Assembly (NCBI RefSeq): GCF_016097555.1
Contig: NC_054702.1
Location: 107,600,628 to 107,664,627, forward strand
Direction of reading: 5' to 3'
DNA length: 64,000 nt
Source of the DNA: Gigantopelta aegis
Lineage: Eukaryota > Mollusca > Gastropoda > Neomphalida > Peltospiridae
Positions 1 through 64,000 of the stretch are shown one piece after another (positions within the stretch are counted from its first letter, which is position 1; every line of letters begins with the position of its first letter). A program made the translations under genes and the position numbers. The notes beneath the pieces were generated by a model, which was given only the letters and a program-made list of their open reading frames with translations, made no database searches and was not told where the DNA came from.

Positions 1-1386
1 ACCTTTTCCAGTGTTCATTACAGAGTTACAAAGCGGGGGAGTGGTAGTCCTCCCATAGACGTGGCACTTGATAGTGATTTGCACTTAATTTGCACGTGCC
101 CTATTGATTCTGTTTTGTGCGAAGATACGATTTTCTGCAAGGAAAACGGTTTCCTCGTTCAGACGTGTGTATCCATGAGCTGATCGATTATACTTTTAAA
201 ATACTCATTAATAATTTTATTTTTATCAGCAACGTCTTTTGTTTAAGTTTAGTTCTTTAAATTAATTCATTATATCACCACTCCACTACTGGAATCTCTA
301 CAGGGTTCACGTGTTCAGTTTGTAACGATTGTATTATTTTTAGTTTGTAGCACTCCAAATCGAAGCTCTTCTCGCTTGGCGAAAGTTCAATAAACATTTA
401 ACATTTATATTTCAGTTTTTTTGTATGCGTGTAATTCAGTTAAGTTCCACGTACATTGGCACACGCGTCAACTATCTGGTCTGTCTAATGGCTAATTTTA
501 GTGGTTAGTAGTAAGTTAGCGTTTAACATTTAATTTGTTCGCTATATTCAGTTTTAAACTGTTTCAAAATGTTACTGTTCGGATCCTCAATTATTGCTGA
601 TTTACTCAAGCTAAATAAAAATGGGCATAACTTGATTGGTGATTAAAACGACTGAACAGTGAGTTGGCACAGTGGAATCTGTGTCTGTCCCGCGTAAAGT
701 GTCCTCGCCAGTTCATCTTTCAACCATTAAATAAAACTGTTTCTCACTAATTACAGAGATCGCCTCGGGTTTCGATTAGGTTCCCGGTGGTCGCACTTGG
801 CAGAGCATTTGGTTTGTTAATTTCTAAATATAAATGTCTTGATGGAATGCAATACCAAACGTATACTAAACCACACGACGGTCCTGTATTTATAAAATTC
901 GTGTGCATTCCTTTTTGGGTCTTATTAAACCTTTCAAAAGGTCTGTTATATTTCTTTTTCTTTCATCCCCAGAAACAATATATTTGATCATTTGTATCCA
1001 TCAGAGAAAACCTAGAGCTAAATGAGCCCAAAACAATATTTCTCAATATTAGAATGTGTATATGAACACTGCAAAGTCTTAAATGAACTACATGTATATA
1101 AAAATACTGTAATAAAGCCTTTGTTTTTATTAAGCAATATACAAGCAGCACTGGGCTGTATTTAATCTCTTCACAACAGAAACTGGCATGAGTATTAACC
1201 TTTGTTGGTTGGATTTGTTAATACATTGAACAAGATAAAAAATGAGTTCATCAAATCAATCGTGCATTACAGTGCGCGTGCTTAGAAGCCATTTTCCGTT
1301 AATAGACCGGTTCACTATTACTCGAAGATACTGTCTGACGTCAAAGTAAAAACACTGTCCGACATACGGCGATATGGAAAAAAAGA
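1..1386. other. Intergenic DNA, no gene recognised
   Basis: AT-rich with AATAAA-type sites at about 390 and 732. The region around 660-800 (polyadenylation-like site then GGTTCCCGGTGGTCGCACTT) faintly resembles the end of a long terminal repeat, but no partner repeat or coding part was found, so no call is made. Confidence 0.3.
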
Positions 1387-1910
<524 letters not shown>

Positions 1911-2004
1911 CGACATGGTGCCAAGTGAGCTATGACACTAAACAAGTCGGGGTCTTCACGTCTGCTGTGTGATTTTAATGTTGAATCGGATAGGTCCAGA
2001 ATAT

Positions 2005-2115
2005 TACAGCAACTTCCACTTCTCACTACGTGCCTATATCCAATTAATGTTCAAGCACGTCTCTCCCGGGCACAATCTCTGACTTTGTCAGTGATTGGGT
2101 CCGGGACAGAAGCGC
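2005..2115 (-). mobile_element. SINE fragment (family C interior)
   Basis: TATATCCAATTAATGTTCAA, then CACGTCTCTCCCGGGCACA and the phrase GGGTCCGGGACAGA, match the fragment at 34045-34110 in the same orientation. It is an old partial copy of the family whose interior also forms the 9927 satellite. A short G run follows. Confidence 0.45.
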
Positions 2116-3134
2116 GTGGGTGGGGCGGGGGGGGGGGGGGGGGGGTAGAGTTTAAAATGGCAGAATTTTGAAGTTACAGCCAAAAATAAAAAGAATTGAC
2201 TGCTCGGCCGAATATTTAAATTTTATATAATTTGGAGCATTTTAGAAGGACAGTCCAAAAATAAATAGGATCGGACTATTTAATAATCTAAAAAAAATAA
2301 AGTATTTTCGACATAAAATTTCGAACGAAGGTCTAAAAGTTTAAAGTCCGATCTGTATATCCACGTGAGTGGCCTCGTTGAGAACGTTATGGTGCGCAGC
2401 TTGTAGGGACGAGATGAGTTGCATCCCGTCAAGAAAACCCCTATATTTGACAGTCATTAGACGTTCAAGGTGTAGTGTTGTGCTGAAATACAGATCTTGA
2501 GAAGCCGGATTCGTCTGAACGAGAGAGAGAGTATCAGACTAGGGTATTAGTGGTAAAATAAAGTCTAGAAAAGAGTAGTACGGGCCGACCCCGCTTCCTA
2601 TTTCTTCTTAGAGTGGGGCGGTCAATCTTCCAGTGCTGCTAGGACAGGCTCGGACATGTAGAGACTAAACGCGAACAACCGTGGCGTTCTGCAGAATGGC
2701 CGTCATATGAGTCACACAAAAACAAGTCAATATAAGTCACCCGGAGAAATGACGTGGAGGCAAGGAATCTCGCTAAAAAAGAATCTAACCAGGTGGTGCA
2801 GGCTGTCGAAATGAGAAGCGTCCCAGCATTCAATCAGTTCCAATGGTCGCATACATCCCAGTCAAAACTCCATTTCGCTGACAAAAACAAACAAAATAGG
2901 GGATTCCCAAATCGAGCACACGAAAGCACGTGCAGTATGCACAAGCGAAACAAACACGCCTTACCGCGTCGAGCTCCAGACTGGGAATGTGTTCTCACTA
3001 CTGCTAATAACTCGGCGACTTGAGCGGACTTACCGGCAAGATTAGGACTGTGTAAACCTGTACTGCGAATCGTGGTATGCCATCTACTAAAACGCAAACC
3101 ACATGTAGGAACAGCTTGAGATGGTGGTTGGTCC

Positions 3135-3290
3135 AAAATAAACTGTTCATCCATCCCATTGCAAACATTTCACATAATTAGAATTGAATCTTACCCGTAA
3201 CATATTCATTAATATAGATATGGTTTTCCATCAAACTTCTGTTGGGTATAGCATGTACCTCACCGGTACTCTTGTTATAAATGTACTTTG
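3135..3290 (+). repeat. Dispersed repeat, copy 1 (pair at 44196)
   Basis: About 140 bp, from AACTGTTCATCCATCCCATT through ACCTCACCGGTACTCTTGTT, is repeated with about 85-90% identity at 44196-44332 inside a SETD3 intron. Class unknown; no coding sense. Confidence 0.7.
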
Positions 3291-3330
3291 ATGTCAAATT
3301 AATTATCAGGATCGCATATAACACGTTAAA

Positions 3331-3570
3331 CAATAACAAGCATTCTGAGAGTACTGCTAAAGGAATACATGTCCCCTACCGGACCCAACAAAGTTTCGTA
3401 TCTCCTAAATTCAAGTGCCATAACTTTATGAAACCTGGGTAAATCGTCATGATGAAAGTTAAAATTTATCTTTAACAGTACATGATAAAGCTATATATAC
3501 AATTTCAGCATAATATCTTGAATTATTGAAAAAATAAAGACCGGAAAACACATTTTCATATCTCCCAGGG
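3331..3570 (-). repeat. Dispersed mollusc-type repeat (TACATGATAAAGCT family)
   Basis: Minus-strand copy containing TTTAACAGTACATGATAAAG and an end reading (reverse complement) TAGGGGACATGTATTCCTTT. Relatives: 6600-6800 (-), 38971-39016 (+, one end only) and 56975-57492 (+). Class is not known to me; no transposase or reverse transcriptase sense was seen. Confidence 0.6.
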
Positions 3571-3636
3571 TTGGGGCGGCATAGGCACGATCATGATGAA
3601 GGGATGTAGCAAACTAAGAGGCTGCTGCTGTGGTGG

Positions 3637-3765
3637 TGGAGCCTGAGCCGGAGCTTGAGCCGAAGCCAGAGCCGGAGCTTGAGCCGGAGCCAGAGCCGGA
3701 GCTTGAGCCGGAGCTTGAGCAGGCGCTTGAGCCGGAGCCGAAGCCAGAGCAGGAGCAGAGGCCGT
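3637..3765 (+). repeat. GAGCCN hexamer-based tandem repeat
   Basis: About 20 copies of a six-base unit varying between GAGCCG, GAGCTT, GAAGCCA and GAGCAG, arranged in higher-order 12- and 18-bp blocks. One frame reads alternating Glu/Pro ([10 protein letters not shown]), the opposite strand Ser/Gly. It abuts the Polinton fossil directly, and the open frame runs from repeat into fossil. Confidence 0.85.
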
Positions 3766-3769
3766 TTAG

Positions 3770-4360
3770 TTTGCTACATCTCTTTACCGTGATCGTGTCG
3801 GTACCCACTTCGTGTGGTAAAACGGTTTTGGTATACAAACTGCTAAGGGATGGTAAAATCGTCCCACCGCCTCAACGTATCATCTGGCTCTACAAACGAT
3901 GGCAACCCCTCTACGACATCATTGGGGTAACCGTTCGAGTGAAATTTGTTAAAGGCATACCTGAGCATTTGGAAAAGGATCGTTATTTGGATCCCAGAGT
4001 CAGAAATCTCATCGTGTTGGACGACTTGATGTGTATGGCCAATAAAGATTCTCGCATCACCGGCCTGTCCACGGAAGGAAGTCACCACAGAAACCCCTCG
4101 GTGATTGCCACCTACCAGAACCTGTATCGAAGCAAAGACCCGACACAGAGGAGAAACTGACATTACCTGGCGCTGTTCAACAAGCAGCACGTTCTGACGT
4201 TGGTACGGCAAATGTATCCTGAAAACGCTCATCATTTGATGCAACGGTTTGAGGAAGCTACCCACACGCCCTACGGACATCTCTTGGTGGACTTGAAGCC
4301 GACCATGCCCGAACATTGGCGTCTTCGTAATATACCTGTAGCAGTGATATTTCATGGTTA
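3770..4360 (+). mobile_element. Polinton/Maverick packaging-ATPase fossil
   Basis: The translation resembles the FtsK/HerA-type (A32-like) DNA-packaging ATPase of Polintons and related virus-like elements. A P-loop region with TSCGKT, the stretch [15 protein letters not shown], an acidic Walker-B-like region LIVLDDL, and SHHRNPSV…YQNLY…KDPTQRR are recognisable. Only this gene is seen; no capsid, polymerase B, integrase or terminal repeats were found around it. It is a short broken remnant (about one break within it, and both flanks of the element lost). Age cannot be measured, but the residual coding sense suggests a moderately old copy. Confidence 0.75.
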
Positions 4361-4796
4361 GTTTAATACAACCTCTTTATCAGTGACATAAACGCTATCT
4401 AGAAAGGAATACATTTTTAAAGCGAGTGTAAATAAAGACACTAGAGGTATTTATCTAATTAAGAGAACTGATGTTTACAATTTGTACATTTCAAAACAAA
4501 CTCACAACCACCTAATTTTCGATCTGTAGAATATATAGGCTGCTTGTACAGGGGTAAAAGAGTTCAAAAAAAAAAAGATACATCTAATGTATGTTGGCAT
4601 ACTTAATACTGATTGTGTTGGATCTACTGGTTCTCTAAGTAAATAAAATAAATAAATAAAACATCAAATGTACGTTGGTATGCCTAAAAACGATTGTGGC
4701 GTTTCACGTATTTCCCATAACATGCTTCTACTTCTACTGTTATGAACAAAAATATGAGTATATTTGAGGAGTTGTAGCTAGCTAGAATTATTCAAT

Positions 4797-5052
4797 CCGG
4801 CTCGGGTCGTGAAAGTGGTAAAGCATTCAGTTAATGCGCGGTTTTGGGATCGATCCCCCGTCGATGGGCGCATAGGGCTATATCCAGCCAGTGCACTACA
4901 ACTGGTATATCAAAAGCCGTTGTATGTGCTCTCCTGCCTGTGGAATGGAAAGACCCAATGTTACTAATGTAGCAGGTTTCCTATGTGTCAGAATTAACAC
5001 ATTTTTGACATCTAAGAGCCAGTGTGCTCTAGTGTAGTAGTTAAACAATGTT
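4797..5052 (+). mobile_element. tRNA-derived SINE (family B)
   Basis: Plus-strand copy, diverged. The B-box-like GGGATCGATCCCCCGTCGAT in the head is followed by the body phrases CAGTGCACTACAACTGGTAT and CTCCTGCCTGTGGAATGGAA and the tail AGTGTGCTCTAGTG with GTTAAACAATG. The consensus inferred from window copies includes ATAAAAGATCCCTTGCT and a tail GTGGTGTCGTTAAACAAAAC. Confidence 0.75.
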
Positions 5053-5204
5053 TTTATCTGTTCAAGCAAGCCCTTGTATTCGAAGAAAAATTATAAATTC
5101 TTATCGCATAGAGATATATTTCCTACAACTAGTTCCCCTTATTATAATAATATCTGTTTATCAAGTAATTGAAAAGTTCATTCATTTTAACACATTTTCG
5201 TATT

Positions 5205-5412
5205 TATATCAAATTAACGTTCCAGCACGCTATCCTGGGTAGCTCTGAAGATTGTCTTTCTAGGGGGTGAATGTTTAGTCACAGAAATGACAATGAACAA
5301 TCTTACACACACACCCCACTGAGTCGTTACAGCTAACATTGGATAGGGGTGCCGGTACCGTGAGGCGATCCTAGTTCCTACCAACCGATGGCTTAACCCG
5401 TACATTCACAGA
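5205..5412 (-). mobile_element. Decayed SINE relic (family C-like)
   Basis: AAATTAACGTTCCAGCACGC at one end and CTACCAACCGATGGCTTAAC at the other resemble the ends of the minus-strand family C copy at 34025-34262. The middle is diverged and partly CA-rich. Confidence 0.35.
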
Positions 5413-5419
5413 GACCTAA

Positions 5420-6590
5420 TATCACACGTTTTTATTATTTTATTTTATATAAGTTACTGTTAATTCGATAAACACATCGGTATTTTTAACTATCGTCAGA
5501 GTCCACGGTTGTAGATTAGCAGCTGTGTAAACATGTCACCTGTCAACAATAAGAAGTACGTGTGTTTTTAAAACTTTAAAAAATAGTTTGTGACACTTCG
5601 GATGTACAGATAATATAAATAAAATCTAAGTGATATCTGATTTCAGTTATCACAAACGGCTCTAACAGTGAGATATATTCCGTGACGTTTAAAACTAGGG
5701 TTTGTCACATTAAAATAATTTTCACAAGAAAGAGGATTTATGTTGTGGATATGTTAACTTTGTTAATATTGGATAGTGCATACGTAGCAGAATGTGTAAA
5801 ATACATTGGATGTCTGTTCGTCAATGTGGGTTTCTTTACATTGATAAAAAAAACCCAGAAAAAAAAGAACTGGACAACAAGAGGGATTATCCTTTTGAAG
5901 GTTTACTGGTCCCAGTTTCTTGTAAATATACCCCTGGCTACCGAGATAAATAAAACTGATACGGCCATTGTAAGATGTGGGTAAACATAGTTTAATTAAT
6001 TGTGAACATATTTGCCAAATTCGTTGTTTACATTCTTGGCTTCAGTTTAAGAGCGATTGGATTTGTCAGCTGGTAAGTTTCTAACACTTTGTTTGATGTG
6101 TAGTTATAAATGACTACTAGTATATTTAAACTATAAAACACAATACTAATTATAAATATACTTATAATGCTTTGAAGTGTCTCGTAGTGCACTTTTAACC
6201 ACACACAAAATAAATAGTTGGACGCACCAGGGATTTAATATCTGAGTTTATTATTATCACACTAATTATGCTAACTTTAAAACACACTCTCTCTCTGCAA
6301 CATAATGCACGATGAAATAAATACCAAACAAATACAATATTTAAAAACACAATTTTCAACGTAAACATCACCATCCATGATTCTGGGCCGAGTCAGAGTT
6401 TGGTCCGGGCCAGGAGACAAGTAGCCAGTGGGCTAGGCTGGGTGTTGTCCCTCTCAATAGGTCAGGCCGGACACGCACCTGCACAAATATGCCATGGTCA
6501 GGCTATGACTCGCAGCCACGGCTCAACGCCGGGTTAGACCAGTAGGACGTTGCACGCGGTACAGCGGCCAGTCTAAGTAGGTCACCGGTC
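5420..6590. other. Intergenic DNA, no gene recognised
   Basis: AT-rich. The 100-codon frame at 5682-5984 matches nothing and has a composition typical of noncoding DNA. Confidence 0.35.
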
Positions 6591-6599
6591 AAGGTCACA

Positions 6600-6800
6600 T
6601 GGAAAGTAGATCAAGGTTACGAAAAGTAGGTTCTGAGGCGATATACGCCTTGCTACTTGTTACTACTATGAAAGTCAAACTTGATCTGTAACAGTACATG
6701 ATAAAGCTATAAACAAAATTCCAGCGCAATATCTTGAGGCATTGTAAAAATAAAAACATCCGAAAACTATATGTGGGACAGACGGACGGACAGACCAACA
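6600..6800 (-). repeat. Dispersed repeat, second copy of the 3331 family
   Basis: Shares GTAACAGTACATGATAAAGC, then AATATCTTGAGGCATTG and ACAGACGGACGGACAGACC with 3331-3570 and 56975-57460. The end with repeated GACGGACGGACAGAC suggests a simple tail. Confidence 0.6.
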
Positions 6801-7700
6801 TATAGATAGAAGGACGGAGATGAAACCTGGGAACTAATAATCAATAGGCATCCGCGACTATGGTATAATACACATATGTTGTAATCTAATCTTACCAAAT
6901 ATCACTTTTAAATAATCAACCTTGGTGTCAACTATATACCAGGAAAATCTTTTATCGCTGTAATTAATTTATAAGTACATGTTCCGCGCGATTTATTTCA
7001 GTATACTAATTATAGGCTTACATGATTTGATTTTCAACAAAACAAAGTTCAGTGCTACGAGTGCGTTAATACGTTTGTTTTTCATTTAGATCGATGCTTT
7101 TTTCTCTCTCATTTTGTTTTTCAAATACACGACAAAACGTTAATGAACTCAATTAGGAGTTTCGATTTATGTGACCTAAATTATACATTAGAAGATTATA
7201 GAATAAAAAGATTCGATCTGATGGGTATCTCTTTGGGGCCGTACGTAATATTTTTTACGTTTAATGTTTGACATTGTAAGGTTACAGAATTATGCGTTTT
7301 GATCTGTCAATGATTGTGTTTCAGATATATAATTATATATAATGAATGTGTTTTCACGGGACAGCGTGCTTCATATTTATACTGATATCAACACGACAAA
7401 TGACCGAACTAACGAATGACCGAAGGAATCAATCAACCAATCAATGAACTAATGAACGACGAATGATTGGATGATATATTGCCAACTCATTTGGTCCAAA
7501 CAGCGGTATTTTACAACATAACCGGACTATAAAGTATGATCAACTGCATGTTCAAAAGAAAGTATTTGTCTATTTAGGACAAAATTACTTTCAATCTTAA
7601 AACGTATTTTGTAGTACAATTGTTTTCAGTTCACGTTGTTTTTGATTTCTGTAGTACTAATATTTTCAATGTTATTAGACGTTTGGTATTTTATAATAAA

Positions 7701-7914
7701 CTGACGTCCAAAAGAAAATATACCAAGAAGAAAAACCAACACATGTTGCATTTTTAAATATTTATATTCATGAGAGTGGAGCTTTGGCATCTTGTAAACA
7801 TAATTTCATTCCATAAAAGAAGAATCATATTTAACCACCATTTCATTTCCATTATCTAAATTATAAAGGAAATTAAATCAATGTTTTCTTGATATAGTTT
7901 CTTTTGGACGTCAG
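7701..7914. mobile_element. MITE with CTGACGTCCAAAAGAAA inverted ends
   Basis: Terminal inverted repeats CTGACGTCCAAAAGAAA (7701) and TTTCTTTTGGACGTCAG (to 7914) enclose about 180 bp of AT-rich noncoding DNA; 214 bp in all. A target-site duplication is not clear. Superfamily unassigned. Confidence 0.75.
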
Positions 7915-7950
7915 ATTCTGATAAATATGTTATTTTTATTGATTAGTTGT

Positions 7951-8162
7951 TTGATGTTTAGTTTCTTTGATGGTCATTAATTGCATATTTCTTATTTTCA
8001 AATAACTCTTTGAACATTTCAAATTAAACCATCTTCTACGAGTTTGATCCAATAATTTGATGTTTAGCTTCTTTAATGGTCATTAATTGCATATTTCTGA
8101 TTTTCAAATAATTGTTTGAACATTTAAAATTAAACCGTCTCCTACGGGTTTGATCGAATAAT
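7951..8162 (+). repeat. 106-bp tandem duplication
   Basis: Two adjacent copies (7951-8056, 8057-8162) share TTGATGTTTAG, ATGGTCATTAATTGCATATT and TAAACC…CTACG with about 88% identity. No coding sense. Confidence 0.8.
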
Positions 8163-8796
8163 TCTGAAACTTAAGGACTATTTTGGTGGAACGCTTAAAT
8201 TTGTATAAATTTTGGAAACCTGTTTAGAATTTACATTAAGCTTAACGTTACAAAACACAAAATGATTCATTAAATAGTGGTTATCAGTTTATGGTTGTTA
8301 TGGAAGTTATAGGATTTCGATCTCTTTGCGATATGTTTTTAGTTAACCATTAATTTTATGAACTTCATTAAATAGTTTCGATCAATAACTGACCTTGTTT
8401 AACACCTGATGTTTGGTGTGGTTTCCTTGTCATTATCACTGATGACGAAGCGTTGTAAGTGCTTCCATTAATTATTTCGAATTTATGTTCCTTAATGCAT
8501 GTATATTTCACTGGATTTTCTCAAAGAATACATTTTTGTTTAGTGTCTTGAATTTTGGTTAAATCTATTTTGTGTATAAATGTTATTTACTTAGTTATAA
8601 AATTGTGAACGTAGGCGTGAAAAAAATGTATCTCTATAGTCTTTGAAATTTGTATTTACTAATCAATACCTAGAATCATCTCTAACTAAAACACAGAATA
8701 ATGAGCTGAAGAATATTTCCTTTTTTACTATTGTTATTTTATGGTTATTTAATCCAGAATAGTTTACAAAACAACTATTTTAGCATAATATTTTTA

Positions 8797-8935
8797 TTCT
8801 GGATGTTGTTGTTGTTGTTGTTGTTTTGTTGTTGTTGGGGTTTTTTGGGGGGGTTGGGTTGTTGTTGTTTGGGACAACAGAAGAGTTATGTGGGGGGTTT
8901 GGGGGGGGGTCGGGGAGGGAGGTTAAATAATAAAG
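8797..8935 (+). repeat. GTT microsatellite and G-rich tract
   Basis: TTG triplets at 8802-8835 grade into G-rich sequence (GGGGGGTTGGG, GGGGGGGGTCGGGGAGGGAGG). Simple sequence only; the open frames across it are not genes. Confidence 0.85.
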
Positions 8936-9090
8936 TTGCAAAAATAATATAAAAGAACTGTAAACAAGGGGTCCGGGATTTGCCAACCACTGTCATGGTG
9001 GTATATACTACAAGTTTTAGTATGTACACCAGTCGTGAAGCACTAGCTGGGATAGGAAGACAAAAACATGTAAGCAACTATAATTGTGGG

Positions 9091-9252
9091 TGTTGGGGTC
9101 AACCAGTGCATATAAAAGATCCCTTCTGCTGATGGGTTAATTTTGAGGGTTTCCTCCAAGACTAAGAGTACAAATTTACCAAATGTTTGACATCCAGTAG
9201 TCGATGATTAATAAATCACTGTGCTCTAGCGGTGTCGTTAAACAAAAGAAAC
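9091..9252 (+). mobile_element. 3' part of a family B SINE
   Basis: Starts near CCAGTGCATATAAAAGATCC and ends CTAGCGGTGTCGTTAAACAA. It lacks the tRNA head. It is followed at once by a second 3' fragment, so the two form a partial tandem pair. Confidence 0.75.
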
Positions 9253-9257
9253 TAACG

Positions 9258-9428
9258 GGTATATCAAAGGCCGTGGTATGTGATATCCTGTCTGTGGGAT
9301 GGTGTATATAAAAGACCTTTTGCTACCAATGGAAAAAATGTAGCGGGTTTCCTCTCTATGACTGTGTCAACATGATGATTATAAATCAATGTGCTCTAGT
9401 GGTGTCGTTAAACAAAACAAAACAAAAT
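9258..9428 (+). mobile_element. Second 3' part of a family B SINE
   Basis: Begins GGGTATATCAAAGGCCGTGG and ends GTGGTGTCGTTAAACAAAAC. Same orientation as the preceding fragment, and headless. Confidence 0.78.
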
Positions 9429-9536
9429 GTTTTCTTTCTTTTTTTGTGTGTACGGAATGGTACCTTGGCTTGCGATAGTGATTTGAATCATGCTAAGACA
9501 TTGATTCTTTCTTACCGGTATATTGTTTTCCTTGTT

Positions 9537-9544
9537 TTGTGTGT

Positions 9545-9575
<31 letters not shown>

Positions 9576-9612
9576 GGGGGGGGGGGTTGTTGTTGTTGTT
9601 GTTTGTTTGTTT
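9537..9612 (+). repeat. (GT)n-(G)n-(GTT)n compound microsatellite
   Basis: About 10 GT, then 28 G, then GTT and GTTT units. Simple sequence. Its G run is one of several long ones in the window. Confidence 0.9.
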
Positions 9613-9926
9613 TTCTTTGGGAATTGGTTGTTGTTGGGGGTGGAGTGGGCAAGGGGGAGATACGTGGACATCAACTGATGAGCACGATCATTAGTAATTA
9701 AATCCTTCCCACAATACCTCCACCCACTTTGTCATTTACATACAGACGATTTAGTCAATTTAATAATTTTGGACAATTTGATCGAGAAGACATATTTATT
9801 TGGATACTTGTCGGATGAATAATCCAAAAACCAATTTTGAACTGTTTACTATAGCAAACTATTCATTTCTTTATACTTATATGTTCGTGCTTATATCTAG
9901 TTGAGATTCAAGTCCTAGGCTGACAC

Positions 9927-10965
9927 ATTTGATCAGCTATCTGGGCTGTCTGTCCAGGACAGGCAGTTAGTGCTTGTGGTTAGTGAGAGAGAAGTCGGTG
10001 CAGTGGTTAGTGAGAGAGAAGTCATTTGATCAGCTATCTGGGCTGTCTGTCCAGGACAGGCAGTTAGTGATAGTGGTTAGTGAGAGTGAAGTCATTTGAT
10101 CAGCTATCTGGGCTGTCTGTCCGGGACAGGCAGTTAGTGATAGTGGTTAGTGAGAGAGAAGTCATTTGATCAGCTATCTGGGCTGTCTGTCCAGGACAGG
10201 CAGTTAGTGATAGTGGTTAGTGAGAGAGAAGTCATTTGATCAGCTATCTGGGCTGTCTGTCCGGGACAGGCAGTTAGTGATAGTGGTTAGTGAGAGAGAA
10301 GTCATTTGATCAGCTATCTGGGCTGTCTGTCCAGGACAGGCAGTTAGTGCTTGTGGTTAGTGAGAGAGAAGTCGGTGCAGTGGTTAGTGAGAGAGAAGTC
10401 ATTTGATCAGCTATCTGGGCTGTCTGTCCAGGACAGGCAGTTAGTGCTAGTGGTTAGTGAGAGAGAAGTCATTTGATCAGCTATCTGGGCTGTCTGTCCA
10501 GGACAGGCAGTTAGTGCTAGTGGTTAGTGAGAGAGAAGTCATTTGATCAGCTATCTGGGCTGTCTGTCCAGGAGAGGCAGTTAGTGCTAGTGGTTAGTGA
10601 GAGAGAAGTCATTTGATCAGCTATCTGGGCTGTCTGTCCAGGACAGGCAGTTAGTGCTAGTGGTTAGTGAGAGAGAAGTCATTTGATCAGCTATCTGGGC
10701 TGTCTGTCCAGGACAGGCAGTTAGTGCTAGTGGTTAGTGAGAGAGAAGTCATTTGATCAGCTATCTGGGCTGTCTGTCCAGGACAGGCAGTTAGTGCTAG
10801 TGGTTAGTGAGAGAGAAGTCATTTGATCAGCTATCTGGGCTGTCTGTCCAGGACAGGCAGTTAGTGCTAGTGGTTAGTGAGAGAGAAGACATTTGATCAG
10901 CTATCTGGGCTGTCTGTCCAGGACAGGCAGTTAGTGCTAGTGGTTAGTGAGAGAGAAGTCGGTGC
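9927..10965 (+). repeat. 70-bp satellite, 14 units, derived from SINE interior
   Basis: Unit starts at 9927, 10024, 10094, 10164, 10234, 10304, 10401, 10471, 10541, 10611, 10681, 10751, 10821 and 10891. Each begins ATTTGATCAGCTATCTGGGC, includes GTCTGTCCAGGACAGGCAGT and ends TTAGTGAGAGAGAAGTC. Units 1 and 6 are 97 bp, with an extra GGTGCAGTGGTTAGTGAGAG segment. The same words occur once in the SINE at 34085-34150, and the array's right flank (10965-11090) continues as that SINE's head, so the array grew inside a SINE. Confidence 0.93.
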
Positions 10966-11090
10966 AGTGGCCTTACACCTACCATTTGAGTCGTTAAATT
11001 CGCTCTGGGTGGGAGTCGGTACTAGGATGCGAACCCAGTACCTACCAGTATTAAGTGTTAACCACTACAAACCGAGGCCGATAATATGGA
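10966..11090 (-). mobile_element. SINE head flanking the 70-bp satellite (family C)
   Basis: GGTGCAGTGGCCTTACACCT, then GCTCTGGGTGGGAGTCGGTA, GGATGCGAACCCAGTACCTA and AACCGAGGCCG: the minus-strand tRNA-like head with B-box-like sequence. With the array it makes one SINE whose interior has expanded. Confidence 0.7.
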
Positions 11091-11423
11091 ATACCGGCGG
11101 TGATATGCGAACTGTAATTTCCTATTTGATTGTTGCTAATATTGTTCAATTTAGGGGTAAATCAGGAAATGTTAGCGAGTATAAAATTATTAGCGAATTT
11201 AGTGATGCCGTACAAAACGCTAATATTTCATGCCGCTAAATTTAAAGAGACATACAGGAGAAAATCTTTTGTGCTATTTTTTGTCGGTGATTAACAGAAA
11301 ACACAACAATTAATTGGTTACAGACTATTGATTAAACTATAAGTATAGCAAACAATGGCACCCATCCACCCCACCCCCAATCTTTCTTTTTTAAACTGTA
11401 TTAAATTTTATAAAAATCATACA

Positions 11424-11427
11424 TACA

Positions 11428-11461
<34 letters not shown>

Positions 11462-11515
11462 CATACAAACACACACACACATACACACACACACATGCAT
11501 ACATACATATATACA
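11424..11515 (+). repeat. (ACAT)n / (CA)n microsatellite
   Basis: About nine ACAT units, a CA-rich stretch, then ACAT again. It directly precedes a SINE. Confidence 0.9.
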
Positions 11516-11530
11516 TACTCCATAGTGTGG

Positions 11531-11873
11531 GACCGGCCTCGGTGGCGTCGTGGTTAGGCCATCGGTCTACAGGCTGATCCCAGATACCGACTCCAAACCC
11601 TGAGTGAGTGTTCCGCAAGGCTTAATGGGTAGGTGTAAACCACTTGCACCGACCAGTGATCCATAACTGGTTCAACAAAGGCCATGGTTTGTGCTATCCT
11701 GCCTATGGGAAGCGCAAATAAAAGATCCCTTGCGGCCTGTCGTAAAGAAGTAGCCTATGTGGCGACAGCGGGTTTCCTCTAAAAAAAACAGTGTCAGAAT
11801 GACCATATGTTTGACGTTTAAAAAATCAATGTGTTCTAGTGGCGTCGTTAAATAAAACAAACTTTACTTTTTA
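11531..11873 (+). mobile_element. tRNA-derived SINE, near full length (family A, type-1 tail)
   Basis: Head CCGGCCTCGGTGGCGTCGTG, partly deleted at the B-box side. Body CTGAGTGAGTGTTCCGCAAG, GACCAGTGATCCATAACTGG and ATAAAAGATCCCTTGCGGCC. Tail CAATGTGTTCTAGTGGCGTC then GTTAAATAAAACAAAC. About 343 bp. Confidence 0.88.
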
Positions 11874-11887
11874 CCATAGTGTGTGTT

Positions 11888-11940
11888 ACTCCCCCCCCCC
11901 CCCCCCCCCCCCCGTATAAAATCCTGGCTACGCCAGTGAT
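11888..11940 (+). repeat. Poly-C run with a short dispersed motif
   Basis: About 24 C followed by GTATAAAATCCTGGCTACGC. The reverse complement, GCGTAGCCAGGATTTTATAC plus G run, has partial relatives near 14565 and 55334 (TAGCCAGGATTTCATATTAT), so the G/C run may belong to a small dispersed element. Confidence 0.5.
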
Positions 11941-12099
11941 GTTCAATAGTTAAATGGCATGCACAATTTATAACTTACTGCAATATTCTACAAAATTTAA
12001 TTGTCTGTAAGTTACATCATGTCAGAATATATCAGACGTGTTCTTTCAATCGATCTGATTTTCTAATACATGTATTTAAAGGCCTAGATGCCTGCGACT

Positions 12100-12285
12100 C
12101 GACATGTTTTCCCATTAGCGGCAAGGGATCTTTTTATGTACGGTACTTTCTCGTGACAAAGAGGACAGCACATACAAGTCATGGGGCACTGATTAGGACG
12201 CAAGAATATCAATCAGAGAATGCGTCCGCCGAGGGGATTCGATCCTTCGACTTAAGCACCTCAGGTGAGCGTTCTCGCCAAGGTC
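12100..12285 (-). mobile_element. SINE relic (family D)
   Basis: On the minus strand: a B-box-like GGATCGAATCCCCTCGGCGG, then CAGTGCCCCATGACTTGTAT, TGTGCTGTCCTCTTTGTCAC and AAAAGATCCCTTGCCGCTAA. Body words are shared with families A and B but the head differs. Confidence 0.6.
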
Positions 12286-12380
12286 TTAAGTACTTTCACT
12301 TGTTACATCACTACTGAGTGTGTATGGTCTAAGGGCAGTCATCTACACGTGATGATGAATCTATGGATTATTATGGTTGC

Positions 12381-13280
12381 TAGTTACTTCGTACCATGGT
12401 CATTTCGTACCATAGTCATTTCGTACCTAATTTGGTCGTTACGTACTCTGGTCATTTCGTACCATAGTCATTTCGTACCATGGTCATTTCGTACCATTGC
12501 AAAAAGTCATTTCGTACCCGTCATTTCGTATCTTGGTTATTTCGTACCATAACTGAAAGTCATATCGTACCATGGTATAACAATTTATAACAATCACCCC
12601 GGTAATGTCTTTTACAAAATAACATTAAATTACAAATTTGTGGTTAATTTAAGGGATATACTATCAGAAAAAACTAAAAATTATTGCCACTTTGTATAAA
12701 CATTAGCAATTGGCTAATTTGGCAATTAGTAAGGTAGTTAATGTTTTAATGGCTGTTATTGTTTATTTCTTAAACAAATAAGATGCAAATAAGCAAGTTT
12801 GAAAAGAAGACCTAATAAATAAATAATATTTTGTTGGTCCATTATATTGTTTTGTTGTTTTTGACTAATTATCTGGAGTCATTTCACACAAAATCGAAGT
12901 TGGCATTTAGTAGTAAATACCATATACGGCTCTTGTCAGGTAAAAGGGAAATAACAGTTGACAGGTATTATGGGTATCAATAACGATATGCTGCACAATA
13001 ACGTGTTCTGGTTTTCAAACTGTCAAAATAAAGTTTTAAAACAAAACCCACTGCTTTTATGCAATGAAATGACTAGGGTACGAAATGACTGGGATACGAA
13101 ATGACTTTTCACAATGGTACGAAATGACTAGGGTACGAAATGACTTTTTGCAATGGTACGAAATGACCAAGGTACGAAATGACCAGGGTACGAAATGACC
13201 AGTGAATATGCACGTAAAACCCTATGACCTGACCTGGTACGAAATGGATGGTACGATATGACTTGGGTACGAAGTGACTA
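12381..13280. mobile_element. Fold-back (FB-like) element with tandem-repeat termini
   Basis: Left arm (12381-12575): about ten copies of a TCATTTCGTACCAT-type unit. Right arm (13066-13280): the same unit in reverse complement (GGTACGAAATGAC). The extreme ends TAGTTACTTCGTACC and its complement GGTACGAAGTGACTA pair with one mismatch. A longer shared block, TACCATTGCAAAAAGTCATT, occurs in both arms. The roughly 490-bp AT-rich core has no open frame. Drosophila FB elements have this architecture. Target duplication not identified. Confidence 0.85.
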
Positions 13281-13617
13281 TGATTCATTATTATAGACTG
13301 GTTTTGTGTTTCATGATACTACACCAGTGTATTGTTACAGCCTGAAGAGAATCTTTTACAATTTAAACTAAATTGTACCACTTTATCTAATTTTCAGTGA
13401 TACATAGGTAAGTGTACTTGTTTATCTGAGTTCAGCAAATATTTTCTTTAAGTGTATGTTTGGTTTTTAATTCGCCTTTGTAGACACTGGCCACCTGTTT
13501 TGTATAAATTACGTATAAGTTTCCTAAATCCGAGGATCACCTATTTTCGTCAATGCCATATAAATTTATTAGTTTTAAAATTATCAATAGTAGTAGTACA
13601 GTACTTCGCTGGGAAGG

Positions 13618-13712
13618 ACTTTCCTTTGGCACTGTCACTAATCCTAACCCTAACTATTTATGATAAGTATTTATGAAATGTTCTTTACATGTGACAGTGC
13701 CAAAGGAGAGCG
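13618..13712. repeat. Short inverted repeat around a 55-bp loop
   Basis: TCCTTTGGCACTGTCAC and its exact complement GTGACAGTGCCAAAGGA face each other across about 55 bp. The phrase AAGGACTTTCCTTTGGC recurs near 30740, and TTTGGCACTGTCA near 30925, so the stem is part of a dispersed sequence. Confidence 0.6.
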
Positions 13713-14039
13713 GTCACCCGAAATATGCCAAAAACCCGGTTTTTGGCATATTTACAATCAAAAAACCTCACAAAAAACATAATTCTGCCAAAATCGTATC
13801 CAATAAGGTTTTTTCATATACTTTATTGACATTTTATCAATATTATATGATTTACAATTTACATGAAGCACAAATATTGTTGTCAGACCTAAACATATGC
13901 ATACGTCCGTTTCCGCCTTGTTTGTAAAATGCGAAACAGGACTGATTTTAGGGTCCGACTATTTACCCCCAAGATACCCCAAAAATACAACCAAGACACG
14001 TATTGGATGAGCAGCTTTCGGGATTGTACTATATGAAAT

Positions 14040-14350
14040 AATGAACAGGTGTGTTTCGAACAGTAGCTATTGCTTTAGTGACGTTTTTTCTTTGGGAAAA
14101 GTTTTTTTTGAGTGTAAATATACCAAAAACCCGCTTTACAATATTTACAATAAAAAAATTCATTTCCCAATCAAAAAACCTCACAAAAGTGGGACAGAAT
14201 AGATTTTAGAGTTTATGAAGCTCCAATCACAATTAACAGGTGTGTTTCAAACAATAGGTATTGCTTTAGTGATGTTTTTTCTTTGGGAAAAAGTTTTTAG
14301 TTTTTGAGTAAATATACCAAAAACCCACTTTACAATATTTACAATAAAAG
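14040..14350 (+). repeat. About 110-bp segment present twice
   Basis: ACAGGTGTGTTTC, TATTGCTTTAGTGA, TTTTTTCTTTGGGAAAA and TATACCAAAAACCC occur at 14045-14155 and again at 14237-14348, with about 85-90% identity, separated by about 80 bp. A second pair (TGGCTGAAGTCGGACCTGAA) lies at 14741 and 15101. Confidence 0.7.
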
Positions 14351-15379
14351 ATTTCTGAACATTCCAGCATGCATGCTAATACTAACACTAACCTTAGTTT
14401 AGCCAGACGTTTGTCATTAACGCTATTCTTGGGAGCCTTGACAAATACCGATTAACATAGACTTGGTTCATATTTTCCATATTAAAAAATACTTGTGACG
14501 AATCCTCTATATATAATTTTTTAATAATTTAAAAAATAAATATATAAAGAAATTTGATAAATCTGGGGTGTAGCCAGAGAGGAAAAGTCGCTGAGGCAAA
14601 TCCAGACCTGTAAAATAAATAGTGTCATGTGAAAAATAAAATAAATCTGGGGAAATTCCAGATAAGACGAGCGCCCCATGCTGGCTATGCCATTGTGTGT
14701 GTGTATATATAAATACACAAACACGACGCGAACGTCCGCTGTTTGGCTGAAGTCGGACCTGAACTCATTGTAAACATGACTGTGTTGCTTTCATTCGCAC
14801 TTAGTAGTGATCTGTTGTTAATGTTAGTTGTGAATTGTGCTTTTTTAGGAGAAACAAATAAAAAGAGATAATTTTGTTTGGGATTGGACTGATTATGCAG
14901 TGGATGTGGTCAGTTAACAATTACATCTTGGGTGATCAATTGAATGTACACTGACTTTGTGAAAACGAAACTTCATTATCATGGCACACCTGTTCTCAAG
15001 AAAATGTTTCTGAAAATTGTGTAAAAGTCTATAAAAAAGGTCCTTATTAAATAATAAAGAAGTTAAGACTACATTCAGTGACAGAACAATGCGAACATCT
15101 GTTGTGTGGCTGAAGTCGGACCTGAACTCATTGTAAATATGACTCTGTACGTGAAAAATAAAATAGGAAAAATGTGATTTGACAGTCAGGTTTCTAGAAA
15201 CAAAGTCTTGAGTATCTTTATACCCAGATGTCCGATTTGTTTTTGCCAATTTGGAGATGAGGGAAATATTGAATTTGCCAGCTGACATTTTTATTAGCCC
15301 ATGGCGAATTGGTGATCAGCTATCGTGAGTCTTTAATATATAATAGAAGAATCATGAATAAATAACATAATTTTCTCCT

Positions 15380-15772
15380 TTAAAGGGACATTCCTGAGTT
15401 TGCTGCAATTTTTAAGATGTTATCGACTAACCGAGACTTTTTAACGATTGTAATTACATATCAAGTATATTTTTCTGCATAAAATATTAGTGGCTGTATA
15501 TTAAACGTGTTTCTGACCATTCTAATATTTGTACTACGGTAGGTTAAATTTCATTTTATTTCCTAAAAACTATTTTTTCGTACGTACGAAATTATTTGAA
15601 GACACAATCCAGTTTGGGCTTCTTACAAATATTAAGACGACCAGAAACACTGAATATACAGACACTGATATTCTAAACAAGAAAATATATTTAATATATA
15701 AGTTTAATCGTAGAAATATTTTATTAGTCGGAAACATCTTACAATGCAGCAAACTCAGGAATGTCCCTTTAA
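15380..15772. mobile_element. TTAA-bounded palindromic MITE
   Basis: Begins TTAAAGGGACATTCCTGAGT and ends ACTCAGGAATGTCCCTTTAA. Complementarity continues inward: left GCTGTATATTAAACGTGTTT pairs imperfectly with right AAACACTGAATATACAGACA, to a centre near CGTACGTACG (15588-15598). Total 393 bp. TTAA ends with an AGGG…CCCT terminus suggest a piggyBac-type TTAA target. No transposase present. Confidence 0.85.
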
Positions 15773-16434
15773 TTTGTCACAACTTGTATTAGTTAAATTG
15801 TTAATTACATTTTGTATTCTGAAACAGAAATGAAATGGAATGTACAAAAACATGAAATGAAAAATAGCTTTTTTTTAAACAGAAAACCACTGGTTCTCCA
15901 AAGAAATCTCTGTTCCGAGCAAACTTGCTCTGAATGAAATTGCAGTCAAAATAATGAATAATGAATTACATTTCCCCACCCTAATTGTGTACAACAGGCC
16001 CTATTCTAGAGGGCAAAATGGGGTTTTTCTTGCCGAAAGTCTGCTCACCTTGCCGAGTTATTAGCTAAAATAAAGTCGCCATAATATTCTGGAGCTAATG
16101 CAATTTTAAAAACAAAATCACACAATGTTTATAATTTAATACGTTTTGTGGAGAATGTTTAGTACTGTTCTCGACTTTCTTGACATTGTTAACCTGAGCA
16201 ACTGTTCTCTACTTATTTCGATGTCTGCAAGCATGGCCTTCGTTACCAAGAGGTAGTGCGAATTCTGGAAAGCTGTAGGTTTTAATGCAAATCGTAATAA
16301 TTTTTAAATATAACATTGTAATAAATATAGGTAAGTCCTGTTCCAGTTTTCAGAACAAGGACATCTTTCAGCAATTAATCAACAGAAACAAGTCTTAGTA
16401 ATAATTTTGTGTTTTCTTTGTTTCAGATGCAACA

Positions 16435-19400
16435 ATGCCTTGTTGGTACTTTGATAAGAGAGAAATCCGTAATTCGCCTTCTTTGCACAATCACATTGAG
16501 GGTCCTGTGGAGTCACGGTACAGACGAGAAGGGGCTCGCTTTATCATGGATGCCGGCACCAAGATGGGATTGTATCCTTATCACACAGTTGAACATTCAA
16601 AGTTGTGGTTTTCTTAACATGAAAAAGATATACACACATTTAAATACTCATAAGTTTAGATTATTAGTTTCATGTATGTACATTTAATACATGGTTATTA
16701 GTCTTTTTCCTAGAAATTTGGCATGACATGGTTGACCAAACACTATGGGGATATTTGTCGTCATTTTCAGGGCACTTTTTTCATTATTTAAATAAATAAA
16801 TTGAAATAAAAATAAATTTATGGAATATGTTTGATTTAATAAATTGTCACGTGTTTCAGTCTGGTTTTGCTTGTTGTTGTTTTGTTTTTTTGTTTTTTTT
16901 TCTTCTCCAGTTTAATTTTTATGTGTTCCTAACTTTTGCAGGAGCATGTTATCGCCAGTATAAAAATAAATTGTACCGTATGAAGTCATCAGGGGCTGGA
17001 TGTAGCCCAGTGTTAAAGCGTTCGCTTGATGAGTGGTCGGGGTGGGATCGATCTCCGTCGGTGGGTCCATTGGGCTATTTCTCGCTCCAGTTAGTGTATC
17101 ACGACAGGTATATCAAAGGCCGTGATGTGTTATCTTGTCTGTGGGATGATGCATATAAAAGATCCCTTGCTGCTAATCGAAAAGAGTAGCCCATGAAGTG
17201 GTGACAAGTTTCCTCTCAATATCTGTGTGGTCCTTAACCATATGTCCGACACCATATAACCGTAAATAAAAAATGTGTTGAGTGCGTCGTTAAATAAAAC
17301 ATTTCCTTTCCTGTCCTTTATGAAGGCACCATGTATCATTAATATTGTAGTACGCTATCAATGACTTGTTGCTTTGTTCTCAAACAATTATTGGTTGTAT
17401 TTAATCGGAGATTTCTCAGGCACGTATTGTTACCTTTATTTACATAGAGTTTGACAAAAGTACATTTTTGTCCTCAAGTGGGATTGGTTGGGGCCCCAGC
17501 CCTAACTTCAAATATTGTTTCTATGGGCGTGTAAATTGTTGCTGTGTGATGCTGAGAAAAACACTAGTTATACCATGTGTGTTGATGTAATACATTGATT
17601 ACTAACAATGTGTCTCTGTCATAGTATACTTTCTGGTCTGTATGATATCCAAATAAAAACATTTCTTAACTTGATGTTCAGGCGTTTTGATACTAATGCA
17701 ACTGGAGTGGTATACTTCCACAGATTCTACATGTTCCATTCATTCAAGGCATTCCCTCGATATGTAAGTGCATACTATTTAATAGTTATAGGTGAACGCA
17801 TGCATTTAAACTGCACAAAAGTAGATGCTGTTATCAATTCCATTATCTTATTTATCAGCATAGCTTACTTTTGATGGTTGCCAAGAGCTATCGGTCAAAT
17901 GTGTAACTATATTATTAAAATTGTATTTTAAGTATAAAATTTTAATGTCACTATCCTATTTTCTGATATTTTAATATATTTGGTGTACACTTAAAATACA
18001 AACAAATAAAACTTTGCTATAAATGTCTAGTCTCTATGGTAATGTGCTTAATAGACAAACTATCTTTTAACATACATTTATTTTATTGTTGTTTATACCT
18101 TTATTCAGGTAACTGCTGCCTGTTGTCTTTTTCTTGCTGGCAAAGTTGAAGAGACTCCGAAAAAATGTAAAGATATCATCAAGATTTCACAGAGTCTGTT
18201 AACCCCACAACAGTTTGCTGCATTCGGAAGTGATCCCAAGGTTTGTTCTGTCATTGATGTTTTATAATGATCCATTATGCAGCATTATAGTTACTTTTGT
18301 TGATCTTATTGGGTGTGGAGTTAGCCCTTTTCCCAGTCATTTTCATTAGGGTACAGATTAAACAATCTTTTAAAATATATTTCTTAAGTGTTTGTAATTG
18401 TTATTTTTCCAGTATTATTTTTTCCAAGTTCTCCTTTCTAATGTATCACTGTGCACACAAATGTGAAGTTCTTTTCGTGAAAATGTTTTGATTTGTTTAA
18501 TTGTTCAATTTTGATGGCTCTGTATTAGGGTCTCCACGAGTACTCGAGTACTCGGGCACGGGTCGAGTCTAGCAAGACTCGAGTCCGTTCACAGGACTCG
18601 AGTACCCGTACGTACCCGTACAAGGTGGAATCAACTATAATACACTGGACAATGTAGTACAATAATTTCAGGATTAGATAATCAACGATATAAGTGACAC
18701 AATAAGATTATGCGCTAGTTTCTTTTTTTAAACTGGCGGTCCATCCATCATAACACTAAATATATCAACCGGTTTCTAAATGCAATACAATGACATGATT
18801 TGGCATCCATGTTTAGCCCTGGAATTAAAATGCATAATTCTATTTAACTTTATTCTCTAGTCTCATCATCATCTAGTGTAAGTGTTGGGTACTCGAGTCC
18901 AGGTCGAGTTTCACCCTCGAGTACTCGAGTCCAATAGTTTGGACTCGTGGAGGCCCTACTCTATATTTGCTTTATAAATTACCAGTATGGACTTTGTAGA
19001 GAAATACTGAATATTTAAATCTATAATTTTGGTTGAATATTTCAGGAGGAAGTTATGACACTAGAGAGAGTGTTACTACAAACCATAAAGTTTGACCTAC
19101 AGGTGGAGCACCCATATGGTATTCTTCTCAAATATGCCAAATTTCTTAAAGGTGAGCTATGATCGATGTTACAGTAAATAATCATTTATTTTGAACTGAG
19201 TGTATTTTTGCATCTTTATACACCCATCTTCGACAGGTCCATCTGTAAACGTTTCATTTCCAGAGCAGATCTGTCTTATCAATTCATATAGGATCATCAA
19301 ACCTTGTATGCAAGTATAACTTGGAATGGCAGTGTATCACATACCATAACCAGGTCACCATGACCTACTTTTCATACATTACTGCACATTAAAATAAAGT

Positions 19401-22358
19401 CCTTGTCTGGGCCATATCTTCCTTATCAGTTCATGAATATATGATCATCAAACCTTGTACCGGTATGCAAGTACAACTTGGGATGGTGGTATGTTACGTC
19501 ACATTCTTTTGACAGGTGTACTCTTGTTCAATTATACTCTTAAAAAAAGTAGGGGAATTTAAAATGCAAATGTTGTTACCAATGATTGGAACAGAGACCA
19601 GCTTTCAAAAATGACTGCCTAGGAAAGAACGTTCATGGTTGCACAACCTAACACCCAAACACAGCCAAAAATATGCACGTGCAATATGCAGTAGCCCTGT
19701 ATATACGTTGGTACGGAGTCATTCGTGATTTTGCCACTTCACAGAATGGTCAATAAATCAAATCTCAATTCCTTCATTATTATCAGGCATCTATTCCTAG
19801 ACAGTGATACCTCTTGATACTTCTTTAATTGGCAGTTATTTCCTACATTCCTCTACTTTTTTTCAAGAATATAATATTTGATTTGGTAGGCATTTGCTTT
19901 TAATTGTACTACTCAAGTAATTCAACTTTATCACTCTTGTTACACTAGTTTCCTTTAGTGGTTCAAAATAACTATGTACAGTCTGTTGTTTAACTACAGG
20001 TGACAAGGAACAGATACAAAAGATGGTTCAAATGGCATGGACTTTTGTTAATGACAGGTTGGTGACCTTTTTTTAAAATGTACATTCCAGTACTATGCTC
20101 ACTGTCTTATTCTGTGGTGTTTTGCATTGCAACCACTTACAAGTGTTTCACCAAATTATCTATTATTCAATTTAAAATTGTAAAACTCCAGTTATTTCGT
20201 AACAAAATAGCAATTATTACATGAACTTATTCCACCTTAGCTTAGTAACTGGTTTAACGTGTCCATATACCACTAGGGTTTCGAACACGGTTTTATTCCA
20301 CCAAATTAAAATAAAATTTTCTAATTGTTTTGAAATTCACAATGGATGAATTTGTAGAGTGCTAGAGGTAGCCCTGCATACAGTCCGTGTTCTGTGTTTC
20401 TGAACTTGTTAAGATCAATGTTGCTATTTTCATTTCAGTAATTTAATTAATGTTATAATTGTGAGAGACTGATTTTTAAACATATTGTAGTCTTTATGTG
20501 TTTTGACGTTTACTTAAATTGTAACTTGAATATACATTGCAGTATGTGTACTACCCTGTGTCTTCAGTGGGAACCAGAGATCATTTCAGTGTCACTGATG
20601 TACCTGGCATCTCGGCTCTCAAAGTTCGACATTCAGGACTGGGACGGCAAACCAAATATCCCCGGCTGTCGGAAGAAGTGGTGGGAGTGTTTCATAGAGG
20701 ACATGTCCATGGAGCTGATGGAAGGTATTGTATGAGTGATTAATAAATCAGTGTGCTTTAGTGATATTGTTAAACAAAACAAACTTTATAAACTTTTTGT
20801 ATGAGTGAAATGCTGGCCTCTTCCTCACTTCACTGTAGTATTTCATAGTTTAACACCATACCATTCAGACCGTATGTGATTTTGTGTATATCTACACATT
20901 ACAATAGAATTATTCATGATCTTTTTGAGCTCCTATAAAAAAAAAAAATCGTCAATAATTTTGGTTTGGTTTCACGTAAGAAGAAAAGTAAAAATGTTTT
21001 GGAAATAACACAAAATGTCAATTTTAGTGTGCATTTGAAAAAATAATCGATTTTGAAATAAATTAAACTGTAATAGTAGTAAGAAAATGATACTTACAGC
21101 GTTATGGATGCCATTTTGGTTTATGGACTGGTGTAGTCTTGATACAAGATAACTCTATTTGATTAATTTCACTACAGAGTACAAGAAGAATATAATTGGA
21201 GTTATCTTAATAAAGCAAGACTATACCAGTCCATAAACCAAAGAGGCGGCCATAACTCTGTGTCATTTTTTTACTATGGTAGGCCTGTGTATTACAGTTT
21301 TATTTATTTCTAAACCAATTTTTTTTTTAATTACACACAAAAAAATTAATTTTTTGTTATTTCCAAAACACTTTTACTTTTTTTCTTACATCAAACCAAA
21401 CCAAATTTATTTTTAAATACAAGCAGTTCTTATGTAATTACAAACATAGGAGTGTGTGCAGAGGGTGGGTTTTGTCAGTTTAACCCTCCCCTTGATCAAG
21501 CAAATGTTTCTATTTTTTTCAATGCTTTTTCCGGGGAACCATTTCTTAACCCCCTCATAATTTTTTCTAGCCACAGTTTAGCCCCCACCTTCTTATAAAA
21601 TTTATGCACAAGCATATTTAGTTAAAATACACATAAATCCACTTCTAACGTCCTTTTCTTGACCTGTTTTATGTAATGGCGTCCCAGCTGGTGTAATGAC
21701 ATAATTTTTTGAGGTTTATCAAAGGATAAACTTTAGTTTTTCTTTGACTATGTCCAATCAAAATAGAGTAAATTGTATAAATGCAGAAAGTGTGTAAGTA
21801 TAATAAATTAACACCTTTAGCATGAATTGTAATAAGTTAACAGTTTTAATTTGTTTTGTAATGAGTTAATTTTTCTGTCTCTTACTGCAGATATCTGCCA
21901 CCAGGTTCTGGATCTGTATTCTAACAAAGGGAAGACCATAGAGGATTCCCCTCCTCCTAGTCCGCCCCCTAAGGAAGACAGTGTCACAAGAACTCCAGGA
22001 TCACGGTCAGGGTCAGCAACACCTGTGAAGAAACCAGTTAAAAAGGTAAAGATCTCAACTGAATGGAATATTGTTGTTTTAATCGCTATCAAATTTGCTA
22101 TACTTTTTTGCTTTACATCTTTGTTTCATTATGGGGCAGGGCATAGCCCAGTGGTAAAGCGCTCGCCTGATGTATGATCAGTCTAGGATCAATTCCCATC
22201 AGTGGGCCCACTGGGTTATTTCTCATTCCAGCTGTGATATGTGCTATCCTGTCTGTGAAATGATACATATAAAAGATCCCTTGCTACTAAGGCCAAACAA
22301 AAAAATAGGTGTGTTTCTGATTGCATCCCCCAAAAAATTAGGGTAGGTAGGTAGGGTT

Positions 22359-22389
<31 letters not shown>

Positions 22390-22416
22390 TTAATATTGAA
22401 TACTATCATAATAATA

Positions 22417-22449
<33 letters not shown>

Positions 22450-25400
22450 TATCATCATCATTATTGTTATTGTTGTTGTCATTGTTGTAGCAGTAGTAGT
22501 AGTATTGGTATGCACTGTTTGTGTATTTCCTTAAATTAATGGGACATTTGTATTAATTTCGTTGTTCTTAATTTAAATACTTTATGCAAACATTTGAGAT
22601 GCATTAATAATAAGACCTGTTGATTTAAGTGAAGACGAGAATTAAGCTGAATTGATACGATTATATTTAATCGAAATAACCTGTACCAAGGCTATGTTCG
22701 TACATTCAGTTACTTCCGTGACCAACTAAGCTGTTCGGTGGTAGCTAATCAGGGGAAGGAACTCTATTACAAAAGCTTTTCCATAATTTCTCGATGTTTT
22801 TCGGAAGGGAATTACATGTGCAAAATGTATCATATAATAGTACGTAAACAATATGCAAGGAAGGAAATACTCTTGTTTGGTAATGTTGTCCTCTTTTATT
22901 TTTACTTCTTTTTTTTTTTTTTTTTTTTTTTTTTTCATGTTTTTTTTTTTTTTTTTTTCAGTTTAAGAGAAAAAAAATTAGGGTCGGGGGGGGTAAAACT
23001 AGGGACGGTCGGTCGACCGGAAACACACCTATTTTTTTGTTTGGCCTCATGGAAAAATGTAGCAGGTTTCTTCTCTAAGACTATATGCCAAAATTTCCAA
23101 ATGTTTGACATCCAATATCCAGTGATTAATAAACAAATGTGATCTAGTGGTGTCAGTAAACATAACAAACTTTAACTGTTGTCTCGTTATTTTGAGGCAT
23201 CCTTTCTCTATTCTTGATAATTGTTTGATTCGGTGCATAATAGGTGTTACTGCAGTAACTGTTTCCCACTTAGAAAATATTAGCTACGAAATGTGACTGT
23301 TAGATGTGATGATAAAAACAGAAATGATGAATGTAAACATTAGATTGAATCAGAAATAAATCACAATAGAAGAAATTCTAGCTAAAAAAAATAAACATGT
23401 ATCCCAAAAAACTTTTATTTTTTTGAGTGCCAGTAGGATGTATCCATGCTGAAATATATAATGGTTTAGCGATATATGATTTTGTAATTGGGGTATTCTA
23501 TATTTAATGTATCTTTAAATAGACTTCATATTAAGTAGAGGATATAAATATTTATTTTTATGATAACGTTAAAGGAAATTGCACAAGACAAGGAGGTGGA
23601 GGCCCCTACGAGTAAAAAGGCTGTGGCAAGTATTCTGCATTGTGGCCTGCATGTAGATCTTTTGCTTCTCAAATACAACTAATAATGATGTTTTCTCTTA
23701 CTCTTTAGTTACAGTTAGTTTAGCATGTTCATCATATTCTGTTTGTATTAGTAATCAGATGTTTTTCTGTTTCCCTTCCATTACAGGCCTGTGGCTATTA
23801 CTTTTTCAATGGCAGCAACTTTTGAGTTTAGCTCAACATTAAAGTTTTTTATGTTTAGCTACATTTCTCAAAAACTATAATTCCTAGATCGATGAAACTT
23901 GGATGTTCATCACAAAGCATGTGAAATTTTATTCTTTTAAAATTAATTAATTTAATTAAAATGTTACTGACTTTTTTTTTTAATTTGAATTATTGAGATG
24001 GACATTTATGGATAGCTATCACTGAATAAGTTTATGGTAGGCGAGACATTTAAAACTCTGTAGAATCATGTTTTATAAGTTTAATAAAGGCAGCAAGTTT
24101 TTAAAATGTCATTAGTCATGGAAAACCTTTTTCCTGCGAGATGTATTCCAGCAACATGGTCAAATTTAAGTGCTGTTCAGATAATTTTAGATCATACATA
24201 ATGGACATAACTTCATATATTTGATACCCATAAACCAACCTACAAAACTATTTTATTGACAACAAATAATAATTTACCACAGGTATCTGTATATACTGTT
24301 AGAATTATTTGCTTTTTCATCTTTTGTAGCAATTAATGGCATCATTTGCATATTTTTATTGACAATTTTCTTTGTAGCTTTGTTCTAGTTTAGTTATCTT
24401 TACTTAGATCCTTTCCACTGTATTTATTAGATCTTTGAGATACATTGTTATAGTACTTCTAATTTTTAACCAGGTGAGATAAAACTAACATCATTGTGGT
24501 TTAGTGTTAAATTTTATTGTTATATTGTTAAAGCATTTCTTTTCTTTCATTTTTTTTTAAAAATTTAGATTATAAATTTTAAGAACTTGTATTTTTACTT
24601 ACACAAATAACTAAACATAGGAAGCATTTTTTGTAATCAACTGGAATTGAAAATGTGATTGTTCAAAAATTAACAGACATGTTTTGTTTTTCTTAAATTA
24701 AGATTATCATAAGATAGCACATTATTAGTTATTGGTTATTAGTTACTGGTAAATATATAGTTTAGTAAGTAGGTGTTAATTACTATTTGTTTCATTACAG
24801 ATGACCAAAATGGACAACCAGCGCGGCCACCATACAAAGGATGTTAAGAAACCTGTAAAGGTGGATTCCAAACAGCATAAGATCGAGCCAATCAGGACCC
24901 TGAAACGGCGAGCAGAACCTGTTCCTGAGAAAGATTCCGAGGTTCCACAGCCGCCGCCAGCGAGTGCACCAAACATTCCACCAGCCGCCGGGCCACCATC
25001 AGCTCAAACACCCGTGTCAGAGCCAGGCACCGGAGACCAGTACACCATGTTTAACCCATACGTGTCAACAGGGATGTACACGTCATCGTTCATGTCTCAG
25101 GAAGGCTCCCAGAACATCCAGACACTACTGACAGGTGGTCCTCCACCCCCTGCTGCTGCCAACCAGTATCCCCAATATCCTCAGCCTCCTCCAGCAGGCA
25201 ACCCAGCCTATCCTCCTGCAGGATATCAGCAAGGAGGGTATGGTCAGCCTCCTCCATCCTCCTATCCTCAGCCCAACTATCCACCTGTCAGCTCCGTCGC
25301 GTACAACGGATCCTACCAGGTGCCTCCCAGTTATTCAAGTCCTATGCCTGCTTACCCTAATGCTCCTCCACAAGGCCAGCCTCCTGGCTACCAGCCTCAG

Positions 25401-25622
25401 TCTTATCCCCCCTATCAGCAGTACCCTCCTCCCCCTATGGTTCAGGGCCAGTTTGCCCCAGGCCAGGCCCCACCAGGTCCTATGGGGGATCCAAGACAAC
25501 CCATGCCGGCAGGTCAGAACTATAATGCTGGACCAAGAGTGCCATGGACCCAGACAGCATCTCAAACATCTTCCACTGGTCTGGCTCAAGTTCGTATAAC
25601 AGGCACATCAGGCAGGAGATAG
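16435..25622 (+). CDS. CCNK: Cyclin K, multi-exon gene
   Basis: Exons read by splice sites and phase: 16435-16571, 17682-17763, 18109-18240, 19046-19151, 20000-20057, 20543-20724, 21891-22045, (optional 23575-23625), 24801-25622. The product is 557 codons, or 574 with the optional exon; human cyclin K is about 580. It opens [10 protein letters not shown] as in insect cyclin K. Cyclin box 1 carries [24 protein letters not shown] and [17 protein letters not shown] (about residues 30-110). Box 2 carries [28 protein letters not shown] and [19 protein letters not shown] (120-235). The tail from about residue 285 is Pro/Gln/Tyr-rich. In the known family cyclin K activates nuclear CDK12/CDK13, which phosphorylate the RNA polymerase II CTD and support long-gene and DNA-repair transcription. 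The acceptor at 16426 lies 8 nt before the chosen ATG, so an upstream exon (5' UTR, or extra N-terminal codons joined in phase) must exist and was not located. Introns hold SINEs and MITEs. Next gene downstream is SETD3, same strand. Confidence 0.96.
16990..17312 (+). mobile_element. tRNA-derived SINE in CCNK intron (family B head, type-2 tail)
   Basis: Head with A-box-like GATGTAGCCCAGTGTTAAAG and B-box-like GGGATCGATCTCC. Body TATCAAAGGCCGTGATGTGT and CATATAAAAGATCCCTTGCT. Tail GTGGTCCTTAACCATATGTC then GTGCGTCGTTAAATAAAACA. Here the family B head is joined to the tail also used by the family A copy at 1387. Confidence 0.88.
18526..18958. mobile_element. hAT-type MITE in CCNK intron
   Basis: Ends TAGGGTCTCCACGAGT and ACTCGTGGAGGCCCTA are inverted repeats with one mismatch. 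Flanks CTCTGTAT (18518-18525) and CTCTATAT (18959-18966) form an 8-bp target duplication with one difference, as hAT elements make. Subterminal GAGTACTCGAG words are repeated. 433 bp, noncoding. Confidence 0.88.
19240..19515 (+). repeat. Diverged copies of the 146-bp repeat family
   Basis: GGATCATCAAACCTTGTATG and AACTTGGGATGGTGGTATGT with CACCATGACCTACTTTTCAT occur about twice. They match the 146-bp tandem unit at 43558-43958. Located in a CCNK intron. Confidence 0.6.
19533..19873. mobile_element. MITE with TATACTCTTAAAAAAAGTAG ends
   Basis: Left end ATACTCTTAAAAAAAGTAGG faces right end CCTCTACTTTTTTTCAAGAA with few mismatches; TA dinucleotides flank both. About 340 bp, noncoding, in a CCNK intron. 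A Tc1/mariner-type TA target is possible. Confidence 0.72.
20735..20790 (+). mobile_element. SINE 3' tail next to the CCNK exon 6 donor
   Basis: GTGATTAATAAATCAGTGTG then TTAGTGATATTGTTAAACAA and AACAAACTTT form a family B tail with no head. It starts about 10 nt after the exon's donor at 20725. Confidence 0.7.
20955..21410. mobile_element. Large palindromic element in CCNK intron
   Basis: Left arm TTTGGTTTGGTTTCACGTAA and GTTTTGGAAATAACACAAAA pair with right arm TTGTTATTTCCAAAACACTT and CTTACATCAAACCAAACCAA. Nearer the centre GGTTTATGGACTGGTGTAGT faces ACTATACCAGTCCATAAACC. About 450 bp, no coding sense. Arm fragments recur at 33290-33345 and 43295-43350. Confidence 0.85.
22133..23174 (+). 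mobile_element. tRNA-derived SINE (family B) split by a nested element
   Basis: Left half 22133-22290: GGCATAGCCCAGTGGTAAAG, CTAGGATCAATTCCCATCAG, ATAAAAGATCCCTTGCTACT. Right half 23047-23174: GGAAAAATGTAGCAGGTTTC, ATGTTTGACATCCAATATCC, CTAGTGGTGTCAGTAAACAT. Other copies read continuously across this point (CTACTAATGGAAAAATG), so the 756-bp element between is a later insertion. Confidence 0.9.
22291..23046. mobile_element. PIF/Harbinger-like MITE nested in a SINE
   Basis: Perfect 27-bp terminal inverted repeats starting GGCCAAACAAAAAAATAGGT and ending in its complement. Flanks TAA (left) and TCA (right) fit a 3-bp target duplication with one change. GGCC ends and a 3-bp target point to PIF/Harbinger. 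The interior holds G, ATT and T simple repeats (22371-22389, 22413-22452, 22911-22960) and no transposase. Related subterminal words occur at 39995-40055. Confidence 0.85.
23457..23555 (+). repeat. Near-identical 97-bp repeat, copy 1 (CCNK intron)
   Basis: GCGATATATGATTTTGTAAT through AGACTTCATATTAAGTAGAG is repeated at 26683-26779 with only about two or three differences. Same orientation, 3.2 kb apart, class unknown. Confidence 0.85.
23575..23625 (+). CDS. CCNK: Possible optional 51-nt CCNK exon with a GC donor
   Basis: Between the exon ending at 22045 (phase 0) and the one starting at 24801 (phase 0) lies a 17-codon open stretch, [17 protein letters not shown]. It is preceded by AAAG and followed by GCAAGT, the usual hexamer of GC-AG introns. 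It is phase-neutral, so the protein is in frame with or without it. The Lys/Glu-rich composition matches the neighbouring KKPVKK and KDVKKPVKV ends. Its polypyrimidine tract is weak and the base before the donor is not ideal, so it may be alternative or spurious. Confidence 0.45.
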
Positions 25623-25689
25623 GGTTATTCATTGTAAAAAAAACAGATCTTTCGAGCCAGATGGATTTTGCTGCTGTTCACCAGGTAGC

Positions 25690-25695
25690 AATAAA
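25690..25695 (+). promoter_or_regulatory. CCNK poly(A) signal (AATAAA), proximal
   Basis: AATAAA begins 68 nt after the CCNK stop codon. A second AATAAA lies at 25823-25828, and further candidates occur near 26290. The 3' UTR is therefore probably short with alternative ends; the exact cleavage site cannot be read from sequence. Confidence 0.5.
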
Positions 25696-25895
25696 AGTTT
25701 AATTTGGTGAATGTATTTCATAATCAGTTTGCAAGAAAACTTGTCAAGTATGGCATGTTTATTATGTTTTTAATTTGCAGCATTCTGTGTGGCTTAACAA
25801 ACTTGAATGTGACAGGATACAAAATAAAGTTAATACTTTTTATTGCAAAACACTGCCATTGTGTCAGAGTGTGTGATAGAAACAAAACTTAATGT

Positions 25896-26682
25896 AAACT
25901 GGTATAATTCCTAAAGATTGAAAAACAGCTGTTGACATGGTTTGTGAGGGTTAAAAATTCATCTGTATTGTGTATGTGACTTTTGTTTGTAAACTATAAA
26001 TAGTTGTGAAGATTCAATGATCTTCAAAACGGTGGTCACTTGCATTATTCAGATTTGGGACATACTCATTCAGCAGATTCTAGCACAATTGTTTCACAAG
26101 AAAATGGCAGGGAAAGGTTTTTCAGTCCGTTTACCAGGGCTGCACACATCTTTCGATCCGGGACCGTCATTTCATCCATTCATGCCTCGGATTCCTCCTA
26201 AACTGAAAGTTGTCCATACCCTTACTAACATTACCATAAACTGTACAAACAGTACTGTATGGATGTTCATTACTTCATTGAAATTAATGTAATAAATGCT
26301 GGAAATGAACGTGCTAATTGTTTAATCAGTGCTTGTTGCTTATATGGTGTATAGCAAACCACAGATGTGTCTGTACTCGGTGGGAGATATATTGCATACT
26401 GAGCGATGGGTAAAATATATTAGAGAGCTTGAATTTCCCACTAATGATCCAAAAGAAATGTATGCCCTACAGAGAAGACCTACATATTACACCTACATTT
26501 ACTACAAAACATGGCATTCGGAATATACATAAGTTTACTTTTACGTTTTAAATACACATTTTTTTATATGTTTGATATCATTATTATATAGACTGTGATA
26601 AAATGTCTTTTTAAATACATCATTTGGTTATTAACAGCCTAAAATGTAAGGTTATCACATCTTCTGTTAGCAGTAATAACAT
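25896..26682 (+). other. CCNK downstream flank
   Basis: Likely distal 3' UTR and flank. It has several weak AATAAA/AATAAAT sites (for example near 26290) and short open frames without recognisable protein. Nothing else seen. Confidence 0.4.
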
Positions 26683-26779
26683 AATGGATTAGCGATATAT
26701 GATTTTGTAATTGGGGTATTCTATATTTAATGTATCTTTAAATAGACTTCATATTAAGTAGAGGAAATAAATGTTTATA
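26683..26779 (+). repeat. Near-identical 97-bp repeat, copy 2 (downstream of CCNK)
   Basis: Partner of 23457-23555. The high identity implies a recent copy or gene conversion across the end of CCNK. Confidence 0.85.
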
Positions 26780-27182
26780 CACATATAATGCACATACAAG
26801 TTTATTTGCAAAGCAATGCAAACATCTGTGTCAGTATGTGTATGTTAGAGAGTCACAGACATAATCATCTGCATATACTTATCCACTTCTATTATCTCGC
26901 CTTCATGTAAAATACTCTAATGACATCGGAAAAAACCTTATACCCCGCGTGGATGGAGTCAAATCTTATATACCCCACCTGTAACATTGAACTATTGTTA
27001 TTGTATTAATGCACCATGCAAAAATTTGTCTGTTGCCAATGTAAATAAAACATGGCTGAATTTGAATGGCGTCAGACTTCCAATGACGTCATTTCACATC
27101 TTACAATTACTCAGTACATTATGATACTCTCTACATAACATATCTGCTGCTTGGCACACATCATCTCCCATTCAGTACATAT

Positions 27183-27312
27183 TGTAGAAGCATCATGAAG
27201 GGTTTATGGATTTTTATGCCCTCTGTATGCTCTTCTAGTCCGATCCGAAGACGATGGGTGCAAGAACATACAGAGGGTATAAAAATCCATAAGCCCCTCG
27301 TGATGTTCTACA
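27183..27312. mobile_element. 130-bp hairpin MITE
   Basis: TGTAGAAGCATCATGAAGGG and TTTATGGATTTTTATGCCCT on the left face AGGGTATAAAAATCCATAAG and CCTCGTGATGTTCTACA on the right, around a 30-bp loop with GTCCGATCCGAAGACGATGG. No coding sense. Confidence 0.82.
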
Positions 27313-27431
27313 ACGAATTTATCTTGCTGACATGTTTAATTATAAGATTTTCTTCAAACACATCCAGGTGCATTAATAATGTTCAAAGAAAAACATTTGA
27401 ATAGCAATGTCATGTACCCAGTTTAGTGTTA

Positions 27432-27740
27432 TGAATATGTCAAGTACTGAGCTACTGATTTGTCAAATACTGAGCTACTGATTTGTCAAGTACTGAGCAA
27501 CAGATACATCAAGTACTGAGCTACAGATATGTTGAGTACTGAGCACCGGATACCTGTATGTCAAGTAACAAGATTTGTCATTTATGAATGACATGTCATG
27601 TGGTGAGTGAAGATAGGTTATGTACCAAACAACAGTCTGACATGGGACATACCATATGTCAAATACTGAATGACTGATATGTCATGTACTTGGTGCCTAT
27701 GTTATGTACTAAGTAACAAAAATGTTAAGTACCAATCTAG
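27432..27740 (+). repeat. Degenerate ~25-bp tandem repeat
   Basis: Units of the form TGTCAAGTACTGAGCTACTG recur, clearly for about six copies and then with decay to 27740. Noncoding. Confidence 0.7.
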
Positions 27741-29918
27741 AGATCTGTCGTGTACTGGAATGTCGGTGTAGTACAGACCAGTAGAACACCTTATAGAAAT
27801 ACAATCAGATATCTGAAAAGTTGGTTAGCCAGCCAAAAGTCCTGCATATTGACATGTATCCATTTATCTAAGATTTAGAAATTTTGTCCCCAGGTGTACA
27901 AAGACTAATGCTACTAAGTGTGGTATCAGCAGAGGAAATGTCTTAATATCACAGCTGGTTTTGGTGCTGAAAGGGGAAATCTACCTGTAGTTTAAAAAGC
28001 AACATTTAAATCTATATATCTGCTTGCCATGACTGCATTTTCACCTTCCTTGGACATTTGTGAAACTAATGTTCAAAGCAATAATAAAAATAACATACCC
28101 TACAATAGTTTTCAAAATGAGCCAATTTTTACATGAATATATATTTTGTTTTCACAAATTGTGGAGAATAGTGTTTATGTATTGGTTGGTATTAAGTGTT
28201 GCATATGGTATGGTTTAAACAATATTTATTCCCAATTATAATGCTGGTTGGGGTTTGGTTATCGGGCAAAATGCCTATATCAAAGCCTCTCCCTACAATT
28301 TGAAAATGTAATTCAGGTTTACACAAGATGACAGACCAATGGTAAATTCCAATGTTCCAAATTTTAAAGGCATATTCCCATATGCAAGTTAACAAATCTA
28401 TTCACAACCCTATGTCTACCAAGGATTATAAATAAAAGTAACCTAGATTACTACTGAGATGGAAGAAAAGGTGGGTTATTTCTATAGTCACGTGGCAACC
28501 CCATGGGGGGGGGGGGGGGCTCTATGCCTTTAAGAGTGGAAAACAAAATATAAAATCTCAATCATACATCTTAGATATAATAGTACATGGTCAGTAATTC
28601 CCCATTACTATTACCTAATACTTGTATAACAAACATTATGTGTGGAAACATTGATATGTTAGGGTATTGTTACCTACACATAATTATAACAAATGTTGCA
28701 CTTGGCCTTCCATGTTTCGTGTCCACACTACCTCTGGAAAATTCATACATTTAAGTCAATATACTAGTACAAGCAAGTAGTTGTGTGGACACCCAGCTAC
28801 TATAGACCAACACGCAGGTGACAATAATTATAAAATATTACTTAGTACAAATGTATATTGAAATTAAAACAGTTTGAAGCAGTTACAAATTCATGAATTG
28901 ATTCCACTATTCTTAAATTTATACGTACATCGGCTAAAACAAATTGGCTAAATACCTAAGTTTGCAAATTTACAATCAGCATTTATAATTAGTGCATTAT
29001 GTGTAATGTAGAAATCATGTTTTATTTTCTACAAACTGATTCTGCTGGTCAGCTTTGAATGGGGTTTTTGTTCACCAGCATTATTATACACATCATCATT
29101 TATATCAGTTTGGTCTTTTAAAATAGTTCCATTTGTCATTAGAATACTGTAAATTTAAAATCCATTTGCTGTTTAGGGGTTGGGGTGTTAAAGGGGAAGT
29201 CTGACATTTGCATAATGATCTAAAATATTTATTAATTTTTCATGTGAAAAGTAAAGATTTTTGTTATGTATCTATATTATTTCAAAATCCAATAAGGGTT
29301 ACGGCACATTTTTAATTTGAATTGTATCTCCATATTGACAGAGAACTGACTGCTATTTTAATGGTTGCAACTTGAAAATTTTATATTCATGAGTTAATTA
29401 TGCAAAGATAATATGTAACATCAGTTAATTGTGGTTATTTATCACAAATATTTGTAAAAATAACAAAATATAACAAGTTCAATTAATGAGTGCATTTTCA
29501 CTGCAGTGCATCCACATAACAGTGTACAATATCATCATTGTGAACACCCCTCACATCATAAGTACAGTCACACCTAGTCGCTATAAGTACATTATCAGTT
29601 TCTATTGTAAAATCAACTCTGGGAATTGTATTCATGTTATTAAAATTATTTTTACTAAAGATGTTGAAAGCTAAATATGTTTGTTGTATCTTTTCATAAC
29701 AAAATTCTTCTCTCTTTTTTCTACTTTTTTTTTGGGGGGGGGGGGGAGGATACAGTGATCATACGAAAATCACCTCGTATTTTGCATGGTTTTGTTTTTT
29801 CTTGGGGTTTGGGGAGTATTTTGGGGGTCTTTTTTACAGTCATTAAATTGTTTCTATATCTGATTTGCAACTAGAGTCACGTAAACAAATTTATTCATCA
29901 TTCACAAACATAAACATG
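27741..29918. other. AT-rich intergenic DNA
   Basis: No gene or element recognised apart from short G runs at 28506-28519 and 29733-29746. Open frames are short and repeat- or composition-driven. Confidence 0.4.
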
Positions 29919-29919
29919 A

Positions 29920-30012
29920 GGGCGAAACGACCCTGTGTAGAGGGCGAAACGACCCGGTATGGGGGCGAAACGACACGGGGCGATCGGGAATAAGGGCGAA
30001 ACGACCCGATAC
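29920..30012 (+). repeat. GGGCGAAACGACC minisatellite
   Basis: Four copies of GGGCGAAACGACCC with variable 8-16-bp spacers. Related words (AAAGGCGAAACGGCACAGGG, AGGGCAAAACAACCCGG) occur at 33750-33805 in the same orientation. Confidence 0.75.
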
Positions 30013-30358
30013 CGATGCTGAGAGGGAGGGAGGGAGGGAGTGTTTTGGTTCATCCAGTAAGCAAAGAGATCAAGGCAAATTTTATATCTTGTTGACGTAC
30101 TTTAAAATCTCATTTTGTGGCAATTATGTAGGTGTAAGAAGATGACGGCGACTTATGGGGATGGAGGAGGCTATATATTAATATGGTTTTCAATTGGTCC
30201 CTATCAGTATCCGTCAATCCTGGAGAAAATCCTCAAGTTCAAAAATGTGTGAGGATTCGTTTGTAACCCTATACAATGTATAGCTGTTTGGCAGTAATGC
30301 TAATACAAAGAAACGTTGTAATCCAGATTCTGGCAATTCTGTTTAATTCGGACAAAAA

Positions 30359-30362
30359 TCCC

Positions 30363-30412
<50 letters not shown>
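30359..30412 (+). repeat. (C)n-(CA)n microsatellite
   Basis: About 20 C followed by about 16 CA. Confidence 0.9.
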
Positions 30413-30414
<2 letters not shown>

Positions 30415-30689
30415 TGGGAGCCCGCACGCCTATGAGTGTCAAGCCTTATGTTTTTGTCGGATTGAAGGCCCGATTATATTGGTTTATGTAACCTAATACG
30501 CTACTACTGATGACGTTTTATGGATTGACTGAAAAAAGAAGTACTTTTCACGTGTAATGTAAGTGGAAAGTTATGTGTGATTAGAAAATATTGCACTGCT
30601 ATATTTTAGAGTAATATACGTTCTTGTGTCAATAGTTATCATTAACACAGTCTCATCTGAATAATTTTATCATATCTCTTGAAGTATCA

Positions 30690-30912
30690 AGTCCGGAACA
30701 ACACCCCAGCACGCCGGCGGTGTAAAATAGACGTGAAGGACTTTCCTTTGGCCAAATTACATAGCACCTACCAGTGCAGGCGGTCCCCCCTCTACCCACC
30801 CCAACCCTTTCCGTGTCCTGGACGGAAGAACCGGCTGAGGCCGGTACTTTTGCCCAGAACAGGCGTGCGCTACAACAGCTTGCTCAGAATGTGCACATTA
30901 AACAATTTTCCA
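30690..30912 (+). mobile_element. SINE-like dispersed repeat (family E), copy 1
   Basis: CCAGTGCAGGCGGTCCCCCC, TTCCGTGTCCTGGACGGAAG, GGCGTGCGCTACAACAGCTT and GAATGTGCACATTAAACAAT match 62440-62632. Clear TE copy; its class (SINE or other) is uncertain. Confidence 0.7.
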
Positions 30913-31079
30913 AGTTCTAAGTTCCCTTTGGCACTGTCAGTGTGTCACTCAGGGTTTCTGCCAGAGGGTAAAACGGATATGGCACCATACCCAGATTTGT
31001 TTACATATTTTATTTTTTAAGTTGACCTTTTGACAAGATGAATTACTCTTATAATTGTATGATTTTCATAGCCATAAAC

Positions 31080-33023
31080 GGCTAAAGTCTGAATCAAAAT
31101 GTTAACAACTACGATAAATTGCTCTCCTACTTTTATCTTTTGTTAGATTTTACAGAGTATGACAAATGTTTTGAAAAGTCACTAGCCACAGGGCTAGTGG
31201 GTTTGTGAAAACCACTAGCCCACCAAGGTAAAGCACTAGCCCAAATTCTTGATAAATTATAACTGGATTTTTATCTAATTTTTGTAAGATTACACATTTA
31301 CGACTATAACAGTAAAATAAAACAAACACTTAAATTATGTTGTAACTTTCAGTTTTATCGTGTTGTAAGTTTGGTCTTTTGTCAAGTGTGAACCATCGTC
31401 ATTGTCCCGTTTTCACTTTTGCCCTTCCCCCGCCCCCCGGGATAATAATTGAGCTCATGATTGGTATCTAAACCCACTATCAAAATAATTAAATTTAAAT
31501 GAGGGTACGACAGTGTGACACACGGTAATAGATGGTTTAGTGTATTTGGTAGTGGGTTATACGTTCAAGTTCAAAGTTCAAACCAGTTTTTACATGCCTA
31601 TGTCCACTAGGGCGGGTTATACATTTAGGGCCTACTATTTAGGTCGCCAGGAACTCTGATGCCAATTGCTCAAATACAGGGCATCATCCCGTGTCAGATC
31701 AGTATCAAAAGAATATAACTGCGACATCTAATCCGTTGTTAATTGATGAACAAAAAAAGGTATTATCTTGTAGCCTATCAGCAGCTGCGACACATTATCC
31801 AAACCGTTACACGTAATAGGCCAAGCCGAGTCGTTGCATGTGCGGTTACTATTAAAGTAAATTGTTTTTCTGGTTGCCGATATGGTATGTAAGTGAAGTG
31901 TTAAATTAGAAAACAATAGGTAAATAAAACAAACACTGAAATTCAAAGCATGACTGGGGTTTACTTGATTGAAATTAACCTGTCGTCGCGATTGGTGATT
32001 TCCAAGTTCTTAGCCTAAAACATATGTGCGAGATTAACTACCACGTGACGTGTCCAACCAATCAAAACACGCACGTCATTAGACTTATTTCCTGTGCCAG
32101 AAACTTGAAAGGGAAAAGTAAACAATGCATGCTGTAACTGTTACGATGTAGAGATAACATGTTACTGCAGTTTGCAGACCTAGTTCAAGTGGATTATTAT
32201 TATATACTGATGGCGTTGTTGATATTATTTGATGACAAACGTCACAATCAAATTTATTAAACGAAATTTCAGCCAGGAGAAAAAGAAAAAACCCACGATC
32301 GAGCAATAAGGAGAGGGGTGGGAAACCACTAGCCATGCGGGCTAGTGGTTTTGCGTTTCTCACTAGCCCGAACTTAAAAACCACTAGCCACGGGCGTCGC
32401 GCTAGTGGATTTGTCGAACTCTGGATTTTACCCACATTTTGTCAGACAAATCTTGAAAAAACCATTACAATGACACCGATTCCACATATTAGATGATAAC
32501 CATGTCAGCTATATCGACTTCGCTGGGATCGCATGATAGGGCCAAAAGCATGTAATTTTGTGCCGGCTGCCATTTTGACTTTTTATGGAATATTCTCCAA
32601 GAGGGGTGAAAGGATATGACTTAAATTTAACAATGTCATAACATGTTCTGATATAAAAGCAAACGTGATGATGTCATATTTTTTTTTTTTTTGTAGTATT
32701 TGTTTGTTTAAAGATACCTCTAGAGATCATTGATTTTATATTTATTATGTCACATACTTTGGAGGCTTTCACCTCTCTTGAAGAGTATTCCATAAAAAAG
32801 CAAAATGGCAGACGGCAGAAAACTGCATGTATTTTGCCCTATGCTATCTCAGCTAAGTCGATACTGGCGACATGTTACAGTCTCATATGTGGAATCTGTG
32901 TCACTGTAATGTTTTTTTCACAGCTTATGTCTGGACAAAATTTGGGGGAAATGTAACAGTAATTAAAGGTTGGAGAGTAATTAATTTATCATAGTTGTTA
33001 AACAATTTGGTTCGGACTTTAAC
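31080..33023. mobile_element. Palindromic element split by a hAT-like insertion
   Basis: Left outer arm 31080-31153 (GGCTAAAGTCTGAATCAAAA, ACAACTACGATAAATTGCTC) and inner arm 32424-32690 pair with the right arm 32700-33023, whose reverse complement reads GGTTAAAGTCCGAACCAAAT, ACAACTATGATAAATTAATT. Inner stems such as TGCCATTTTGACTTTTTATG also pair with CATAAAAAAGCAAAATGGCA. Without the insertion it would be about 670 bp. No coding sense. Confidence 0.82.
31153..32423. mobile_element. hAT-like nonautonomous element nested in the palindrome
   Basis: Ends CAGAGTATGACAAAT and ATTTGTCGAACTCTG are inverted repeats. Flanks show GATTTTAC on both sides (31146-31153 and 32424-32431), sharing one base with the left end, as expected for an 8-bp hAT duplication. 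Subterminal CACTAGCC/GGCTAGTG words are repeated in both orientations at each end. About 1.27 kb with no transposase sense. Confidence 0.8.
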
Positions 33024-33284
33024 CCTAAACTTAACCCATTTCTTGTTTCTGGGGAAGCTCCCCATACCCACTGTTCACTGTGGTTGCATTCAATTCCATA
33101 GCGCCATACACAAACATTTCTTTCTGGCAGAAACACTAACTATTTTATTATAAGTATTTATAATGTCCAATCAACATGGGTCATGAAATTCCAAATTTTT
33201 ATCCTCGTCTGCCATTGGAGAGCTATAGTCCATCCCACAGGGAAGACCTTTTTTCATACTATGGAATTTAATGCGGAAAAATAT

Positions 33285-33350
33285 TATCTTTTGGTTATTT
33301 CCAAAACACTTTTACTTTTCTTCTTATGTCAAACTAGTCCAAGTACTCTG
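33285..33350. repeat. Fragment of the 20955 palindromic family
   Basis: GGTTATTTCCAAAACACTTT then TACTTTTCTTCTTATGTCAA match the right arm of the CCNK-intron palindrome. Confidence 0.6.
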
Positions 33351-34024
33351 ACTGAAGAGGGCTAGACAGACATTTGGACAGATATTCAGCCCTACAGTCC
33401 GAGATCAAGCTATGTTTTTTTTCGGGCAATCGCTGCCCACCACACGGTAGTCAAAGAATCCCGCTCTAATACCACAACAATCCTATGTTTGACGTTAAAT
33501 ACCTTTTCATTGATCATTTTTGAGCTACTTGATTTTGAAAAATCCACATGTTCATCACTAATACATGCACTACAGAAAGAAATCCAACAGCACCCACATT
33601 CAGCTAAACTCCGGGACACTCAAACGCAAAGACAGAAAATTACCTAATATTTGGTAATGAAGAAACAGAAAAAGACTTCAAACCTAGATATTAAATATAT
33701 TTATTTTGGTGGCCGAAATGACTCGATCCAACTCTGGGTGAATGGGATTAAAGGCGAAACGGCACAGGGTTCAAAATGGTTTCAGGGCAAAACAACCCGG
33801 AATACCATCTTTCCAACTGCCCAAATATTTTTTGTAAATATTTATTAAGACTTAGTTAAATATACCTTAACACTATGTCCTTTAATTATTAACTGTCTTC
33901 ACCATGAGCAAAGTGAAGGCGAGCTGAAGATCACTCTACTAAAATGGTTCTAGGTGAGCAACCACACAGAGTATCAAATAAAATATATTGCAAGGTGATC
34001 AATTTGACACTTTCCTTCATTTCA
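33351..34024. other. Intergenic DNA with minisatellite relic
   Basis: Apart from the GGCGAAACGG words at 33750-33805 nothing is recognised. Confidence 0.35.
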
Positions 34025-34262
34025 ACTTATTTTCGTGCTTATATCCAATTAAGGTTCAATCATGCTGTTCTTGGCACACACCTCAGCTATCAGGGCTGTC
34101 TGTCCAGGACAGTGGGTTAGTTGTTAGTTGGTTAGTGAGAGAGAAGAGGGTGTAGTAACCATACACCTACCCATTGAGCCCTTGAGCTCTCGCTCTGGGT
34201 TGGAACCGGTACCAGGTAGCCTACCTATCAGCCTGTAGTCCGATGCGCCACCGAGGCCGGTT
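34025..34262 (-). mobile_element. SINE (family C), source type of the 70-bp satellite
   Basis: On the minus strand: head CCGGCCTCGGTGGCGCATCG, a GGTACCGGTTCCAACCC box, then the interior containing GTCCTGGACAGACAGCCCTG and AGCTGAGG, and the end AACCTTAATTGGATATAAGC. It carries a single copy of the words amplified at 9927-10965. Confidence 0.78.
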
Positions 34263-34727
34263 GTCACTCTCCTAAAACTTTTCAGGCAAGTGTTTATAGC
34301 GGAGCAGTCATGTCTGTGATGAGTCTTTGAGTGACAACTCACTTTTCCTGGCTAAGACTGGATTAATGCAACACTGAGTTAATTACATGAATTCAGTAGG
34401 TACCTCAAAGAGGGATAGAATACAAAAATCTTACAGAGAACTAATTGGACACTCGGACAGTTATAATCACAGTCTTTCGTCAGAGACGACACTATTAATG
34501 AAAATACAGAATTTCTGCCAACCACCCATTAATTCCACAATAGTCCTATGTTTTCAGGACAAATCAATGATTTTCATGTTTACTGATAACAAATATTTCA
34601 CATTAATCACCAATACACTGTAAGACGAAACTCTACAGCACTTCGTTTCAACAGTTTCGGTTAAATTCATAGCTCTGAAAATGCCCTCAGGAGCTTTACC
34701 AATGACATTTTTTTGCCATTGAGACTG

Positions 34728-35066
34728 ACGTCGTGGTTAGGCCATCGGTCTACAGGCTGGTAGGCACTGGGTTTGGATCCCAGTCGAGGCATGGGATTTT
34801 TAATCCAGATACCAACTCCAAACCCTAAGTGAGTGCTCCGCAAGGCTCAGTGGGTAGGTTTAAACCACTTGCACCGACCAGTGATCCATAACTGGTTCAA
34901 CAAAGGCCATGGTTTGTGCTATCCTGCCTGCCTATGTGGCGATAGCAGGTTTCCTCTAAAAAAAAAACAGTGTCAGAATGACCATATGTTTGACGTCCAA
35001 TAGCCGATGATAAGATAAAAAATCAATGTGCTCTTGTGGCGTCATTAAATAAAACAAACTACTTTT
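34728..35066 (+). mobile_element. tRNA-derived SINE, near full length (family A, type-1 tail)
   Basis: GACGTCGTGGTTAGGCCATC, B box GGGTTTGGATCCCAG, CTAAGTGAGTGCTCCGCAAG, ACCAGTGATCCATAACTGGT, tail CAATGTGCTCTTGTGGCGTC then ATTAAATAAAACAAAC. It lies about 0.5 kb upstream of the SETD3 start exon. Confidence 0.88.
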
Positions 35067-35593
35067 TTGCCATTGAATAAAAATTACTGCTCTTGGTAGA
35101 AGTGATGGCTTTATGTTTCTAATTTGGCAAATGTCCTTTCAGATTTTGATAAATTTTATTCATAATATTTTCTTTTAAGTTTGATTAATGAATCTAATTA
35201 CACATGCACAATCCAATGATATTTTCTTGTATGAATTTACTATGATGTCCAAAGTTTAACAAAGGTAAATTACATTGTCAAATGTGTCTGGTGATTTAGT
35301 TAGGCCTATAAATAACCAGAAACAATATTTTAAAAAACCCAACATTGACATGGATTGATTGAACTGGAAATTAACTGTAGTATGATCAACACTAAATCAT
35401 ATGTGTTCATGTGTATTAGAAGAGATCAGCAGTTCACAACAAAACATAATATCAGATTAGGCCAATGATTGCAGGTGATCTTCAAGGCTCTTCAAAAGGG
35501 CATGGAAAATGTCTTTAAAAGGGAAAGTTATGGAATTGGGGTGATAACAAAGTGTTTAAACCCTGTACGGTGTTATTTTCAGATTGTCGAAGA

Positions 35594-38500
35594 ATGGGCA
35601 GGAAGAGTAGGAAAGGCGGGGGGAAGACGAGTCCACCCACCACGGGTGCCACTTGTGAATCACCCACTCTGTCCAAGGCAGCCAGGAAGGAGATCGGCGA
35701 ACTTGTCAGTCAGCTCTTACAAGGTATTTGCATATCGTTCCTTTTAACAGTTAGAAATTTGATCATACACATCATTTCAAGTTATATAAAGAGTGCTAAC
35801 TTATATATAATTTTTATGTTGCTGAAAAAAGTTTAATAATATTTAATTTTCATGTGGGTTACTATCATATATACAGTGAAACCCTGCTATTGCGACCATT
35901 GGCAGGACTTATTAAAATTGATCTTAATGGTCCTAATACCATTCAAAATTGTTGTTAAATATTGATTGTGAATTTTACGCAGTTTAGTGACACTGCAGTA
36001 CATTGTGTTTATTTACAGTGAACATTGTTTTTAGAATATTAAATGTACATCTAGATTAACGTTTTTCTTTAACTGGTTAATCACTGCATTATAAATAATA
36101 ATTATACTATATTAATAAAACCGGAGGTCACGAGAGTGGATTTGAAACAGTATTTGTAAAATCATGTTAAGTGCTGATCCTATGTTCTGCAATTTTGTTT
36201 TGTATTTGAATTAATATAAAACTGTAAGCAGCTGAACATATTTACATGTGTTTGTCATGATAGTTTATTATACTGACAGTCTGCTCAAAGCCAGTGGCTA
36301 CCGGAGTGAAGGAATGGGAAGACTACCCTGAGATCCACGGACTGATTGAGAAAATTAGAAAACTCCAGTCACGTTAGTCTGCTTTAGTAATAATATTTCA
36401 CCATAGTAATTAATCTTTGTTCAACAATCTATAAAAATATTGCTTTATCTTTTAAAATGACTTACATGTATTCCAAAAGTTCTTATAATTTCTGTTTTTA
36501 ATGTTAAATTAATGGAAAGAAGTGATCTCCTGACATGGCATCAGATTTAATCTCTGAATATATGGAAAGGAAATTTTCTTAGTGAGCACTGTATATTTAA
36601 AAGTACATGTACTAAAAATAAATATATATTTTAAGTATTTAAAAATAGATGGCCTGTGTAAATATTTTCTATAGTTTCAGGTGGTTTTTATGGTAAATTT
36701 TATAACAGCAAATTATTTGATTGATTATCTTATTTATCTTATTTTATTAGCAACAAACATACAATATTTGTGTGTAGTTTATTTACAATGTATTTGTTTT
36801 CTTGATATAAAAAAACAATTGTATAATGAAGATCTATGTAATATTTTCATCATTCTCATGTTTGGTTTTTATATTTTGTTTCATAATAATCTGTATTTCA
36901 GCTCTTGCCCCAGCTGAGAAGAACCGAGAGGAGTTCTTCCCCGCATTCCTGGGCTGGCTAAAGGAGAATGGTGTGCAGACCAATTCTGTTGAGATTGTTA
37001 ATTACCCCAGTTTTGGTTTCGGCCTACAGGCAAGACAGGATCTAAAGGTGAGAACTTTTCTTATTGTCAGGGCTGGCTAAAGGAGAATGGTGTGCAGACT
37101 GATTCTGTTGAGATTGTTAATTACCCCAGTTTTGGTTTCGGCCTACAGGCAAGACAGGATCTAAAGGTGAGAACTTTTCTTATTGTCAGGGCTGGCTAAA
37201 GGAGAATGGTGTGCTGACCGATTCTGTTGAGATTGTTAATTACCCCAGTTTTGGTTTCGGCCTACAGGCAAGACAGGATCTAAAGGTGAGAACTTTTCTT
37301 ATTGTCAGGGCTGGCTAAAGGAGAATGGTGTGCTGACCGATTCTGTTGAGATTGTTAATTACCCCAGTTTTGGGTTCGGCCTACAGGCAAGACAGGATCT
37401 AAAGGTGAGAACTTTTCTTATTGTCGGGGCTGGCTAAAGGAGAATGGTGTGCAGACTGATTCTGTTGAGATTGTTAATTACCCCAGTTTTGGGTTCAGCC
37501 TACAGGCAAGACAGGATCTAAAGGTGAGAACTTTTCTTATTGTCAGGGCTGGCTAAAGGAGAATGGTGTGCAGACTGATTCTGTTGAGATTGTTAATTAC
37601 CCCAGTTTTGGGTTCGGCCTACAGGCAAGACAGGATCTAAAGGTGAGAACTTTTCTTATTGTCAGGGCTGGCTAAAGGAGAATGGTGTGCAGACCAATTC
37701 TGTTGAGATTGTTAATTACCCCAGTTTTGGGTTCGGCCTACAGGCAAGACAGGATCTAAAGGTGAGAACTTTTCTTATTGTCGGGGCTGGCTAAAGGAGA
37801 ATGGTGTGCAGACCAATTCTGTTGAGATTGTTAATTACCCCAGTTTTGGGTTCGGCCTACAGGCAAGACAGGATCTAAAGGTGAGAACTTTTCTTATTGT
37901 CAGGGTGGGACATAGCCCAGTGGTAAGGTACTTGTTTGATGCACAGTTTGTCTGTGATCGATTCCCATTGGTGGGCCCATTGGGCTGTTTCTCGTTCTAG
38001 CTAGTGCACCACGACTGGTATATTAAATGCCGTGGGATGGTGCATATAAAAGATCCATTACTATCAATGTAAAAATGTAGCGGGTTTTCTCTAAGACTAT
38101 ATATCAAAATTATCAAATGTTTGACATAAATGGCCGATGATAAGAAATCAATGTGCTCTAGTGGTGTTGTTAAACAAAACAAACTTTACTTTCTTCCTAT
38201 TGTCAGTATAAATCATTCCTGTATTTCACAATGTTCTTTGTTTCAAAATCTTTTGAAATTAAACAGTCAGATGTTTAACATCTTTGACGTCTTAATGGCA
38301 GTATGTTTATTATTAGAATTAATGATGTCATTTTAATCCATTTACCTGATTGTATTTCACAGGCTCTCACAAAGGACTTATTAGGGATGATTATTTTCAA
38401 AATAAAAATTTGTCATAACATTTCTTACTGTTTTTTAAATGATGCTTATTAGTGTCATGTAATAATCTCACGGGAATGTGTGTCATTTTATTAATACAAT

Positions 38501-40390
38501 TTACGCTAATAAATGTATGCATTTCATAATTCATGTAGGCATTCTAATGGCTTTTTTTAAATTAAAAATAATAATAATAATGACAGAAAACCATCAAAAC
38601 AGACTTGAAATTAAATGTGTATTTTCAGGAACCTGAGTTATTCCTGTCCATACCTAGAAAGCTCATGATGACAGTTGATTCTGCTAAAAAATCTGGTCTA
38701 GGTTTGTATTCTGTTTGAATTTGTTAATCTATAAAAGATGGAACCATAGGAACTATTTGTACAAAGGCTTAATGTTATCTTTGTGAATTTCAATCTTTGA
38801 GTTTGGGCAATAGCCCTACCCCTATCTGCTAGTGTCATGTTCCTAGCTACGAGGCAATCTAACCGTTAACCACATGTTGATTGAAAATTATGCACATGCT
38901 GCAACACAACTGCTCATGTATTTCATGTTTATCAGAATTAACCATTTATACAAAGAATATTGCTTGGGCCTGGTAGGGGACATGTATTGCTTTAGCAGTA
39001 CTGTCAGATTGCTTGTTTTTCTAGGTGCAGTCTATGCAGAAGACAAGATTATGCAAGCCATGCCAAACATAACACTAGCTTTACATTTGCTGTGTGAGAA
39101 GAAAAAGGCGGATTCCTTCTGGAAGCCCTATATTGGTATCCTTTCATACCTGCAGGCTACATAGCAATAAATCAGCAAAATATAAGTTCATTTGAAGTAA
39201 AACTAGATGTTTATAATGTTCTCTAGACATTTTATTGTAGTGGAACATACACACAGTGACACAGTATGTATTCGAAGTCAGGTAATCTTTGTAAGCCTTT
39301 AGTAGGTCAGCTGCTGTGTAGTACAGTGAACCTCCTCAAAACTGGACCCTCTGTAAACTGGAATTCCATCAAAACAGTCCCTTTTTGGATCTTAGTACAG
39401 AACAGAACTTCTTTAACTGGATACCCCTTAAAACGTGACTTTTTACTTGGTCCAGTTTACAGGGGTTCACTGTTTATCATAAGTAATCAAATGTAGGACC
39501 GTTACTTTCTTTGTTAGGTCTTTATTCTAGTCTATGTATAGTGTTATCTCTTCTAGACATATAGCTCATCATTAGCAGTAGAATAAAGAATTTGTTTTTT
39601 GGGAAGGATTTTTTTTCTCCATAATTTATTTTTCTAATTGTGGTAATTTGTTTTGTTAATTTCCTGACTCTCATTAAGACATTCTCCCATCTTCCTACAC
39701 GACACCGCTGTATTTTGGAGAAGATGACTTGCAGCATCTCAAGGGATCTCCAGCACATGGTATTTAGTTATAACATGATCACATGTCAGGCTTGTGGTAG
39801 TTAATGGTGCTCTTGGTTAATCAACAATTACTGTAAACCAGGGGGAAATCTGTGCTTATAAATTATGCATCGTTCGCACCCATCCTCAAGTTGCGAAATT
39901 TATACACATGCATAATTTTTATTCCAGATATCAACAGTTGTTCACGAAATTTACCAGATTACCTATTAATAAGGCGTATCATAAAATATTATTTGTTTCC
40001 GGTTACCCGACCAACCCTAATTTGAACCTGCCGACCCTAAAAACTTTTTTTGTATATCCAAAAATGTTTTTTTTTAATATAACAACGATTTCCACGAAAA
40101 CATTCCAAAACTATCACAAGCACTAATTTGGTGTCATTTAGGGGATAACCCTACTGTGTTTTCCGATTTACGGACGTATATCGGTGGTTTTACTGTCGCA
40201 AATTTAGTTTTATTGGCGACCCGTTAGCCACGAAATGTTTTCTTCTGACAATTGATTGATGGAGTTATTTCCCTTCAAATTTAGTTCGGTAACTTTCGTG
40301 AGATATCAGGTGAAGAGTCGGAAAATTGTTTTCACGAATATATGCGATCTTTTCCGATTTTCTCTACATCTAGCATAGCGAGGTGTTCCG

Positions 40391-40426
<36 letters not shown>

Positions 40427-43400
40427 TATATTTAATGATTTACTCCAGCGACAAACTGGCCTTGTAGAAATTTAGTGACCTTCTGATAAACTAGGGGAGG
40501 GAATGTTTACCGATACTGATGGAGTTTACTGCCAAATCAAATGATTAAATATGTCAGTAACATCTCGATGCGTTTTGTTATTTTTTGTAAGTGGTTACTG
40601 GGAACTTCGCGGGTTTCCACTAAAAACAGTGTCAAAATGACCATGTGTTTGACCTCCCAATAGCCGATGATATTAAAGATAAAAATCAATGTGCTCTAGT
40701 GGCGTCATTAAATAAAACAAACTTTACTTTCAACATTCGTTTGAGCATCCTGAGCATTTGTACTGTACATATTTCTATTCATTGGAGCAATTGATTGCTT
40801 CAAACCAAGTGTGTACTTTAATACTGGATGCATACAGAATAAAACTAACATTGCAAATTATAAAATTGATAAATCTACCATTTCTTAGATACACTAGGAA
40901 AGATAATATTCATAACATTTTTTTATAATGTTATTGTTGGACAGATAAATATAGAACCCTTCTTTTCAGTTTTCATTAAAATAAATTGTTATAACTTATT
41001 TACTGGTTTCTATCAATTAAGGTTCAACCAAGTCTGTCCTGGTTAAGTGTTAGTATGAGAGTAAACCTTCTGCCTATTATTAAACAGCAAGGGGTCTTTT
41101 GTATGTACTCTCCCACAGATAGGTTAGCACCATGTTGCCCTCAAAATCAAAATGCCTTGCCTTTTATAAATTTATAAGTTGCCCATGTAAAAAGAAACCT
41201 TTAAACACACCTATGTGGATAGTACTACATACATGTGTATTTCCTTTTTTTAATTAAGTTATGAAATAGATATAGAAAATAAAATGGCCATACGGTTTTT
41301 GTCCTTTTGGAAATTGTATAATGGAGAAAAAAAGCCCTTATATTTAAAACTGCACATAAAATATGCCCCCAAAACGTCACTTTACCATGCCGTACTTCAT
41401 TTCTAGGGAAAACACTGTGATGAATGGTATTGTTGGTTTGCATAATGCATTTCTATACATGTAGAGGTTATTTTGGATACCGGTAGTCAACACCTTTATT
41501 TAATATCCATAAATAAAATTATTTTCCAAAATAAAATGTTTTTCCTACCTACCTACCCTATATTTTTCCAGCATGTAATAGGAAATGAGTAAAAAAAAAA
41601 TTCCAGCCTAATATACAATGTATATACCAGATGATTTTGTTTTCGATGCTTACACTTTGTTTATACTATAATTTACTACTGAAGAATTGCATGGCTTAAA
41701 CTTAAAGATGGCACCGATGGCAATTGCCATTGTGATATAAATTGCTGTATGTCAGGTGAGTCACCGATGGCACTTCCGTGATGCAGGAAAAAAATTATTG
41801 CCATAGGTACAGTAAAATAACCTTTCATCAATTTCCTGCAAAATGCTGTAGGTGGGCCATTTCAACTGGCAATATTTTTAAAAATTGCTGTGTGTGGCAA
41901 ATTCTTATGTTTGAGCTCTGGAATTGGCAATTGTTGTGGTTTAATAATTCCAGAAAACATTTGTGTGTATGTTTGAAGGGGAAAAGTCACTTCTTGATTT
42001 GTACACAAACTACATTGTGTAGATATGCTAATATTTCTGATTGTAAACTGTTTTTTAATATAAAATTTAAGCTATTATGTTTTAGTTGTTTACATATATT
42101 TGATGTTTTGTAGGTGATTCATTGAGCCAGTATAGAAATATTGCCAGACAGTATGCATATTTCTACAGACTGTTACAAGTAAGTAGTACATTTAAATGAT
42201 ATGGAAGGAATTAATTCATCTACAATATAATATTGTTATTAACTGTTTATAATTTTTATATTCATCAAATTTGCTTTGAATTTTTTTTACATGTTCACAG
42301 TATTCACATTTATATTTCATTAAAGTTGAAAATTTAGTTTTCAAAGAGTATAATTTCAAAATTGTTGTTTATAATATTTGGGCGGGACTTAGCCCAGTTG
42401 TAAATCACTCACTTGATGCAGGGTTGGTCTAGGGTCAATCCCCATTGGTGGGCCGATTGGGCTATTTCTCGTTCCAGCCAGTTCACCGTGACTAGTATAT
42501 CAAAGGCTGTGGTATGTGCTATCCTGTTTGTGGGATGGTGCATATAAAAGATCCCTTGCTACTAATGGAAAAATGTAGCGGGTTTTCCCTGATGACTAAG
42601 TGTCAAAATGACCAAATGTTTGACATCAATAGCCGATGATTAATAAATCGATGTGCTCTAGTGGTTAAAGAAAGCAAACTTTGATCAAACGTTTAGTATT
42701 GAATCAGTAATGATTGATAAGCTCCCTTTTTATTGTAGAAGAGTCCGGCAGCTTCCAGTCTTGCCATTAAAGACAGCTTCACGTTTGATGATTACAGGTA
42801 ATCTATTTCCCTTGGCGGATCCACCAGGTCTTTCCCGGTCCCAACCACTTCATAGCTAGCTAGTGTATTAAGGACAGTAGTGTGTTCTGTCCTGTCACTG
42901 GAAAAGTGCATATAAAAGATCTATTACTGCTGTTTGGTAGTAGTCTGTGTGTGTTTCCCCTCTAACTAGACCAGGTGGTTTTTTTTCCTCCCATCCAGTG
43001 CCCCACAATTGGTATATTTCAGAATTACCACATGTTTGACATCCTATAGATATTGATAAATAAATCAATGTGCTCTAGATGTATCATTAAACAAAGCAAA
43101 TGTTTAACACTAACTGGACCCAGTGTCAAATAGCCACGTTAGACACAAAATACATGTAGCTGTAATTTAAAATCTTTCGGAGTGCCTTGAACAAACATTC
43201 ATTTTCTTTTCATTTCTAAAGCTGTGTGCGAAATGTTTACAAGTGAATCTATAGTCCTTCCCAGGCCCCTATAAACAATGGTTTTTGTAAAAAAAAAAAT
43301 TAACTTTGATTTGATAAATGAAAAAAGTAAAAGTGTTTTTGAAATAACAAAAAAACACTATTATTGTGTACGATTTAGAAAACTATCAGCTCAAAAATAA

Positions 43401-46400
43401 ATAACTGGTAGTAAATACCATACTAAGAAAACTGCATTCTCCGTGGGAAACACTAATGCACTAGTTTTTACTTGTTACTTTTTATATGCCCGTCTATGAT
43501 GGGTCGTATTATGGTATGGTGTTGTCCGTGCGTACACCCATCTGTTAACTTTTTCTTGTCCAGACCACATCTTGCATACATATGCATACAGGACCATCAA
43601 ACTTCACATGTAGGAACAACTTGGGATGGTGGTGTGTTGCGTAGTATTACTAGGTCACTGTGACATGCTTTTCATGGTCTACTGCACATAACAGTAAATC
43701 ATTGTCTGGACCATAGCTTGCATACACACGCATACAGGACCATCAAACTTCACATGTAGGAACAACTTGGGATGGTGGTGTGTTGCGTAGTATTACTAGG
43801 TCACTGTGACATGCTTTTCATGGTCTACTGCACATAACAGTAAATCATTGTCTGGACCATATCTTGCATACACATGCATACAGGACCATCACACCTCACA
43901 TGTAAGAACAACTTGGGATGGTGGTGTGTCACATACAATTACTAGGTCACTATGATTTAAATAAATTAAATAATTTGTCTATATTCTGGACATCATATGA
44001 AAATCTTGTTTAGCACATATGCATATTTCTTGGCAGTTCTGTATTGTTAACATTACATACATAAACTGTTTCTCTGCCAACATAAATATGTCACTAGAGT
44101 ACCCATGCTAAACAAAATTTCCTTTTCAAATAAGGAACAATAACTTCATTAATCAGAGCACCTTCTTCAATGGATACAGTATCATCAGTAGTTGATCCAA
44201 AACAAACTGTTCATCCACCCCATTGCAAAAATTTCACATAATTAGAATTGAATCATACCCATAACATATTAATATCTATGGTTTTGCATCAAACTCCTAA
44301 TGGGCGTATCATGTACCTCACCGGTACTCTTGTTTCTCATTGTTTACGTAATATCATTCTGTTTAATCTACTACAGATGGGCTGTCTCATCAGTGATGAC
44401 ACGACAGAACCAGATTCCAACACCAGATGGCTCTCGAGTGACCTTTGGCCTTATTCCACTGTGGGACATGTGCAATCACACCAATGGATATGTAAGTCTA
44501 ACAGTTTATCACAGGTTTGTGTGTCTGGTTGGGCAGTGTCGATAACTGACATGGAAATTAGTTATTGAAAGGTTATAATTCAGTCATTTATGTTGATTTC
44601 TTAATCTGTAATAAGTACACAGTTTAGAAATCTGATATGACTGCAATAATTTGCTGGGTTATTCTTCTAACATTTTAAAATTTAAAAAAAGGAAAGAACT
44701 GACATATTTCAATATATAGAATTATTTGTTGGCACTTATATTGGTTGAATATATAGAGAATCACTGGTTACTGCTTAAGATATTCTGTGAAAGATAGAAT
44801 GGCTAATGCCATGATTCTCTTCAAACCAACAGTCACTGTTTGATCTGAGCAGGATAAAGCCAATATCTTAAAGCAATAAGTTATTTTATTTATCCTGGAA
44901 TTTAACAAGAATACTTTGGAAAATCATAGTTATTCCAGTTTTCGTACACAAATTGTGTCGCATCAATCTTAATTCGTAAACGAGTTTTGTTAACTATTGA
45001 GAGTAATGATAAAATGAGTATGTAATTGAGAATGTAGTCTGAAGTAAACCAGTCAATTCGGGCGTATGTCATGTGACTTAAATGTTTTGTCAATGACAAA
45101 AAAACTCAGAAATTTGTCTAGTTATTTTTTCTTGCCAATGTATATAGTGATTTCAGGATAAATTGAGATGTATAGTAGGCTCCTTGAATAACAGTAAACG
45201 ATTTTGTTTTCAGTTTACTGCGGACTTCAATGTTGAAAAAGACTGCAGTGAATGTTTCTGCTTGAGAGATTTTAACAAGGATGAACAGGTATATGGGCGT
45301 TAGCTTATGAACAGGTATGTGGGTGTTAGCTTATGAACAGGTATGTGGGCGTTAGCCTAATGAACAGGTATGTGGGCGTTAGCCTATGAACAGGTATGTG
45401 GGCGTTAGCCTATGAACAGGTATGTGGGCCTTAGCCTAATGAACAGGTATGTGGGCGTTAGCCTAATGAACAGGTATGTGGGCGTTAGCCTAATGAACAG
45501 GTATGTGGGTGTTAGCCTAATGAACAGGTATGTGGGCGTTAGCCTAATGAACAGGTATGTGGGCGTTAGCCTAATGAACAGGTATGTGGGCGTTAGCCTA
45601 ATGAACAGGTATGTGGGCGTTAGCCTAATGAACAGGTATGTGGGCGTTAGCCTAATGAACAGGTATGTGGGCGTTAGCCTAATGAACAGGTATGTGGGCG
45701 TTAGCCTAATGAACAGGTATGTGGGCGTTAGCCTAATGAACAGGTATGTGGGCGTTAGCCTATGAACAGGTATGTGGGCGCTAGCCTATGAACAGGTATG
45801 TGGGCGCTAGCCTATGAACAGGTATGTGGGCGTTAGCCTATGAACAGGTATGTGGGCGTTAGCTTACAAATGGCTGCATAACAAAGTCATCCATTTATGA
45901 GAATGCGAAGGTTATCTTCAAAGACAAGTGTTTGTTTGAGCAGGTTTCAGTTTGTAGAGAGTTCATGTTTGCCTTTTTGATTTCAATAGCATTGCCATAA
46001 TTTGATCTTGTTTATTTTTCGTGTCTGTATCTTGCAGGGGTGGGACGTAGCTCAGTGGTAAAGCGCTCGCTTGATGCACGGTCGGTTCAGGACCGACCAC
46101 CGTCGGTGGCCCCATGGAGCTATTTCTCATTCCAGCCAGTGTTCCACAACTGGTGTAACAGGCTGTGGTATGTACTATCCTGTCTGGGATGGTGCATATA
46201 AAAGATCCCTTGCTGCTAATTGAAAAGAATAGCCCATGAAGTGGCGACAGCAGGTTTCCTCTCTCTATGTCTGTATAGTCCTTAACCATAATTATGTCTG
46301 ATGCCATATAACCATAAATAAAATGTGTTGAGTGCATTGTTAAATAAAACATTTCCTTCCTTCAGTTGTCTTGCAATTTGTGTTATTCCTAACATTTTAT

Positions 46401-49400
46401 TATTTTAAGTGTTTGTATTTTATTAACATAGTATTATTATTAAAAACCTCTAGTATTTATACTGTAAATTGATATGGCATGTTTTTGTTGTTGCCAATAC
46501 TGGCATGTTGCTTTTTTTAATGTTTCAGATTTACATTTTCTATGGTGCCCGGTCCAATGCGGAGTTTCTTGTTCACAATGGCTTTGTTTATCCTGAAAAT
46601 GAAAATGACAGATTATGTCTAAAGTTGGGTGAGTATACTTTGTTTATTGTGTTTACAGTCATTACTTTATTGAGTTCTTAACACAAATGTTTAGAAATTA
46701 AAGGCATATTGTCACAGACCACTGACCTATTACATCGCCTAACAAAGTATTACTGAAAAGTATATATATTTCATTTGTCTCTAAATGTACTTTATTCAAC
46801 CATCTACGTAACCAACATACTCCACTTATTAATGATATTTTGTAAAAATAATTGAATTATGGCAATGGTCCATAATTCAAAAACTAACATTGCTGAGAGG
46901 GTTGACATGGATTTCACTCCATCATGGTGTAGTTAAAGTGATGCAATAACTAGATTTGGTCTGTAAAAATTAATGTAATTTTGATTTATTATTAATTTTT
47001 AGAGAAATAAGGTCCTTAAGTCTGTGACAGTATGCCTTTAAGAACCCAAAATTTAGCTGGCTAAATGAATTATTTCTACTTGACTTTTTTTGTTTTAAAT
47101 AACTGAATGATATAGTGAATATGTTTTATTATTTTTCACAGGTATTAGCAAAGGAGATCCTCTATTTGTTTTAAAGTCAGAAGTGCTGTCAAAAGTAGGG
47201 CTGGAATCGTAAGTGTGTTTGTAGAAAACGTGCTTCACTCAAATACATGCTCAAATTCTTGTGGTACTATTTAGCTAATTAGTACAAAATTTAAGCTCAT
47301 ACTATTAGCATCTGGCAATAAAAAAAATTAATTGTTAGTTTTACTAACATTTTCAGGTGGGGAGGGTGGGGTATTTCCAGATGCCTAAAATGCTACACAG
47401 AAAAAAGGGAAATAAACATGTTTGTTGTTATTTACAAATTTGTTATTAAATATGTGTGTCAAATTTCAGTTCAGTTTATATTTTGCAATTTGGGTATACT
47501 TTGTGGTTAATTACATTATATTTTTTAAATACTCTGCAGCTTTAGTTTTAGATAATTTAGTCAAATTAATTAACAATCATCTCGTTTGCACCATTAGGAG
47601 ACTATTTTGGATGACCATTTTAACTATCTAATCTTCAGTTGTGAAGAATGTAGCCTGAGGAGAGTATCACCTGAAATGTATAGAGCAGGGACATCCTTAA
47701 CTACAGGTGTCTTATAAGTTGATTGTTATCACAATATATTAGGGGATTTTATCCTGCAACCACCGTTTCTATTGACAGAATAGGATGATGATTAAAACTA
47801 AATCATAGCCTGCTACTAGAAGGATATGACTTTTGACATCACATGCATAGCTACATACATAGCAAATCACTCATTTCACTTCTAGGTCATCGTACAATGT
47901 GGCTGAAATAGCAGAAATAATAGCTTTTTCCCTTCCATTCTTATGGTCTGCAGGATAAAGATAATAACTAGTTAATGACGTCTAATATTTGCTTTATCCT
48001 GTTGAGGCCGAATGAGAAATTCCGCTCAGCATTTTCCATTATTACCTTCACAGAATAAAGCAGATATCTGATGTCATTAACTAGTTATTATCTTTATGTA
48101 ATTATATTCGCCTTTTACAGCGGGAATCCAACAAAACTTAACATTTGTAATGAAAGTGATTTATGTCTAAACTTTTCTCAATTTGGGATTTTTGTACAGT
48201 GTAATAAGTTATGTGTTATTTTAGTTCTCGGGCATTCTTCCTCCATTGTGGTGACAATCCGATTGATGGAGATCTTTTGGCATTTCTCAGAGTGTTCAAC
48301 ATGGAAGAAGGTGAGTATCTCTGAACACGTTTAGTGAAGTTCTGTTAGAACCACTAAACCACTGTCATTTTGTATACTAATTGTACTTATCTTATCTTCC
48401 ATTAGTGTTTCAAATACAGACGAAAAAAGTACATATAAAAGTTGTTTTGCTTTTAATAGAAGGAAAATGAATAGCTTATGTGGTAGAAGGAGAATTCTTC
48501 TCCGTAGTAAACTGTGTTACAATTATCTTCTTTGATGCTGCTGATTATACTAATGGTCTAAGAGTGTATTTAACAATGTTAATTTATTTCTCTTTGCTTT
48601 TAAACAGGTAAATGCACTTAGCTAGAGAGATGAGTGATGAGGTTATGTATTTATAAAAAGACAAAAGATTTAAGTTTTCTTCAGTTTCCTTTTGGTTAGT
48701 AAAATGTTTGTAATACTTTTATTTCAGAGCTCTTAAAAGAAAGGTTTTCTGGAGAAATGGCCGCAGAAAATCTGCAGAAGTTAAAGGAATTGGAGCATCC
48801 TGTTAGTCCTGAAAATGATCAGAAAGTTTGGAATTTCATAGAAATGCGAGCCTCATTGATACTGAAGAGCTACCCAACAACAAGAGAGGTAAGAAAGATA
48901 TTTGTTTATTTTGGGCATACATTATATGTGCCATCAATTACAAAATGTTGAATTTTTGACAATTATCATGGATGCAATTGATTGGATATATGAAGTTGTA
49001 AATGGATGAGGTGTTGCGGGTTGATGGGGAATGTTGCCATGCAGTTCATTCAAAAGGCAATTCACTCAGTCAATCAATCAACCATGTGACTCGTGCTTAC
49101 AGCCACTGAAGGTTCAAGCACGACTGTCTTTGGCACATTCTCCGAGATTGCCCGGTGGATGTATCCAAGACAGGGGGCGATATACCAGTCATGGTGTACT
49201 GGCTGGGATTCTCCGAGATTGCCCGGTGGACGTATCCAACACAGGGGGCGATATACCAGTCATGGTGCACTGGCTGGGATTCTCCGAGATTGCCCAGTGG
49301 ATGTGTCTAAGACGGGGGATTCACCTGCAGCCTTCATTGAGGTATTTAGTATTTCATGATTTAACAGTCACACCAATGGCAACTGCCTTATTTGCAAAAT

Positions 49401-49761
49401 GAATTGCCATAGGTCAAGAGCTTTTCGACTGACAGTTTTTTACCATTGCATATTATTGCCATTGGTTTAAAATTGCTGAAGACAAATTGACATAGGTGAT
49501 TTTAAAATTGCAGTAGATATTAAAGTTCGAGCTGTGTATTTGCCACAAGTGCTCCCCCCGCACCATTTTTAGTTTTTAAATTCATCCATGTTGTTTAATG
49601 TTTTTTTGCAGGATGATGAAGAAGAGTTACAGAAGGAGGGTCTGTCTGAACCCCACAGACTGGCATTACAGCTGAGAGTGTGTGAAAAAACTATTTTACA
49701 AAACACTGTCAAATACGCTGCAAAAGCAAAGCAAGAAGAGACTGTTGAAAATGGCACCTAG
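35594..49761 (+). CDS. SETD3: SETD3, actin-histidine N-methyltransferase, multi-exon gene
   Basis: Exons: 35594-35723, 36280-36372, 36902-37047, 38629-38701, 39025-39135, 39679-39759, 42114-42178, 42739-42797, 44377-44491, 45214-45288, 46529-46628, 47142-47208, 48225-48310, 48728-48888, 49612-49761. They join in phase to 503 codons. SETD3 methylates His73 of actin in the cytoplasm (family knowledge). The N-terminus MGRKSRKGGGKT resembles human MGKKSRVKTQ. The split SET domain includes FLSIPRKLMMTV, SSVMTRQNQIPTPDGSRVT (Asn264, human Asn256), LIPLWDMCNHTNG (Asn286-His287, SAM site) and IYIFYGARSNAEF (Tyr321, human Tyr313); the constant +8 offset supports the model. The C-terminal part (about 350-500) is the Rubisco-LSMT-type substrate-binding domain. 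The human protein has about 90 more residues, mostly a low-complexity tail missing here. The ATG exon starts at an acceptor (35582/35583), so a noncoding first exon lies upstream. Exons 3 and 10 each end in a tandem array that copies their donor. Confidence 0.96.
35870..35945 (+). mobile_element. Possible pogo/Tigger-like end
   Basis: ACAGTGAAACCCTGCTATTG followed by CGACC resembles the typical pogo/Tigger terminus. A matching right end was not found nearby, so this is a fragment at most. In SETD3 intron 1. Confidence 0.35.
36952..37903 (+). repeat. 119-bp tandem array spanning the SETD3 exon 3 donor, 8 units
   Basis: Unit starts: 36952, 37071, 37190, 37309, 37428, 37547, 37666, 37785. Each holds 96 nt of exon 3 (32 codons, GWLKENGVQTNSVEI to QARQDLK), the donor AAG|GTGAGA and 23 nt ending CTTTTCTTATTGTCAG, a good acceptor. 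All copies stay open; they differ at a few sites (QTN/QTD/LTD; one FSL for FGL). Unit 1 is the exon proper. A SINE begins at the array's right edge. Confidence 0.97.
37904..38192 (+). mobile_element. tRNA-derived SINE (family B) in SETD3 intron 3
   Basis: GGTGGGACATAGCCCAGTGG, GTGATCGATTCCCATTGGTG, GGTGCATATAAAAGATCCAT and tail AATGTGCTCTAGTGGTGTTG then TTAAACAAAACAAAC. It joins the 119-bp array with no spacer. Confidence 0.87.
38971..39016 (+). repeat. Dispersed-repeat end just before the SETD3 exon 5 acceptor
   Basis: TGGTAGGGGACATGTATTGC then TTTAGCAGTACTGTCAGATT matches the end of the 3331 family in reverse complement and 57449-57492. It ends about 8 nt before the acceptor AG at 39023-39024. 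Confidence 0.7.
39324..39472. mobile_element. 149-bp pogo-like MITE
   Basis: CAGTGAACCTCCTCAAAACT with CTGGACC faces GGTCCAGTTTACAGGGGTTC with ACTG. The ends resemble pogo/Tigger-type CAGT…ACTG termini; a TA flank is present on the left only. SETD3 intron. Confidence 0.65.
39990..40060. repeat. Fragment related to the 22291 element
   Basis: TTTCCGGTTACCCGACCAAC and CTGCCGACCCTAAAAAC resemble the subterminal sequence of the Harbinger-like element read in reverse complement. No full element. Confidence 0.4.
40395..40426 (+). repeat. (AAT)n microsatellite
   Basis: About ten AAT/ATA triplets. Confidence 0.9.
40610..40733 (+). mobile_element. 3' part of a family A SINE
   Basis: GCGGGTTTCCACTAAAAACA, TGACCATGTGTTTGACCTCC and tail AATGTGCTCTAGTGGCGTCA then TTAAATAAAACAAAC. 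Confidence 0.8.
42380..42682 (+). mobile_element. tRNA-derived SINE (family B) before SETD3 exon 8
   Basis: GGGCGGGACTTAGCCCAGTT, GGGTCAATCCCCATTGGTGG, GGTGCATATAAAAGATCCCT and tail GATGTGCTCTAGTGG. It ends about 55 nt before exon 8. Confidence 0.86.
42825..43105 (+). mobile_element. Decayed SINE relic after SETD3 exon 8
   Basis: AAAAGTGCATATAAAAGATC, CAGAATTACCACATGTTTGA, AATCAATGTGCTCTAGATGT and ATTAAACAAAGCAAA mark the body and tail of an old family B copy. Confidence 0.65.
43280..43350. repeat. Fragment of the 20955 palindromic family (SETD3 intron)
   Basis: AAAAGTAAAAGTGTTTTTGA then AATAACAAAAAAACAC matches the left arm of that element. Confidence 0.5.
43558..43958 (+). repeat. 146-bp tandem repeat, about 2.7 units
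   Basis: Units start at 43558, 43704 and 43850 with GTCTGGACCATA-type sequence and contain ACAACTTGGGATGGTGGTGT and CACTGTGACATGCTTTTCAT. Older relatives lie at 19240-19515. SETD3 intron. Confidence 0.85.
44196..44332 (+). repeat. Dispersed repeat, copy 2 (pair at 3135)
   Basis: AACTGTTCATCCACCCCATT through ACCTCACCGGTACTCTTGTT. It ends 44 nt before SETD3 exon 9. Confidence 0.7.
45281..45866 (+). repeat. 26/27-bp minisatellite spanning the SETD3 exon 10 donor, 22 units
   Basis: Each unit is ATGAACAGGTATGTGGGCGT plus TAGCCTA or TAGCCT. Unit 1 (45281) is the last 8 nt of exon 10 plus its donor CAG|GTATAT; the other 21 carry CAG|GTATGT, a stronger donor match. Units are 26 bp at the array edges and 27 bp in the middle. 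Use of any later donor would read into a TAG shortly after the true exon end. Confidence 0.96.
46037..46354 (+). mobile_element. tRNA-derived SINE (family B head, type-2 tail) before SETD3 exon 11
   Basis: GGGTGGGACGTAGCTCAGTG, GGTGCATATAAAAGATCCCT, ATAGCCCATGAAGTGGCGAC, and tail AAATGTGTTGAGTGCATTGT then TAAATAAAACATTTCC. Same head-tail combination as 16990. Confidence 0.88.
47954..48097. mobile_element. 144-bp hairpin MITE in SETD3 intron
   Basis: ATAAAGATAATAACTAGTTA and ATGACGTCTAATATTTGCTT face AAGCAGATATCTGATGTCAT and TAACTAGTTATTATCTTTAT around a loop with GGCCGAATGAGAAATTCCGC. Confidence 0.8.
49137..49330 (+). repeat. 71-bp tandem repeat, about 2.6 units (SETD3 intron 14)
   Basis: Units at 49137, 49208 and 49279 begin ATTCTCCGAGATTGCCCGGT and include GGGGGCGATATACCAGTCAT. 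The flank GGTTCAAGCACGACTGTCTT looks like SINE family C sequence, so this array may also have grown in a SINE. Confidence 0.85.
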
Positions 49762-50040
49762 CACTAAGCAGTGCCTGGTGTCTTCACACACAAATTTCAC
49801 TTAACTCTTAAATGTCACTTCTATTTTAACTTTTTTATAAGGTGAATCTTTATTTTATTTTTATTTTTTTGTAATTTTAATTCTATTTAAGATGAAAATT
49901 TGACACATAAGAAGTTATGACAAAAAAACAATTACTTGGACTAATTTTCATATTTTTTTCTATTGACCCTACATGTAGTGTGTTTGAGACATCTCATTGT
50001 GGAGATGTCTGGTGCTATTGTTTGCTCAGATCATCATTGT

Positions 50041-50358
50041 ATATTCCCTGGTTTGTAGTGATCATGTGGGTGTTATATTCATATTCCTTGACTAAAAGAA
50101 AGGTATATTCCCTGGTTTGTAGTGATCATGTGGGTGTTATATTCATATTCCTTGACTGAAAGAAAGGTATATTCCCTGGTTTGTAGTGATCATGTGGGTG
50201 TTATATTCATATTCCTTGACTGAAAGAAAGGTATATTCCCTGGTTTGTAGTGATCCTGTTGGTGTTATATTCCTATTCCTTGACTGAAAGAAAGGTATAT
50301 TCCTTGTTTTGTAGTGATCCTGTTGATGTTATATTCCTATTCCTATACTTAAAGAAAG
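50041..50358 (+). repeat. 64-bp tandem repeat, 5 units, downstream of SETD3
   Basis: Units start at 50041, 50105, 50169, 50233 and 50297 with ATATTCCCTGGTTTGTAGTG. The last two are more diverged. It lies about 280 bp after the SETD3 stop, possibly in the 3' UTR. Confidence 0.88.
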
Positions 50359-51399
50359 GGGACAAATGTCAGTACCATGTGATCTACACACAAACAGACA
50401 TTTTTAAATAACTGTCCCTTAATGTTTTTACACATAAATTGCACATGCATTGTGTATTTGACCCAGAACAAAATGATCTACATCTGAACCAACTATTGTG
50501 AAGTTAACAAATTTAATATCACTAGAAAGTATCATTATGTTAAGAGAAAAGTGACACGTAGCCAGATAAAAACAGTTAATTTCATAATCAGTCTCCTGTG
50601 TTTTCTGTGAAAAACAAAGACATCTGACGGTAGATTCCGAAATTTGTCTGATTGTCATACTTGTCACTTTAAAGCCTACTGCAGACGAGAGCTGCCAGCT
50701 AAGAAAAACGTTACTTAAGACATTTTGCTCAGCTGTAGGCTCCTAGCAATTTCACTGCACACAATGAGCTACGTGCTGAGCTAGTTTGCTTACAACTGTC
50801 ACAATGACGTCAAGATGACTCAATTTTCGTGTTGGCTAATTCAGCTCAGCTGATGGCATACGTAGCCTGCACACAGTGAGATTTTTGCCATGCGTGGCCA
50901 GAATATCAAACACGATAGATATTTTTCTCATGACCAAATCTTTTTTTTTGATGCCTTTGATTTATTTACTCAAATTTATCAACATGTAGTACAACTGGTT
51001 GTGTTCTGTTTGCTAATATATTGCTGGTTCTGGCAGATTTGAAGAGTACCAGTCTTGTATGCATTTGTTTTCATTTTAATCATATCACTGCCTAGAACCG
51101 ATATTGTCTATTGCTTCTGTTATATCGACAAATCCTGGTAGTGTGACTACAAAAAATTGTGATTAAATCTTTGTCTTCTGTTAATGTCTTACGTTTGGAG
51201 GTCATTTACCATTATTTAAGTGAGTAGATATTCAGAGAATTTTTACATTTTAGAACTGCAATGGGCCTGTTTTCCATTAATGTGATTCTGTGCACGATTT
51301 ATTATGTGTGTTAACATGCACGGAAATGTGCTTTTCGAAATCTGCATTTTCACAAGTGGATTATTATACAGAATTTGACGTTGAAGCTGCAGCTTTATA
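50359..51399. other. SETD3 downstream flank
   Basis: AT-rich DNA, no gene recognised. No clear AATAAA within 500 bp of the SETD3 stop; the SETD3 3' end is undefined. Confidence 0.35.
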
Positions 51400-51557
51400 C
51401 AGGATACTCCCCAAGTGTCTTGTGATATCATAATTTATCAGCACAAGTTGATAAAAGTATTTTTATACTGTTACCAACAAGTTAAATACATACTTTTTAT
51501 ACTGTTACCAACAAGTTAAATAAATTATGATATGACAAGACACAAGGGGGGTATTCT
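51400..51557. mobile_element. 158-bp hairpin MITE
   Basis: AGGATACTCCCCAAGTGTCT and TGTGATATCATAATTTAT face ATAAATTATGATATGACAAG and ACACAAGGGGGGTATTCT. The loop contains a direct repeat of TTTTTATACTGTTACCAACA. Confidence 0.78.
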
Positions 51558-52171
51558 TTTTATCATCCACTATCATTCTTTTCATATGTGACAATTGTAA
51601 ACAATGTCAGTAATGTGAGTTGAATGTCACTATATTTGGCAGCGGTAGACTCGTTAACTTGCAAAACGACAATGGCGTGAAGTCACTAATGATAAGATTA
51701 GTGCTGAAACTTGCACATTGACGAAACAAAATATTGTCTTATGATTAAAATTTGACCAATCAAGATTATAAGAAGCGATATCTCCTAGGAAAATATTGCA
51801 TGAGATATCGCAAATTATAGTGCCAGCGATATCTCTTACAAAAGTCTTTAATGGATGATAAAATGATGTCATCACTCTGAAAATCAAGAATTGCTAATTA
51901 ACTTACTTTTTTGAGCACATCAAATTTGTGTTCATGTAAAACGGGCATAATAATGCATTTCTTTCCTACTATTTAAAATGTGGTGTATGGCAAATTGCTA
52001 TATCAGTTATTTTTAAAATCCCAATGTGCAATTTATTAAATTATTATTTACTTATTAACTGTTTGGTATATTTGTTCATTAACAGTCTTAAATATAGATC
52101 TGTAATTGCTTAATTATCAGTATCAACAATTGTTTTACCATAGTTCAGTTATGGTACCAAGACATAGCAAG

Positions 52172-53489
52172 ATGTGTCACTACAGTAATACTCAGTGTCC
52201 CAGGCATTGTTTATCATGTGTCACTACAGCAATACCCAGTGTCCCAGGCATTGTTTATCATGTGTCACTACAGCAATATCCAGTGTCCCAGGCATTGTTT
52301 ATCATGTGTCACTACAGCAATACCCAGTGTCCCAGGCATTGTTTATCATGTGTCACTACAGCAATACCCAGTGTCCCAGGCATTGTTTATCATGTGTCAC
52401 TACAGCAATATCCAGTGTCCCAGGCATTGTTTATCATGTGTCACTACAGCAATATCCAGTGTCCCAGGCATTGTTTATCATGTGTCACTACAGCAATATC
52501 CAGTGTCCCAGGCATTGTTTATCATGTGTCACTACAGTAATACCCCCAGGCATTGTTTATCATGTGTCACTACAGCAATACCCAGTGTCCCAGGCATTGT
52601 TTATCATGTGTCACTACAGCAATACCCAGTGTCCCAGGCATTGTTTATCATGTGTCACTACAGCAATATCCAGTGTCCCAGGCATTGTTTATCATGTGTC
52701 ACTACAGCAATACCCAGTGTCCCAGGCATTGTTTATCATGTGTCACTACAGCAATATCCAGTGTCCCAGGCATTGTTTATCATGTGTCACTACAGCAATA
52801 CCCAGTGTCCCAGGCATTGTTTATCATGTGTCACTACAGCAGTACCCAGTGTCCCAGGCATTGTTTATCATGTGTCACTACAGCAATATCCAGTGTCCCA
52901 GGCATTGTTTATCATGTGTCACTACAGCAATACCCAGTGTCCCAGGCATTGTTTATCATGTGTCACTACAGCAATACCCAGTGTCCCAGGCATTGTTTAT
53001 CATGTGTCACTACAGCAATATCCAGTGTCCCAGGCATTGTTTATCATGTGTCACTACAGCAATATCCAGTGTCCCAGGCATTGTTTATCATGTGTCACTA
53101 CAGCAATATCCAGTGTCCCAGGCATTGTTTATCATGTGTCACTACAGCAATACTCAGTGTCCCAGGCATTGTTTATCATGTGTCACTACAGCAATACTCA
53201 GTGTCCCAGGCATTGTTTATCATGTGTCACTACAGCAATACCCAGTGTCCCAGGCATTGTTTATCATGTGTCACTACAGCAATACCCAGTGTCCCAGGCA
53301 TTGTTTATCATGTGTCACTACAGCAATACCCAGTGTCCCAGGCATTGTTTATCATGTGTCACTACAGCAATATCCAGTGTCCCAGGCATTGTTTATCATG
53401 TGTCACTACAGCAATACCCAGTGTCCCAGGCATTGTTTATCATGTGTCACTACAGCAATATCCAGTGTCCCAGGCATTGTTTATCATGT
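52172..53489 (+). repeat. 44-bp satellite, about 30 units
   Basis: Unit TGTGTCACTACAGCAATACC, then CAGTGTCCCAGGCATTGTTT and ATCA. Copies differ mostly at one C/T site (AATACC versus AATATC); one unit near 52540 is short. Because 44 is not a multiple of 3 and the unit lacks stops, all three + frames are open, which produces the long spurious open frames here. Confidence 0.97.
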
Positions 53490-53853
53490 AGATGAGTTAT
53501 GCTGTCTCGGTGCCATATGCAGTGTACTATTGCATTTTGGGAAATGCCACATAAAGGATGTGTATTACTACTCTTTGTGTTAAATATTACAGCAGATCAA
53601 CTATGTGTAATACATGTAACTTGTGTACATGTAGTTATATAAAATGTACATACTGTATAGTTAATAATAAAAATGTTTTGTAATTTATTCATATAATTGT
53701 TTTAATAGTTGATTATTTATTAATATTTTTAATAATAATGTTTTGTAAACATAGTAAAAGTTATAACGACATTGTTCTATATAAGAAAACAGTATTTTTT
53801 ATGATCTTGACTTTTTCTGTTTTACAATATCATTAAACAAAAACACTATTCAG

Positions 53854-54098
53854 ATTCTGTAAACACAAAAGTAAAGAAAGGAAGAAACGAAAAGGCTTTG
53901 AATAATTTTGTTTATACATCTACAAATGGCAGTACTTGGCCAGGAATTGATGAGGACACTAATGGAAAGGTACAATTTGTTCACGGTATCATCAAGTCAG
54001 TGTATTGGGAGAAACTGTTCTATGATTTACAAGTTGAGATTTATTTCCCTGAAATACAATTAAGACACATTCAGCTAGATAATGTGAGAGTGGTGTAG
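53854..54098 (+). CDS. Unrecognised open stretch, possible terminal exon
   Basis: An open frame follows a possible acceptor (CTATTCAG, weak pyrimidine tract) and ends in TAG at 54096-54098: about 81 codons including KVKKGRNEKALNNFVYTSTN and VYWEKLFYDLQVEIYFPEIQ. It has no ATG near its start. It reads like protein rather than repeat but matches no family I know. No partner exon was found upstream, where the 44-bp satellite lies. It could be a decayed mobile-element piece or chance. Confidence 0.18.
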
Positions 54099-54465
54099 TC
54101 GCTTCAAGTTGGGCATCTTGCTCTTTTTGTGTTTTGAATAGTTCCCTACAAACGTTTACTTTCAAATGATATGATCAAACGAAATAGCTTTTATGGTTAA
54201 ATATATTTTGGTTCATGTCAAAGTGTTACAATCCACTTCAGTGTCGGACAATAATGTCATTAATTGGCACACTATAACGTTGCCAGAATGTCAAACAAAC
54301 AAGATCGGATAAATTAAAATTGATTATGGTAACAAAGTTAAACTCGCTTGCATTTCGTATAATGTTAATGTGTCTCGTTAAATAATTTCAATCGGGACAT
54401 AAACATATTACGAAATAGAAGCTCCTATAATATCCTATAAATTCGAAATCATAATATTACAGAAC

Positions 54466-54700
54466 AGGGCAGAGATGTAGCTCAGTGGTAGAGTGTTCAG
54501 ATGAAGTGTGATGGGTTGCATGATGAATGGACTCCATTCTCACATCCTAATTCTCCTATGGCTGGTGCATAACAGGCCGTAGTATGTACTGTTGTAGCTA
54601 CAGGAAAGTGCATATAAAAGAGCCCTTGCTGCTTTAGTGGTAAAAGTAGCCATTGTTGTGGCAGCAGCTTTTCTCTGTCAACCGAAAGCCAAAATAATAA
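54466..54700 (+). mobile_element. SINE (family B-like, diverged)
   Basis: GGCAGAGATGTAGCTCAGTG head, then AAAGTGCATATAAAAGAGCC and TGCTGCTTTAGTGGTAAAAG. Tail lost or diverged. Confidence 0.7.
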
Positions 54701-54807
54701 AATAGCCATTTTTTTTAAATGTGCTGAGGAGGTGTTAACAAAATATTCACCTTTTCTACCCTTGGCATCAGTTTGTGTTTCATCTGGCCATGTCACACTA
54801 CCCATAC

Positions 54808-55072
54808 GTTCCACACCAGATACTGACTCTGAGTGAGTGATCCGCAAGGCTCAATGGGTAGGTGTAAACCACTTACACCGACCAGTGATCCATAACTGGT
54901 TCAACAAAGGCCATGGTTTGTGCTATCCTGCCTGTGGAAAGAGTAGCCTATGTGGAGACGGCGGGTTTCCTCTAAAAAAACCAGTATCAGAATGACCATA
55001 TGTTTAACGTCCAATAGCCGATGATAAGATAAAAAAAATCAATGTGCTCTAGTGTCGTTTTTATTTTTTTTG
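54808..55072 (+). mobile_element. Headless family A SINE
   Basis: CACACCAGATACTGACTCTG, GTGATCCGCAAGGCTCAATG, CCAGTGATCCATAACTGGTT, GTCCAATAGCCGATGATAAG, CAATGTGCTCTAGTG. It abuts the preceding SINE. Confidence 0.82.
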
Positions 55073-55499
55073 CTAAAGTTTTTAGGTTGAAATATTCCTT
55101 ACAATTTCGAATTTGCTCTCCAAAATAACATTGAATAAAGTAATAAATATATATTTTTTTTCTTTCTTTTTAAAGGAGTCCCTATAATGTGCTTGAATAG
55201 AAAGAGATTTCTTACAGTCGTCTGCAATAAGTCAAATTAAAATCGCCTATGTAGTTGCACTTTGTTTACCATTCAACCTCTCAAGTCACTTGATCTATTA
55301 TTTGACACGTATGCTTTGTTCCATTTTGACATAGCCAGGATTTCATATTATATTGGGGCCGTGGAGGGCACGCTGTCTAAGAGTTATATCCTTAGCCCAA
55401 AAAGTTTAGCAATTTTGTAAATATGCTTAAATAAAAGAAAACTTGTGACTTACAAAATAAAATTAGACACTGGATTTAACTGAGGCATCATTTGTAACG

Positions 55500-56043
55500 G
55501 GACATTGTCAGTAACATGTCTGAGCACCTTGGGCATTGACAGTGGTACAACGTCGCCTCATGCACTGAACGTGACCGATGTGACGGTGGTAGCGTCAGGG
55601 TGTGGGCAGGAATTCGTGACATTGGACAAAACATCATTTTCATCATTACTGGGAATCTGAATGCTTTGTATTACAGTGACGAAATCATCACATAGTCGTC
55701 ATTCCGTTCACGTAGCAGCATCCAAGCATTTTGTTTTAACAGGGCAATGCACGCCAGCATTTTAGCCAGACGAACGACTGGACTTTTTCAGAGGAACAAC
55801 ATTGAGTCACTAAACTGGGCTGCAAGGTCGCCCCATTTGTTCATGACTGTGCAGGTATGGGATTTGTTGGGTCGTAGGGTGCGCGAGAACCACACGCAGA
55901 TTCACAACGTCCATAACCTTAAACATGCTTTAACTCGTGAATGGAACTATCACTATACCAGAGATCCACCCTCTCAGAAGCATGAGCCGACGTACCGCTG
56001 TCAACATGCAAACACCCAATGTGCTCAAATGTCTGTGTATTGA
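55500..56043 (+). pseudogene. Tc1-type transposase remnant
   Basis: Translation gives DGGSVRVWAGIRDIG then IIFIITGNLNALYYSDEIIT, AARSPHLF and VWDLLGRRVRE, the C-terminal half of a Tc1 transposase (compare GGSVMVWAGI, SPDLNPIEHVWD). It is frameshifted with internal stops. The usual QDNA motif is QGNA here (second Asp lost) and the NPIEH Glu is replaced, so the DDE triad is destroyed. No terminal repeats were recognised. Confidence 0.8.
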
Positions 56044-56234
56044 CCCTCGAGCATCATTTAACGACGTGACAGTCACACACTTCATTTTGTATTGAAAATA
56101 TCCTGTTACTTACACCGACAAATAATGTCTCAATTAGTAGATTTACCAAATTGCTAAACTTTTTAGGCTAAGTATATTATGGGGCTGCAGGCAAATATAA
56201 ACGGTCGTTGGGGAATGAGGTATTTGGGGGATCT

Positions 56235-56315
56235 TGCCCTTCCTCTGGCTACCCTGCCCTTCCTCTGGCTACCCTGCCCTTCCTCTGGCTACCCTGCCCT
56301 TCCTCTGGCTACCCT
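56235..56315 (+). repeat. 20-bp tandem repeat, 4 units
   Basis: GCCCTTCCTCTGGCTACCCT repeated four times. Confidence 0.9.
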
Positions 56316-56974
56316 TTTAGTATTGCTGTTTCTGTTTTACTTCTCCGCTCTCTCTGGTTAGGTTAGTTTAGGTTAGGTTGCCTCTGTGAGAAGATATTTT
56401 ATTTAACCGCCAGTTGGCTTGTAACTGCGTTGTGAGTCTTCCCAAGCTGCCATAAAGCTTCACCCTCTAACATATGTCATGCATGGCAACCTTTCTTAAT
56501 TATGGTACTGTATCACTATAACATCATGGTAATTTGAGCTCTCAAATGCAGTTGCTGACTGAATAAGCGAACTGGGCCCGTGCTTATAAACATTTTAATC
56601 GGTTATTTCAATTCCAACCACCATAGCCTGCACTAGGGACTGCGATGTTATGTACCCACAAACGCCCATATTATGTCATTGTTAGTATATAGCATGTTGG
56701 TAAGCTGTTTTCGCACTGACAAAATGGCAAGGTATGGACGTTCAGGGTGTGGTGGTGTAACCTGTGTCCAACATCAGTGCATTTTGTATCCTCTGTTTTA
56801 ACAGTACAGGCTACCGAAATACAGGATTTCTAATTATAAATCAGTCATTTGTTTATTAAAATATACACGACAAAGGTTACACGAAGCTTTACTTTTGTTT
56901 GTCGAGGAAGAAGTCAAGTGTTTAAAAACACTGCAATCTGCATAAAAAGGTTATTAGTCCAATTGGAGGGGACT

Positions 56975-57492
56975 AGGTTTCAACACCGTCCGTCCGTCCG
57001 CCCGTCTGTCCCACATTTAATTTTCCATGTTGTCTTTTTTAGAATATCTTGAGCTATTGAGCTGAAATTTTGTATATAGCTTTATCATGTACTGTTACAG
57101 ATCAAGTTTAACTTTTATGGACATTTACCCATTTTTGACGGAGATATGGCCCTTGAACTTAGGCGATGTGGAAATTTGTTTTCCGGATTATTTGTTTCTT
57201 CAGAAGGCTTTGAGATATAGCTTTATCATGTACTATTACAGATCAAGTTTAACGTTCATGGCAATTTACCCATTTTTGACATAGTTGGAGATATGAATTT
57301 TTTTTCTGGGCTTTTGTTTTGCAATGCCTGAAGATAATGAGGTGAAATTTAGAAAATTTGCATATAGGTTTATCATGTACTGTGATTTACCCACTTTTCA
57401 TAGAGGTTTGTCTCTTGATTTTAAGAGATACAAAAAAAAATGTGTGAGGTAGAAGACATGTATTGCTTTAGCAGTACTTTCAAAACACTTGT
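56975..57492 (+). repeat. Dispersed repeat of the 3331 family, internally duplicated
   Basis: TATAGCTTTATCATGTACTG, ACAGATCAAGTTTAAC and TTTACCCATTTTTGAC recur two to three times. The 5' side has GTCCGTCCGTCCGCCCGTCT and the 3' side GACATGTATTGCTTTAGCAG, matching the other copies. Confidence 0.72.
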
Positions 57493-57734
57493 TTACCATT
57501 TAAGTATCCTATTTTAATTGGTTTTGTTATTACAGGATTCTATCTCGATGTATTCACTTTTCGAATATTTCACCAGAGGATTACTTTCCCTGATTAAGGA
57601 GCATAATTATATATCCTGGTCGCTGCAGATATCATATTCCCCATCATGTCAACTTTCTCGATCCGTTAGACTGTCTGTCACTGTTCCCACAAAAACTGCT
57701 TTTGGTCTGCGAAGACCTGCTGAGTGAAGGAAGG

Positions 57735-57980
57735 CAATGTTTTATTTAACGACGCACCCAACACATTTTATTTACGGTTATATGATTAAGGACCACACCA
57801 GTGCCATACGACTGGTATATCAAAGGCCGTGATATGTGTTGTTCTGGCTGTGGTAAAGTGCCTATAAAAGATCCCTTGCTGCTAATGGAACAATGTGGCT
57901 TTCATCTAAGACTATATAGCTGATGATTAATAAATAATTGTGCTCTAGTGGTGTCGTTAAACAGAACAACCTAACTTTAT
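57735..57980 (+). mobile_element. Composite SINE: inverted type-2 tail plus family B body
   Basis: 57735-57800 is a type-2 tail on the minus strand (TTTATTTAACGACGCACCCA, TTTACGGTTATATGATTAAG). 57801-57980 is a plus-strand family B body and tail (CTGGTATATCAAAGGCCGTG, GTGGTGTCGTTAAACAGAAC). Two copies have met or recombined. Confidence 0.75.
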
Positions 57981-58795
57981 TACGATATTCAGATTGTTTG
58001 AAACAATAATAGTATAAGAGAGGGAGAAAAAAGGTTTCGCTGAATTTTTAGAAAAGCGCCAGGACATTAAATCCTATTTCATCAACTCGTATTACAATGA
58101 AGAAAAAATATATGTTACTATTGAAATGATCGTCTATTTCTGTATTACTATATGACTGTTTGGGCGGCTTTTCAGAGGAACCGTATACATTAATGTTTAC
58201 TTCATTAAGCCTACCTGTTCACCATGAATGTTTACTCTGGAATGACAAACTCAGAGACTGGTCAGAGAAGAATATGGCTGTAACTGGAGGCTTTGTGTAA
58301 CGTGTTGAATAAGAAGCCAGAAACCCAACTTAATGGACAAACATAGTTGTGCCGCTGGTAGCTAAGTAATCCCATGTTTGGAAGTTGAAGTGCTTTTTAA
58401 TAATCTGAATGTTGTTTTCTCTACTTAGCTGCTCGACCTTTTTAAATATCGTGTTTCTGTTTTTAATTATTTTCATATGACACAGGGGCACTGGTAATAC
58501 AAATGTTTTGCGCGCACCACGGGCGTGGCTGAACCTCTTATTAATTGTGGATACTGGCATGTAGAAAATTTGTTAGGTTGTTTTAAGGAATATCAGTTGC
58601 GTTATAATGTTGTATCTTGACATGCAGCGGATTGCAATTAGGTTGGTTTTACAAGGTTGTTTCTTACTTCGTCTCCAATATGAATAAAACATATATATCG
58701 TTATTCCTTTGAGTGTTTTGTATATTGATGAAACACGCATACGTATGGATACATAAAAGTGCAAAATTAAAGTGTCCTGTGAAAGAGGAGCCAAA

Positions 58796-61403
58796 ATGGC
58801 GAGGTCGATTTACAACCAAGTGGTGAGTTTGCTGAAGAAGCCGAGTGGAGAGAGAAATCCGAGAGAGATTGAAATCGTTCAAGAATGGCTCAAGAAGAAA
58901 AGTCCTGTCCTGAACGGCACCTTACCAGGTAATGGGTTAACTAATTACCAGTGGTGGAAATGGAGTTTAGTGTTGTTTTGTTTAACGACACCAGTAGAGC
59001 ACATCGATTTATTAATTATTGGTAATTGGATGTCAAACATTGTGTAATTTTGAAATATAGTCGGAGAGAAAACCCGCTACATTTTTTTCCATTAGTAGCA
59101 AGAGATCTTTTATATACACCATCCCACAGATATGATGGCACATACCACGGCCTTTGATATACCAGTGTGGAAGTGGAGTTATACGTGCAGTGTACTCAGT
59201 TTTTTACTTTTTACTTTTTCTCGTTTTTCTTCTTTTTCAATTACCAACTAGTGTGTACCCTCTTTATATATCGAACAACAAGACCAATGGCGTATTCAAG
59301 TTCATGCGTACACAAACTTGAGTCCAAAGGATGTTTTTTTCAAGGTCGTCACTTCTCATAGGTGTGCTGTGACAAATATCGACCTGTAGACCGAGTTCAG
59401 TGGATATTTGTTTAGACTGTTGTGTTGGCAGACAATCGTAAATTACTATCAAAACTGTGATGGTATCGGAACCAATTTCCATCAATGATGACCATTTACC
59501 AACGTCCTTACAATATTGCTTGCTTCGTGTTTTCATGGCATTATTATTTCATTGAAATTGTGGCAGGGATGTTCATTTTAGACATGTAATGTACCAGTCT
59601 TTTGATTGACATCACGAGAACGGCTGATTCACTGAGTGATAGATGAAGACATTTTACAGCGTGGTGTACTTGTAAACACACAATTTTGCTGACAGCGTCT
59701 TCACGAACGATTACGGCATTGCTTGTATACGGTACATTAAACTATTCCTTTTCAATAAAAGATAATTTGCTATACCATTTAGAAATCAGTCCAAGTTAAT
59801 ATACAATATAAGCATTGGTTGGATACCAAATGTTTAGACAATATTTGTGTTTAACGACCGGTATACCAAAGGCTATGGTATGTACTGTCCTGGGAAAGTG
59901 CATATGTAAGACCTACGATACTATTGTTCAGGAATAATATGTTAATTTGTTCTGTTGTAGATAGCCAATACATGGTGAATTTCATAAATGAGTGTTTAGG
60001 CTATTAGAATGTTCTAGAAATTACAAAATCGATATCAAAATGCAGTTTAGATACCGGGTCGGGTGCAGGTAGATTGAAAAATCATTTACCGCACTGGCAA
60101 CATAAAAGAATAATTACTTGTTTGGATAACATGAAAATAGTGCCACTTCACATCCCGGCAATTAATCACTGGCATTGATTACAATGCAGCGATCGTACGT
60201 CAATCTTGAAACACGCGTTCTTTCCCACAGTCCTGTTACGCCGATACTTCCCGCTGTGCTAACGGTGTGCAGTGTATTACGTACATACGTATTATACCTC
60301 TGTAATAGCAAGTTGATGTAATATGTGTCAAGTAGCACGAAGTTAGATGGTAATGATATTGTTGGTGATATTAGTGACAATGATGGTGATAATAATTACG
60401 ACGTAATGGTTTTGATGATGATATGCATTATAAACGTTGACGTAACCGTTCTTAGTTTTTAATACACACACACACACACATAGGCAGACACATAGACAGA
60501 CACATAGACAGCCAGTCACACGCATAGACACACTGACACACATACACGTACACCAGACACGCATACACACATGGACGGGTGCATACATGCATTCATTCAT
60601 TCATTCATACATACATATATACATACTTACATACACATACATAATAATATACATATAAATATGATTACAGACCGACAGACTGACAGTCAGACAGACATAA
60701 GGAGTGAACACGTGGTTTGTAGGCCCCACGTATACATATCGTCAGACAGACATAAGGAGTGAACACGTGGTTTGTAGGCCCCACGTATACATATCGTCGG
60801 TTAACTAAGCATTCTTTTTTAAGAATGTTTCGGTTGCCGAATGGTTATCGTATAATATGGTGGTCTGGGAACTGTGGGCGAATTGGAGCCATACCTGCAT
60901 AAGTTCGAGTCATAGCGGCTGCATGAGAAGCCATCCATACAGACAGACAGGCAGACAGGCAGACACACACACAATGTATTATATGTATGGTTCAAGCAGT
61001 CATTCAAGCGACAATAGAAATTCTGATTGTCGCTTAATTGAAATGAAGTGTTGAATTTCATTATTCTGTTATGATGTATTATTTTCGATTACCAACTTTC
61101 CCTATAAATCTCTTTTTTACTTTACGTATTATATTTCATTTAAAATGTGTCATGGTGTACAATCTTTTTCTGTGGAAATATAATATCTACGTCAAAATCT
61201 CACTTTATTACTTCCGAGAATACTATTGATTTTTCGAATCAATGTCTACGACTTTGATCGGGAACAGGAATAATTACGTCAGTTTATGTTATGCTGCTGG
61301 TGAATTATTTCCAGATGTTCTACATGACGTGGTGAGGCATTGTGGGTACATGAAGGCTGCAGTCGACGATGTCATTATCGCGCAGGGGGAATTGGGAAAA
61401 TGG
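58796..61403 (+). CDS. 5' part of a gene with a likely cyclic-nucleotide-binding-type domain
   Basis: Two exons join in phase: 58796-58928 (donor CCAG|GTAATG) and 61315-61403 (acceptor TTTCCAG, donor TGG|GTAAGA). They give 74 codons starting MARSIYNQVVSLLKK. A Lys-rich helical stretch REIEIVQEWLKKK is followed by VVRHCGYMKAAVDDVIIAQG and ELGKW. The pattern of hydrophobics, then V-I-x-x-QGE-x-G, is how the beta-roll of cyclic-nucleotide-binding domains begins in PKA regulatory subunits, Epac/PDZ-GEF-type RapGEFs and CNBD proteins. I cannot say which family, nor whether it binds nucleotide, because the phosphate-binding cassette would lie in later exons not found before 64000. The Kozak context CAAAATGG is good. 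A minus-strand SINE lies just inside intron 1. Confidence 0.6.
58966..59164 (-). mobile_element. Family B SINE, 3' part, in intron 1 of the third gene
   Basis: Minus strand: ends TTTGTTTAACGACACCAGTA and contains AGCAAGAGATCTTTTATATA and ACCACGGCCTTTGATATACC. Confidence 0.8.
59165..60466. other. Probable intron 1 of the third gene
   Basis: Apart from the small SINE fragment nothing is recognised. Confidence 0.35.
59850..59915 (+). mobile_element. Small SINE fragment
   Basis: CGGTATACCAAAGGCTATGG, TATGTACTGTCCTGGGAAAG, TGCATATG: the middle of a family B copy. Confidence 0.5.
60467..60660 (+). repeat. CA/GACA/CATT/ACAT microsatellite cluster
   Basis: Successive simple tracts: (CA)n, ACATAGACAG repeats, ATTC repeats at 60591-60608, ACAT repeats. 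Confidence 0.88.
60683..60797 (+). repeat. 54-bp direct duplication
   Basis: CAGACAGACATAAGGAGTGA through GGCCCCACGTATACATATCG occurs twice in succession, identical or nearly so. Confidence 0.88.
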
Positions 61404-62430
61404 TAAGACACAGTTGTTTAACTTTAAATAATAACCCTTTTTTTAAAGATCTATTAACCCCAGAAACAAATATGGTAGTGTCGGGGTTGGGGCCCCAGAT
61501 ATCATTACCTTAGAGTTATGTTATAAGCGAATGATTGTAAATGTAGATATAAATAATGTGAATGCATAATGGTATAACATGAGTACACGAAGCAGAAGTC
61601 TGTAATATAGGGTTAACAGAGAAGCTAGAAATAAAGAGAGAGAAAAAGGTTAAGTGAATAAGGGAAGAATGAATTTAAAATCGGATTTCGAAATGGAAAA
61701 TAATAAATTTTGTATTGTAATAAATACCTGTAGAATAATATATTGTCGTGACTTGTTTCTAAGAATCGGGACCACGGTGCCCAATAGTTATAATATTCTT
61801 TAAATTGACAATGTTTATAAAGTACATGACAGTATATTGTATTCAGACTGCATGTTATCTTTAATATATTTTAAAAGGCGTATACGTTAGCTCCTTGATT
61901 CTGCATTTTACTTCTATATAATATTTAACAAATAACTTCTTCTTTTTCTGTCTGTTTATCATATCAAATTGTATATGTCCATCCATGTCATGGCTCTACC
62001 GTTAAATTTCTTTCCATATAACTAAGACTTTAAAACAGTCATAGGACAAATGTTCTAGTTAAATATTTCTGGCTGTATATAACAAAACTCAAAGATATTT
62101 TATTATATTTTCTAGTATTTTATTTTATTTGTTGTCATTATTCAATGTAATAGAAATGGTAAATTATAGACCTTTTCCCACAATCTGAACAGATCAGGTC
62201 CTTTTAAGGACCCCTATGGGCAACCTAGGGAGATAAATCAACGCCATCTAGGTCCACTTAACGAGCCACTCTCGGCACACTAATCTTCCAAAACTATATG
62301 TAGCTCCTTATTTTCAATTTTGGCGGACAGTTCAAAATTGCGCCTAATTTCCTTGACAAAAATGCACACCCATTATCTTTGGCTTAATCCTACGGGACTT
62401 TCCAAATTCCATAACACCATACCACCCTCC
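61404..62430. other. AT-rich sequence, probably intron of the third gene
   Basis: No further exon continuing the domain was recognised between the donor at 61404 and the family E repeat. Confidence 0.35.
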
Positions 62431-62434
62431 GCCT

Positions 62435-62632
62435 GTTACCGGCTCCGGTCGGATTGCTGGTGGTCCCTTGCACCAGCCAGTGCAGGCGGTTCCCTCTCTA
62501 AGCCACCCCACCCCGTTCCTGTCCTGGACAGAGGGGCTGGCCGAGGCCAACACCTGTGCCCAGGACAGACGTGCGCTACAACAGCTTGTTCTGAATGTGC
62601 ACGTTAAATACACTGACCTGACCTAACCTTTT
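62435..62632 (+). mobile_element. SINE-like dispersed repeat (family E), copy 2
   Basis: CCAGTGCAGGCGGTTCCCTC, CGTTCCTGTCCTGGACAGAG, ACGTGCGCTACAACAGCTTG, and a tail CTGACCTGACCTAACC of repeated pentamers. Partner of 30690. Confidence 0.75.
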
Positions 62633-63044
62633 TCCACTCCTGTAACGATAATATGTATTCTAACTTAGAATATTTTCGTTGAGAAATTGGCATTGTTGTT
62701 GTTTTGTTTAAAATGTACATTTATCTGAATGTTTTTGTAGTCTTAAATTATGAAACCAGTTTAAACTAATATATAGAACTTATTGTCATTTCATAATTGA
62801 CAATGTGATATGCATAACATTTTATCTGCTTTTTATTGTAAATTCCAAAACGTCTGATCGTATGTAAATTTAATGCTAAATGCTTCATATGTTAAAATAG
62901 GTTAAACATCGACTCTAATCAATCATTAGATATTGTTTAACTATGACACCATTTTTAATAGTTTTCACAATACAGTATATGGATTTCTGGTCAATACGTT
63001 GTGTATTGATTAAGTGATTATACCAAATATCCGCCCTAAATCCG

Positions 63045-63215
63045 CCTTGGATGTGAAGGGTTACAGGATCGAAATCCTCAATGGACTCTTTGGATATCTG
63101 TGGATCCAACTGGTGCCCCATGACTTCTGTATCATACTGCTAGTATCATACTGCTAGTATCATACTGCTGTTATTTCTGTGAGAAAGTGTATAAACATAC
63201 CCCTTGTTGTTGAAG
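63045..63215 (+). mobile_element. Decayed SINE with a 14-bp internal triplication
   Basis: GGGTTACAGGATCGAAATCC and CTCAATGGACTCTTTGGATA look like a B box and the CATTGGGCTATTTCTC region; AACTGGTGCCCCATGACTTC and TGAGAAAGTGTATAAACATA follow. Between them GTATCATACTGCTA occurs three times. Confidence 0.55.
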
Positions 63216-63754
63216 TTCCATTGTTGCCTTATGTTCTGGCGCTTAATACCGCTGGTTAAATGCTATGCTGAGATACACATAAACGAACAGTTTTGACAAC
63301 GTGCAGTTTTTAGATTAAGAAATCTATTGAATAGTGAATGAAATTACAGGGAGCCTCATAAATATCAAAATAACATAATTAAGAATTGTTGCTATTTAAC
63401 AGCAGGTCATAACCTTTAGAAATATGTGTTGTTGTGGTTACTGAATTGCAGGTGGGCTTGTGGTTCTTTCGATAACTGGGACTCTAATTATAGATATTCA
63501 CATGGTTCAGTATGCATCGTTGCTTCAAAAAAATATATACCTGCACGGATGTTATTCCATTTATTTTTGTTCAATTCTGAGTATACATTACAACTAAACG
63601 TCGAGTAGTTTTCATCTTAAACACGTTGATTAACTGGAAATTCGTGTTAGAATCGCGTCCAGTTCAATGTTAAGCGAAACGGTACAGCAGTTTCGAATCC
63701 CGCTAATGGATACTTAGTATTTCACGACCCGGGGATGACTGCGGGCCGTCGTCG

Positions 63755-64000
63755 TTACAGCAGTCTGTCTTTGTCGGCGGTTACCTGGTCGTAACGGCAG
63801 CTGTTGTCCAGTAGCCGACAGACGACACATTCTTCATAGTCGAAAAGCTCTGAGTAGCTGTGTTGATTCAAATGCACGTAGTCTGGCTTGAATATTGTTC
63901 TTTTCCATAGTATTTCCTTCGGTGGTGAACTAACTGGTAAATGTGTGTGTCCTTCCGTTCGAGGTAGTTTGGATTGTAAACAATATCTTGACGTCATCAT
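63755..64000 (-). CDS. Unrecognised open frame running off the window end
   Basis: The minus strand is open for 81 codons from the window edge, with sequence such as NQHSYSELFDYEECVVCRLL. The four cysteines are too irregular for a zinc finger. A GT dinucleotide (…CGACCAG|GTAACC) lies after SCRYDQ and could be a donor. No family is recognised and the frame is truncated by the window, so this is only a candidate partial exon. Confidence 0.2.
   Translation of the reverse strand: MMTSRYCLQSKLPRTEGHTHLPVSSPPKEILWKRTIFKPDYVHLNQHSYSELFDYEECVVCRLLDNSCRYDQVTADKDRLL

Follow-up and report, generated by a model that had tools for sequence, protein, structure and literature searches.

A SETD3 gene of Gigantopelta aegis with tandem arrays over two of its predicted splice donors

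Tandem exon duplicates are whole exons with acceptors of their own. How they and smaller repeats at exon edges behave is described in several papers. In tandem exon duplication with alternative use, the exon copies are able to substitute for each other (PMC9741552). Work on human ABCA7 describes a 25-bp VNTR that includes the donor of exon 18, with use of the next unit's donor leading to a frameshift; the VNTR is linked to disease, and greater length goes with more skipping of exon 19 and lower expression (PMC5954066). In the same account the unit-retention isoform is unchanged with VNTR length and only the skipping of the next exon varied. Retention is thus unrelated to length, and an array with a larger number of decoy donors will not necessarily see them used more often. 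Human CBS has a 31-bp VNTR, c.1444_1467+7(16_21), which by its name comprises 24 exon and 7 intron nt in 16-21 copies (PMC2630376). In a published duplication an intron 7/exon 8 junction is present one additional time (the site is termed donor in the part of the text available), and there it is the distal site that is used. Literature on VNTRs, splice donors and competing 5' splice sites includes PMC12783039. Duplication across a splice signal can also create introns with new donor/acceptor pairs, and in fission yeast such introns span several copies (PMC4974935). The papers retrieved on SETD3 with tandem repeats and splicing were unrelated, judged by title and abstract opening, and a paper on earthworm metallothionein has minisatellites in introns, donor arrays being absent from the portion of its text available. 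How does the SETD3 gene of the gastropod Gigantopelta aegis compare with these systems?

The window analysed is a stretch of 64,000 nucleotides, and the gene in question is, judged by sequence match and by its two domains, SETD3, of the actin-histidine methyltransferase class. The hand-drawn model of 15 exons yields a single open frame of 503 codons plus stop when the first donors are used, and both PF00856 (SET) and PF09273 (Rubis-subs-bind, the Rubisco-LSMT substrate-binding domain) are above cut-off in the 503-aa protein. A PDB search with exons 3-4 returned chains named SETD3 (E 3e-17 to 4e-17, 67 residues gap-free), so that the gene name given in the preliminary description holds. Against the human SETD3 sequence, the model has 53% identity over 492 columns. 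Searched against its own 1.149-Gb assembly, the protein gave 22 matches, every one at the present locus, and SETD3 is therefore apparently single-copy in the assembly; a scan of viral_contigs for SETD3 relatives found none. CCNK-like exons lie upstream of SETD3 at 16427-25622 on the same strand, and CCNK and SETD3 are neighbours in human as well. Features of the gene and of its two arrays are collected in the table.

Table. Features of the SETD3 locus (positions in the window; a slash in a splice motif marks the exon edge)
Feature	Position	Strand	Remarks
SETD3 coding exons 1-15	35594..49761	+	From homology and splice motifs, boundaries set by hand
SETD3 exon 3	36902..37047	+	146 nt, ends at first donor; last 96 nt are unit 1
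Array 1	36952..37903	+	Eight units of 119 bp, each with 96 nt of exon and 23 nt of intron
Authentic exon 3 donor	37047..37048	+	AAG/GTGAGA
Identical donor copies	37166, 37285, 37404, 37523, 37642, 37761, 37880	+	
Gap ahead of unit 3	37167..37189	+	Example of 23-nt gap, GTGAGAACTTTTCTTATTGTCAG, with acceptor AG
Gap ahead of unit 5	37405..37427	+	Ends GTCGG, acceptor AG lost
Gap ahead of unit 8	37762..37784	+	Ends GTCGG, acceptor AG lost
Left target-site duplication	37895..37903	+	TATTGTCAG, also end of last array 1 unit
SINE, presumably tRNA-like	37904..38197	+	Directly after array 1, in intron 3
Right target-site duplication	38198..38206	+	TATTGTCAG
SETD3 exon 4	38629..38701	+	Usual partner of exon 3 donor
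SETD3 exon 10	45214..45288	+	Donor CAG/GTATAT
Array 2	45281..45865	+	22 units, 26 or 27 bp long, most of them ATGAACAG/GTATGTGGGCGTTAGCCT(A)

Other repeats are found in the window. Downstream of the SETD3 stop there is an array of 64 bp x 5 at 50039-50359 and one of 44 bp x 30 at 52172-53489, the latter with two open frames of 464 and 465 codons. On the other side of the gene, a 70-bp array of about 13 copies occupies 9998-10960 (a 140-bp dimer period scores better), and GTCATTTCGTACC-like units at 12388-12572 stand face to face with their reverse complement at 13066-13199, about 500 bp apart, like the ends of a foldback element. An uninterrupted run of 138 G at 1743-1880 is possibly a sequencing or assembly artefact. 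Elsewhere, G000:C1:719698-722732 is a large array of 32-34-bp units, most of them with a donor-like CAGGTGAGT, repeated dozens of times.

The first SETD3 array begins 50 nt into exon 3, and its unit covers the last 96 nt of the exon, the donor and 23 nt of the intron. The preliminary description had reported eight such units, each with its exon part in phase 0, a 23-nt gap and the same donor, and all of this is seen in the sequence (the donor in 8 of 8 units). The units have 98% matches, with 6 variable columns per 119 and pairwise differences of 1-4 bases, and eight copies at 98% identity cannot be chance. A whole-genome search with the unit, which skips very common words, gave 8 matches, all inside array 1; the array therefore probably arose in place. 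Could it be a false expansion made by the assembly? Tandem arrays are prone to such errors, and against this stand the differences of 1-4 bases between units, the size of the array (<1 kb in a 120.6-Mb contig) and the abundance of arrays in the genome samples described below, none of which is decisive; we regard an assembly error as quite unlikely. Like tandem exon duplicates, array 1 places copies of exon sequence beside the exon; unlike them, its unit starts inside exon 3, so that part of the exon is missing from the copies and the first 23 intron nt supply the acceptor-like site, instead of a whole exon being copied with acceptor and donor.

A second array, absent from the preliminary description, is present in the same gene at exon 10, whose donor would normally be joined to exon 11 (beginning at 46529). 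It starts 8 nt before the exon end, and in each unit these 8 exon nt are followed by the donor, as the start of 18 or 19 nt of intron. A 130-bp query from array 2 gave 6 matches in the whole genome, all within the array. The unit sequences of the two arrays are unrelated, which suggests that SETD3 acquired its donor-spanning arrays in two separate events.

Measured against the homology-based gene model, the tandem unit of both arrays contains a real 5' splice site, and here the described systems come closest. As in ABCA7, the repeat starts at a real 5' splice site and multiplies the donor; the ABCA7 unit starts at the GT without exon, whereas every SETD3 unit includes exon sequence (96 nt in one array, 8 nt in the other), and a possible acceptor in the array 1 unit is a further difference (PMC5954066, available part). 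CBS is alike in that an exon end is repeated together with its donor, and it differs in that 7 intron nt leave little room for an acceptor and in that SETD3 has two such arrays in one gene (PMC2630376, available part). The intron 7/exon 8 case shares an exon edge and splice site in tandem, and in the text available the spliceosome strongly prefers one of the two; that case has one extra copy, SETD3 many copies of an exon-end donor. Compared with the intron gain described in PMC4974935, as far as its text was available, possible introns in SETD3 are enumerated only, and the distance from one unit to the next is too short for splicing. By sequence, the SETD3 arrays appear to share the CBS/ABCA7 anatomy, the unusual feature being two arrays in one gene.

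What set the edges of array 1? The SINE that follows it, which we assign to a tRNA-like family, is flanked on both sides by TATTGTCAG, as expected of an insertion with target-site duplication, and the position of these duplications means that array 1 ends exactly at the SINE start. Heads of further copies of the SINE are found at 22138, 42384 and 46042, and an exact search of viral_contigs with the SINE head found no match. The G-rich head (GGTGGGAC after the last G of the duplication) and the exon part with which the unit starts have GGG in common; given this shared GGG, a break at the SINE 5' end, joined by the short match, would explain both edges of the array. If the order was the alternative one, array 1 came first and the SINE inserted exactly at its end. 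The G variant at position 118 recurs three units apart (units 4 and 7), which suggests growth by unit blocks.

Is the placement of the arrays over donors special? Arrays were counted at periods of at least 14 and with three or more copies (fewer copies or periods under 14 being left out). There are 12 in the window (7.7%) and 7 in five 5-kb genome samples (8.6% of 25 kb); by the samples taken, arrays are common in this repeat-rich genome. For SETD3 and CCNK together, 2 of 21 donors (9.5%) and none of 22 acceptors are in local arrays, a count that includes a CCNK donor at 16577 that is not at a GT (misplaced by motif) and a CCNK acceptor at 17684 that is not directly after an AG. Random positions have local near-copies in 176 of 2000 cases (8.8%), in a control that weights expanded length, and since the two rates are about equal an enrichment of arrays at donors was rejected. 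A calculation from unit lengths (12 arrays, 21 donors) gives 0.15 donor-spanning arrays expected and P = 0.011 for at least two; taking array 1 as given, its position being the reason for its choice, the chance of another donor-spanning array is 0.11. Genome-wide, triplets of AGGTRAGT with 10-40-nt gaps show no excess (1763+1836 vs 2042+2108 for the reversed pattern), in a count of overlapping matches, not arrays, that covers one motif with short gaps which neither SETD3 array fits; this donor-like motif is therefore not enriched in tandem. Together, the two-gene count of donors against acceptors and the expectation from unit lengths would suit the idea that donor sites are preferred birth places for minisatellites in this genome. 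The near-random rate, with its length-weighted control, and the triplet count point the other way, and we find that idea highly improbable. That array 1 lies over a donor is at most a mild surprise, and two donor-spanning arrays in SETD3 are somewhat more than expected; we read the placement as an accident, with room left for a real donor excess.

Can the units of array 1 serve as extra exons? The preliminary description had proposed a good acceptor before each unit and six in-frame junctions from the exon 3 donor, with introns of 142, 261, 380, 499, 618 and 737 nt. The arithmetic is right, and most gaps do end in GTCAG with an AG, but the claim goes too far for two units. Position 118, the sole variable column in the 23-nt gap, is A in six units and G in units 4 and 7, and so the sites ahead of units 5 (37428) and 8 (37785) read GTCGG. 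Their AG being absent, the junctions 37047-37428 and 37047-37785, which make the 380-nt and 737-nt introns, are not normal GT-AG; four junctions remain, from 37047 to 37190, 37309, 37547 or 37666 (units 3, 4, 6 and 7). Nor does a retained gap meet a TAA at once, as had been stated: ten further codons come first. Adjacent units are too close to splice to each other. With a minimum intron of 60 nt (our choice), enumeration gives eight paths besides the normal one, each of which takes in one or two additional units of 32 codons, and in-silico translation stays open to the normal stop in all eight. Extra in-frame exons from units 3, 4, 6 and 7 thus seem possible on paper.

Splice sites were scored with approximate frequency tables rather than a trained model. 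In this scoring the array 1 donor reaches 6.58, the second-highest value among 14 SETD3 donors; the authentic exon 10 donor scores 2.22 and the further donors of array 2, CAG/GTATGT in 21 of 21, score 5.77. Of the 724 intronic GTs that lie outside the arrays, a single one reaches the score of the array 1 donor, and likewise a single one that of the array 2 decoys; the donor copies of both arrays are therefore strong donors. The intact internal acceptors of array 1 score 4.41, above 6 of 14 real SETD3 acceptors and above that of exon 3 itself (1.46). In SETD3, 34 of 605 intronic AGs reach this score, counting the four within the array, and therefore these acceptors are not exceptional. A branch-point-like CTAAAG, read from the sequence, has its middle A about 25 nt upstream of each internal AG. 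The last three bases of CTAAAG are the exon bases contacted by U1 at the donor. With the likely branch point beside and partly inside the U1 site of the neighbouring donor, recognition of the donor would be in competition with that of the acceptor, and any one stretch of about 30 nt could act as donor or acceptor, hardly as both together.

Does the openness of the copies speak for their use? All eight 32-codon segments are open, as the preliminary description had it. Their exon part has 5 variable columns, 3 replacement and 2 silent (expected replacement share 0.77, binomial P 0.33), and selection on the copies was rejected, the counts giving no signal. Five random changes would leave the frame open with probability 0.81; as openness is this likely without selection, open copies are uninformative. 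The loss of the acceptor AG at 2 of 7 internal sites fits an absence of constraint. On these grounds we consider it very unlikely that units 3, 4, 6 and 7 are optional exons, which would give the SETD3 protein one or two additional 32-residue copies of the segment just ahead of its SET domain. The eight in-frame paths, the score of the AG acceptors and the second-best donor of the gene would favour such exons; they have to be weighed against acceptors lost through the sole variable gap column, copies whose openness tells nothing, a branch point that would overlap the donor, the gap-free alignment of exons 3-4 to PDB SETD3 chains and the harm that an insert at the edge of the conserved catalytic fold would likely do. 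A bolder form of the same idea, in which we place hardly any confidence, sees array 1 as an expressed exon dispenser: since the donor, the branch point, the acceptor and the 32 codons of each 119-bp unit overlap one another, neighbours would exclude each other, only non-adjacent units would splice, and the menu would be set by repeat number. If this were true, SETD3 would gain one or two extra SET-leading segments.

What would the extra donors do instead? In silico, exon 3 extended to any further donor runs into a stop at codon 134 (7 of 7), and exon 10 extended in the same way into one at codon 321 (21 of 21). Exon 3 swapped for an AG-bearing unit gives an early stop at codon 85 or 88 (5 of 5); skipping of exon 3, 4 or 11 also leads to an early stop, and skipping of exon 10 stays in frame. 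Among the forms enumerated, only those that use the first donor, take in extra units or lack exon 10 are open to the end. We think it likely that the arrays are local minisatellites lying over SETD3 donors, that the first donors give the productive mRNA and that the extra donors either are neutral or reduce the output of the gene. Both arrays would have started as short tandem duplications across 5' splice sites and then grown, probably via slippage or unequal exchange. Productive mRNA would join the first donor at 37047 to exon 4 (38629), units 2-8 leaving as intron, and the first donor at 45288 to exon 11 (46529). Any one of the 7 or 21 donors further downstream, if used, would add sequence with a stop and yield an unproductive, NMD-prone mRNA, and disturbed recognition could lead to skipping of the next exon, with a frame shift in the case of exon 4 as well as exon 11. 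At exon 10 the decoys score higher than the real donor (5.77 vs 2.22), and strong mis-splicing might therefore have been purged unless the first donor is favoured. As a counterpoint to the minisatellite reading, the array 1 unit is unusual, with 32 whole codons and a fair acceptor.

A lowered output might also be what the arrays are kept for, as a selected dosage control of SETD3 through unproductive splicing. Two arrays within one apparently single-copy gene, stops in 28 of 28 extended forms and the lower expression reported for ABCA7 (PMC5954066, available part) are in line with this. Arrays are, on the other side, common in the genome sample and placed near chance, and unit retention in ABCA7 is independent of length (same source); selected dosage control seems to us unlikely. 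Under the minisatellite reading, the arrays would be either neutral or lower SETD3 output, and extra in-frame exons would be at most a minor by-product. SETD3 of G. aegis, with overlapping donor, branch and acceptor signals in array 1, would offer a natural test of how the spliceosome chooses among 8 or 22 near-identical donors, and of the way in which duplicating part of an exon might give rise to new exons.
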